DNA of 64,000 nt from Corallium rubrum. Its lineage: Eukaryota > Cnidaria > Anthozoa > Scleralcyonacea > Coralliidae. The translations under genes and the position numbers were made by a program. Shown in pieces: positions 1 to 64,000 of the stretch. Location: NCBI GenBank assembly GCA_964035015.1, contig OZ035997.1, positions 13,053,036 through 13,117,035 on the forward strand, written 5' to 3'. The notes below the pieces were generated by a model. It searched no databases and was not told the origin of the DNA. It saw nothing but the letters and a program-made list of their open reading frames with translations. Numbering within the stretch: the stretch's first letter is position 1; each line of letters begins with the position of its first letter.

Positions 1-480
1 CCAACCTTCACACCATCATCATTATCCTCGTACACCTCTGGTAATATAAATTCTACATATTATATGTTAAACAAAGTCGTTGATAGTTGGCCTCCTTGTC
101 TGACTCTCCTACTAATTTTGGCAGGTTCAGAATATAAAATAGAAGGCTTAGTCTAACGTAATATTATAACGTTATAATAACACCACTCACGTTTTGATTG
201 TTGTTTCTTGACACTTTAATCTTTTTATATTGGTTTTTGGGGTTTTTTGTGTTGTATTGTTGCCGAATTAAAGTATATCAAAGGTAATAATTCTGATCTT
301 GATTATTTATTACATTAGTTGAATTTTTTTATATTTTATTAATTAATGTGCTTGTTAACAGTAATTTTGCAAAGATATAGTGGATCAATGAACAGGGTAG
401 TAGATTTCTAATATTTCTACTGTAACTGTAATAACTATATATTATAATGAGAGAAAAAAATAATACTGCACTTGATTAGA

Positions 481-893
481 CCTGGGCTAAACGTCGCACA
501 ATAGACGAATTTAATTCAGACGAATTTAATTGTTTGAATTACATTCGACGAAACTGCGATGTATAACTCCATTAAATCCGACACACGAATTAGATTCGTC
601 TCGGGCCGCTCGGCAATCAAATTCGTCTGAGTCAGACGGATAATGCGACGATAATGCGTGTTCGAGTTACACGACGAATTACCACGACGTCCAATTAAAT
701 GTTTCGCTTCTGTCTATGACAATTCGGCGGCATGTTTTCAAGAAGTCGTTTTCAGGCTCCACGAGTCCAAGTAAAAACAATTAAATTCGACATCAACTCG
801 ATGTCGCATTTACGTCGCCGCATTACCGACAAAGTTAATTTGGATTAAATCCGTCTGCATTAAATTCGTCTATTGTGCGACGTTTAGCGCAGG
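481..893. mobile_element. Palindromic MITE with GACGAATT repeats
   Basis: Inverted ends start CCTGGGCTAAACGTCGCACA and match CCTGCGCTAAACGTCGCACA read from the other side. They run about 45 bp with few mismatches. The interior is full of TTCGTC/GACGAA motifs. No protein is encoded. The target duplication is not clear. Confidence 0.6.
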
Positions 894-898
894 CCTTA

Positions 899-1048
899 AG
901 CCGGTTTTCCACTAGGTGATTTTTTTCGCGCGAAGCGACTTTCTTTTGTTCGAATTCGATAGATTTCTGATTAGTTCCAGCTCAGAGCTCATGAGACAAA
1001 AGAAAAAGTTGCTTCGCGCGAAAAAAGTCGCCTAGTGGAAAACCGGCT
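899..1048. mobile_element. PIF/Harbinger-like MITE, TTA target duplication
   Basis: This is a 150 bp near-perfect palindrome. The ends are AGCCGGTTTTCCACTAGG and its complement, and the arms continue through TTCGCGCGAAGC. It is flanked by TTA at 896-898 and 1049-1051. A TWA target site is typical of PIF/Harbinger elements. Confidence 0.65.
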
Positions 1049-1144
1049 TTAGATACCAAGTTTTGTCGTGTTGTGTTGTTCGGAGGCTCGAAACTCCATT
1101 TTTTCACACTTATAATTTCCTTACATTTTTCTTTGTTTCTTCAG

Positions 1145-1256
1145 GTGGTCCATTTGTTTCCCAAGGTTCGCAATCACTACAGCTACACATGAAACAATAT
1201 TACAAATTGAAGGTCCATTTTGTCAATGTAACATGTGTGGAGATGTAGAATACAAG
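1145..1256 (+). CDS. PLSCR: Scramblase exon a (Cys-rich [12 protein letters not shown] segment)
   Basis: The acceptor is ...tttcttcag and the donor AAG|gtacag. The frame is G + 37 codons, from Trp-Ser-Ile-Cys to Glu-Tyr-Lys. The longest open frame over this stretch (1063-1248) is a different frame and is spurious. Confidence 0.88.
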
Positions 1257-2982
1257 GTACAGCACATACATTGCAGTATCGGGACAGGCAGGACCATCTG
1301 CAGAAATTTATAAGTTGGGGATAATTTTGAGGCAATAAACAACAAGAAACTATTTCTTAAAAGAAATAGCTGTTTCGTTCCGGTCAGTCGTTTATGAGGG
1401 TCTGTTTCAACAGCAATGACGAATTTTAGCTCAACTAATTATTTCCCCCATGTAGACTGGCGCGACAATTTTTACTACGCGCCTGCGTTTCATACGACAA
1501 ATTTAATTTAGACGATTTTTGTTTTGCATACATTATAAACAAACTAGAAATATGCTGAAGCGAGAAGATTATAATAAAACTACAAAAAAAATAATTTAAG
1601 CTTCGTCTAATAAAACGAACACACATTTCAGACGTTGTACCGTCTGATCATGACGGATTACTCTCTCCTCCGCAGTCCAGAGGGCAGGCCTCTATTGACT
1701 ATTATAAAATAACAGGTATGCTACGCACGCTCTGATTGGACGAGAGCCATTTTCACTCAGAGTACAGACACGTTTGACGTCATTTTCATTTTATATTGTA
1801 CAACGCATGCTCTGTTTGGTTAAATCTCACGTAATCACTGGCGTATTTATTTGATTACGCCATCATTCGTCAGCTGAGTCTCGGTCACTTTGGTGGCTTC
1901 TCCTTGGTTTTTTAGCTCGTAAAACGGTTAGTTATTTTATAAAACAAATAGAAAATCGCTTTTGTGACTCTGTACTGTGATACAAACACGAATGACGCAA
2001 TTTCAACCGGAAAAAATGTGTGAAAACACTCGGCTTCGCCTCGTGTTTCCACTAGGCATTTTTTCCGGTTGAAATCACGTCATTCGTGTTTGTATCACAG
2101 CTGGAGTACAGAGCCACGCAAGCGATTTTCTATTTGTTAATTTCAGGTTATTCGCAGTCGCATAAATTCGACTGAATTTAAATGTGACGTGCTAGTGGTC
2201 TCGCGATTTTCGTGAGAACGCAATTATTTTGGCAACGTAAATCTTCTATTCAGTAGCAATACTCTTCTGACCGTCTACAGGAGGAAAATAAAACGTTACC
2301 AAAATAATTGCTTCCTCGGGAAAATTGCGAGACGCTAGCATGTCGCATTTAAATTTCATGCAGCTGATTTATTTATGACACCGCGGTATTTATTGAATAA
2401 TCGCCAATAGCAAATCCATAAATTTCCAAGGCCAAAAGGATCAATATAAATTAGGTCAATAACGGACTATCATCATTTTCGTCGTCATAGGTCATAGTTT
2501 AATTCTCGAATCAGAATAATCCATTTAGATGGGCCACAAATGAATGATAACGAACTTCTAGCCTCAAACTATTGACATTGTTCATAAAATAGCTATATTT
2601 TAAAATTATTAGACACGCGTGAAACAGTGCGACTGACCTTTTGGAACGCGCAGTTGCCATATATAACGAATGCATTCTGGGGAAAGTTCCTACTTTCTAA
2701 GCACAAGATTGATGATTCGCTTCGCACGGGATTGTTTACGTCTTCAAATTACTCTAGATCAGCAATATTTTCACTTCGTTTTGGCGTTTAACCACGCCTC
2801 CAACTAAATTTTTTATGCGGAATTTTGATTTCATTGGATAAGATCACAGTTATGTCAACAACACTGCACTACGATTGGACGATTTTCATCTGTGATGACA
2901 GTTTCTTTTGTGATGTCAATGGAAAGCTAATACAGTAACAGTTTCGTTCCTGCGGGGAACGAAACAAAAACGACCAAACAAG

Positions 2983-3077
<95 letters not shown>

Positions 3078-6000
3078 TGAAATATCAGACCTCCGTTTCC
3101 TGCACGGACCTCGATTCGACAGACAGTGAAATATCGGACCAACGTTTAGTAGTATGTTTTGAGGGCCTGATCGCAGGTTAATATTTCACTAGTACAGACC
3201 TCACGCTCGATCAGAAGTAGTAAATACAGACCAATTGACCGTACCGAAAAAGATAGCGACTTGTACATTTAACCACAATCCTTCGCGCATAATAAAAATT
3301 GTTTCTTGTACAATTATCGGAAGATAGGTCTTCAAAAAGATCAACTTCGGTAGGAATGAAGTTCTTGCTTACTTAATCCATGTTAATATGATAAACAATG
3401 TTTAATTGTTATTTGAGCTGATTTGAGGTCGCAAAGCATTTTGGGTATATGTACCGCCGCCATCTTTTTCGGTATCGTCAATTGCCGTGACCAGTTTTTT
3501 GTTTGTTTGTTTGTTTGTTTGTTTGTTTGTTTGTTTGTTTGTTTGTTTGTTTGTTTGTTTGTTTGTTTGTTTGTTTGTTTGTTTGTTTGTTTGTTTGTTT
3601 GTTTGTTTGTTTGTTTGTTTGTTTGTTTGTTTGTTTGTTTGTTTGTTTGTTTGTTTGTCTAATACAGACCGAACAAGCGAGGTAAATAAGTAGTTTATTA
3701 TATGACTACAAGTGTTGTAAACGTTCTGTGGAAACTTGACAAAGTGTTAGGCTCGTATTCGCCACCATCTTTCTTGCGAACTAAACCAAAATGGCATGTT
3801 TTCTCATTTTTAAAGTACTTTCCGTTTAGCTATATAGAATCCTGAACTTTCTACCCCCAATACCTTTTTTTTTCCAATTGTTTTTGTTTGACATATCGCT
3901 CAGGGTTGTAAGTTGAATATAAAACATTTGAAATTCTATAATGTTTGTGAGAAGTAAATGTTATATTATTACGAACATTGCTACGAACATTTTGAACATT
4001 TTAATACATCAAATAAAAGCTAAACACAATCTCTAACAACATACCTGCACGATATATTTCAACAATGAGTAGTTAATTGTAGTATTATTATACACTTAAT
4101 GTCTGCTCCCGAGGGAAACAGTTAGTTTTGTTTTCCCGAGAGTCTTGATATTTCCCGAGACGAAGTCGAGGGAAACATCGAGGCTCGAGGGAAAACAAAA
4201 CTAACTGTTTCCCGAGGGATCAGACATTAAGTGTTTTGTTATATAGCTTGAGTTTCGCTGAATAATTTCGACGTTTATCAAGGGAAAGTACACAAAAGAC
4301 AAACGCTAAGACTTACCAAAACATTTCGCCTGGCTCCGTAATTTCACTTCAACCAAACAAATATGAGTCGCAGAACAAAAGAACAGCAATACATTTCTCC
4401 AGTTAATCTTCACACATGCTTTGAAGACCTATAAATATTCTTTTTTTCGTACCAAACAAGCTTTTGTTTATAGGATGCCGTGAAGAGTTCAAAGTTCTAG
4501 CGGGCAACAATTGAAAACTTATTGACCAAGCAGGCAATAAGTTCTCAATTATTGCCCGCTCGGACCGGTAGATATTGAAATTTAGCTAAGGTCATGTGAC
4601 CACAAACCAACCAATGGCAGTCATCGTTGTATCCAGTGAAACTCTAGCCATATAACAATAGCATTTATAGACATAGAGCGAGAGGAATTCGATGAAATAT
4701 TACCCCAAGAACCCCGAGGTATATGATATATTCCGAGGGCGAACTCCGAGGGGTAATATTTCATCGAATTCCCCGAGCGAAAGGTCGCTTAACTTAACTT
4801 TTAGTGTAATAAAAGTAGAGTGCTGCGTAGGCAGTGTAGAAACAACAATCGAAATATTATAGTAAGGTTAGGTATACTGCCGAAACAGAGAACGTAGGAG
4901 TCTAACGTTTCGAGCGAAGGCCCTTCGTCCGAGAGAAAGGTAACTTAACTTTTGTGCGCTTTTCATTGTCTGTTTCCATTCTGTTACCGCTTCTGGATGC
5001 ATTGTTTGTTGCTTTCTTTGTATTCCCTGAATCCTTATTTTCTTGTAACCTTGTAACCTTGTAACCTTATTTTCTTGTCTCGCCAAACTCCGCCATTGTT
5101 GACAGCTTCGTGAATCGTGCGTGACATCATGGTGACATTCACGCATGGTACACGAACTGCGAATACCACTGTGGCGGGCAATTCTACGATGAATTAACTG
5201 GTCACGTGGCACAAATCAAGCTCTCACGATCAGAAATGGCGGCTGTCGAGGCCGCGAAAAACGGGCTGACTCGTATTAGTTACACATGCGTAGAACGAAT
5301 ATCGTGCGTGTAAACGTCATCAATACATGGCCGACAGGAGCGAGTACACCCCAAGCTCAAAGTCAAACGTCTCCGCTCAAAATCGTCGCTCGACCATAAT
5401 TCTTCCACGAGCGCATAGCACGAAGGTTGGGCTTGCCATAGAATACGGTTTGTTGACAACTCGTGGAATTTTCGCGATGTACGAACCCACTCTCCTTCTC
5501 AAATTCATCAGTTTCACTTGAGCCAGCACGCACGTGGACTGCGAACTGCCCCATTAAAGTGGCCGATTTTCTATGCGATTTCCGATCGTGCTGACTGGAC
5601 AACTTACAGTTGAGATATAATATTCCTTCTTGTTGCATGTATACTTGACTTTCATTTTGTTTATAAAATTCTCTCAGCGGTCTGGAACGGCAGATTCCAG
5701 ACCGCTCAGGAACCAATAAAATTGCTGGATTTTACGTTCCAGACCGCTCGCGGAAATAGTCATATAATAAAGAAACTTACTGTTCGTCAATAGACCTTTC
5801 CGCATGAAGTGCGTGGATAATGCGTTGGGGCATTTGATTGGCTCTCGCAAAACCTTCAAAACGTCGGACAACTTTGGACATTAGCCAATCAGATTTGTCA
5901 AAAAGAAAGATCACGTGATCCATGTACTTCATGCGGAAAGGTCTATTGCAAATGCTATCTTAACACTTAGACAATGAGGACGAGTTGAAACGACCGTGAC

Positions 6001-7776
6001 CTTAGTGTTTCGAAATGTAGTGTTTCTACCTGTCACCACAAGAACAGAATAACGGCGTTTTCCAGCTTCGGAGAGCGTTTTCAAAAAGTTCCGCTTTCGT
6101 CCTCGTTTTCGTCATTTACGTGTACACGGAAAGCGAATCCATTGCTGTTCGTCTTAATTTAAAATTCATTAAACATAAATTGACTAGTGTGCTAATTCTT
6201 TGTAGGTTTTATCAGCCGATGGAAACAGCGAAGTTGGAAAAATTTCAAAGCAATGGTCTGGACTGGTCAAAGAAGCTTTTTCTGACGCTGATAATTTTGG
6301 AATTACATGTAATTTATAATGAAACGTTTTTAATGTGTGTGTAGTTTTGACAGCTTGTCCGCTATACTTTACATGCAATGTTTTCATTTTTTCCTATTTT
6401 CGGTTTTGAAGTGTCATTTTACTATATACGTCTATAAAATACATATATGTTATTTACCGGCTGGGAGGTCCGTATAGAAAAATATTTGCCCGAGGTCTTA
6501 AAAAAGGCCCGAGGCCGCAGGCCGAGGGACATTTTTGAGACCGAGGGCAAATATTTTTCTATACGGACCGACCAAAACGGTAAATAACGTATTTATTTTT
6601 TTGATACATAATTAGATAAATTAACATAATTGAATTAAGTTGCGTAATCGAGATGACGTTGACGTGATATTCAAAAGTCCAAAGTTTATCGTTCGACAGT
6701 AAACAACTGCCGACATGCAGTCTGACAGGGAAGCTTGGAACCTTTTTTTGTGATAAAAAAACACAAAAAACTTGCAGATCTAGTTACGAAAGGAAGTCAA
6801 AATGCAGTCCAAGTGTTTTTAAAGTTTAGTTGATAAAGATTCTTCGTCGTTCTTCTTCGTCGCTTGCTCGTTTTTGGCTGTTCGCTTGGAAAGTCACTTT
6901 CAATATTTGGCTGACTGCATGAAAATTAAAAGTGTGTTCTTCGAGTTTGAAGACGAAAATGTTTGTAGTAAGCCATTTGTAATTCAAGTTTCAAGGACAT
7001 GACACGATGAGATTGGCATGTGGAAAATATTTGACTAAAAGGTAAAGACTTGTAGCGGTTTCGTTGAGTATGGCGGTTCGATAACAGAAGAAAGACAGTT
7101 TAGTGTCAAAAGGTTTCAGCTTTTCTATCTTCTCGTGGTATGATTTTTTATATATATACTTCTATATAGTCAGTTCATTTAGTGATGCAAAATACCGTGT
7201 TCACAAGTTGATGTATGTTTTTCCTACCGTTTTAAACTGTTTTGTTTATAAATATCGCTCGTAAATTTTGCTTTGTCACAGTTTTCCGCCAGCGTTTCTT
7301 TTAAAATTCGCTGTTTACACGTGAAGTTGTCAAAACCATTTGGATAGTAAAACTCATTTGCATCCCCGTTGCTCTCTGTCGAATATATTTTTTCTGTGGC
7401 AAGCGAAATAGTTATGAAAATCGATCAATTTTAAATGACAGAATGTAAAAAAATAAACTTTTTTTTGTTTTTGTTTTGAAATCCGCAGCGGTCCGTATCG
7501 GGGTCCGTATCGTGTGATACGGACCGCTCGCTAAGCCAATCAGAGCGCGCGAATCAGATGGATTCCGGACCGCAAAAAAATAAATCTCAAGATTTTTCAT
7601 GTAAGCAAGTTGTGGCAATTTTACTCATTTTATATCTTTGTTTAGTTCCCATGAATCTTGATGTAAAGGCGAAGGCTACTGTTTTGGGTGCTGCTTTTTT
7701 GATCGTAAGTATTCGCGATTTATAATAATTAAATCGGTATAATTTTGCCAATATTTTTGTGCTAGGGACATGATTA

Positions 7777-7858
<82 letters not shown>

Positions 7859-9392
7859 TCTCAATATATAGCGGCAAAAATTATCGCATCCATCATGGCA
7901 TCTTTATGCTTATAATGAACGAACGAACCAACCAACCCTTTATTTTCATAGGTCTTCATAGGCTAGTCCCATCAGTATAATTAAAATCACTGTTGTTTAG
8001 TAACATGCAGAAACATTAATTTAAATTAAATTAAGACACATCCTTTCTTAATCAGAAGTTTATCCTTAAATAAGAAATGTAGATCTTTGTTCTAAAATTT
8101 GTAGGGGTTTTGACCGATTACGATAAATTCGACATAGAATAAATTCTCCCCTAAATCTAAAAGACTACAAAATAGGGAACAATTACAATGTTAAAAAATA
8201 AATCAAAACATTTGTGGATACTTCCATGTAACTTTTTATTAATGTTTGCAGCTATTATAATAAAATAAAGTTAGATATTTTGCTGTTTCTGTTCACTTAC
8301 CTTTTGTAAGTGTAAGTGTAATAAAGAACTTAAATTTGTCTGGTTCATCGTGGAATTAGAATATTCTTGTTTGAAAAGCAAATTTATTTTCTTTAATTTC
8401 AAAGCACCGAAAAAACAAAAACATTTTAACAAGATTGCTGTCACATTTTGCTGTGGCACGCGTCTTCGTAGTTTTTATTTATTTATTCAAGTTAAACAAT
8501 TATCAAGTCGATAACAGGACCGATAAATGTCGTGTATTTAGTGTTTGCATGCACTGTACGCATTTAAAGGAGCAGTGTCACCATTTGCGCATCTTTTCTG
8601 CGCACATAGAAATAACTTCGGAAAATGTTGGAAATAGCTCTAAATCGGACAAGAAACCAGAGAAATGAATCAAATGATATTACCTTCTACGGTTTCCAAT
8701 GAGAGCAGATGGGCTGCAAAGTCGCTATCGCTACATGAACCATATCCAGCTACGATTTTAGCATCTTTCCAGGACTCAAAATATAGTCAGTGATAAGTAA
8801 ATACGTTTGTGCTGACTATTTCATGCAGGCTTTCTGTGAACTATTTGATCCATCGTATTTTCTCTTTCTGCCTGAATTATCGCGTCTTCTACCATACGCT
8901 CCGCCAAGTGCGGCCGTTGTTTGGATCAACAAACTTGAAAACCTACAGGCTGTAGTTTTTCAAGTTGGCGCGTGATAATTGCGTGGGCTTTGCGAGTGAC
9001 ACTACTCCTTTAAGATATGCATGTCTAAAGACTAAGGAAAATCTTGCGCAGGATAGGAACCAACAGGAAAGTTTCCTTTGTGTTAAAGTCACTAATTCCG
9101 TCCTAGAGCTCACAAGACAAAGAAAATTTCCTTGTCCGTTCCTGTCCTGAGGAAAATTTTCTTGAGTGGTAAATGGGATGTCTTAAGGCTGGTTTCCAGC
9201 CTTTGATATCACAAACTTTGTATGTAATCATTTTAAAGTAAGGCAGCGCATTTCCCAAGAACAACACATATATACTGTACATTTTAAATTTAACACTTGC
9301 AATTTGTTTCTAATAATAATTTGCCTTTTTTATTTTCTCAGGATTTCATGTTCTTCGAGGAATCACAAAACAATAATGACAACCATTATTAA
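1145..9392 (+). CDS. PLSCR: Phospholipid scramblase, C-terminal part (5' exons outside window)
   Basis: Four exons join in frame: 1145-1256, 6206-6308, 7646-7704 and 9342-9392, giving 107 codons and a TAA stop. Every intron is GT-AG and the phases fit (1, 0, 1, 0). The product matches the C-terminal third of metazoan scramblases: a Trp-Ser start, [16 protein letters not shown], then [16 protein letters not shown], an EF-hand-like calcium loop [12 protein letters not shown], a hydrophobic helix ([19 protein letters not shown]) and a short Asn-rich tail. Scramblases are calcium-responsive, membrane-anchored proteins linked to phospholipid flip-flop in the plasma membrane. In human PLSCR1 the loop ends in Asp; here position 12 is Asn, so calcium binding may be altered. 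The first exon seen starts in phase 1, so a codon is split with an exon upstream of the window; I found no earlier scramblase exon in 1-1140. Family assignment is firm; which paralogue is not known. Confidence 0.9.
1943..2138. repeat. Long hairpin with CTCGGCTTCGCCTCG core
   Basis: This is a roughly 195 bp imperfect palindrome. The outer arms read ...AATAGAAAATCGCTT and its complement, and the inner arms are built on GATACAAACACGAATGACG. The centre is acactcggcttcgcctcgtgt at about 2026-2046. Confidence 0.7.
2157..2379. repeat. Imperfect palindrome, adjacent to the previous hairpin
   Basis: The left arm contains GAATTTAAATGTGACGTGCT and CAATTATTTTGGCAACGT. The right arm holds their approximate complements, around 2300-2379. 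No gene is present. It is probably another MITE. Confidence 0.55.
2982..3076. repeat. (CAGG)n microsatellite
   Basis: About 24 uninterrupted CAGG units. Open frames across it encode only Cys-Leu-Pro-Ala repeats and are not genes. Confidence 0.95.
3497..3657. repeat. (GTTT)n microsatellite
   Basis: About 40 perfect TTTG units. Three overlapping frames of Phe-Val-Cys-Leu repeats across it are artefacts. Confidence 0.95.
4092..4234. repeat. Hairpin with gagacgaagtcgagg core
   Basis: The arms CACTTAATGTCTGCTCCCGA and its near-complement enclose a second nested arm pair, CAGTTAGTTTTGTTTTCCC. The centre lies around 4155-4170. Confidence 0.7.
4499..4560. repeat. Short hairpin
   Basis: AGCGGGCAACAATTGAAAAC pairs with its near-complement ending at 4560 across a short loop. 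Confidence 0.5.
4676..4777. repeat. Hairpin with ccgagggcgaactccgagg core
   Basis: The arms are GAATTCGATGAAATATTACC and its exact complement. The G/C-rich centre is at 4712-4750. Confidence 0.7.
5788..5948. mobile_element. Palindromic MITE (TAGACCTTTCCGCATGAAGT ends)
   Basis: The terminal inverted repeat CAATAGACCTTTCCGCATGA is complemented at 5927-5948. The element is about 160 bp long and carries no coding. Confidence 0.6.
6206..6308 (+). CDS. PLSCR: Scramblase exon b (GKISKQW and calcium loop start)
   Basis: The acceptor is ...attctttgtag and the donor ACA T|gtaattt. The exon encodes [19 protein letters not shown] followed by [15 protein letters not shown], the most conserved block of the family. 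It ends in phase 1 inside the calcium loop, which matches the next exon. Confidence 0.9.
6440..6597. repeat. Hairpin element with TGTTATTTACCGG ends
   Basis: The arms run TTATTTACCGG(C/T)... and contain AAATATTTGCCCGAGG. The centre is cccgaggccgcaggccgaggg. A second member with the same ends lies at 10815-10936. Confidence 0.7.
7646..7704 (+). CDS. PLSCR: Scramblase exon c (end of calcium loop and membrane helix)
   Basis: The acceptor is ...ctttgtttag and the donor ATC|gtaagt. The leftover T plus TT gives Phe, then [19 protein letters not shown]. The helix has Ala-Ala where human PLSCR1 has Ala-Cys. Confidence 0.9.
7779..7856. repeat. (AT)n microsatellite in scramblase intron
   Basis: About 39 perfect AT units. 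Tyr-Ile repeat frames on both strands are artefacts. Confidence 0.95.
8568..9009. mobile_element. Kolobok/piggyBac-type MITE, TTAA target site
   Basis: The ends are AGGAGCAGTGTCAC and, read inward from the right, AGGAGTAGTGTCAC. TTAA flanks both sides at 8564-8567 and 9010-9013. The element is 442 bp long and lies in the last scramblase intron. Confidence 0.7.
9342..9392 (+). CDS. PLSCR: Scramblase terminal exon (DFMFFE and Asn-rich tail)
   Basis: The acceptor is ...ttattttctcag. The exon encodes [16 protein letters not shown] and a TAA stop. DFMFFE is the usual family C-terminus; the ten extra polar residues are an extension. No AATAAA lies close behind the stop. Confidence 0.88.
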   Translation, partial: DFMFFEESQNNNDNHY

Positions 9393-9654
9393 ATCCAACA
9401 ATGTACGCATTTATTGAATGGATCTTTCCATCTTTCACCGAATGAAAATACTCTTAATTTTTAATCATTGACGAATGAAAACATTATTTGTTTTAGATAA
9501 CACCGAATGGAACAAAAATGCACGATCAATAATCTGCCAATCAACTAGCGATTACTTAATACGGTGTTATATAATATTAATGTGACCTATGCATGGATCA
9601 TATATGGATCATACGAAGTGATTTTCCTGCATGTAACTCAATATAATATGTATT

Positions 9655-10680
9655 TGAATTCTTTTATAATGTTTCCCTGATATTTCGATTCATTTCGTCA
9701 TGAGAGAAAAGCCATCGGTCCATGCCACTCTTTCATCATCTCATTTTTATATAATTCTTTCTTGGTATTTTTTACCCATTCCTTCATCAGAGAAAATGCT
9801 AACTGTCACTCAACTCTTTCATGGTTTCCTTTTTATATAGTTTTTCTTTGATATTTTGATTCATTCCTTCATGAAAGAAAATCTCATCTGACATACCCAC
9901 TCTCTTATGATTTCATTTTTATAATTTTTTCCTTTATATTTCGATCCATTCTGTCAGATAAAAATGTAAACTGTCATATATTTTTTATGGTTTTCTTTCT
10001 TATATAATTCTTTCTTGATATTCCAATTCATTTATATCATTAGAGAAAATGCCAACTGACATACGAACTCATTAGCGTTTTGTTTTTTATATAATTCTTC
10101 CTTGTATCTTTTAATTCATTCCTTCGTTTTTATATAATTTTTCTCTGATATTTCAATTCATTCCTTTATCATAGAAAATGCCAACTGACACCACCCTTTC
10201 ATGATTTCCTTTTTATAAAACTCTTGCTTGATGTTTTGACTTAATCCTTCCAGACAAAAGATACCAACTTTCACTCTTGTGGTTTCCTTTTCCTACGATT
10301 TTTCTTTGATATTTCGCGATTCATATTTACGCTACTCTGGATTTGTCTCGATTAGCCCCTATGGTTATTACAGTTGGCCTGCATTTCGTTTTAATTCAAA
10401 TTAAAGTGTTTTTCTTTTGTTGGTTGTTGTTGTTTTGACTATAGTATTCCTTCCAGACAAAAATGCCAACTGTCGCATTCCCTCTTGTGGTTTCCTTTTT
10501 ATATAATTTCTCTTTGATATTCTGACTCATTCGTTCATCATTGAAAATGCCAACTGACCTCCTCTTTTATGACTTGCTTTATTATACAATCCTTCGATTC
10601 ATTTCGTCATTGAAGAAAAAAAAGAAGCCATATGTCATCACTCTTTCATGATTTCCTTTCTATATAATTTTCCAATATAA
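9655..10680. repeat. Degenerate ~85 bp tandem repeat downstream of scramblase
   Basis: About a dozen diverged copies of a unit built on TTTTTATATAATTCTTTCTT, GATATTTTGATTCATTCCTTC and GAAAATGCCAACTGACA. ATTCATTCCTTC-like landmarks recur near 9686, 9770, 9856, 9942, 10025, 10110, 10155, 10240, 10445, 10523 and 10593. No open frame spans it. Confidence 0.7.
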
Positions 10681-10814
10681 TTTTTATATGACCAAACATC
10701 CAAACAATAGTCTTTTACACAACAAAGAAATGCATATTAAGTTAATCACGTGAATATCATGTTTTTGATTACGCTACTTCCTATTACGCAACATAATTAT
10801 GATAAAAAAATAAA

Positions 10815-13405
<2,591 letters not shown>

Positions 13406-13648
13406 TAGAGCTTGATGAAGAATCCTCATTGCTTTATACCACCTTCCGAGGCCTCAATGGTCGAACCGCTACACACGCATGCCGAAATGTCATGACGAAA
13501 TTCGTAATCCTGACCGATATTTCTCGAGTACAGACCGAATAAACGAGGTGAATAAGTAGTTAATTATATGATCACAAATCTTGGAAACGTTCATAATGAA
13601 CTAAAAACCAAAAATTATTGGCACAAGTCCCAGATGCACTAATGTAAG

Positions 13649-13852
13649 GGGCTGTTTACATTAGCTGGGCTAGCCTGGTTAACCAGGCTCACGCGATTGA
13701 TTAGGATCGTAGTGTGGTTTTGAAACTGGCATAAACTAAATTTACAAAGAAGAATTGTTTTAGTTTAGATGTAAAGGAATCAAATCTCCTTTTGAGGTAA
13801 GAATCTCGTTACACGAGTCAGCCTGGTTACCCGCTCATGTATAACATCCCTT
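13649..13852. mobile_element. Degenerate GGGGCTGTTTACAT MITE
   Basis: The left end TAAGGGGCTGTTTACAT and the right end GCTCATGTATAACATCCC are imperfect inverted copies. AGCCTGGTTAACCAGG lies inside the left arm. It is related to the other GGGCCTGTTT elements in the window. Confidence 0.45.
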
Positions 13853-13995
13853 TACCCTTATAAATGCTCTCCAGTTGTTTGTAGTATAGTAATTTTACTT
13901 TATTTCATGAATCAGCCTCTTTGACACCTGTTGATACAGATAACTCTACGTTTAAAATTCTCCCCATTTACACCAAATGAATAATATGTATAGGT

Positions 13996-14225
13996 TATGT
14001 TGAGGCACGAGCTAGGGGATATGCTTTATTCACCGAAGGCGAAGCCCGGGGTGAATAAACACATATCCCCAAGGGCTACGAGGTTGACAGGAGTCACAAT
14101 AGAAAAGAAATATTGAGGGGATGATTAGAGGGGAAAATTAGAGGGGAATATTAATCTATTGTTTTTGCCGGGGCTATTAATATATTCCCCGAACATAACA
14201 AAGGATACCGAGGCTTGTGAAAATT
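13996..14225. repeat. Dispersed repeat with hairpin, copy 1
   Basis: It carries a hairpin (GGGGATATG...CATATCCCC, centre caccgaaggcgaagcccgggg), then GAGGTTGACAGGA, GAGGGGAATATTAATCTATT and ATATATTCCCC blocks. The same blocks recur at 57650-57965. Confidence 0.65.
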
Positions 14226-14275
14226 AAGTGTATGATAAGTTGTAAGTGGTGTAGTGCATGATGGTGCATGACTAA

Positions 14276-14632
14276 AGCCCTGTTAAATCTCCCATGTTTA
14301 ATCTCTCATGTTGTTTCTCCTTGTGGTGTTTACATGAAGAAGATTGAGAGTTAAGCTTTCGGTCTGATCGAAACGAATGGCTGAAGTCAATCCACTTGCA
14401 TGACTCCAAGTTGATTCATGTAAACACAGTTTGAGAGTTGAAAATGACTTGATACGCATGAGTGAAGTTGGTGCGTGTCGTGCTAAATGGCAGACATTGA
14501 GGGAACTACAGAAAATAATGTTTCAAAACCAAAAACAATGTTCCAAGCAGATCGGATTATCTAAAACATGTGCCCGGAATGACGTTTTTCGATCCGATTG
14601 AACTGTCAATCCACTTCATGTAAACAGGGCCT
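14276..14632. mobile_element. PIF/Harbinger-like MITE, TAA target duplication
   Basis: The ends AGCCCTGTT... and ...CATGTAAACAGGGCCT are flanked by TAA at 14273-14275 and 14633-14635. The arms include CACTTCATGTAAAC. No coding is present. Confidence 0.55.
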
Positions 14633-15164
14633 TAACTACATCTCATATGCAAGCGCTATACCAATAATTAAAAGCACAACAGGGGCGGATTTAGCGTTAG
14701 TCAAATAAGTCATACGACTAAGGTAAAAAAATCCGTAAGAAAAAATAATTATCATATCGTTCTTCCCTCAGTCTCGACTCTCGAGATCGCCGAGATAATC
14801 GATCAGGTGAGATTGCCGACCGGCATTTTAACCCACGCCGCGCGGTTGACTTTGTTCTTTCTCGACGGATTTGAGCCTATTGTATCAGCCGCTGTGATTG
14901 GTTGAATTTATAAATTAGTCTTTATAGCGACCTGTGATTGGTTTGCCGAGTGTTCGCCGGATTTCTTTGTCTTTCTCGACGGATTTAGACCCCTTGTATC
15001 ACCCTTTCTGATTGGCTTAATTTTTCAATAGCTCTTTATCAAGAGCACGGATTGGTTTAGCGGCGTGTGACTTTGTTGTTCTCGACTGATTTGTGGACTG
15101 ATCAGTGATCGATTCTGACTAACTTGCACTAGTATCACTACAAGCGGATTCTTTCGTTTGGAAC

Positions 15165-15419
15165 ATGGCTTTGCCTAATACAAACGTGATAGATCTTGAT
15201 GTTTCGCTTTGAAGGACATCGACGAGATGTGTTGCGAGAGATTTATAAAACGGCAAGTTTAATACCGTCGACTCGAGGGTCGCAAGCGAAGGATGCTTTC
15301 CGTAAAGGAGAATTTTTAATACCAAGATTGGCAAGACGCTTCAAAGGAATTTTGGCACTGAGATGTACGTGGTGATATACGCCAACAATGACAAGAAGAA
15401 ACCTCGTGCTGCTCTCAGG
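15165..15419 (+). pseudogene. Exon-like open segment inside the hAT-like element
   Basis: An ATG frame of 15 codons ends in TGA at 15210-15212. A second frame starting at 15211 stays open for about 50 codons (Arg/Lys-rich, containing RDVLREIYKTASL) and a third frame runs into AGG|gtaagc. Two frame changes mean it is broken or only partly transcribed. It could be the first exon of a degraded transposase or a captured gene fragment; I do not recognise the family. Confidence 0.25.
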
Positions 15420-15865
15420 TAAGCAGATTTTTCTGCCTTAATTATTTTCTAGTTTCTTTAAAGACATATAAATTCTACATGGAATTTTAATAATACGACA
15501 ATAACAACCTTCGCCACGATTGAGACCACATGGCATGTCTTCAAATGAAAGTGACCTTTATTATTGTTTAGAATCTTATTAATATAGCTACGTGTTTGTA
15601 GCGCAAGTAGCTCAAATTCATTCAGGGTTTCCCTTCTTGTATTTGTTTATATAAATGGTTTGAAAACTTAATTCAGTTAATTGAATATTAATATGATTTT
15701 GAGACTAGCATTGTAGCAAGAATTGAAATACAAGCTAAAGGATTTTATCATGATTGGATAATGTAGACTACTTCATAAATTTATAAAATAGATAGTGAGG
15801 TCTGGCAATCATAATTACGTTATTTTATGTGACACACTGTTATTTAATGTGAGAGACCATAGTTA

Positions 15866-16110
15866 GGGCCTGTTTTCAAGGTGGTTACCAAACAAGTAAA
15901 AAGTTGTCTTGGGTAGGTGAGTTATCCCTTACCAAATGCATTTACAAGGACAAAACATAACCCAGCTAGGTTAACCTAGCACCCGGGTTACCCTAGTGTC
16001 CTTGCAAATACGACAAACAAACAAAAAGACAGGAAATGTATGAGAGCTAGGGTAACCAGTGTGCTAGAGTAACCCAGTGGCTAGGATAATACCTCCTTGT
16101 AAATAAGCCC
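15866..16110. mobile_element. PIF/Harbinger-like MITE nested in the hAT element
   Basis: The ends GGGCCTGTTTTCAAGG and CCTTGTAAATAAGCCC are flanked by TTA at 15863-15865 and 16111-16113. The element is 245 bp with GGTTACC/GGTAACC-type inner arms. Confidence 0.65.
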
Positions 16111-16493
16111 TTAATATAGAGACTGAGTCAGGCTTACAACATTTTTGAATTTGACATAGTATTTAAATGTTTTAGGTCTGAGGCATCTGGGAATTGCCTA
16201 TACAGCTCTGTTTCAAGGTCTTGCATAGAGTGAAATGGTCTAACCTGCAGTATGGTTATCAGTTTCATATAAAATTTTGAAATCATGAATCTTATTAAAT
16301 ATTTGAAGTAGATGTATTGTATTTGTTGTTTATTTCTTGGTTAAAATAATTAAATCTGCTAAAATGTTCTGCGCTCGGGGAGCATGAAAGCCCCCCCCCC
16401 CCCTAGAACCCAAATATTTTGGACTAAGGTGACAAAAATCCTAGATCTGCCCCTGCACAATACGTGATTCGTAACCTTACCAGTCCCCGTCCG

Positions 16494-16620
16494 AATTTCA
16501 GTTGCTCAATGCGGGCTGTTAGAACATATAATCGGTCATTGGAAGGTTGCAGGTTCGAACTCTGTCTGGGGTTCAAAAATTTTTCTGGGTAGTTGAGCTT
16601 GACGAACGTCTACCGAACGC
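16494..16620 (+). mobile_element. tRNA-derived SINE fragment (family B)
   Basis: It is a diverged copy of the element at 38634. The B box GGTTCGAACTC is intact and the tail is TGACGAACGTCTACCGAACG. The A box is eroded, so this is not a tRNA gene. Confidence 0.6.
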
Positions 16621-18800
16621 CTTTAATGATGTATTGTATGCAGCGGATACAAATCTTTTCTCAAATTATGTAAATTTTGGATAGGATCTCAGCGAAACTG
16701 TTATTCTAATCGCGTAGTATAAGACCCAATTTTAATAATATATTTTTCATATAAAAGCGTTAATTTCTAAACGGATAAAAAATAAGAAAGAGCATTTAGT
16801 AAACTATTTTTGGACTTTTTCAAGGCTCGTAATTTGTATAGACCACTTGCACTTATTATTTGCTTGGTGGAAGACAAATCGTTTCAAGAACTTCTAGTAA
16901 AATAAGAAATAGACCAATTCTAAAGCACTCAAGTACCTGAAGAACGAGAATACAATAGAAACACTATAGAGAGGACACTCCGAGACTGAATACCTCCGCG
17001 ATCGAGTATTACAGATGTTAATAATATGATAAAGTCGGTTTTCTTTGACATACCGCTGTTTATATACAGGTTAAAACCTCCCAACCTTATATTAACCTCG
17101 CAATAACAATAGAACCTCGTCCGACAAGCTTTTTCCTATTTAATTCTTTAGGAAACCTCCTCGATCATGTTCGCCCTCGGGTTATATATCGCTAATAAAC
17201 TTTGGGTTAAGGTGCTTAACCTACCCTTAAAGTGAAACGAGTCATCCGGCTATAACCAGACTAGCTCACAAGACCAGCACATATATAAAATGCTCGATTG
17301 TACTGGAACAGACATTATGCAAAAAAGTTGCCATAATATATTTTTTCCTACACGGAAAATCTTGCGATCATATTACTATGAAATTCTCATAGTTTTCATA
17401 GAAATTCTCATTTTCCACAAAGTTACATCAAAACACTGTTTGAGAGGTAAAACATAACCTCCATTTATGAATGATAATTTAAACCCAATTCCCCTTTCTT
17501 AATAATGTAGGTGAACATATAGCGGCTTATATAGATTAAAACATGTTTAGCCACATTGAGCGTGACACAAGTATAGCTACATTGCATATTTTTATTAGAA
17601 CCCACACGACTGTATTTGTTTATTTATATATACGATTTGTTTTTCCTAAAATTAATTCGAAGTTTAATTATAACTCGAATTCTGATCTAAACTCGAAGTT
17701 GTATGTTCATCCCCTAAAAATTATATGCATTAAAAAGTAGTTACCCACAGTTTAATATATCAGATCGCAAATGTGTTACAGTTGCATGTCGTTTTATACA
17801 CAACGCATATTTTTTAAATAGATCATTGTAATTGTCACCTGTAGCAACGTCTGGCATTCCCCTTTGGCTTTGTACAAAATACAAAAAAAGTTTGTGGTTC
17901 AGCTGCCGGCCGGCCAACACATTGTTCATTCGTAAAAAAATGACAAATTATTGTTTCACCTGGGGTTTGAAACATAAACACGAATTATTACCCTCACGTG
18001 CAGTAATCGTCAGTTTGCGAATAAACAACGTTCAAAGAGCTCTGACGCTCAAAATACTCAGAACAGTGGCCGACGAATATGCTGTGCCAATATATAGGTG
18101 ACACTTGACCAACCATACTCTGGAAAAAAAGACACTGCATTTAAAGTAATTATGATCCCACTCTATGAGAATTGACAATCAGTAAGTTAGACTGAACATT
18201 CACACATGGTGAATGTACACCGAACGGCAATAACAGCGGGGAAATATTGTCTGCGAATGCGTAAGAGGTCTGCCGGAAGTAGAGCTTTCGCGGGTTATCC
18301 AAAGAGAATTCAAATGTAAACACATGCGCTTAGGAAAATCTTTGCTATTTAATATCGTTATGTTTCTGCCTTCTAAATTGTGTGAGTGTTTTGAGAAAAG
18401 CTACATGCATTGTTCGCAAAAGAAGTAACAAACAAAATTGAGTACTCCGGAACACTGTGCGGAACATTCCGAAATTCCACACATCTTCTCTAGATCAAAT
18501 AAGATGGCGGACCAACTTAGTTCGATTATCCCAATACTGACTGTTTTCCAATTCAGCGTTAGAACAACTTGAACATGAACTCAGGACAAAATTGTGATAA
18601 CATGAAAAGTCTCTAAATTTACTTCAAAAACGAAATAATTCATGAAGAAAACGCAAAGGAAAATCATGACCGTGACGTGTCTCTGTATGTGATAATAGAG
18701 ACACGCTCGCTATTTTCGATGAACTGTTTCTTCGATTTTACGGCCCAGACAACTTCAATTTTCAAAATTGATTTCTATATGAGTTTATTATATGGATAGT
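16621..18800. other. No recognisable gene
   Basis: AT-rich sequence. Weak overlapping frames at 17543-18101 on both strands lack splice logic and resemble no family I know. GGAGTACTCCGGAAC-type inverted motifs near 18438 and 19075 suggest a decayed element. Confidence 0.5.
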
Positions 18801-18807
18801 TTTTGAA

Positions 18808-18909
18808 GCTATTTAAATAACTCGTAGTACGTGTTTTATCAGATCTATAAAACACTCGGTTATCGCCTCGTGTTTTAAATCTGATAAAACACTCCGGGCA
18901 GTTATTAGC
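18808..18909. repeat. Hairpin with acactcggttatcgcctcgtgt core
   Basis: The arms TACGTGTTTTATCAGAT and ATCTGATAAAACACTCCG are closely related to the hairpin at 62545-62650. Confidence 0.7.
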
Positions 18910-19154
18910 TTAATATCAGGAAATACGTCTTTGTACTGGTATATTGTAGGTACCAAGGTTCGAGGCCGCCATTGTTAAAAATAACACCACCGACGTCGAA
19001 ATTTGGGGAAAACAGAACACTTCAGGACAATTACGTTAAAGTGTTCCGGTGCACTCCGTTACTGTTCTGAAATCCGGAGTACCCCAAACAGGAAAAGAAG
19101 CAGCACCATGCTGTTCCGAACAATATCTACATGTTAGTTTCAGAAATTGCGGCT

Positions 19155-19361
19155 TGATGTTAGTAATAATTGTTAGTTGTTTGCTGTATAAGCTGTGTTA
19201 GTTAGTAATACTCAGAAAAACTCTGAGCTCCAAGCGGGACTCGAAGCATCGTCCCGCTTAGAGTCGATAAGTTAGATAAGTCCCGCTTAGAGCTCAGAGT
19301 TTTTCTGAGTATTACTAACTAACACAGCTTGTACAGCAAACAACTAACAATTATTAATATC
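19155..19361. repeat. Near-perfect palindrome, ~90 bp arms
   Basis: The left arm runs from TTAGTAATAATTGTTAGTTG through ACTCAGAAAAACTCTGAGCT; the right arm is its almost exact complement ending at 19361. A short AGTCCCGCTTAGAG unit is repeated in the loop. Confidence 0.8.
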
Positions 19362-19703
19362 TACATGCATATCTAAATTAGTTTTAACCTAATTTTAATA
19401 TAAATATATATATATATATATAACTTTGAAGTCGTCGACGATAGAATTATACGTTGGATCTTCCTATAGCTGTGACTAACAAGAACGTTAAAATTCTAGA
19501 TTATCTCAAGTTTGGAATGTTTTGTCGACGCCGATGGACAACCGTTGTTGTTGTCTTTTATGGTTTTTCCGCGAGTCTTGTTAATCTCGTGGGCGAAATA
19601 GATGGAAAAGAGGTAGGCACATCTTTTGATAGTAGCTGTTTAGTTGTATAGAATAACCCGCGAAACGTCTTTTAAATATTCGATCACGCAGAGTGTTTAT
19701 AGC

Positions 19704-19710
<7 letters not shown>

Positions 19711-19798
<88 letters not shown>
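19711..19798. repeat. (AT)n microsatellite at SINE tail
   Basis: About 44 TA units ending where the minus-strand SINE array begins. Confidence 0.95.
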
Positions 19799-19801
<3 letters not shown>

Positions 19802-20293
19802 CATGTTCTAAGGATTTAGGGTGAAGGAAAATTCGAGTGTACAATATATACATTTTAAGACCAAACCGGGAGCAGTTGCGAAAAATGCAACTACACAGGC
19901 CCTCCGGCAGGAATTGAACCCACGACCTTGCGATTCTAGTGCAATGCTCTGACCACTGAGCCACGGAGGCCGTTGCCGAGAGCTTGATCGCGAGTTCTGT
20001 ATATATAATAAGGTGGTAATGCCAGGAGAGAATTGGGTATATTATAAATGATATTGGGCATTTCACTCGATTACATAGCATGTTCTAAGGATTTAGGGTG
20101 AAGGAAAATTCGAGTGTAGAATATATACATTTTAAGACCAAACCGGGAGCAGTTGCGAAAAATGCAACTACACAGGCCCTCCGGCAGGAATTGAACCCAC
20201 GACCTTGCGATTCTGGTGCAATGCTCTGACCACTGAGCCACGGAGGCCGTTGCCGAGAGCTTGATAGCGAGTTCTGTATATATAATAAGGTGG
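19799..20293 (-). mobile_element. Two head-to-tail tRNA-SINE units (family A), minus strand
   Basis: The tRNA-like heads lie at 19898-19971 and 20175-20248 on the minus strand, with A box TGGCTCAGTGG and B box GGGTTCAATTCC. Each unit continues into a CGCAACTGCTCCCGG body and a tail ending CCTTAGAACATGCTA. The linker TACAGAACTCGCGATCAAGC precedes each head. This is not a functional tRNA, because the acceptor stem is mismatched and a SINE body follows. Confidence 0.8.
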
Positions 20294-20729
20294 ATCGCGA
20301 TCTCGGCAACGGCTTGATCGCGATCAAGCTCTCGGCAACGGCCTCCGTGGCTCAGTGGTCAGAGCATTGCACTAGAATCGCAAGGTCGTGGGTTCAATTC
20401 CTGCCGGAGGGCCTGTGTAGTTGCATTTTTCGCAACTGCTCCCGGTTTGGTCTTAAAATGTATATATTCTACACTCGAATTTTCCTTCACCCTAAATCCT
20501 TAGAACATGCTATGTAATCGAGTGAAATGCCCAATATCATTTATAATATACCCAATTCTCTCCTGGCATTACCACCTTATTATATATACAGAACTCGCGA
20601 TCAAGCTCTCGGCAACGGCCTCCGTGGCTCAGTGGTCAGAGCATTGCACTAGAATCGCAAGGTCGTGGGTTCAATTCCTGCCGGAGGGCCTGTGTAGTTG
20701 CATTTTTCGCAACTGCTCCCGGTTTGGTC

Positions 20730-20735
<6 letters not shown>
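20294..20735 (+). mobile_element. Two head-to-tail tRNA-SINE units (family A), plus strand
   Basis: These are mirror copies of the preceding pair, with heads at 20340-20413 and 20617-20690. The second unit is cut in its tail and continues into (AT)n at 20733-20762. Together with the minus pair they form a very long inverted repeat centred near 20293. Confidence 0.8.
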
Positions 20736-20762
<27 letters not shown>

Positions 20763-20764
<2 letters not shown>

Positions 20765-21520
20765 CGTAGCAAGTATATATATCCAACTACATCATGGAGC
20801 ACAAATCCTATATTACCTTATAGTATGTCAAAACTGTGGATCTGTAATACAACTTCAATTCAAAGTTCCGACGTTCAACAAAGCAATGGCTTATAGTTTA
20901 TAAAGCCTGGTGCACAAGCTATGATTTTAGTCGGCTGATTTCCATCGGCTGGTCAACCAATAAAAAGCGGTGTCTATACCATAAATGCGTGCCAGTAACA
21001 TGTAAAAGCTCACATCTTTAGCAACCGGAGCCACCATTTTTACGATCATCAAATTAAATCATTTCAGGAAGAATAATGTAGAGTGATCAGTAAACGATAA
21101 AAAATGGTAATCGCCACACGCGGTATATGATGCGATATTTTGACCGATTTTAGTAAGACAATATATATCAAACCAGTTTGATGTTTTGCGACGAAAATCG
21201 GAAAACTAAAATCACTCTGAAATAAATCGACTAAAATAACGATTTTGATTGTAAGCCCTAACCTTTAGACGGCCGAACTAGATCAGCCGTTTAGACGTCA
21301 TGGGAAAAGGGTTGGTATATTTTAGTGAGTCAAACGTTGAAGCGTGAGAAGGGTTACCGCCAAACCGAGTGGAGTATGGCATAGATAGATACAACAAAGT
21401 TAAAAAGTGGTCAAAAATGCACAAAACGAACAGAAGTTTGCAACAGAAAAAGGCAGAAAACAGACAATAGATTCCAAAAAGAAGGTGCCGCTGGAAACGG
21501 CAATATTTTATGGCTTTTAA
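20763..21520. other. No recognisable gene
   Basis: AT-rich sequence with several short inverted motifs around GACTAAAATC/GATTTTAGTC (20920-21260), probably an eroded MITE. No splice-bounded coding was seen. Confidence 0.4.
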
Positions 21521-21522
21521 TC

Positions 21523-22350
21523 TCGACAGTGGTTTATTAAGTTTGTTGTTGAATCTTTAAAAATGCTGGCATAAAATATTTTCCAATCGACAACGTTTGT
21601 TTATGAGCGGGGTTTCAGCTTGATTGCTGAAGAGCATAAAAATTGGCAATTTCTGATGGTTAAGCCCCGTGCGGACCTCTGCGGACACGAACAATTGACA
21701 ACAGTACTACATGTCTTCGCATATATGCATTCACATGCTTAAAATATATCTTTCCTCATTATGAAAGTGTAAAGTTCCAACCTTAAGGATTTTTTTTAAT
21801 GGTGTATTGTCGGACATCTTCAATGTCTTCAAGCATCACATCTTCATGAAGCATGAAACTTCCTTTCATCTTTGCACTTCTGCGCCATTGCCGCCTTAAT
21901 AATTGCAGGGGTTGTTGGTGGAAACTTCTTTGATGTCGACAGTCATTTATTAAGTTTGTCGTTGAATCTTTAAAACTGTTGGCATAAAATATTTTCTTAT
22001 CGCCAACGTTTGGTTATGAGCGGAATTTCAGCTTGATTGCTGAAGAACATAAAAAATTGCAATTTCTGATTGGTTAAGCGCTGTGCGAAGACAAACAATT
22101 GACAAACAGTACTGCATGTCTTCGTATTTATGCATTCACATGCTTAAAACATAGCTTTCCTCATTATGAAAGTGTAAAGTTCCAACCTTCAGGATTTTTT
22201 TTAATGGTGTATTGTGGGACACCTTCAATTAAGGATGTTTGCACCGCACCTGCACGAAGAAGGAAACTTCCTTTCATCTTTGCACGTCTTCTGCGCCATT
22301 GCTGTCTTAATAATTGCAGGGATAGCTGATGGAAACTTCTTTAACAATTA
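21523..22350. repeat. Tandem duplication, two ~416 bp units
   Basis: Unit 1 starts at TCGACAGTGGTTTATTAAG (about 21523) and unit 2 at TCGACAGTCATTTATTAAG (about 21940). They share long blocks such as CAGCTTGATTGCTGAAGA and ATGAAAGTGTAAAGTTCCAA. Short indels and substitutions separate them. No coding was recognised. Confidence 0.8.
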
Positions 22351-23465
22351 GTGTGCTAGAAAAATAAATGCCAGAATTGAAAAAAATTATAAATTGACAC
22401 AAATATCAGTTAGAATCCAAAGCTATAAAAATCTAAGTTGTGCCAAAACAAACTAATGGGAACTATGTTCTGCTCACGTTGCAATTTGCTTTAATTACAA
22501 ATATGTGTAATTTTCCATATGGCAACTGATACTGGGAAATTACAGTAATTTCCATATTTAACTACATATCCGCCTACAGAAACCTGTCGGTAATTTTTTT
22601 TAACTGAGATTTTAGTCACATTCACATTTAACAGAAATAGTTCGCAATAATAGTCTGATATAGATCAGTCGATCAACGCTACTCTGGCTTAAAATTTTTT
22701 TTCAACGTAATTTAAAACGTTATTACTGTTCATGACACAATGTTTCGACACCCCTACATATCATGTGTCTTCATTGTAAAGAAAGATCCTAGGACGTTAT
22801 CGATCAACAAGATGCAAATATAGGCTTCTGCATGTAATACACTACCGTCGGCTTCCAGTCTCTAATGGGACTGTGGATTAATAGTGAGAATTTTTCAATC
22901 ATCCCACGCGATCTCCTAGCTGGTCATGCGTTGGGTCATGGACAGTATAACGGTTTATGTTACATTCAAGATTTTTCGAGCAACAGTACCGTTAAACTAT
23001 GTCTGATAATTTGATTTCCATAATTTCCTAAATTCAAATCGCGTTAATAGTTTAAAAAACAGTTTTTGTAGTAGGGGGTATTTGGTAAGTAATCCACGAA
23101 AATTTCAGAGAAAATATTGAAAGGTTGCAAAGTTGTAACTTGTTAGATACACCATTTCGGTTAAAAAATTGAGAAAAACGAAGAATGTGGTAATATTCTC
23201 AAGTCATATAACCCACAAAAAATTTTCATGTCGTACAAAACACATTTAAATTTCATTTCGAAAATTGAAATAAAAGAAAATTTCTACATATTTTCCAACC
23301 TCCCCATCCCCCTCCCCCCTATTGCTAACATAATTGCTTAGCTTTTGACCTGCATGTTGACTCAGATGCATGAAGGCCTGTTGACTCTGATAAAACACCT
23401 GAGTCAATAGGTCGAACGACGTTAAGCAATAAATAATAAACTCTGCCTAACGCCAGACGATTTTA

Positions 23466-23754
23466 GGGCCTGTTTATATGGAGGTGAGTTCCGGGTCGGT
23501 AGAACAAGCACTATTTTCCACACAGACAAGGTAACTCGCCCTGGCGAGAACAAGGAACTTGCGGCCGGGGTCGCGGCAAGACGGGATAAACATTTCCCAA
23601 AATAAATACGTTTGCACGGGTAACTCGGCATAGCGGTATGAATTTTCTTCGCTGATAATCTTCTCAAATATTACAACCCGCCAGGTGACTCGCTTTCATA
23701 TAACGTAAGTTTATCCCTGGAAACGGGGTAAGTCAGCTCCATATAAACACGCCC
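23466..23754. mobile_element. Harbinger-like MITE, GGGCCTGTTTATATGGAG ends
   Basis: The left end after TTA is GGGCCTGTTTATATGGAG and the right end is CTCCATATAAACACGCCC. The right flank reads ATA, so the duplication is imperfect. Confidence 0.55.
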
Positions 23755-23977
23755 ATACTCGTCAATTGGAAAGTTACCCGGAGTAGAAAGGATTAAAGAA
23801 TTACATAATATGTACTACACTGTTGAACACAAATATACTGACGCGAAGTTTAGCTATAACTGCATGGTGAAAATGCTCTATATCCAAAGCCGGCCAGCAG
23901 GCAAGACAGTAAATACAATTTAAACGTGAACATGCTCGTTAATATTTAATACTTGACATTTCTCCGTTTTTTAGAAC

Positions 23978-24942
23978 TTGAACACGACGAGATTGCAAAA
24001 CAACACTACCTCTAATAGTCCTTTTACAATCATTAATGCCATTGGCCTTGGGGAATGTGCAATTGGGATCATCGCGAATGGCTTGCTTCTGATTGTCATT
24101 ATTCACAATCCCTTGAATAACCTTCGCAGATCAGGCTGGATCACCATCACTAATCTGGCAATGGCAGATTTCCTAACTATAGCGTAACAACGATCCCGTT
24201 CTGCCGCAAACCAAGTGAAGTATTCGATCCCAACGACAAAAGCCAACTTGACAGAAGGTCGGCCAACGCTTTTCTCTACGTCGGATACACTGCATCCTTC
24301 TTCATGCTCTTGGTCTTTGCCATAGAAAGATACATAGCTGTCAAATACCCATTACAAACCAGTAGCATCCTGACGAAGAAACGAGTTTGTCTCACGTGCT
24401 TTATATGTTGGATCGCAGCAATAATAATAGGCAGTGTTAATCTCTACAACAACGAATTAGAACCATACCAGTTCAAAGTCTGGATATCGATATTTCTTCT
24501 CTTGGAAATCGTTGTCGTTTTCTTGGTCGCAATTAAAGTCTTTTTGATAAAGCGAATCCTGATGGCCAGTCAAGGCTTGGGGACGAGCAACAGAAGGAAT
24601 GCACAAAGTAAAGATATCGTAATAACATTGGTAATACTTATCTTCGTCTTATTGGTCACAGCTTTTCCGTATTTCATAGGAAAGCAGATAGAATACATTA
24701 GTCGTGATAACCTTCAATTACCTCTTGGGCAGATGGCTATTTATTTCCCATATTACTATTTCCCCGTCGCTAACCTAAACTTCATCGTCAATCCATTTAT
24801 TTACGCATGGCGTCTAGCAGAATACCGCTACGCATTCATTGCGTTTTTCACAGGAAAATTCCACGAAGGGTCGCAAATAGATGGGTTGACTAATACCAAT
24901 CCAAGGTCTACAAAGAAGTCCGTTGAAGAGACAAGGCTTTAA
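23978..24942 (+). pseudogene. Rhodopsin-class GPCR relic (melanocortin/adenosine-type orphan)
   Basis: Seven hydrophobic segments are readable. TM1 has GIIANGLLL, TM2 NLAMADF, TM3 ends in ERY in place of DRY, TM4 has the CFICW stretch, TM6 has TAFPYF instead of CWxP, and TM7 has NPFIYAW. Asn-Thr/Ser sequons sit in the short N-terminus. The extracellular cysteines of the usual TM3-ECL2 disulphide are absent, as in melanocortin-like receptors. Two lesions appear. The frame begins with TTG where ATG is expected, right after ttttttagaac. A TAA at 24185-24187 in TM2 needs one extra base to continue into the second frame, which is open from 24181 to 24942. It could still be a spliced gene if that TAG is a real acceptor, but the frameshift argues for a pseudogene or a base error. 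The ligand is unknown. Confidence 0.8.
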
Positions 24943-24953
24943 CAATCGTTCAC

Positions 24954-25125
24954 ATCATAGTCAATAGAATTATATACATAGTCTGAAAGCCCAAAAAAAA
25001 TATCTTTGTTCTATGTTTTTGTTCAAGTCAGCGAAAGTGGTTACTGAACGCATTGTATTTTCTGTATAACGAAGCAGTCATTCAACAGCAGCGTTTGAGG
25101 TTAAGTTTGTTTAATTATTATATGT
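24954..25125. mobile_element. One end of a CATAGTTAATAGAA MITE, fused behind the GPCR relic
   Basis: CATAGTCAATAGAATTATAT, then TATGTTTTTGTTCA and GTTACTGAACGCATTGTATT, match the left two thirds of the element at 28978-29281. The right end is missing. Confidence 0.6.
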
Positions 25126-25127
25126 CC

Positions 25128-25130
<3 letters not shown>

Positions 25131-25159
<29 letters not shown>
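25131..25159. repeat. Short (AT)n microsatellite
   Basis: About 14 AT units downstream of the MITE fragment. Confidence 0.9.
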
Positions 25160-25656
25160 CTGATATATATACTATTTGGAGAATGAGTGGCCGTTCTGCA
25201 TCAGGTGTATGCAGACACGAAGCGAAGCCTACTAAAACGGCTATTAAGTTAGCTAAAACTACATCATGTTAAGAGCTGATAAACCTTCGAGGTAAGGTTT
25301 AATAGGCTACGATTATTAAATTAGTGATACGAGCATGCACTTTGATTTAGTATTAGTCCCACATTTTATATTCTAAGTGACCTGCCATAAATAGCCGTTC
25401 TGATCAGCGTCTTTTTCTTGTATATGAGGACGCTACCAGCGCACCTCACTCAAGATAGTTGAATGCGAAGTGTCTGCACTGATATCAGTATCTGTGAATG
25501 TGATACAGAACTGGTGTTTTATTAAACAGTTCGGTATCACATGTACAGACACTGATACCAGTTCTGTATTGACATTGATTAAACCTTAATTTCTCTTGAA
25601 TTTTCCTCATAAATTATTAATTATGAATTAGAATTTGTAATTTAATTATTTTTTGC

Positions 25657-25764
25657 CGAATAAACGTAAGTATAGATCGTTTTCACCCTGGCCGCCATTT
25701 CATTGTTTTGGTACACCAATATAGCCGCCGTGACGTCAGATGAAAACGATCTATACGTTTATTC
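25657..25764. repeat. Hairpin, ATAAACGTAAGTATAGATCG arms
   Basis: TAGATCGTTTTCA near 25673 is complemented by TGAAAACGATCTA near 25741, and the arms extend to AATAAACGT and ACGTTTATT. Confidence 0.6.
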
Positions 25765-27660
25765 AAGCACGCTTGTGGAAGCACCTTCAGTATTTTACTC
25801 TGGCTAACGCCAGACGATTTTACGACTGACCTGTATATAACTGGACTGCTTGCTCGTGCCTAAAAATGTCCGAACCAAGATGGCGGAAAACTGGATCTTT
25901 GTCACTGACCTGACCTATATATAACTGGACTGCGTGCTCCTATTACCTTTGAGTTAGCCAAAGTGTCCCCAAAACCGTTTTCAAAATGGCGACAGTTATG
26001 GGTCCTTTTGCTAATGGTGAATGTCACTGACCAATGTCTAAGAACAGGACTGTTGACACATGTTTTTAAAACTGCATTTTCCTCGGCAATAATTCAGTCG
26101 AATTATTTTAGCAGACGAGAAACTCGTCAGCTCTTAGGTGTTTTAAAATCTGATAAACGACGAGTTTTCCATCTTCAATTCGTCCGTCTATTTTCCCGTT
26201 GTTGAGACAAGAAAGTTGGACGACAAACTATATCAGACTGGGACAGTGGAAGACCGTCAAAATCCGTCAGTCAGAAAGCTCTCGTCTTCTAATATATAAG
26301 AAGACTTTGTTGAGTTATAAATAACAACACTTGGAAAAGGTTGATGAAGACACTCTAAGGAGAACTCGGCCACGCCTCGCTTCTTTACGATTTTCTCGTG
26401 ATTTTTAGCGATTCTTTATAGAGCTGGCGGCTTCATAAAACAAATTAACAAAATGTTTATAGATTTCCATGACCATGTGTATTGACAGTCTTCTTTATCT
26501 TATTGCCAAGTGTTCGTGCCGTACACTGGCCGGAACGTCTTTAATTCAGACTGCTAGAAAGCTACAACAGTAATTGTATAGGAATTATTGCAGTTCAGAA
26601 CTACAATAAGGTTCTTATCATGTAACGTCCCAGGCCGCTCAGCAACAAAACCACCAAAACATTTTGTTTAGAAAAACTCGAGATCATGTTCTACTGATAT
26701 TCCTATTTGGTCAAACAAATAATCCAACCGTTCCACAAGACATTAACAATGACCAACTGTGCATGCATTAACTCTTTCCTGTCCGAAATTATTGGTCTTT
26801 ACTCCTTAGTATTTTGTTCTGGCTAACGCCAGACGATTTTATTCACCCGTCTGGGGAAGCCCCTGGACAGGAACGAGTTATTGATAAAGTAAGAAAATCG
26901 CTTTGTATTTACATAAATATTATTTTTTTCTGCGATAAGTACATGTCAGTGGTCGCTACAATTAGCAGAAGGACTCATAAATGCCGCTATTTTGAAAGTG
27001 AAATGGGGACACATTTGTGGGCAGCACCCGCAGTCCAGTTATTTATAAGGTCGGTGGTCTTTGTGCTCATGGGGCCAACCGCTGACCACTGCATATTTGT
27101 CATTGTCATCGATTTGTTATGGTTTTCCGTACCAAAATATTAACAAAACAAATATAAAATGTTCACAAACGTGTCTCTATTGTACTTGTATATATTATAT
27201 ATTAAATAATAAATTGTTGTTGCAGAACGCGGTGGGTATAATTGTTCATTTTAGTGAGGCAACTAGAAATATGAGTGCTTAATAAACGAATCTACAGTTA
27301 AAATATTTTTACGAAAAATGTTTTACATTGTTGTACTTCTAAAACAAAGGCTTATAATAATATTCAACTCCTTTTTTGAAAGTGTAAGATTACTTTGTAA
27401 TTAACAAAACACCAGCATTTAGTTCTACAGGTGTCAGTGTCTAGGACAAAGTGCTGACCTTTTCACTACATTTGTTGTTTTTGTCTTGATCATGATTTTG
27501 CATCTAGATTTTTACATGCCAGGCTTGCTCGGAACTATATTCGTCATCATTTTTTCACGATGTTCTGAGTGTTATCAAGTACTGAAGGTTATAATTCTGT
27601 AAACGTGTGAGAGACTATAAAGAATATGTAAGAATGATTATTGGGCTTATGTAGAATTCT
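25765..27660. other. Repeat remnants, no gene recognised
   Basis: GCTAACGCCAGACGATTTTA occurs here at about 25804 and 26823, and the related block TAACGCCAGACGATTTTA occurs at about 23447. TGACCTGTATATAACTGGACTGC-like blocks are duplicated near 25827 and 25910. Open frames at 25963-26205 and 26814-27282 have no family resemblance. Confidence 0.45.
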
Positions 27661-27673
27661 CCGAAAGTTTTAA

Positions 27674-28014
27674 AATGGTCTTAAAATGTATATATTCTAC
27701 ACTCGAATTTTCCTTCACCCTAAATCCTTAGAACATGCTATGTAATCGAGTGAAATGCCCAATATTACTTATAATATACCCAATTCTCTCCTGGCATTAC
27801 CACCTTATTATATATACAGAACTCGCGATCAAGCTCTCGGCAACGGCCTCCGTGGCTCAGTGGTCAGAGCATTGCACTAGAATCGCAAGGTCGTGGGTTC
27901 AATTCCTGCCGGAGGGCCTGTGTAGTTGCATTTTTCGCAACTGCTCCCGGTTTGGTCTTAAAATGTATATATTCTACACTCGAATTTTCCTTCACCCTAA
28001 ATCCTTAGAACACA
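27674..28014 (+). mobile_element. tRNA-SINE (family A) with partial preceding unit
   Basis: The head is at 27845-27918. A tail from another unit (CTACACTCGAATTTTCC...) lies just upstream at 27678-27735, so this is also a head-to-tail dimer, with the first unit truncated. Confidence 0.8.
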
Positions 28015-28315
28015 CTAAGTCATATGTAGTTTTACAATAAGAAAAGTATTTAAAAGGGATAAGACTGCAGCCACAGGTAAAAAATACAACGTAACGGGCA
28101 TTGGCAAGAAAAAACATTATATATGTATTAAAGACTTTATATATGTATTAAAACGTTGATTTGTTTCTGTTCTATTGCCAAAAGGATGTACGTATCCCAA
28201 AAACTCCTTTCTCAAGTCTTTTTGTCAGGAATAATATCAAATCTTTTTTGTCAAGAACTATATTATTTCCAGTGCCACACAATCTTCACCGCGCGTGGTC
28301 CGCCCACACACACAC

Positions 28316-28316
<1 letters not shown>

Positions 28317-28386
<70 letters not shown>
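28317..28386. repeat. (AT)n microsatellite
   Basis: About 35 TA units, followed by (GTT)n and a degenerate ATATCATATACTATT tandem repeat to about 28511. Confidence 0.95.
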
Positions 28387-28387
<1 letters not shown>

Positions 28388-28977
28388 TTCGCTAACATAA
28401 TTGTTACTGTTGATGCTGCTTCTGTTGTTGTTGTTGTTGTTGTTACTATATATCATATACTATTATATACTATATATCATATACTATTATATATCATATA
28501 CTATTATATACAATGCATAGTGGAAAAGGACCTTTAAAATCAAAACATATAGTACAAATTGTTGTTGGAAATTGTCGGAATCATAATTTTGACGGATGAT
28601 GTCTAATCAAAAAAAAAATTCTTTTAAACGTAACAAATCGTGAAAAAACTCAACAGATAGAGATTGTGTACACAGAAAAGCTCTAAGTTGGAACTATTTG
28701 AAGGTGGGAAAGTGTTTAGTCATAAAATTATTTGAATTTTGGGTCAGTTTTAATCGTGAAGTACGTATAGCTCGCGAGTCTTCCACACGGTCTGTTCTGA
28801 TCCAGTCAAAAGACCGCGTAAGAGACTGGAACTATACGTACTTTAGGACTACATGTCCGCCATGTTTGACTTCACTCTTTGTCCGGTGAATGACCAGCAG
28901 ATATCACTCCAGGTATAGGATAAATACCAAGAACGGAGGCTTTAAGTCAGATAAAATTTATCTGGCTTAAAGCCGAC

Positions 28978-29281
28978 CATAGTTAATAGAAAATATACAT
29001 GGTTTGGAAGCTCACAAAAGTCATTGTTTTATGTTTTTGTTCAGGTTTATGGAAATTTTTGCACTTTCATGGTTACTGAACATATTGTGTTTTCTGTATA
29101 ATGAAGCAATCATCCAATAGCAACGTTTGGCTTCAATCACTCAACCGTACTGTTTAAATATTAATAAACCTAAAACAAAGGATTTGGCACCGTGTACCTT
29201 TGAAGATGAATCGTAGCTTGATTGTTAACCGCTTTGAAGTTTGCCGGGTTTCCAAACCATGTATATTTTCTATTAACTATG
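28978..29281. mobile_element. Palindromic MITE, CATAGTTAATAGAAAATA ends
   Basis: The inverted ends of about 32 bp run CATAGTTAATAGAAAATATA then CATGGTTTGGAA, nearly exact on both sides. Other members lie at 48484-48792 (complete) and 24954-25125 (one end). Confidence 0.7.
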
Positions 29282-29312
29282 AGCCGACGTTCAAGGTATT
29301 TATACGACTTAA

Positions 29313-30723
29313 AGTGCACCTAACCCCAAATATTTTTTTTTCTAAAATCAAATTACTGTGGTTTGTTGAGTACCTCAGTCCAAAATTTTTTTGATTTAGA
29401 TGAATTCTCGAGTTTCTATGCCCTGTTGAAATGTCGAAAATCGCCGACATTTTCGTTCACGGCCGAGTTGCAAGCAAAGTTTCAAAAGGCATGGAACTAG
29501 CACATTTGTGACGTAGATTCCGGAACTCCCGATTATTAGTGCTTGATACCATCACTTGATATTTATTTCAATTCTCACAGTTAGATGTTAAAAATATGCT
29601 TCTGAGTTCTGTCTTCTGGCAATTTTGTGAAAAGCTTAAGACAGTGAGATGTCCAAAAGAATACTGGAAGCACGGAGACCAATATAATTATTTTATTCAA
29701 AGAACGTTCGCTTTCAGCTTTGAAGTATGAAATCACTTCGTATATATTTTTCACCAAACGTTTCTCAGCTGACTTGGCTGTCTTGGCTGTCTTTGGACTG
29801 CTTGCAAGAGTTTATAGACATATACTATACATCGGATACTATTCTTGTAGCAATAGTTACGATATCAACAAAGTAACAAATCCAACAGACGGAGAAACCG
29901 CCGAAATATAATAAATAGTAATGTATAAAGAATAATTCACGCAAATGAAAACAAACAAATATCCAATTTCATCATATTTTTATTAAACATTATTAAAGAA
30001 CATTGTTGACATATACATAAAGTTTAGAAGCATAAACTAGTGTAGAATCAGATTTAATGAAAGATATTAGAATAAATAAGCAAGAGAAGACAAACCATAA
30101 CAATAGACGAACGTTCTCGGCGCTCTCACACGGCTTTGATATCCACAGAATCGCAGCTTGATATTCACTTCGTACGGCTTTCCCTCAGGGCTACACGCAC
30201 AGCTTTCCAGATAGTAAACCACGGCAGACTTGAAGGAACATCTTATGTTTTTGGCTCATCCTAGTTCTAGAGAAAGAGTCCGTAGATATAGAAGCTATAG
30301 AGCGGTATAGTATTTATACCTGACAATGTGTACAAAATACAATAGTATTAAGATCAGAAATTTGTCATTCGCGACGTATAACCGCCTGAAGGGTATAGCT
30401 TTAGTTTATATGATCAGAAAAATTAAAAATCAAACGCACGTACCTGTTCTCATGATAGAGAAAAGTAGACATCCCACAAAATACTAGTCAGTATTATAAA
30501 GTAAACGAGCAATCTAGGCGTTCCGGAATCTACGTCATAAATGTGCTGGTTCCCATGCCTTTTGAAAACTCGGCTGTGAACCAAAATGTCGGCGATTTTC
30601 GACATTTCAACAGGGCATAGAAACTCGAGAATTCACCCAAAGCAAAAAAATTTTGGACTGAGGTACTCAACAAACCACAGTAATTTGATTTTAGAAAAAA
30701 AAATATTTGGGGTTAGGTGCACT
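29313..30723. mobile_element. TTAA-target element with ~225 bp terminal inverted repeats
   Basis: The ends AGTGCACCTAACCCC are flanked by TTAA at 29309-29312 and 30724-30727. The inverted repeats extend to about 29540 and from about 30500, with small indels. The 960 bp core holds a minus-strand open frame at about 30070-30260, Cys-rich (SCACSPEGKPYEV, RFCGYQ), and a short plus-strand frame near 29600-29725. Neither is a recognised transposase. The TTAA target and long inverted ends fit Kolobok or piggyBac types. Confidence 0.7.
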
Positions 30724-30965
30724 TTAAAACACAATTTAAAGAGGTTTCTTTAGAGAATCCCCACGGGAGAAGAATATCGATATATTCATATAGGTGAAAT
30801 TGTTTGAATGATTAGCATGAACAATCAGTATAAATAATGTCCGGGATTCTTAGGCACGCGCATTGATTCAGTATCAATACCACATTTTATGCCCAACGGT
30901 CAGTGTAATAAAGTCCTGACTAAACCAACAATTTTTCAAGTTAAAAAAAATCGCTTGTCTCTTGT

Positions 30966-31199
30966 ATACATGGATCACGAATCTCGACTGCGCATCAGAA
31001 TGACGCGTTCTGAGTAGGGATAAAACTTAATTAACTTTATAACATCAGGCTAAAGCTGCAGTTTTCATTTGCATTTTCATTTACATTTCTGAACTCATTG
31101 TACTGAATTCCTCAGCCTTATGTTATAAATTGAAATAAGTTTTATCCCGACTCAGAACGCGTCATTCTGATGCGCAGTCGAGATTCGTGATCCATGTAT
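30966..31199. mobile_element. Palindromic MITE, 62 bp near-perfect arms
   Basis: The left arm starts ATACATGGATCACGAATCTC and runs on through GCGTTCTGAG; the right arm is its complement ending in CCATGTAT. About 110 bp of AT-rich loop separates them. Confidence 0.7.
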
Positions 31200-31353
31200 G
31201 AGGGCGTTCATTTTTACCAGCGTCCCTACTTGAGATAGACAAAACCTTCCTCTCCTTCTCGTTTAGGGGCGCTATCGCGGCGTGCTCTACTCGAGAAAGT
31301 TGTGGCAGGGACCCTATGGACTTGGGAATTATAATTCACAGGGGTTATATATA

Positions 31354-31640
31354 CACTGTGTATAAAAAAAACCTGAACCCTTAGAAAAAAACCTATTGTA
31401 GTAGTTTGAAAGCCCTAAAAGCGCTGCGTTATAAATTAATCAGCACATAAGTTAAACAGGAAGAGAAAAAGCTTTTAAATACTTTCACCATGCATACACT
31501 TCAAGTTATCTTAATTTCCCAGGCGTATAAGACCGTGTGTTTTACGCATCTGCATGTGGGTTCAGCGAAGTCCTTAGGGCTTTCAAACTACTACAATATA
31601 GGTTGTCTTCTAAGGGTTCAGGGTTTTTTTATACACACTG
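31354..31640. mobile_element. mariner-like MITE A, TA target
   Basis: The ends CACTGTGTATAAAAAAA and CAGTGTGTATAAAAAAA, followed by CCTGAACCCTTAG, sit between TA dinucleotides. The interior is shared with element B in opposite orientation. Confidence 0.7.
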
Positions 31641-31659
31641 TACTGTCCCGGGGACTATA

Positions 31660-31982
31660 CAGTGTGTATCAAAAAAATTCGAACCCTTAGAAAATGAATT
31701 AGCATTCGTTTCAAACAACCTATTGTAGTAGTTTGAAAGCCCTAAACACTTCTGAGCCATGGATGCATAAAAAAACACGGTCTTATACACCTGGGAAATT
31801 AAGATAACTTGAAGTGTATGCATGGTGAAAGTATTTAAAAGCTTTTTCTCTTCCTGTTTAACTTATGTGCTGATTAATTTATAACTCGGCGCTTTTAGAG
31901 CTTTCAAACTACTACAATATAGGTTGTTTGAAAAGAATGCTAATTCATTTTCTAAGGGTTTGAATTTTTTTGATACAAACTG
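31660..31982. mobile_element. mariner-like MITE B, TA target
   Basis: The ends CAGTGTGTATCAAAAAAATT then CGAACCCTTAGAAAATG are complemented at the right, with TA at both flanks. It lies 18 bp from element A and is inverted relative to it. Frames coding MHTLQVILISQ in A and B come from the repeat, not a gene. Confidence 0.75.
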
Positions 31983-31999
31983 TATATAAGCCCTGTTAC

Positions 32000-33400
32000 C
32001 TAGGGGTTAATGCACTGATTAGCTGATTTACATATTTCCCTCGGGACTATTCGAAAGCCACCGCCAGCTTTTGAAAATGCTCTTTTCTTCTTGGCAGGTT
32101 TCTTTGTTAGATAAAACCCTCAAAAGAACAAAGAAAACCGATTTCATCGTGTTTTAATTACTATATATTGCCCTGTTGACCAGGGCAATATCTATATATA
32201 CAGCGCCTTAAATTTTTAATTATCGCTTCTCTTGGGATATATCGTAGATACAGCTCTAGAAAGAACAAAGAAATCCAACTCAGCTATTAAATAATTTTCG
32301 ATAATCACCAACGGCATTTATTCAAAATGGCCGCCAGTCAATTTGTCAACTGATGTGACAAACGAGGAAATAAACAATTTTAGAGAAAATGTTGTTCCTA
32401 AAAGTACGAAAATGTGCATTTATACTAAAACAATTATTCACCTTAGCCTCAGAAGATATCAGTGAATGATAACCTCGACTTCGGCTCGGTTATTTTTCGT
32501 CGATATTCACCTCGCCTTCGTCTTTGACGAATAATTGTTATGAAAAGGTACTATACAATTGACAGAGATCGTGCAGTTATTTTCAGCCAAAGAGCTTTGT
32601 CATTTGAATGTTAACTCTTGAAGATGACATTATGCTATTATGCTAGTATTAGTCACGAAGGTGCAACCAGCCTTCCTGATATAAAATCCCAAAGTTAGAA
32701 CTTTTTAGCCTGAATACATGGCAGAATTATGCTTTGAATATTATGAATGCACGTTCTTGCTTGGATCCCTAAATAAACAAAAAGAAATTATTTATTACAA
32801 CTCATTGGCTTGTGATAATTAGTAATAAATTTCTATACACAGCATCTACTACTGACTACCTTTTATAATAACTCTAACATTTTAGGAAAACACTTGGAGC
32901 TGTTCAGCCGATATATCAGATCTCACTTTAGCCATTGACGAAGCTTTCAGCCTTTTTGGCCAAAGAGATCATCGGCTCTGGCCGTTAAACTTGTCGAGTA
33001 AGAAAATTAGAAAAACGTGACTTAATATAAGGTCCACATAATAGTTTGGGTTAGGTTTAACCGTTTAGGCACGTTTAGTGTTAGCACTACCAGAAACAAC
33101 CACTAACCACCATACATATCTTGCAATCATTGGTCAAACTAGAACGTTCGACTTGTCATGGTGTGCACTGGCCAAAAGAACCGAAGGCTCTAGCCTCTAA
33201 GGACGAGGTTGGATTGCCATGGTGTGCACTGGAGAGCAATCATGCACCGAAAGTCAATTTACCATAATTGTAACTCTGATCCTAACCTCAAACCCTAAAC
33301 TACGATCAGGTTTAAAATTAAGGCAATGGGAACATCAAACCACTAAAAAGCATTTAGCTGCTCAAACAGCACAGACTGGAATCGAGGCTACCGATTAACA
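32000..33400. other. No gene recognised; hairpin and short duplications
   Basis: A hairpin with core taacctcgacttcggctcgg lies at 32425-32542. CATGGTGTGCACTGG is duplicated at 33159 and 33219. One open stretch after a possible acceptor at 32882 does not resemble a known protein. Confidence 0.45.
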
Positions 33401-33410
33401 GACATGCTTA

Positions 33411-33543
33411 GACCACGTCCACACGTATGCGTTTTCATAGCGTTTTTATATTGTTCTCGATCCCCAGGGGAGCAGAAAAAAATGGTCTCATTACCTGAGA
33501 CAATATGAAAACGCTAGGAAAACGTATACGTGTTGACATGGTT
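33411..33543. mobile_element. PIF/Harbinger-like MITE, TTA target
   Basis: The ends GACCACGTCCACACGTATGC and, from the right, AACCATGTCAACACGTATAC lie between TTA at 33408-33410 and 33544-33546. The element is 133 bp. Confidence 0.65.
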
Positions 33544-33850
33544 TTAGGGCTTCTGGGCTTTGATCTATATACTTGTCTTTGATTTCGTACTTATTTTATT
33601 GAAATATGTATATGGACTGAACAATTGCATCTTATAGAACAATACATACTCCACAGGCATGCACAAAAGCATGAACTTCATTTTTCTATGGAATGAATGA
33701 ATTTAATTCTTTTAACATGAAACCAATATCACCCGAAGGTGCTTTGCAAATGACCTGCAATATTTAATTGTATTGCTGAAAAATAAAACACACAAGATGT
33801 CGAAACAATAACCAAAACTGAGAACTGAATTTAAAAGAATGAATAAAGAA

Positions 33851-35235
33851 GAAGCTATATGCTTGTATAAGTATGATTATTTATACGATTTGTGATCGGG
33901 TTTAGCAATATTTTGTCGCGGCAACATTACGAACCTATTGTAGTAGTTTGAAAGCCCTAAACACTTCTGAGCCACAGATGCGTAAAAAAACACGGTCTTA
34001 TACACCTGGGAAATTAAGATAACTTGAAGTGTATGCATGGTGAAAGTATTTAAAAGCTTTTTCTCTTCCTGTTTAACTTATGTGCTGATTCATTTATAAC
34101 AGCGATTTTAGGGCTTTCAAACTACTACAATAGGTTGTTGGGAAAGAATGCTAATTCATTTTCTGAGGGTTCGAATTTTTTTGATACACACTGTATAACA
34201 CTTTATCTTGGCTTGGACCTTGGCTTGCTTTGTTTTTAAATACATAATTGACAATTATTGCTCAGTGAATGGCAGATAATTATGACACATTTAGCAGCAG
34301 GAAGTCAACCCAGCAGCTTTTTTTACGCAGTATGATAGACTTCCTGTTTCAAAAAAAATAAAGAATATCTCATGCAGTTCTCAATGTTTTTTTCTTCTTT
34401 CGCTGTACTAGGTGACAACTTGACCTTATGAGCACAATATCTTTCGCGATCAGTTCATGACATGCATCGTCGGTTTCAGATTACTTTTGACGGAAATGTT
34501 CAGAAGTTCGTTCGAGGTTCACAAACTTCGTATTGGACTATTTGATTGGCTGCTAGTTGCTAGTAGCCAATCAAATGCCTAGTTCAATACGAACTTCCGA
34601 ACATTTCCGGCAAAAGTAACCTGAAACCGACTGTAATGGAAGACAGCAGTTAATATTCTGCTTACTAAGATAAGCATAAGGAAGCTATATGCTTGTATAA
34701 GTATGGATTGTAATAGTTATTTATACGATTTGTTATCGAGTTTAGCAATATTTTGTCGCGGCAACATTACGATACAGACTCGGTCTATAACAATGATCTT
34801 GGCTTGGACCTTGGAACCTTGGCTTTGTTTTTATAATTATTGCTCAGTGAATGGCAGATAATTATGACACGTTTAGCAGCAGGAAGTCACCCTGCAGCAT
34901 TTTACGCAGTATGATAGATTTCCTGTTTCAAAATAAAGAAAATCTCAATTCTCAATGTTTTTTCTGCTTCTTCCGCTGTACTTGGTGACAACTTGACCTT
35001 ATGAGCACAATATCTTTCGCGATCAGTTCATGACATGCATTTTAAGATGTTACAGTCGGTTTGAGGTAATTACTTTTGACGGAAATGTTCAGAAGTTCGT
35101 TTGGAGGTTCAACAAGTTCGTATTGAACTCAGTTCAATACGAACTTTTGAACATTTCCGGTCAAAAGTAATCTGAAACCGACTGTAATATAATAAGACAG
35201 AAGTTAATATTCTGCTACTAAGATAAGCAGTATAA
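33851..35235. repeat. Tandem duplication (33851-34680 and 34681-35235)
   Basis: Both units open with GAAGCTATATGCTTGTATAA and close with TACTAAGATAAGCA. Each contains a palindrome built on CGGAAATGTTCAGAAGTTCG. Unit 1 also carries part of a mariner-like MITE (33933-34193) whose interior matches elements A and B; unit 2 has only TACAGACTCGGTCTATAA at that place. Confidence 0.8.
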
Positions 35236-35601
35236 ATTTGATATGGCAAAGTACGATCAAAACATTAAAAACAAAGTTACTCTACGAATGACTATCTGTA
35301 AAACTATATTTGGTCTAAATTTCAAAACAATGGTTTACGGCAACTTATTTTATTTTAAGGACTATTAGAGACATAAATAGAGTGAATTTTAATATGTTAT
35401 ATATCAACGGGTTATCAAAAATCTCTGCTAAATCCAAAGTCAATGCTTATGATGACTAGACAGTGCAATTTAGTATTTATTTTAGTATTCACGAAATATT
35501 TCTCCGCGCAGTAAAATAACTGCTACTCTGTGGAGTAAACATATTTTCAGCATGCTCTATATTTAGTTCAAGTATTATTTTTGTTACGCTTAATAAACAC
35601 T

Positions 35602-35774
35602 GAATATTTCATGACGAAATCACTAATACAATAATAACACATCAATAAATGACTGATTTTCCTGGAAGAACCAGCAGTTGCAAGGGATCAACTTCGTGCA
35701 TTTCCTATAACGAGACGTTATCTGGCGTGTGATTTGTGCTAATTTCTTAGCTCTGAATGGCAAATTAGAGCACA
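35602..35774 (+). promoter_or_regulatory. Conserved 5' flank of EDA-like gene 1
   Basis: About 170 bp align with 61336-61483 upstream of the paralogue. Shared blocks are GAATATT, AAATCACTA, TTTTCCTGGAAGAA and AATGGCAA(A/G)TTA(G/A)AGC, directly before the ATG. This is probably promoter plus 5' UTR kept after tandem duplication. The start context is cacaATGG. Confidence 0.5.
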
Positions 35775-36041
35775 ATGGGCTCCAAAGGGGCAAGAGTCGT
35801 CATATTACCAGTCTATGTTGTTAACATAGGTCTATTGTACACTCTTTTACTCACGAGTGGCCTTATGCTAGCGTGGGTAACGATTTACCGTCATGAGAAG
35901 AGCATCTCGGAGCTCCAACAGCAGTTGAAGATAAAACAAACTGAAGATGAGAAACAACTTTCGGTTGCAGTTGGTACAAGAGGTGACAAGGGAATAACAG
36001 ATGAAGATGAGAGCGACAAGAATCGAGACAAGAATCAACAG
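35775..36041 (+). CDS. EDA-like: EDA-like exon 1: cytoplasmic tail, membrane anchor, coiled coil
   Basis: ATG in context cacaATGG; donor CAG|gtcagt, phase 0. Five residues (MGSKG) precede a hydrophobic stretch including [11 protein letters not shown]; then [14 protein letters not shown] starts the extracellular stalk. Reading on into the intron gives only five more codons (VSEYA) before a stop. Confidence 0.88.
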
Positions 36042-37385
36042 GTCAGTGAATACGCATAATAAACTGCTCGGCACCATGAACATAGAATTCTTCTATCTGA
36101 CTACAGACCTCAGATTTGGAAACAACAAGCTCCTATAATTAAATCGTGCATGTTGATGCATTTATGATTTACATATATAGTCTACTGTAGCTATAATTTA
36201 TGATGTCTATATGTATCTTCATTTCAAGCTGTCGTTTGAGCCGGAAGACGAGTCCAGCCAACGATCCAGAAGAGATAAAGACTTGGGAAGTCGTCATCAA
36301 GACTACAAAAATACTAGTAAGTATGCTTAAAACAACTGATGGAGCTGAACATCAACATGATGCATCATGTACATAGGATTTTTGTCTGATACTGTTCTCG
36401 TGTAAAAATTATAATATGTCGGCTAACTATCACAATGAAGATACTCTAATTATAGATTCAGATATGGAATAAACAGACTATATAATAGGCTATAATATAT
36501 TTCAAATCTGACGTAACATTTATGAAATATAAGGACGTTGACCTCTCGTTTGCTTAATTAAGTGATATTGTTTGCAAGGTATTCGACAGTTTACTAACCG
36601 TCCTTTTAAAAACACACAAATGTGTGCGACAATGCATTGAGCGGTTATACTCGTCTACGGATTGCTAATTGTCAGCCAACTTGAGTTGGTGCCAAACGAA
36701 GTAGCATGCATGCACTACAGGCTATCCACTCTCACCTGTGCCAATATAGAACATATAAATAATAATCTTCTTGAAGGAATTACTTATGCTTGGTCTAATA
36801 TGGTTGGTTGTTTATACCCATCTTCATAGACATATATATGGATATTATTTAGGTGTAACACCGGAGAATATATACAATGTCTAAAAAAGTAGAGTATGAT
36901 CATTGACATGCGATACCCTGGGAACTGTAGAAAGTGGTCGCAACTAGAACTGGTCACTTACGAGAATTCCTTCTCGTTATATGCGACCACCGACTGAAAT
37001 GGCTGAAGTTGGTCGCTTACGAGAGATTGGACCAGAAAAACACTACGTTTCTATTCTGGCAACCAGCGGAGCCGGAAACAGCAATACTTCATTGTTAGGC
37101 ATTTTATAATCACATTTAATTACTGTATTAAAAGTTATCAAATTGCTTTTTAGCGCAGTTGACCTTACAAGAGCTTAAAAACATGGTCGCTTACGAGAGC
37201 TTTTAGTAACAGAGTTTTAAAATAGCCAAACGGGGTTTCGTGAGGATTGTCGCAACTAGAGCTGGTCACTTACGTGGTCGCAAGGAGAACTTCGACTGTA
37301 TTAATAACATATATTTAAAACTACACTCAAAAAATGGAATTTTGTACACCTATATATCTCTCTCGCGAGCGTAGCGTGATATTTA

Positions 37386-37473
<88 letters not shown>

Positions 37474-40400
37474 AAGTACTTTTCTTTCAACACCTTTGTA
37501 GGTTATAACGTTTGTCATAATAAAAACATATATTATATGCAGGCAAATAACATCCGTAGCGAAATGCGTTATTAATTCTGTATTTTCACACATATCCAAT
37601 CAAGTCGTTGCATACAGTGAAATCTTTTATTCCTTTAAACGTTCAAAACTAGTGTTTTACGTCATTTTACTGTACACATCACTGTATACTGCGCAAGAAC
37701 AGTGTGCATACGTACAGAGGTACAGAACAATTTCGTTTGAATAGCAATGCTCAATGGTACATGAAGTGAACATTCGATGTTTCTTGGTTGACATTGGGAA
37801 AAAGAACTATATCCACAGTTCGTCGGTATAATGTGACCATGCGTGTCAACGTGTCATTACTTCAGTGTCCAACTAGACTGCGCCGCGCCGCCGCAGACAT
37901 CCAACCCTGGGTTTGACTGACGACAAACCGGGTTTGGATGTGTGCGTAGCCTGAGTAGCGGCGCTTGGGGTGGGGGGGGGGGGGATACAGCGACGAGCAA
38001 GCGACAAAGTCGCGAGCGAGTAGAGAGGGAGGAAGAAGGGGGAAGGGGAGGGAAGAAATGGGAAGGGGAGGGAGGAAGCGCCGCTACGCAGGCTAGATGT
38101 GTGCGGCGCAGGCTAGTGTCCGCAGTGTAAATGTGTAATTAATATAACGGAGGACATAGTAATATACCAAATCAGGAAATAGCCAATTTAATTTGCTAAA
38201 ATACACATTAAGAATTTTCAGAATGTTCGTTGATATTTGACTACAGTTTAGCATGAGAATTTTCTACTATGTGTTACATAATAAGTTATATACTTATCTA
38301 TCATTGCAGTCAATAACATAGCTAAAACTGACACAGATTGTTTGCCCTCACTAAAACTGGCAGATTTTTGACCCTGGTCAATTATATAAACAATGGGTCC
38401 AGGATTTTCGTCAATGTTATTTACTTTCCTCAGTAATAATACAACATACTTACGCAATATGTATAACAGTCTTAGGCCCGGCGGAAGCTCTGGAGAAGTG
38501 GAGCGGCCTTCCGCGAAGATTGCTAGGGGGGTCTGGGGGCATGCTCCCCCAGAAAATTTTGAATTTTGCATGCCCCAGAAGATCACTTTAAGAGTGCATA
38601 TGACTATGAGTTTGCAACCTTAGCTTTCCATCTGAGCCTCAGTGACTCAATGGTTAGAGCATCTAACCAGTCATTAGAAGGTTGCAGGTTTGAACCCTGC
38701 CTGGGGCTCAGAAATCTTTTCTGAGTAATTGAGTTTGACGAACGTCCACCAAATGTCTGTTATCGGGCCCGTCAAAATGTTTTTGTTGACATAAGGATTT
38801 TTAAAAATATATAAAAATATATCAAAATTAGCCTCCTCCGCAGGCAACTCTGTGTCAACTGTTCAGCCTCAGGGCAATATTTTGGCTGAGATGCTTGCTA
38901 TTAAATTTCGCCGAGCAGTTCCCGTAGCCTGCGTTCCTCTGCTAATTTTAATGATTATTAAATTTTCAAACAAAAAAAAAAGAATACAACAAATGTCGTG
39001 AATTTTCTCTTTAAATGCCTGAATATCACCGTTGTCTTACCCTATTAATTGTTCGGAAATTCCTCTTAGAACTCTCCGAAAATGCCCTGATGAGTTGTAC
39101 ATGGTATACGTATAATACATGTAGTGCATGTGGTACATTTACGAGATTAAACGTACTACTTAATTTTTTATTCCATTTTTAAAGAAATGGATCGCTTGGT
39201 TGGACTGCTTTATATACTGTAAGCTTGTATTTTATTAAACGTGCAACAATGTATACTAATTTGACGCATATTAATGCGACAATGGCTTTTAGAGTATTAA
39301 AATCCCGTAAAATGAATCAGGATATCCTTTCTATAGTTATTTTTGAAACAATAAACTGTTTTGTCTGTAACTGTCGGGCTTACAGTAACCTTGGGGACAA
39401 AACGCCTTGAGTTGAATTGAAAGTAAAACAACTGCAAATACATATTCCTTTCAAACAACTATTTCACGAGTCTGATGATATATACCGGCAACCTAAAAGA
39501 TAGCCCAGTACAACAGGCAATTTACATCATGTTTCCACAAGTTCCATAGAGATTAACGTTGATGTGACACAGTATAAGTTATAATTACTTAGGACCTTGA
39601 TAAAATCAGTCTCCAGAAATCAAAAGAAACAACTGTTCGTAAGCAATGAAGCAGAAAGCAGTCGACGCCATATTCATTAAATCTCATTATTCCGTTACTT
39701 ACTTTGTTGCTACATCGCAAAACATCGGCACACCTTCGCTTATATTGGTTATGTAATTCGCTCTGAACGTTTCGCGCGCCGATGAATTTGATAGAGGAAA
39801 ACCTATTACGTCACAAAAGTAACAATACGCCAGCCAGACGGTCAGATTTTTACGGGTACATAACGTCTACTGTTGCTATAGCAACGTAGACGAAAAAACC
39901 ACACTTGTTTTGTTAACGGGTACTTTTGAAGACGCTTTGACTATTATTTCTACATGTCTTTTTCCAACTATGTGATTTTATCACACGCCAAGCTCATTGT
40001 TAGTTCTGCGGGAACGCCGTTTTCAGCCGTTGACTGTGGCGAAATTCGAATGGCAAATAAAGCAGAAATGCAAAAATATCTCAAAAACTAGACGTTCGCA
40101 TTACTTTCAGACCGTGATTTTATTAATCTTTGGTTGGCAATTGAACTGCTGAGTCGATAATTCATTTGGTAAAAAATGAGCCAGGTGGATTAATTCGACA
40201 TTTGTTTATTTCTTTTCCAATTATATCGCGGACGGGGATGTGTCCCGCGCGTTTCACGAACCCATGCGAAATCCACGCATTCTTGCCGCGCATGTGCAGA
40301 CAAATTGCCCAGCTGTTACAGGGATCCAGAACTCTTTGCCTCACCTTTTTTTGTTTACTCGTTATCGTTCCAGTTACCACATTTCGACTTACATTGAGTT

Positions 40401-43400
40401 CACTGGTCAGTCCATGCATGCATGGATGTCTTGTAATTTCTCAACTAGATGACTTGTTGACATTTTATGAAAAAAAAAAAGATTCCAGATCTTTTGCGTT
40501 TAGAGTTTGTTTTTCCTGATCTATTTTTGCAGGATCTCGCCGATATTCGCAGGATCGCCAAAAAAAAAGAGGTAAGAAAAAAATATTGAAAAAAGTTTTA
40601 CTTTTGATTACCTCTTACTGTTTTCTTCTGCTTCATCCAGCATGGTTTCAAGTTAAATTATTTGTTTTATTTTGTAGGGTCTAGAAAAAATAAACCGAAA
40701 CGCAGTAAGATATTCGAGATTTATATAGTAATTTTATATTAAAAATTGCACATGACAAATACAGGATTCATTTAAATGCAAGTTTGATAAAACTATTTTT
40801 AGAGTGTAGGTTAGTTTCAGGCTTAGGTATTCTAATGCTAGATTTCCACTAGGCGCAAAATATCACTCGCTCGACTTTTCTATTGTACAAATTGAATAGT
40901 TTTTTTACTTCGTTCCACATGGAAACGCGCAAGACAAAAGAAAGTCGAGCACACGACATTTTACGCCAAGTCGAAATCCAGCTTAAGGGCTGTTTACATG
41001 GAAGGTGGGGCGGGACGTTGAACAGATCGCATCGCTACTATATTTTCCTTTATTTATCTCATTTCGTTTATATGAAGAATGTGTTTGCCTGCGTTTTTGT
41101 CCCGTCCCACCTAACTGGGATCCCGGTTTCCTCAAGCGGGATCCCGGTTTGAGAGGGACAATTTTCGCCATATAAATGCTCCGTCCCGCCTAACCGGGAC
41201 GATATGACGGATACCGTTCCGAGTATTTATTTTGATTCTTAAGCTGTTTCTTCGATACAAATGAGTGCATGATAACAGCTAGTAGGAGGTATATTTCTCT
41301 GTTATTCTGTGGTTTTTACAACTTTCTAGCTGTGTTGTGAAACGTCCCGATCGCAACTGTCCCACCTGAAAACATATAACCTCATGTAAACGCGAGGTGA
41401 ATTAAATCCAGCCCTCTTATAGGAAATAATATTTCCTACTAGAAAGAATATTATTTGTTGTGTAATCTATAGACAACACAATTCTCCAGAGCGCTTTCAG
41501 GCTTACGTTGATGAAAAGGTAAAATTTTATGCATCAATGGGCAAACACCTCATTATTGTTAATGATGTTAACATTGATATCCTCAAAATTGGCTATTGTA
41601 ATTATGCATATAATTTATTCATTTATCTCAAAAATATTTTCTAAGCCATGGATAACAAAAGGAATAAGACAATCTATTAAAATTAAAAACAAACTTTTTT
41701 ATTCTAATGATACTTCAGAATATAAAATATATAGAAATGAAATTCTTAAACTTATACACGTGATAGTAAAAAACTCTTACCTTATAACCTTATTACCGCT
41801 AAATTACCATGATAATTATAATTATAACAATAGTGAGTCTGTTTTGTCTTTATCCCAGTGGTACCAACTGAAATTGAACTGGAACTAGTATCAATGCTAT
41901 CTAATACATCACATGGTCTGTTTTCTTGTCCAGTGCGTGTTCTGAAATGTGCGAAAAAGATCTTGAGTAAAGTATTATCTGAAATCATTAACATTTCTAT
42001 CCAACAAGGTATATATGCAAAAAAGCTAAAAATTGCTAAAATAATTCCAATCAAAGTTTTAAAACCGAAGATGAGACAGATCCGAAAAACTATCGTCGGA
42101 TATCTCGGCTCTTATCTGTCTTTAATAAGATTTTTGAAAAACTTATGTGTAAACGACTCAATTCGTATTTAAAAAAAATAAACATATTTTGTTGTCCCAA
42201 TATGGTTTTCGTGAAAAACACTCTACACAACATGCAATTTTAGACATAATCAACGGCATTCAGAATAACATGGACAAGCAGAATGATGTTCTCTTGTGGT
42301 ATATTTATCGATTTAAAAAAGGCATTCGATACCGTTGACCACAATATACTTCTAGGTAAATTACATCACTATGGTGTAAGAGGCATAATCTCAAAAATCG
42401 ATCATACACAGCAAAATCCTGATTCTTATTTTAAGAAAAAAAATACTTGTTTTAAGCAAACAATTGCTTAAAACAAGTAAGATTGTTCTTGTCAGTATAG
42501 TAAGAATAATATTCTTACCAAGAATCTTGTCAAGAATCTTGTCAAGAATATTATTCTTACCTAGAATTTTTCGAGAATAATTTTACTTAAAAGAAGAAAT
42601 AATATTCTCGTGCAATTCTTGTTTCAAGCAAAAAATTACTTGTTTTAAGTAACATATTGCTTAAAACAAGCAAAATAATTCTTGTCAGTATAGTAAGAAT
42701 ATTATTCTAGACTAGAATTTCATAAAGAATGTTTTTACTTAAAATGAGTAAAAATAGTCAAGTAAAATTTTCTGGCACTGATTCTAGAATGGATTCTTGT
42801 TTTAAGAAACAAGAAAATTCTTATTTTAAGAAAAAATTAAATGTACATGTACTGAGTTGCATTATTTATTAGTTATTTCCATGTGTTCTTAAGAGCACTA
42901 AAGTTACTATATACTTCACGTAAATGACAAATTTTTTTAATGTAGACATGTTTTGGGAACTTATGCCATCTTCAATAGAATATAAGAATAATTATTTAAA
43001 TATTTATCAAAATAATTCTTAAATATCTTGTACTGGCATAAGTTTACCGAAACATGTCTACAGAAAGTCAAATTTAAGAATACTAACAGTATAAATTATA
43101 TAAAAAACATGCAGACATTATACATACGAATGTTCTAACATTCTCCACGAGAGCAATACTTTTGCAAGTCATTCAGGGTTTTGGTAACATCCAATTTGAA
43201 ATCACACCAGGATGACACTTGTCACCAAAGATTAGGTCTTGCAACTTTCACAGCAACATCCACCATCCTTGAAGATACAGGTCAGTACAGTGTATGCCAA
43301 ATCCAATTACTAGAATATTGCCAATAATGTCACAACAGCTTCAAACATTTTGCTTTTCTTGAACATACACAGGATTTGCCTTCCACAACCAGACACCATA

Positions 43401-44611
43401 AGACCAGGGGTAAAGCTGGACCACTTACACAGCCACCTGTCAAGTTGCTCATCATCTTAACATTACAAAAAGTCAAAAGTAATATTAAAATAAAGGTTTA
43501 ACTTAAGTGGGAAGCACAGATAAAAGCGTTAGTGGTAAACACATATGGCAGGTCTAAATTGCAGCCTGCAAACTGGAGAAATTAAGGCCAGCAAACAAAT
43601 GATACTGTAGGTAATGTGAGGCTGTAATAGAATTCTTGGTTGGTTGACCAAAATCTTATCTTTCACTAAATAGAACTGTTTAAAATGTATTTTATTGTGC
43701 AACATACATGTATGCAAATACAGTAGGCCCTGCATATTTTTTATTCATATGCCTGACTGAGTCATTTCTTTTTTCTTGATATTTAGCATTGGGTGGTTAA
43801 TTCATGAGCTATTAAAATCTCTCCATGATTAACCAAAAGCCAAAATCTATTTGCCCAAGTAAAACTTTGGTTGCTCCGGGGCAATCAAGCAACAAGTAAC
43901 CCAGCATAGGCTCAATTTTACCTGACCCAGTTATAATCACACATTAATAAACAAAATGATCAGTCCCTGACAGATAGAAGTGATACTCCAGTCTATCATA
44001 TAACAAGTTACATACTTAAGTCCAGTTATAAGTGTAACTTAAATTATGGAAACCTTTTTAGTCTTCAATTTTTAAAGAAAAAGCTCCATGGTGTGAAAAT
44101 TCTTGAATAAAGATCTAATAATCTTTCCACACTAGATATTTTAACTAAAATGTGGTAACAATACATGTAGCACCTCTAATTAAAATGTGATTTCATCACT
44201 ATGATTATTATAACCTCTTTATTGAGAAATGTGCTGATACTGGTAGGATAAAGTTTGCATGTACAAGCCTACACAGCACATCTCAGTCCATGTACATGTT
44301 TCTTAATTTTTTCAGCATATGTGAATGCCCCCAGGATTAACTAATGAATTTCATGTTAGGCAGCTATTTGTTGCATATATATTAGTTTCTCATCCAGGAC
44401 TTTACCAAAAGTTCACGCGGGAGGGCAGCCATTACCATTAACCCATTATTGGGGCAGTACAGTACATTGAAAAGCAGAACTAAGTACCGCAGTATGTTAA
44501 AAATACAGGCATATGACATGCACATGAAAAAACATGACCACACCAAATGACACCCAAGCTCCTTTGCGATTTCTGAGCCGAGATTTCCTCATGGTTGTGT
44601 TAATAATAATA

Positions 44612-44642
<31 letters not shown>

Positions 44643-47600
44643 AACTTGAGTTGGGCTGGAATAGTTGGGAAAAATGTGAGTGGGAAAATAAGAAACTAAT
44701 ATGCAACAAATAGTGACCTTAATTGATTAAAGTTTTAGTATGAAAACTATATATTGCACTACTAGACACATAATTTTTTAACAAATTCTTAATCCAAAAC
44801 AGTTGAAAGCTTCAATTTTGAACCATCATTTGTAAACGTGTGCATGAATGTGATAACTACAGAACTGTTAAGAAATAAAACTTTACATTAGATACTAACC
44901 ACTAAATCAATTGATATCTTTTCACACACGTCTAAACTCAAAGAACAATGTTCTCTTTATTTATTTTGTTCTGTCATGAATTGGGGTTCCAGTACTATCA
45001 TCATTTCCAGTCTAAGGTATACGATTTTGGTCTTGATAATCCTTTAATAAACTAAGACAAAGATTTTGTTAGTATACAGCCAAACACATACACTGTGTAT
45101 CCCCTTCTTGGTTTGCACCGATACATTGCAAAATTAAATAATTATAGTAAGTTTAGCCTGGCACTAGATGAAGCTTCATGCAAACCATGTGACTACATTT
45201 AGCTACTTAAAGATTGTTGTAACCTTGTGTGTAACTATGATCAGCCTGTATCAGGCAAGTGCTTCTGAAACAATACAAATATATCAGAAGAAAAGCCTTA
45301 TTTTTTTAACTCTCAACAATACCATGGATTAACTGCTGAACATTTGTTTAATTAACTCTGAACATGCAAACAAAAATGTAACATGTTTAATATTCTTTGC
45401 AGTCTGGTTTATAGCATACAATCCATATTGTAATAAGTTTGCCCCCAGATTCCAAACAAAGAACATTGCTGTCTAGGAATATCTAGTTGTCAAGCTGTGT
45501 TGTTAACACAGTAGAGCCTTTTCTTAAATTAAATATCGAAACATAACAGTTGTATGCATCAAAAGGGGAACCAAATGGTCGACTTTTAGTAAATGAATTT
45601 TACCTATGCATTGTTATGTATTCAAAATTGCCGCCGTTAATAGTTGATCAACACAAACAATTTGTCAATTCCCAAAACAAACCATAAGTAACTCCTTCAA
45701 TTGTAATACTTATAAACTAAAAAAATAAACATATTTTGTAAGGATCAAACGGCAAATCTTTGTAAGAACATTTCTATTCCGTAGCGACTAGCGAATAAAT
45801 AAATGAAGCTACATACATTTGCTGAATCACCAATCAGTATACAAAATTGCTGATTTACATGTAAGAATCTATGACTTACCTTCAATAATGTGATCGCATC
45901 CATCGTCTGTATACGTCTAGCGAAGAACCATTTACAAAACAAGCAATAATTACAAAGCCATAATGACAAACAATCGCCAACGGCCAACGAACTTCGAAAA
46001 CACGCCGTCACCGGGTTCCCGCGTCATCATGGGATAATTATCCCGCGTTAGCCTCGCGTGGTCTTAATAAGGACATTGCAAATCAATATTTCTATCTATT
46101 TTCTATCTTTTCTACTTATATTATGGGCTAGAATATTTAGGTCAATTGACAGTTTTGTGTCTAATCAAATAAATAGTGTGTAGCACGCTGCACTAAATAT
46201 CTGTTGAATAGTTAAGATATTTTCATGCTCTAGAACAAGTGAATAACAAAATCATCGTTGCTATAAATTTCAGAAATTTATTCTTGGTTTATTTCTGTAT
46301 ATCATTGTACGCATGTGATTAGAGAATGTTCTCCTTCGTTTAAGTAAAATGGATTATTTGTTTATTTATGACAAGAAAATATTTTCTTTCTTTAAGTAAA
46401 ATCAATTTTTGGTAAGAAAGTATTGACTGCCCCTCGACGCTGCCCCGGTCCCCCTGGAAGCGCGGTGCGTATTTTTTGACTTTTCTTGTTTTAAGTAAAA
46501 TCAATTCTTGCTTTATTCGTGGTAAGAAAATTTGTTCTTGTTTTAAGTAAAACAAATTCTCGTTTTATTCTTGGTTAGAAAATATTTTCTTGTTTTAAGC
46601 AAAATTAATTCTTAGTTTAATATTGCCAAAAAATATTTTCTTGCTTTAAGTGAAATCAATTCTTGGTTTATTCTTGCCAAAAAATATTTTCTTGTTTTAA
46701 GTAAAATCAATTCTTGGTTTATTCTTGTTAAGAAAATATTTTCTTGTTTTAAGTAAATCAATTCTTGGTTTATTCTTGTCAAGAAAATATTTTCTTGTTT
46801 TAAGTAAGATATATTCTTGGTTAGAAATAATTTTCTTGTTTTAAGTAAAATTAGTTCTAGGCAAGAACATTTTTCTTATTTTAAGAAAATTATTGCTTAA
46901 AATGAGAATCAATGTTCTAGGTAAGAATTCTCAATTTTGCTGTGTAGACTACACAAATTGAAAACAATGTATCTGGTAAGAAAAATACTTTGTTTGGTGT
47001 TCCACAAGGATCAGTTCTTGGGCCTCTCGCTTTTTTAATTTATATAAATGACTTCACGTATATATTAAGATTTTTCCTCTTTGCGGATGATACCAATTTA
47101 TTATATATGCTCATAAAAGCTTAAAAACACTTGAAACTGTAGTGAACAGAGAAATTAAAAATGCCTCACTGGCTCATTGCTAACAGACTGACAATAAACA
47201 TTAAAAAGCCTAATTTTTTAATTTTCCGTCCTTTCCAAAAACGAATAAATTCTCCAATACCTACAAATCACTTGAATGCAAAAATTATATTAAATATCTT
47301 GGAGACCTTATATTGATGCTCATTTAAGTTGGAGACATATCGATTATATTGCTTTAAAAATTAGTAAAACTGTAGGTATTATTGCAAAACTCAGACATTT
47401 TGTACCATTGCATACATTAGTTAACATATATACAGATCACTTGTTCAGCCTTATCTTACATAATATATGGTATAGTTGCATGGGGACGGGCTGCAAAATC
47501 ATTTATAAATAAACTGTTAATCCTTCAAAAGCGTGCCCTGAGACTTATGTATTTTAAACAGAATCGAGAACATCCTATTCCCTTGTTTACAATCACTGGT

Positions 47601-47965
47601 ATACTTCCTGTTCACATGTTATATTTTAAAGAAACAGCTAATATTATGTATGATATATCAATCGATACGGCACCAAATAAAATAAAAACGTTATGCCGTA
47701 GGGTATAACAAGTGTGTATAATTACAATACTAGATCAGCCTCCACAGGCAACTTTTCTATGACTTATTCTAGACTTGAAATATTAAAACGATCATTCTCG
47801 AGAACTGGCCCGCTTGTTTGGAATTGTATTCCAACATACGTGCGAAATGAACCAAAAAATATATTCAAAAAGAAATTGCATCAAATTGCTTGAATCATTA
47901 CTAGAAAATGAAGATAATTAACTTGACTTGCCAACAATAATTGGGAAAATGCCTAAATAATAATA

Positions 47966-48037
<72 letters not shown>

Positions 48038-51000
48038 AAAAAACTAATCTTTAATATTGGAAATTTAATATTGGTACCTTCAGCATTGTATTTATAATAG
48101 TTTTCATAGAATAAATTGTAGGGGGGGGGGGGGGGGTGAGAATACTCCCATGTAACTTCGTGGAAGTGTCCACAATTTCTATAATTATTATTAACTAGTC
48201 CTTCAGTACAATTCTAATCTAGACTTTTGACTTCGTTCTTTGATAAATATTACCTTGTGCTTTGATAAATATTATTATGTGTTTTGTCATTGCCCGCCTC
48301 GACTAGCAAATTGCTATCTGCGGGTAATGTGAATTGTAGTTATATTATTTTGTTCTGAATAAAAATATAATTGTTGTAAAACGGCTAGCCTTCCTAGGAG
48401 CGCCGAACCCTTCCATGTAAACACCTCTTATGTGTCTATTACTTCGACTCTTTGTCCAACATAAGCAATATACTCTATATTACCATAGTTAATATAACAT
48501 ATACGTGGTTTGGAAGCTCTATTGTCTTTCAACATAAGCATGGTCATGTTGAACTGACAATGGAGTTCCTTATATGGAAGTAAATTCTATGGACACGTGA
48601 CAATGAAGCACCACAACACGTGACGATGAAGCAACTCACTAATTAAACCCAAGCGTTGCTATTGGATGACTGCTTCATTATACAAAAAATGCAATACCGT
48701 GAAATTTCACAAATTTCCATAAACTTGAACAAAAACATAAAACAATCACTTTGGACGAGTTTCCAAACTATGTATACGTTCTATTAACTATGATATTACT
48801 TAGTAAACCGCGGGATGCACCTCGGACTCGTTCGGACCTTACTAGCTTTTCAAACATTGCTAATTACACGAATTCTCGATCTGTTAATTAAATGATAATA
48901 TAAAAAACGCGTTGGTCATGTGCATACATTGTCACTTTTCTTTAAAAACAATTTCTTGAGATCGTTTCTTTTTTAAGTTTGTTCTTTTATAATTATTGCA
49001 GAATGTCGCCAATGTTCGAATGGTGATAAAGGAGATAAAGGAGATAAGGGAGATAAGGGTGAGAAATGAAAATTTATATATTAGTTTATCTTTTAATTAT
49101 ACTTTTCTAGTAATTTAATGTGCTTCTTCAAGCAAGATTCTGCCTTGCGATCATTTGAGTATAGCCGGACCACTTGGCTACGACTCTGCCTAGAAAGGGA
49201 CCCTAAAGTATAATCTAGCCCACGCAGGCCCATGTATGGCCATGCAGTCGCGTCATTGCATGCATGCTATATCGGTTTAAGCTTGGATGAATCTTAGCTT
49301 TGAATTTCACATGAGCCAAACGCAAAACTTCGAATTAAGCTTAATTCTGCGCGAAGCTCGTCTTTTGTCTCAACTATATTTTAGCTGTGATTGCTGTTGG
49401 ATCAACTGCTATATCGACTTCCCCGTAACCTAATCTAACTATATAACAATAATACATAAACATGCAGAGTTTAGTCCTAATAATTGAAATAGGTTTGGTT
49501 TACGTGAGTGCAACGTGTGACTCGGGTCTTACAGTATACTTGATTATTTATTCTTCTTAAACTGCTTTTGTGAAAAAGGTAACGATGGCGATAGAGGACC
49601 CCCTGGCTATTATGGGCAAAATGGCCAACATGGCCAACCAGGCCAACCAGGACATCGAGGAAGTAAGGGAGAACGGGGAGAAGATGGTCCCAAAGGGGAA
49701 CCAGGAAAATATGGCGAAAAAGGTGATACTGGCACAACTGGAAGTAAAGGCACTAAAGGTACTTTTTTATATAACACCCCAGTATTAAATGTCAAACTCT
49801 TGTTGGCTAATAGTTATAGGTCATCACGTACCTATACTAAGGCGGCCTCTGCTTGGTTTAGATAACCTAACCCAACACCTTCCCCTAGGAAACGAATTGA
49901 TAATTGGACAATGTGATTGGTTACTTATAGCCAATCAGAAAACTCGTTCATATTAGGTAGGCCTTTACTGCATACAGACGCACAATTTACGTCACGAAAT
50001 CCGCAAAACCAATCAGAACAGCTGTCTTCTAATAATCAGCCAATCGATCAGGCTGCTCCATTTATATATTAATAATTCATGACGTATAAAAGAGGAATTT
50101 TATCTTGTACGTTATCGGAATATTTTACAACAATTACAACAAACACCACTAGCCCTATAACAAGCACTAGTGGCAACATCACCACCACCACCAACACGTC
50201 TAGCACCAGAAACTGCACCGCCAACATACCAGAAACAGATACTGCCATTTGCAAGCCTCCATTTTTTCACGTTTGTTTACGTTTGCGGAATGTTGCAAGT
50301 TTCGCCAGAAAACGTTTGAAGATTAAACATTACGGCAATCAATTGTGCCATTACTTTGACAGGTTTTTCAAAATCACGGCGCAAGTTGATTGGTTTGTTG
50401 TTTTTACTGTTCAACGTTTTCCGGTGAAACAGTCGTTTCAGTATTCTTCAGGTAATAAAACATGAGCTTCCGAGTTTATCTAATGCATACATACAAATGT
50501 TCATTTGTATTGATTGCTATTCTGAAATACAAAGTGTTTTTGCTGAGAAAATCAAACGAAAAGTTTATGTAAATCAGGACGATTCTCTTGCTGATTTACA
50601 GATATATTAATTCCTTTGAATTTTCCTCAAAAATTATTAAAGGTGACGTACAGTCCGTTCTGCGCTTGACCGCAATGTTGTCCCCAAAACATGACATTCG
50701 TAGATAATTACATGAAGTACTCAGCTCAATGTAAACCGTTAGGAACAACATGGCAGAAAACCAAGCGATTCGGCGAGGATATCTCCTCGGATTTCTTCTA
50801 TTTCTCCTGAAAATGTTTTGTTTTGGGTACAAGTAATGAATGGGAACCAAGAAGAACTTCCAATCTTGAATAAGGTATTAGTATTTTTTTTGTAAATAAA
50901 GATGTAAACATTAGTTTAGTACATGCGCAAAACGGACTGTACGTCACCTTTAATATAACAATAGAGTTGATGTTTGCGGGCATAAATATGTTTTGGCCCG

Positions 51001-54000
51001 ACTCAGGCTCATTTTAGCCCGAGCCGAAGGCGAGGGTTAAAATTAGCTCTTAAGGGCCCAAAACATATTTATGCCCAAGAAACACGCAACATTTGTCATC
51101 AAAATAATCTTTGCTCCAAAGTATTAACAAGAGAAGTATACAATTCCGTAAACAGCAAATTTTGGCCTTATATATTTTATATATAAACTCGAACCGAATA
51201 TAAGCATCCGTATTCCTCGAAAATCCTAGAGATAAGAATGATTTTTGCCGCTGAGAAAATCAAACAAAAGTTTATATAAAACTGGAAGATTTTTGTATCA
51301 ACAGTTTCAACATTAATTTATTTTGAGTTTTTGTCATGTACTATTAATGCTATTACAAGTAAATTGAAATTAATCAACAAACAATACTTCATAGTTCATT
51401 CTTATTTTAAGGTGAAGATAGAATTCCTGGGCTGTCTATATATAAGAACGCAGATAGTAATGTTTTAAAAACATTAATGACTCATGAAGAAAACACAAAG
51501 AAATCAGTATCATGTCGGTGGTTTTATACCTGATAAAACTTATTGACGTCAGGAAAAATACTAAAAGACATTTTATATAAAGTAGAGGACTGTAGCTCTG
51601 CAGCCAATCATGCAGGGAAGATTTGTAACAGTCCACCACTTGATTTATAGTAAGAAATAGAAAATAGCCGCCTGTGTTTATATAGCTTGATGCAAACACG
51701 AGAGTGAGTTGGGAGAATTCGAAAGTTTAGCTAGAGCCGTAGGCGAGGGTTTACGTAAGTACTTTCGAATTCTCCCAAACTCACTCGAGTGTTTGGATCA
51801 GGTTATATAAACACAGGGAAACTATTTTCTATTTCTTTTATGAAATAAGCCTAAGAAATTTGCCATGACATCACAACCGTGTTTGCATAGGCTGATATAA
51901 ACACGGTAATTACTAATCAAAGTGTGCGTAAGACATAACCTATTTTATAGTAAATAATATTAACCGTAGAGACCTCACTCTCTGTTATTAAGTAGTTGTG
52001 ATCACAGCTTAGATAAATGAGATGTCATCTGCATGATTTAAAATTAATCAACAAACAACAATAATTCATTCTTATTTTAAGGTGAAGATGGTATTCCCGG
52101 AAAAGAAGGTGCGTATATTTAACAATTATTCAACGAACCTGAGTTAGCTATTATTATAACTAAGCATGCAGATAGTTAACGAGGCCAAGTAGAGTTGACT
52201 ATCGCTTATGGACAAGACCAACTATTCGAAGAAAATATTTTTTAAGACAAAAAAATGAAACCTCCTAGTGAAAACAAAAGATTGCCATTGTTTTGCGACG
52301 GACAATTAACTCCTTTGGTTGCCTAGTATAGTGGTCAGTGCGAGTAGAGTAGCTTAGCCAATCAGAAGGCAGGATTCGTATTAGCCCAATCTAGCTTAGC
52401 CAATCAGAAGGCAGGATTCGTAGTAGTCCAATCTTCAGGTTATTAAGTATAGTTACCAAGTTACGATTAGAACTTAACTACATAAGTTAAAATTATTCAA
52501 CAAGTAACAATCCATTATAATTTTCAAGGTGAAAATGGTATTCCCGGCGGAAAAGGACCAAAAGGTGCGTATATTTATTATCCCATGATGCAGCCACATT
52601 TCATTGTTCTAACAGACGCGTTAAACATTTATTCAACTGATTAGTATGCACAGTGTGATAAATGGTTTTCTCACTCTTTTGAATGGAAAAGAGAGTGATA
52701 ATCACTTATCACACCATTTATCGCATACTAATTATATTTAACCATATGCAATGTCTATTTAACTATAATTATAATCAATGCTTATTATAGATAATCGCAT
52801 GAGGCTGGGAAAATTAAGGTTTAATTTCACGAGTGTTTTCAAAATTTTATCAATGTCAACCAAAACACCTGTCTTGTGTTTTAGGTGACCAGGGACCCGA
52901 AGGACAAGCAATAATGGTTCGTAAAAAGATTTCTTGCTTTTTTTAATTTAAGTTTTTAGATGATTGTATTTTCATGGTGGAATTACCATGAGACAATGAA
53001 CATGTAAGATCCATTAACTAACATGGCAGTATCATCGACCGGATAATTTTGAAGTGAAAAATAACTGGTACAACATGCAATAAACAAATAAATAAATTAT
53101 TGATTCCTAATAATAAATAACTTCTACAATACAAGGAAAAGATAACTTTAGAATAGAATACTTTAGTTTTAGTGTCTTTTTGGAATCAAATTAACTGACT
53201 AGCTAACATTAAATAAACAAATGTCAAGATGTTACGGTGAATATTTGTCAGTCGCATTAAATTTAATCGAAAGACAAATTGAGATTTATGAAATTCATGG
53301 GCGGATTCAGGATTTTGGAAAAGGGAGGGCCCATCGTGTTGTCAACCGAGGAGTGCCGTAGCGGACATGCGAAGCCGGATCCGCGTTAAGGCGGATTTCC
53401 AGTCCTCACACGAAGCAACTCGCAGCTCATTGCCAGCACTCGCAAGCTCGCTGCGAGTATTTTAGCGCTCGTGACAGATAGTTGGAAATTTTGAACTATT
53501 TTTTACTCGCGACAAGTACTCGCAGTAAATAAACCAATCAAAACAAATTATGTCAACATTTCAAACTCGTTAGTAATTCATGAGGCAAACTGCACAAAGG
53601 AAATCATTACCGTGTCGATGGTTAATTTGCATGGACATTGAAGGAAGAAATTACATAAATTTTTCTCTTATTAAAATACCGATTTGTTTGAGATGCTATA
53701 TCAAACACTCAGAAGAGTGCTTCATCAGGATATCTAAACACCTCGAAGTTTGTTAAAAAAAACGTGGTTATCGCTTCACCAGTCTTGAAACCCCGCGAGT
53801 TATTGCAACGAGTTGCTTGTGGTGGTAATACAGTGGAAACTGGGCGAGTATTCGCAGCGAGCTGCGAGTTGCTTCGTGCAAGGACTGGATCCAAATCCGC
53901 CTTCATGGAAACTCACAAGACAAAAGAAAAAAGACGAGCGCGCGATATTTTACGCCTCGTGGAAATCCAGCTTTAGTAAGGGTCAGGAGGCACGAACCCG

Positions 54001-56331
54001 AAAAATGTTAAACATCTAGGGTCTCTGAAATGACGTTTCCTCACAGCTTTAAATATCAGTTAAATTTCAAGATAACTCTCTATGATGTGGCATAGCCAAA
54101 ATCTCGAGTTTGATGACTCTCTCGATATCCTTAAAATTAAATTTTATTGACTGTGGTCTGGGCAACCTTTCAAGATTGTTGCAATGTTGAATTCATCCCC
54201 TGTATTTAATTTTGTTTTTGCCTTCAAACGTTATGGGATAATAATTCGTCTTTGCGCATGTGTCTTTCCCTGCTGTCAGAGGTCTCTCTATAGGAAAGAG
54301 ACCTCTGCAAACATCCGACACTTTGTTTGAGGTAGCCACCGTCCATGATCTTGGACGTGTCAAACCAGTTTTGAAAACAGGTTTGGTGCAACACTCATTC
54401 TGATTGGCTACTGAGCGTGCTTACGCAATGACCAACAAGTTGTTTACGTGGTGGCGCTAGAGTGTAAAAATTAGCTTTCCTGAGCCAGCTGAACTTCTGT
54501 AACCTTAGTTAGTTTCCGTAAAGAAATAAGAATACTTTGTCACAGAGTCAGTATAAAGTTGTTTACAGTGCTTGGGAAGTTACAAGACGACTCACAGAGC
54601 TGGTGAAACACTCGGCTATTGCCTCGTGATGTTCACGCATATCTCGTGTTTCTGAACTTCGTTGCCAAGGTAACTTCGCGCATGCACGACTGGAAAAGTG
54701 TCGGAAGTTTGCAGAGGTCTCTCACTTGTAGAGACCTCTGCCAGCAGGGAACATGTGTCCATTCTTTTGTTTATTTCCTCGGTGACCCAATTCTCAAGCC
54801 TCGGGGTTGTGGAATGCCCTCGGGCCTACTGGACTTCCAAAAGCCCTCCCTCGGCTTTCGGAGACATTTAATCACTATTATCAAATCATTAATAATTCAT
54901 AAGGAAAATTCAAAAGAAATTAATGTTTAACTAGATGTTTGTAAATACTGTTAAAACATTGATTAATAAAACATCAATGTTTTATCAAAGTTATTAGACC
55001 GTAGCGCCGTTATTGGATCCAAGGCCATCTTGTTGCATAAGATCAAAACTGTGACCCTCATGGAAATGCGCTATGGCCGAAGGCGCGATCTACGAAAATG
55101 TGCCGGAAAGTTGCATAGTCATGAGTTTTATACATAGTTATGGCTATAATGTCGATGAACGCACGATATTATCATAATGGTTATATAATTGGTTTTTCGT
55201 TTAGTATTCTGAATCAGCTCATATTGTTGGCTCGGAGGAATCAGTGGTGTCGTCTCCGGCTGCAGGGGAAGGTAAGGATTCAATATATTGCATTAAAATA
55301 TTTTTGTTTTGTGACCATACATTCACCACTTTGTAACACGTTCGCAAGTAGACTAAACGATTAAAGAGTTGCGATGGTAATTTGGTATATATTTATATTA
55401 GACTCCGCCGTGAGGTTATGTTTTCACCCTAGACTGTCTGTCTGTCACCATCTCTGTGTCACTATCATTGTCACCGTCACTGCTACGCCTTGTCCCTGTC
55501 ACCGTCACTGCCAATATCACTGTCCTTGTCCCCATACTTTCACCATCACTGTCAGTGTCATTGTCTCAGCTGTCACCATCACTGTCCCTGTTACTATGTC
55601 TCTTACCATCAATGACATTGTGACTGTCACCATCACTCTGTCTCTCACTGTCACCATCACCATCACTGTCATCAATTTCACCGTCACTGTCACCATCACT
55701 GTCACTATCACTGCCTCTGTCCCCATACTATCATGTACTGTCACTGTTCTGTCACGGTCACTCCCACCGTCATCGTCATTATTATTGCTGCGCGATTTTT
55801 ATCCTCCTGACGCATGCGATATCGAAAGGATTGACTTAGGAATGTATTGGACCATCTGCAAATCTATATTACGGTATATTCACTCAAGTCATTCACTCAA
55901 TCGCATGCGTCATCATGAGCAACCTCGCAAAAATCGCCAGTGTAGACGAGCCTTAAGATTCGTTTGTTTATTTCCCCCCAGAAATTTATACAATGACTTC
56001 ATGGACGTTACAACACCGATCAGGGACTATGTCTTATAAAAATGGTCATCTTACTGTGGGTATTGACGGAGTTTATTTCATCTACAGTCAAATATTTTAC
56101 TGCGATGGCAACAGCTCGTATACAGGTTACGATGTGTATATTGATGACCGTAAAGCACTCAAAGTAATAAGTAGTATTATCAGTAAACAAAGAAAATACC
56201 AAACCCAGTATACAAGCGGTATTTTTAGGATTAATAAAGGGCAAAGAATATCTATTGCAACTTCTATCATAAGGAAATACTACTTGAACAAGAGTTCTTC
56301 GTTCTTTGGAGCGTTTATGTTGCACCGTTAA
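35775..56331 (+). CDS. EDA-like: Ectodysplasin-like TNF ligand with collagen stalk, complete, 11 exons
   Basis: The exons are 35775-36041, 36229-36316, 40533-40571, 40678-40704, 49002-49058, 49579-49758, 52082-52108, 52529-52564, 52885-52916, 55205-55271 and 55982-56331. Together they give 1170 nt, 389 codons plus stop, in one frame. The order is: a type II membrane segment (about residues 8-38), a short coiled coil, RSRR furin-type sites at 101-104 and 119-122, a polybasic stretch to 140, Gly at every third position from 148 to 247 (34 triplets), and a TNF homology domain from about 254. The domain has AHIVG as first strand, [17 protein letters not shown] (297-313, a full TNF-family signature match) and FFGAFML near the end. 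Human EDA has the same architecture and nearly the same length. The expected role is a secreted trimeric signal for a TNF receptor. Whether it is the orthologue of EDA or another collagenous cnidarian TNF is inference. Confidence 0.87.
36229..36316 (+). CDS. EDA-like: EDA-like exon 2: first furin-type site
   Basis: Acceptor ...atttcaag, donor ACT A|gtaagt, phase 1. It encodes [22 protein letters not shown] fits the R-X-R/K-R proprotein convertase pattern. Confidence 0.8.
37391..37468. repeat. (AT)n microsatellite
   Basis: About 39 TA units inside EDA-like intron 2. Confidence 0.95.
38260..38480 (-). pseudogene. Retroelement-type ORF remnant with 2A-like peptide
   Basis: The minus frame reads [18 protein letters not shown] and then [17 protein letters not shown]. 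It differs from the 2A consensus D(V/I)ExNPGP in having Asn for Asp and Asp for Glu, but NPGP and the Leu-rich lead-in are kept. 2A-like peptides occur at the N-terminus of some marine invertebrate retroelement ORFs. The frame continues without a family match. Confidence 0.45.
38634..38790 (+). mobile_element. tRNA-derived SINE (family B), intact cloverleaf head
   Basis: 38634-38709 folds as a cloverleaf: acceptor GAGCCTC/GGGGCTC, anticodon stem TCTAA/TTAGA with loop CCAGTCA, T arm GCAGG-TTTGAAC-CCTGC. Position 33 is C rather than T, and the SINE body GAGTTTGACGAACGTCCACC follows, so it is not called a tRNA gene. Confidence 0.7.
40533..40571 (+). CDS. EDA-like: EDA-like micro-exon 3: second RSRR and polybasic stretch
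   Basis: 39 nt, acceptor ...tatttttgcag, donor GAG|gtaaga, phase 1 on both sides. It reads [13 protein letters not shown]. It is short enough to be missed by gene finders; support is the clean splice sites and retained frame. Confidence 0.65.
40678..40704 (+). CDS. EDA-like: EDA-like micro-exon 4: basic stalk
   Basis: 27 nt, acceptor ...attttgtag, donor CGCA|gtaaga, phase 1 on both sides. It reads GSRKNKPKR. Being phase-symmetric, it could be skipped without a frameshift. Confidence 0.6.
40842..40985. mobile_element. MITE of the TTTCCACTAGGCG family
   Basis: The ends GCTAGATTTCCACTAGGCG and CGAAATCCAGC resemble the element at 899-1048. It contains AGACAAAAGAAAGTCGAGC. A related half copy lies at 53906-53976. 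Confidence 0.5.
40987..41400. mobile_element. Degenerate GGGCTGTTTACATGG MITE
   Basis: The left end GGGCTGTTTACATGGAAGG and a right end CTCATGTAAACGCGAG are present, with CCCACCTAACTGGGATCCCGG inside. The right terminus is eroded. Confidence 0.45.
41440..42406 (+). mobile_element. LINE, 5' part (endonuclease end and RT start), degenerate
   Basis: Translated pieces in different frames show the endonuclease end (VNDVNIDIL), a [18 protein letters not shown] linker, [30 protein letters not shown] and [20 protein letters not shown], which are reverse-transcriptase motifs. Several frameshifts and stops make it inactive. It stops abruptly at a TA dinucleotide where a CACTA-like element is inserted; the rest continues at 46947. 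Clade is probably CR1/Jockey-like. Confidence 0.75.
42407..46944. mobile_element. CACTA-like element inserted in the LINE, 4538 bp
   Basis: The ends are CACAGCAAAAT and its exact complement, with TA on both sides. The outer 450 bp at the left and 650 bp at the right are arrays of TTCTTGTTTTAAGTAAAAT-like units in both orientations, the subterminal repeat structure also seen at 11107-13405. The core has (TAA)n near 44595-44643. On the minus strand, MDAITLLK is followed by gtaagt (45875-45905) downstream of a GC-richer block, like a first exon. No transposase was recognised. Confidence 0.7.
46947..47964 (+). mobile_element. LINE, 3' part (RT catalytic motif to tail)
   Basis: It resumes with [20 protein letters not shown] and [15 protein letters not shown], then [12 protein letters not shown], the F/YxDD catalytic motif of reverse transcriptase. 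Further frames contain ASLAHC, YLGD-like and RALRLMYF-like RT thumb sequence with frameshifts. It ends at a (TAAA)n tail. Confidence 0.75.
47965..48035. repeat. (AAAT)n tail of the LINE
   Basis: About 17 TAAA units directly after the LINE 3' end. A G run follows at 48121-48136. Confidence 0.9.
48484..48792. mobile_element. Palindromic MITE, second complete CATAGTTAATA member
   Basis: The ends CATAGTTAATATAACATATA and CTATTAACTATG invert each other; interior GAAGCAATCATCCAATAGCA-type sequence is inverted relative to 28978-29281. Confidence 0.65.
49002..49058 (+). CDS. EDA-like: EDA-like exon 5: Cys pair and first Gly-X-Y triplets
   Basis: Acceptor ...aattattgcag, donor AAGG|gtgaga, phase 1 on both sides. 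It reads CRQCSN then four GDK triplets. The two cysteines just before the collagen run may link trimer chains (inference). Confidence 0.82.
49579..49758 (+). CDS. EDA-like: EDA-like exon 6: main collagen exon
   Basis: 180 nt, 20 complete Gly-X-Y triplets beginning [13 protein letters not shown] and ending GSKGTKG. The acceptor ...gtgaaaaag is weak in pyrimidines; the donor is AAAG|gtactt. Confidence 0.87.
50079..50465 (+). other. Unrecognised 128-codon open frame in EDA-like intron 6
   Basis: A Thr/Asn-rich start is followed by [20 protein letters not shown] and a basic stretch. It has no known family, no upstream signals and lies inside an intron on the same strand. Probably chance or a repeat-borne frame. 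Confidence 0.15.
50641..50949. mobile_element. TTAA-target MITE, AGGTGACGTACAGTCCG ends
   Basis: The ends AGGTGACGTACAGTCCG are exact inverted copies, with TTAA at 50637-50640 and 50950-50953. Related to the element at 56332-56568. Confidence 0.7.
50966..51100. repeat. Hairpin with agcccgagccgaaggcgaggg core
   Basis: The arms GGGCATAAATATGTTTTGG and CCAAAACATATTTATGCCC are exact complements. Confidence 0.75.
51412..51450 (+). pseudogene. Dead copy of a collagen micro-exon
   Basis: The acceptor and preceding intron (AATTAATCAACAAACAAT... TTCATTCTTATTTTAAG) match those of exon 7. The sequence begins GEDRIPG instead of GEDGIPG, breaking the Gly rule, and has no donor at the right place. It is not part of the assembled transcript. 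Confidence 0.6.
51653..51838. repeat. Hairpin with agagccgtaggcgaggg core
   Basis: The long arms include AGAAATAGAAAATAG, CTGTGTTTATAT, GAGTGAGTTGGGAGAATTCG and their complements; about 185 bp in total. Confidence 0.75.
52082..52108 (+). CDS. EDA-like: EDA-like collagen micro-exon 7
   Basis: 27 nt reading GEDGIPGKE; acceptor ...tcttattttaag, donor GAAG|gtgcgt, phase 1 on both sides. Confidence 0.8.
52348..52435. repeat. 44 bp unit repeated twice
   Basis: TAGCTTAGCCAATCAGAAGG and the following GCAGGATTCGTA are repeated head to tail in EDA-like intron 7. Confidence 0.8.
52529..52564 (+). CDS. EDA-like: EDA-like collagen micro-exon 8
   Basis: 36 nt reading [12 protein letters not shown]; acceptor ...aattttcaag, donor AAAG|gtgcgt. 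Exon and donor are close to exon 7, indicating exon duplication. Confidence 0.8.
52885..52916 (+). CDS. EDA-like: EDA-like exon 9: end of collagen run
   Basis: Acceptor ...cttgtgttttag; [11 protein letters not shown]; donor ATG|gttcgt, changing phase from 1 to 0 as the collagen ends. Confidence 0.75.
52917..55204. other. EDA-like intron 9, MITE remnants
   Basis: A hAT-type left end (GGGCGGATTCAGGATTTTGG) lies near 53301. An inverted-repeat element with AAGGCGGATTTCCAGTCCT ends spans 53385-53905. Inverted hairpins with CAGAGGTCTCT lie at 54250-54330 and 54700-54770. No coding was recognised. Confidence 0.5.
55205..55271 (+). CDS. EDA-like: EDA-like exon 10: first strand of TNF domain
   Basis: Acceptor ...gtttttcgtttag, donor GAAG|gtaagg, phases 0 and 1. 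It reads [25 protein letters not shown] is typical of strand A in TNF ligands. Confidence 0.8.
55430..55770. repeat. Degenerate (TCACTGTCACCA)n simple repeat
   Basis: About 340 bp of irregular CACTGTCACC/CATCACTGTC units in EDA-like intron 10. A 221-codon frame over 55374-56039 is caused by this repeat. Confidence 0.85.
55982..56331 (+). CDS. EDA-like: EDA-like exon 11: TNF homology domain
   Basis: Acceptor ...tttatttccccccag. Trp281 opens the conserved core; the TNF signature and FFGAFML are both present, with sequons at Asn317 and Asn376. The stop TAA at 56329-56331 is also part of a transposon target site. Confidence 0.9.
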
Positions 56332-56568
56332 AGATGATCTACAGTGCGAACCGCATGATCGCGAGTTTGTTTACATATCAGTGATTTATTTATGTCTTCA
56401 CAAAGGCTAATACAAAGTATAATGACTCACTTCTTTGTTCTCTTTTCTTTACAAACACCCAAGCAACCAACTCTTTCCGCTAACAATAAAATTTACCTGG
56501 GAATTTTGAGAAACATATTGATATGAGCGCACTTTCTGCGACTGCGCAGATTGCACTGTAAATCACCT
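56332..56568. mobile_element. TTAA-target MITE inserted at the EDA-like stop codon
   Basis: The ends AGATGATCTACAGTGCG and, from the right, AGGTGATTTACAGTGC lie between TTAA at 56328-56331 and 56569-56572. The left TTAA contains the TAA stop of the EDA-like gene, so the 3' UTR begins with this element. Confidence 0.72.
56485..56490 (+). terminator. Likely poly(A) signal of EDA-like gene 1
   Basis: AATAAA about 155 bp after the stop codon, inside the MITE. No earlier AATAAA lies between the stop and this site. Confidence 0.45.
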
Positions 56569-56981
56569 TTAATAAGCAGTTGTTAAAACAACAAGTTAAG
56601 TTTTAACAACATTTGTTAAGTTGTATTGATGCTGAAATAAAACTGGGACAATTAAAAAAAATTACAATTCCGAGGTAATCTGAGATTTTAACAACATATG
56701 AGAACGTTGTTAAGTTTTCAAAGAATTGAATGTAAGAATAACTGACAGGAAAATGAGAAATCGTCACCATATCAAGAAATATGCTATAGAACTGAAGTAA
56801 AAAAGACCATTTTGAAAAACCCAATACATATATACAGATTAAAACAAAACACAAAAGTGTAAATAGATAGGGATCTTAATAACGGGTGTTTTGTTTGTCT
56901 GTTTCAATTTCAGAACACTGAGATGTTCCTTAGATTGTTGCTTAAACTATGCTTAAACATATATTTTTTATATGGTTGGTT

Positions 56982-57094
56982 TTGCATTGCATTGCATTGC
57001 ATTGCATTGCATTGCATTGCATTGCATTGCATTGCATTGCATTGCATTGCATTGCATTGCATTGCATTGCATTGCATTGCATTGCATTGCATGC
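56982..57094. repeat. (ATTGC)n microsatellite
   Basis: About 22 perfect ATTGC units. Frames of IALHC or MQCNA repeats over it are artefacts. Confidence 0.95.
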
Positions 57095-57372
57095 ATGGCG
57101 AAGATAAAATGTAAATATCGGAATCTACGAGTTAATCTCTGGGGCAATGATTATTAGAATGTAAATTGTAATAGTGACGTGTTCCTTTTTAGAAAACGTA
57201 CATATTGGAATACAGATAAATTTCATATATTATAATGATGAAGCAATTCTTTTTATGATTTAACAATTTTTTATTGAAATTTAAATTTGATGTGCCTGAA
57301 TTGAATTGAATTTAATTGCTAACGTTTCGTTGCTTAAAGCACAACATCAGAGTGATTTGAAATCATTAAGAT

Positions 57373-57475
57373 AAAGGTGAGGTAATACGCGCAACATTTT
57401 TCTTCAACTTGCCATGCAGCTTTGTTGCGTTGCAAGTTGAAAAGCGTTGTTGCACGTATTACCACCCACCTTAAA
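57373..57475. repeat. Palindrome with GGTAATACGCGCAACA ends
   Basis: GGTAATACGCGCAACA is complemented at 57456-57475, with CAACTTGC inner arms. A further GGTAATACGTGCAACA copy lies at 57573. Confidence 0.6.
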
Positions 57476-57649
57476 CATTGTCACGGAACAATGATGTTGT
57501 TGAAAAAAGTAGACTCCATGAGTTATACTTACTGCAACATGATCAGCAATCATTGTTGCGTAACAATGTATAAGGTAATACGTGCAACAACACTATTCAA
57601 CTTGCAACACAACAATGTTGCAGAAATTTCTTGCTCGTATTCACATTAA

Positions 57650-57965
57650 GTATTGAATCATGGCGAGGGGAATATTAATCTATTGTTTTGCATGCAGGGG
57701 CTATTGAATATATTCCCCATATCCTCGGGGATATGTGTTTATTCACCTCGGGCTTCGCCCTCTGTGAATAAATCACATATCCCCTCGTGGCCTCAAAATA
57801 ACGTACTTATTTTTCACATGGCGAGGTTGACAGGATTTCATAAGATAAGGAGTGGTGCGGGGGATATTAGACGGGAAGATTAGAGGAGAATATTATAGCG
57901 AGGAATGGTGCAGGGGCTATTGAATATATTCCCCTAAAAGAACAAAGGAAACCGAGGCATGTGAG
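57650..57965. repeat. Dispersed repeat with hairpin, copy 2
   Basis: Matches 13996-14225 in the same orientation: GAGGGGAATATTAATCTATT, a hairpin centred on cacctcgggcttcgccctctgtg, GCGAGGTTGACAGGA and AACAAAGGAAACCGAGGC. Confidence 0.65.
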
Positions 57966-58000
57966 GCATTGTACTTGTTGAGTCTGGTGTATTTGTTTAG

Positions 58001-58012
<12 letters not shown>

Positions 58013-58055
<43 letters not shown>
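58013..58055. repeat. (AT)n microsatellite
   Basis: About 21 AT units. Confidence 0.9.
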
Positions 58056-58057
<2 letters not shown>

Positions 58058-58059
58058 GG

Positions 58060-59340
58060 ATTCAAATATTAATTACAAACGGTCAAAGTAGTAGAATAAT
58101 ACATCTAAAATTTAAAGGAACAAAGGAAAGTAAAGATTTAATATTACACTAACAAAAAGTAAATTAATAGAATATCATGTTTCGGATAATCAGTTAAAGA
58201 GTTAAGAGAATTAGTCATAAACTAGAAGAAAGAAAGAGGTACTGAGCTTATGTTTGCGCTAGAGATGCATATGAGGTGAATCTTAGAAATGAGAAGACTT
58301 TCCTTTAGTAAAAGTTCAAATTTTGAAGTTGCAGGAGTGAGTATTTTAAAATCAGAAGAAGAAATAAGATGATCAATTTGTGTTTATGGGAAAGTACACA
58401 TTTTTATTAATTAATATGTTAAAATTAATGAAAATTCCATTTTTCTTTTTAGCTGTGTTTGGGATATTCTCTCGTAATCCGTACGTAATTCTCTTTTCTT
58501 CTCCTTAAAAAAATTAAGGGCTGTGATAAAACAGTCTCGGTGTGGCAGAGCGGTATGAATTAAGAATTCTGAAATGTTGTTTGCAACTGAAAAGACGACC
58601 CTTTCTGAAAGTTTTCTTTGTTATCGATTAATGAAAACCAGGTTTCAGTGTATAGCTCTATCCAAGAGTACAGTTTCTGACTTATTTAGTAAAATTATTT
58701 GCTTTCTTGTAAACTTAAAAACTTTAAAATGTCTGTTTTCCTATAGCTCGATGCATGGAAACAGGCATGGCTAAACTCCTACGATTGTTCTTTAAATTGG
58801 GAATTAGAAGAGTACACATGTTTCTAGTTCCCATTTAGTTTTAGAACCACGGGAGCATGCGCCCACCATTTTTTTCTTCCAAATAATTTTTTGATAATCA
58901 TGCATACATACGCTATAATTATGGTTAGAAAATAGAATTTTGCGAGTTTCCTCCACAATTACACCACACTTTGTAGTTTGTCTTTATTTATATTATCATT
59001 TACGTTCTTATCATAATCGGATCAGGCACAAGTTCTTCCACGAAATCAGGATAACGTCAAGGATCGACATTATTATACTGTCACAAGTAGAGTGCCAAGT
59101 TGCTATAAAAATACAAAATGGCCGCGTTCAATGTCGAATACTTTGGTTTTTTCAAAAACAAATTTTATTCGGAACTCAAACAACTGTCAGTAACTAAAAT
59201 GTATGTTTGCTTTCTATTAATGATAAGAAAATCAAGAAGTATATATTTCTACTCTATGGTCCGTGGCCTAGAATTTAAAATCTTGCTCTGCGGCCCCTGA
59301 ACCATCGATAAGACGTGCCAAAAAATAGAAGTAGAAAGGC
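58060..59340. other. No recognisable gene
   Basis: AT-rich sequence without splice-bounded coding. Several short open frames (58574-58774, 58940-59300) show no family resemblance. Confidence 0.5.
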
Positions 59341-59351
59341 GTGACTCTGCG

Positions 59352-59607
59352 ATACAATACAATACAATACAATACAATACAATACAATACAATACAATAC
59401 AATACAATACACTTCAATACAATACAATACAATACAATACAATACAACACAACACAACACAACACAACACAACACAACACAACACAACGCAACGCAACGC
59501 AACGCAACGCAACGCAACGCAACGCAACGCAACGCAACGCAACGCAACGCAACGCAACGCAACGCAACGCAACACAATACAATACAATACAATACAGTAC
59601 AATACAA
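59352..59607. repeat. Compound pentanucleotide microsatellite
   Basis: Ordered blocks run AATAC, then AACAC (from about 59446), then AACGC (about 59486-59570), then AATAC again. About 50 units in total. Cys-Val-Ala-Leu-Arg repeat frames over it are artefacts. Confidence 0.95.
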
Positions 59608-59780
59608 AATGGAAGAGAGAGATTGCATCTGGAGGTACATGCCCAACTAATTACAAGAATAAAAGGAAAAAGTGCCTAGAGGCTAAGTTAACCGTAAGGT
59701 TTTCTAGTTAGCCGCTAGTTTCTGCGAAACAAAACATTAAGAAAATAACTGATGTGATGAAATAAGATACAAACAAAACA

Positions 59781-59975
59781 GGGGGTGTTGGTGGCACAGT
59801 GGTTAGCGCCCGTGCCTTTCACCTCTGCGAGCCAGGCTCGATTTCTGCTTTCAGCAGTTATCTGATTGGAAATTCATCTTGGCCGCATGTGAGAACAGTG
59901 CTTCCGGTTTGACTCTGCCAAACACCACAGGTTTCCCCCGGGTGCTCCGGTTTCCTCCTGTAGTTTTTAAATCTC
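59781..59975 (+). mobile_element. tRNA-derived SINE (family C)
   Basis: A box TGGCACAGTGGTTAGCGC and a weaker B box GGCTCGATTTC head a body containing CCCCGGGTGCTCCGGTTTCC, a domain common to many metazoan SINEs. Confidence 0.65.
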
Positions 59976-59999
59976 CAAATAGAATATACATGCAGTATT

Positions 60000-61330
60000 G
60001 ATGTAAGACATGTAACTATATATAGTTAAGCTATATTTAGACTTCATCTTTGTTCCAAATTATGGACAATAATATTCCTCACCGTATCTGCAGTATTAAG
60101 ATTGTTCAACTGATGCAGATTATGAATGTGCACACTTCTAACAACCAACGAATTCCATTCCCGCCCAGAGATCAGATGGATTATGGTCTAATCAATATTC
60201 CAATCCATTTTTTGTTCCTTCTACCTTCTACATAATACCCGTCCTGCTGTATACTGACCTTCAAATTGAATTATTCTCTTCCCTGCATTTATTCTTACCC
60301 TTTTCAATATGTAATTACATTAATCCAATTCCTTTAACAGGAAAGTTAACTTAATTTTAACTTTCCAGTTAAAGGAATTAAACTGATTCTTAAAAAGATG
60401 TGATTATTTATTATAAATGATTTTATTATTAAATATGCAATATACAGTATGTCGATGCCATTTTTAGTCGGTAGTTCAACAATCTTTCATCCACTAAATA
60501 ATTCTTCCATGTTTATTATCGTCAAATAAAGCCCATATCAATACAGTATGTCAAAACACATTTTTCATACACAAAATATGTAATACGTACAGTACGGTAG
60601 ACTTTGCAAGTCTATAGTCAGTTTTATAGTCAATTTTGTATGAAAATAATTGCACAAAAATTATATTTTTAGCAAGACAAATCCTGTAGACCAAGGATCG
60701 TAGAAAAATTTAGGAATAATGATACAATTTGTCGATTTTTTGGCTAAATTAAATATTACATGTACTTTAGGAACTCGTTTAAAATTATAAGTGTATAATA
60801 GTGTACAGAACCAAAGGTTCCTTTGTTCTATCGGCTTGTGCATGTGTAATTATAATCCCAACAGCTAGAAAAAACCTGACAGAATACCTACGGCAACATT
60901 TTCTTGGCTACTGACATGCAGTTAACTGTAATACAAGTTAAAATTTCTCCGTCATTGCAAGACGTCCTATTTAACATACAATGGTTTTGTGCTAAAATTG
61001 TTTTGGCATGATTAAGTTAACTGTTCATTTTAAAACAATTGCTGATATCCATATATATATGCATAGTGCGTTTCTTAACAAAAGTTTATCAACAGGGCAT
61101 TAAACCTTTAATCTAATGGAACTATACTAGTAGACCAATTAAAAATATGTTTCCCTTAAATGAACTTTTGGGTAAAGCATGAGTTATTCGAATATGCTCC
61201 ATTTCATGCACACGTGTATTCTTCAACGTGATTGATACAATTCAGGTTTTGCTAGAGACATGCAGTGACCTGTTCTGTCAATTTGAACAAAGCTGTTTAT
61301 TTTTGGTAATATAATTATGATTAGAAATCC
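60000..61330. other. No recognisable gene
   Basis: Contains a palindrome AATTCCTTTAACAGGAAAGT and its complement at about 60325-60385. Otherwise AT-rich sequence upstream of the second EDA-like gene. Confidence 0.5.
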
Positions 61331-61335
61331 AATGA

Positions 61336-61483
61336 ATATTCATATTCAAATCACTATCGTATGAAAACAATCTGATCAGTAAATGCTTTTCCTGGAAGAA
61401 ACTAACGATTTCAGAGAATCAATTCAGTAAACATTCCATATCGACGTGAAGTGTGTTTGATTCGAATGGCAAGTTAAAGCGCA
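61336..61483 (+). promoter_or_regulatory. Conserved 5' flank of EDA-like gene 2
   Basis: Aligns with 35602-35774 (TTTTCCTGGAAGAA, AATGGCAAGTTAAAGC). ATG context is cgcaATGG. Confidence 0.5.
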
Positions 61484-61741
61484 ATGGGCTCCAAAGGGAC
61501 GAGATACATCGCATTACCAGTCTATGTCGTTCATATTGGTCTATTGTACGCTCTTTTACTCACGAGTGGCCTGATGCTGGCGTGGGTAACGATTTATCGT
61601 CATGAGAAGAGCATCTCGGAGCTCAGGCAACTGTTGAAAATAAAACAAACAACTTACGATCTGAAACATTTTTCGGCTGCAAATGGTAAAAGAGGTGACC
61701 AAGAAAGATTGTACGAAGATGCCAACAGTGACGTACTAAAG
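61484..61741 (+). CDS. EDA-like: EDA-like paralogue, exon 1 (rest outside window)
   Basis: 86 codons, donor AAG|gtttgc in phase 0, as in gene 1. In the first 56 residues 48 are identical to gene 1, including [21 protein letters not shown]. Beyond that the stalk diverges (HFSAANGKRGDQERLYEDANSDVLK). In gene 1 the next exon follows within 200 bp; I could not find a counterpart of its RSRR exon in 61742-64000, so the rest is either further downstream or lost. It could be a functional tandem copy or a 5' fragment. Confidence 0.7.
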
Positions 61742-62544
61742 GTTTGCAAATCAAGGATTCCTTCCTTGTATTTACAAAAGTATATATAATACCATGTATG
61801 CAACGTAATTTAGGAGCTATATATGTAAATATCATAGTTAAAGTTATACCATTTGGTGCAAGGACCTCTTTGATTGTGCATATAGATATATAATAGCGAC
61901 AGCTAGTTTGAAGCAGCTGTTGTACTACCTTATACGAAGGATTCGAGCTGCAAATTATAATAATAATAATAATTTGTATATACATGGCAGCTATTCGTTT
62001 AAATACGGCAAGTTAGACCATATTATAGACACATTTATTTATATGCATAAATTTGATAGTAGCTTAACAGCTACAAGCGTCTTTTAAATAATGCCAGTTA
62101 AGTAAAAGTTTAGTTAAGCAATAAAACACAGAGCCAGTCGTCTTTATATCGTGTTACGTATACACGCGGGAAGTCGCTAAGGACACGACTGGGTGCGTAG
62201 ACGTACGTACATATAGTAATAAAAAAGCGTGCAATGTTTTGTTTCAGAATTTTCCTAAATTGTCGAGTTTAAAATGCCTGTATATAATGTTTCAAATTTC
62301 AGCAATAATTATACAACTTAAAACAATAATCAAACTGCCTATAAATACAACTAAGTCACATTAAGATTAAATTAAAATCTAGGTCTACTATCTAGATAAA
62401 ATATGGACCTTATTCAAAAAATGCCCGCCGAATTAAAATTCTTTATGTGGATATAAATTAGCCCCTCGGACCTCGTTTCAGGGTAAAGATTATTGAATTT
62501 CGCACATGAAATCGACGAGTTAGAGGGGCTATTTTTTATGTACT

Positions 62545-62650
62545 GTATAATAAACGAGCAGGAGTGTTTTATCAGATATAAAGACACGTATACGAGGCGA
62601 AGCCGAGTGTTTTTATATCTGATAAAACACGAACTGCGAGTTTATTATAC
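62545..62650. repeat. Hairpin with tacgaggcgaagccgagtgt core
   Basis: The arms GTATAATAAACGAGCAGGAG then TGTTTTATCAGATATA are complemented to 62650. Confidence 0.75.
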
Positions 62651-63540
62651 GGCTTCAAAAACGAACCACTTGGTAAGTTGATTGGCGGAGTTAGTTTGAA
62701 AACTAACCTTGTCTAAGCCGAGAAAATCAAAGCTTTGGCTTTGTTCATGTAAATCAGGAGAAATCTTTATCACATATAAAGATACGATACGGTCATGATT
62801 TTCTTTTGTGTTTTCCTCATGAATTATTAATGAGTTTTTGAAGCACATATAAAAGAATATTAATTCCACGACCATTTATGAATATGGTTTATAATAGAAC
62901 AATTCGACAACTTGCCCGCGTCGCCCTGCATATATAGCGATGGTGAACTCGACTGCGCCTCGTTAAGTTCTGGCTTTCGTGCTTATGGACAACTCAGGCT
63001 CGAGTTGTCCAATAGTTAAACATACGCATCTTTTGAACCTTTTGCTTTGTAAACACCATTTTTGCCTTGAAAATTAAAAAATAATCGTAACTACTTAATA
63101 ACCGAGAGTAAGGTGTCTGTAGTAAAATATCAATATACATTTGCAACAGCCCAGGTATCTTACCGTAAAGACAGGACGTTAAAGTGCCTATATGAAACAA
63201 AAATGAAGTCTTATTTTAAAGAACACTTAAAATGACCAGAGTAACATTTCTTGCAGTTTTTCGTTTCATTGCTTCGTTGTTGAGATATTTCAGATTGTTT
63301 GATATAAACATTACTAACATTTGGATCTCACATGTTCATAACTTATTGAGAAGGTTATATATATATATCGTTGTTATTATCAAACCAAATTATAATCTAA
63401 CAATTGAGCCACTCAAAACTCAAATTGAGGAACCAGTACCTGTAAAGTTTAATACAACATTGGTGTTTTATTAATCAATGCTGCATGCGTGTATGTATCA
63501 GGGTTTGCAAATACAGGGTATTATGTGTATAAATAAATTA

Positions 63541-63652
<112 letters not shown>

Positions 63653-64000
63653 GATTCAAGCGATATTGTAAAGTGCATGTTGTGATAGGAATGAATGTAA
63701 CGGTTATTACTCGTCGATAATCTTAAAGTTATAGGAATGGTTTATGCTGAGAAAGTCAAACGAAAAGTTTATGTAAACCAGCAAGAGTTTGTATCAGATA
63801 TAAAACTACTGATTAAACATTCGTTTCTTTTGTGTTATTACAGTCAAAATGGAAATACCTTCTCACTTCTGCTTCTGTAGCATTTTTTTAGTCGGCTAGT
63901 CGCTACTGAATATGAAAACGTTTTTGACGAAAAATGTGAATAAAAAGTTTAATTTAGCTTTCATGGAATTTAATGATAATACAACGAATGTTTCTCCATC

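Follow-up and report, generated by a model that had tools for sequence, protein, structure and literature searches.

Do eleven exons scattered over a stretch of animal DNA encode one complete ligand with the build of vertebrate ectodysplasin (EDA), and does such a gene stand alone? The first-pass annotation of the window (the whole stretch analysed, 64,000 bases, C1:13053036-13117035) had assembled a ligand of this kind. Our analysis took in the window, a 224-kb region that was examined exon by exon and the genome of 474 Mb in 312 contigs, and a full exon-by-exon model was made for gene 1 only, the gene that lies in the window. Gene 1 is very probably a working gene encoding a predicted type II membrane ligand of the TNF superfamily with the collagen-TNF (EDA) build, and it is the first of eight tandem paralogues. 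A single gene of this kind is to be expected because relatives in the sea anemone and Hydra are already known, and we regard the eight-gene array with swapped parts as the more interesting point.

The eleven exons, all on the + strand, join to 1170 nt, or 390 codons with the stop (389 aa), and contain no in-frame stop or frame break. Every junction of the model has an AG acceptor, a GT donor and consistent phases, so that the annotated assembly of eleven splice-bounded pieces into 390 codons including the stop is borne out. Exon 1 (35775..36041) carries the start codon, a short predicted cytosolic N-terminus, the putative membrane anchor and the stalk, ends on a phase 0 donor and has a paralogue exon at 61484; no match with E below 0.3 to a second copy of exon 1 or exon 11 was found upstream within the window. 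Hydrophobic windows extend over aa 6-38, the best 19-residue window being aa 8-26 with a mean hydropathy of 2.32, and the flanking charge is +3 on the N-terminal side and 0 on the C-terminal side; hydropathy and charge, the only two measures used here, fit a type II anchor; a predicted cytosolic tail of only ~7 residues counts against it. Between the anchor and the collagen lie three predicted furin-type sites: RSRR at aa 101-104 in the charged stalk of exon 2 (36229..36316), a second RSRR at aa 119-122 in exon 3 (40533..40571, 39 nt), the first codon of which is split by the junction between exons 2 and 3, and KPKR at aa 137-140 in the basic exon 4 (40678..40704, 27 nt). Exon 5 (49002..49058) contains a CRQC motif and begins the Gly-X-Y run, which continues through exon 6 (49579..49758), the main collagen exon with 20 triplets and the Pfam Collagen match, exon 7 (52082..52108, 27 nt) and exon 8 (52529..52564, 36 nt), and the final triplets stand in exon 9 (52885..52916, phase 1-0). 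Exon 10 (55205..55271, phase 0-1), with the motif SESAHIVG, encodes the N-terminal portion of the TNF homology domain, and exon 11 (55982..56331) supplies the remainder of the domain and the stop. For exons 3 and 4 homology gave no support, and splice signs and frame are what argues for them; short, basic and frame-neutral, they are the shakiest and least certain part of the model. Taken together, the splice signals and the open frame confirm gene 1 as a predicted gene that is sound and was correctly read from the raw sequence.

Could such an arrangement of exons arise by chance? The Gly-X-Y run amounts to 34 triplets (aa 148-249), as had been annotated, and because it sits in exons 5-9 it crosses four junctions and not the five that had been counted. 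As a control, 60 simulated 64-kb windows were drawn from a first-order Markov model and read on both strands. Runs of at least 4 triplets occurred in these with a mean of 0.13 and a maximum of 1, and runs of at least 5 did not occur; the + strand of the real window holds four runs of at least 4 (21, 5, 5 and 4 triplets) and the - strand none. All four start inside model exons, some extending one triplet beyond the donor. Runs of exactly 3 triplets are about as frequent as chance predicts, and for runs of at least 3 the simulated mean was 2.45 and the maximum 6, against 10 in the window. When exon-like stretches were sought (AG to GT, phase 1-1, Gly-X-Y, with at least 8/15 pyrimidines preceding the acceptor), the simulations gave none, and the window gave exons 6, 7 and 8 together with alternatives nested in exon 6. 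The annotated view that chance agreement is improbable is upheld both by this control and by the copies of exons 1, 10 and 11 in the array. Parts of the collagen region are duplicates of one another: exon 7 is a duplicate of exon 8, and to these two belongs a decayed copy of exon 7 that includes the acceptor flank (51364..51430, + strand, outside the model). Their alignment scores are 113 and 99, whereas shuffled sequences reached at most 37 and 44. A comparison of exon 8 with exon 9 scored 30, below a shuffled maximum of 32, and gave no hint of mutual duplication. A 42-nt direct duplication (95%) lies in the intron that separates exon 7 from exon 8, at window positions 52350-52434.

The protein falls into recognised domains. 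Pfam searches on the whole product returned Collagen (PF01391, 3.3e-16, 59.3 bits, above the cut-off) and TNF (PF00229, 2e-14, 54 bits, cut-off 23), and the TNF part alone matched the TNF profile at 1.7e-15 with 57.6 bits against the same cut-off, a significant match that confirms the TNF signature annotated downstream of the collagen. Among PDB sequences the best single-domain match is EDA-A2 (1rj8) at 51.9 bits, followed by EDA-A1 at 47; lower TNF ligands among the matches listed are Eiger (31.5), TRAIL (up to 29.9), lymphotoxin (24.9) and BAFF (23.5 bits). The top line, the APRIL-BAFF-BAFF fusion 4zch at 56.2 bits, owes its score to the sum of three domains, each worth 15 to 18 bits. The order of anchor, furin-type sites, collagen and TNF domain, which the annotation had likened to that of vertebrate EDA, is thus found as described, with EDA-A2 as best single-domain match. 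Seven NCBIfam families were found, all of them under their cut-offs, the top three being bacterial collagen-like adhesins. Pattern searches for relatives gave 10 matches in viral contigs and 133 in prokaryote genome contigs, of which none was confirmed, as expected because the gene is an animal one. AlphaFold2 run with a single sequence on exon 11 alone reached a mean pLDDT of 38.7 and its model was not used; because that model was poor, the fold is assigned from sequence only.

Which animal is this? Six MutS_V matches fall on contig C129, including a + strand pair separated by 18,967 bases, which gives a mitochondrial unit of ~18.97 kb. Within the first 20 kb of the contig, at 62.8% AT, are a mutS with an open frame of 865 codons (MutS_V, 1.8e-32) and further frames for COX1, NAD5, NAD6, cytochrome b and a second Proton_antipo_M protein. 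Mitochondrial mutS is unique to Octocorallia, with Alcyonacea mitochondrial genomes of 18,947 +/- 329 bases and 62.9% AT, according to the available text of PMC10261974. Because the mitochondrial contig carries mutS, the animal is an octocoral, which bears out and sharpens the earlier impression of a cnidarian. The genome also has one match to the GFP family (E 1.7e-8). Over the 97 kb of C129, mutS matches occur on both strands, the cox1 and cob frames run opposite to mutS, and so, by eye, does nad1; the contig most likely consists of repeated mitochondrial units and is itself a product of the assembly.

Searching the genome with PF00229 gave at least 12 TNF matches, eight of which lie at 13.109-13.230 Mb of C1, all on the + strand; two more are on other parts of C1 and a further two on C200. 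The eight form an array of genes on one strand over 141,362 bases, in which gene 1 stands first. The order of anchor exon, ESAHIVG-type exon and TNF exon is repeated in all eight, given sites that were partly chosen by hand. For the anchor exons, a scan for ATG-initiated frames of 70 codons or more that include a hydrophobic window yielded 14 candidates; those of genes 1 and 2 were assigned by homology and six more by an alike stalk (of the QQE..NLR type), and six misfits were left out. Exon 10 of gene 1 matched each of the other seven genes weakly in tblastn (E 0.02 to 1), every time beside an acceptor, and two further weak matches inside the array were excluded. When the exon 10 equivalent and the TNF exon are joined, all eight genes give an open domain in which exon 10 starts in phase 0 and the junction of the two exons is in phase 1; here donors were picked from a few candidates each, and the acceptor of gene 8, which first gave another phase, was moved 10 bases upstream. 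Exon 1 of gene 2 (window 61484..61741, + strand) is a 73% identical copy of that of gene 1, and its TNF exon (C1:13126751-13127103, + strand) lies beyond the window. The + strand of the array region contains 24 Gly-X-Y runs of at least 4 triplets, all within genes 1, 3, 4, 5, 7 and 8 and 22 of them directly following AG; the - strand has 6. In gene 2 no run of this length was found, but part of its DNA reads N, and gene 6 has none, only runs of 3 without clear splice sites. The four other TNF-domain loci of the genome are of another type (C1:50.80 Mb, - strand; C1:71.30 Mb, + strand; C200:65 kb and 68 kb, - strand), and in the 10 kb examined a Gly-X-Y run lies upstream of both C1 loci, with no run of at least 4 for the two on C200.

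Are these copies maintained, and how have they changed? All 21 array pairs with a computable dS (7 of the 28 pairs were not computable) have a lower dN than dS in the TNF exon, which indicates purifying selection. For exon 1 of genes 1 and 2, dN is 0.25 and dS 0.45 over 85 codons (0.22/0.38 over the whole exon in an alternative alignment); the first 48 codons give 0.09 and 0.29, those after codon 48 give 0.49 and 0.80 and those after codon 60 give 0.68 and 0.76, showing that the 3' part of the exon is under little constraint between these genes, a point against the favoured reading. The exon 1 pair differs by a dS of ~0.4 versus ~1.7 for the TNF exon pair of the same two genes, and this contrast is another sign pointing to exchange or homogenisation at the 5' end. 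Discordance is also seen in gene 4, whose exon 1 protein is 87% identical to that of gene 5 (dS 0.20) and 32% to that of gene 3, and whose TNF domain is 75% identical to that of gene 3 (dS 0.29) and 39% to that of gene 5 (dS 1.48). In tree-topology tests the TNF-domain data reject a pairing of gene 4 with gene 5; the exon 1 data favour it and leave gene 3 with gene 4 unrejected at the 5% level (AU p 0.058). Gene 4 also has stretches that match regions around the collagen exons of genes 1, 5 and 8. Gene 4 looks like a mosaic, with a gene 5-type anchor exon and a gene 3-type TNF domain, and a deletion joining neighbours, gene conversion or unequal crossing-over would all fit the pattern; two partial genes within its 28.6-kb span would fit as well. 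As a tentative and rather speculative extension, the array as a whole may recombine, such that unequal crossing-over, gene conversion or deletion moves anchor/stalk, collagen and TNF modules from one neighbour to another and builds a lineage-specific set of EDA-like ligands. If so, the recombined ligands might vary in how they are released, how large their oligomers are and which receptors they choose, and mixed trimers would be possible.

These observations bear on three other explanations of gene 1. The repeats are many and one decayed exon copy lies within the gene, as a pseudogene or an assembly product might show; 390 codons free of stops and frame breaks, a TNF-exon dN lower than dS in every computed pair and other array genes with like exons and phases argue against decay and make that explanation highly improbable. 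A protein of the C1q/collagen type within the C1q-TNF superfamily, rather than a TNF-superfamily ligand, would likewise be built of collagen and then a jelly-roll domain, and the C1q profile does give a weak match (E 0.049). However, that match reaches 14.3 bits, under its cut-off of 23.7, versus 57.6 bits for TNF, and furin-type sites and an N-terminal anchor are present; C1q membership was rejected by the profile scores and has hardly any probability left. It is quite possible, though on balance not what we favour, that both ends of the model are right while the symmetric exons 3-8 are alternatively spliced, giving isoforms that vary in furin-type sites and collagen length. Every exon from 3 to 8 is phase 1-1 with a length divisible by three, introns of 4.2, 8.3 and 2.3 kb lie in this region, and the exon 4 donor is weak, its score being equalled or beaten by 39% of the GT dinucleotides of the window (15% for the middling donor of exon 9). 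Yet collagen genes are commonly built of symmetric exons anyway.

The remainder of the window holds several further features. An open frame at 24154-24942 (+ strand) matches positions 61-260 of the 260 in the profile of the rhodopsin-type GPCR domain 7tm_1 (E 2.8e-17) and probably represents the final exon of a receptor gene. A tRNA-Ser-like repeat, with five tRNA-Ser calls and copies 95-99% alike, occurs at 19800-20744 and 27676-28023 and forms a large inverted repeat at 19.84-20.74 kb; it looks like a tRNA-derived SINE. The 8.3-kb intron 4 contains a reverse-transcriptase fragment at 46979-47110 (RVT_1, E 9.7e-5, under the cut-off), probably the remains of a LINE, and 6.6 tandem copies of a 51-nt unit at 46481-46822. 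An imperfect palindrome (78% over 152 columns) stands at 35047-35190, ~0.6 kb upstream of the start codon, and other palindromes of the window may be small DNA transposons.

How might the product of gene 1 act? Gene structure, domains, array and TNF-exon selection were determined by sequence analysis, and from these we infer topology, cutting, oligomers, receptor binding and tissue role. The N-terminal anchor would hold the ligand in the membrane, and a furin-type protease would cleave the basic stalk at RSRR, RSRR and KPKR. The freed part would then form a trimer via its TNF domain, the collagen rod of 34 triplets might gather trimers into higher oligomers, and such an oligomer could cluster TNF receptors, some perhaps with death domains. 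By analogy with EDA, its role in the tissue may be to pattern epithelia or direct cell differentiation rather than to kill cells. EDA itself is type II and furin-cut, and its collagen part is thought to bundle trimers, as stated in the available parts of PMC10815684, PMC10643535 and PMC9918506. Because the same parts stand in the same order, the same mode of action is the best guess for the octocoral protein. Receptors for it in the same genome are plausible, since profile searches gave at least 6 TNFR_c6 and at least 80 Death matches; two TNFR_c6 and one Death match lie on the same strand at 1.888-1.905 Mb of C25, arranged as one gene would be, and mark a candidate receptor gene.

An octocoral EDA-type ligand now has a gene structure that can be tested, and the collagen-TNF build is seen expanded to an eight-gene array in this animal. 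Vertebrate ectodysplasin patterns skin appendages, and arrays in animals that lack skin appendages therefore help to ask what the first role of the ligand was, with epithelial patterning, differentiation and immunity as candidates. Our literature search found no octocoral TNF-ligand array, although one may still be in print. The sections available of PMC7674686 describe similarity to EDA for multiple invertebrate TNF ligands, and those of PMC12843592 describe large TNF ligand sets in other animals. Counter to an early origin, PMC10029157 cites, in its available text, a study according to which the EDA pathway arose in jawless fishes.

How does the array compare with known TNF ligands? EDA homologues of cnidarians are reported in PMC13367198, which in its accessible part names two expressed Nematostella proteins (XP_048588342.1 and XP_048588379.1), cites Hydra HyTNF/HyTNFR and mentions no tandem array. 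Drosophila Eiger is a TNF ligand and the best single-domain match after EDA (31.5 bits), with 27% identity over 97 columns, and we know of no collagen in it. BAFF and APRIL are alignable across the TNF domain (BAFF 23% identical over 111 columns, APRIL 25% over 103), and to our knowledge they too have no collagen. Both (TNFSF13B/13) are TNF ligands of the EDA cluster, in the portion available of PMC7674686. A tree of 16 sequences (the eight array members, the four other TNF loci of the genome, EDA, Eiger, BAFF and APRIL) splits the array from all the others (SH-aLRT 96.8, UFBoot 92) and groups the four other loci with BAFF/APRIL (94.4/93); the placements of EDA and Eiger are weakly supported.

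Is gene 1 then the one-to-one orthologue of vertebrate EDA, with the role of EDA? The identical order of predicted type II anchor, furin-type site, collagen and TNF domain, a length of 389 aa close to the 391 aa given for EDA1 in the accessible text of PMC10815684, and EDA-A2 as the best single-domain PDB match speak for it. Against it, the array members stand together and apart from EDA (96.8/92), with the place of EDA weak in this tree, and none of the eight has, at the corresponding columns, the three cysteines of the aligned EDA segment. We consider such orthology unlikely; the EDA-like relation of the first-pass annotation holds by domains and their order. The remaining comparison is one of build. 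Identity to the EDA segment is 30% over 109 columns. The collagen of EDA is bi-partite, as far as PMC10815684 is available, whereas gene 1 has an uninterrupted run. The gene 1 sequon NKS is two residues off the EDA sequon NMS in the alignment, and most of the eight members are without it. Gene 1 is without the Val-Glu motif of A1, its loop is one residue longer than that of A2 and one shorter than that of A1, and the place matching the A1/A2 splice choice (Val307-Glu308) falls inside exon 11, where the model has no intron. Unlike EDA, gene 1 has a TNF domain split over two exons and a cytosolic tail predicted to be very short, and, again unlike EDA, the octocoral carries its ligand in eight tandem copies.
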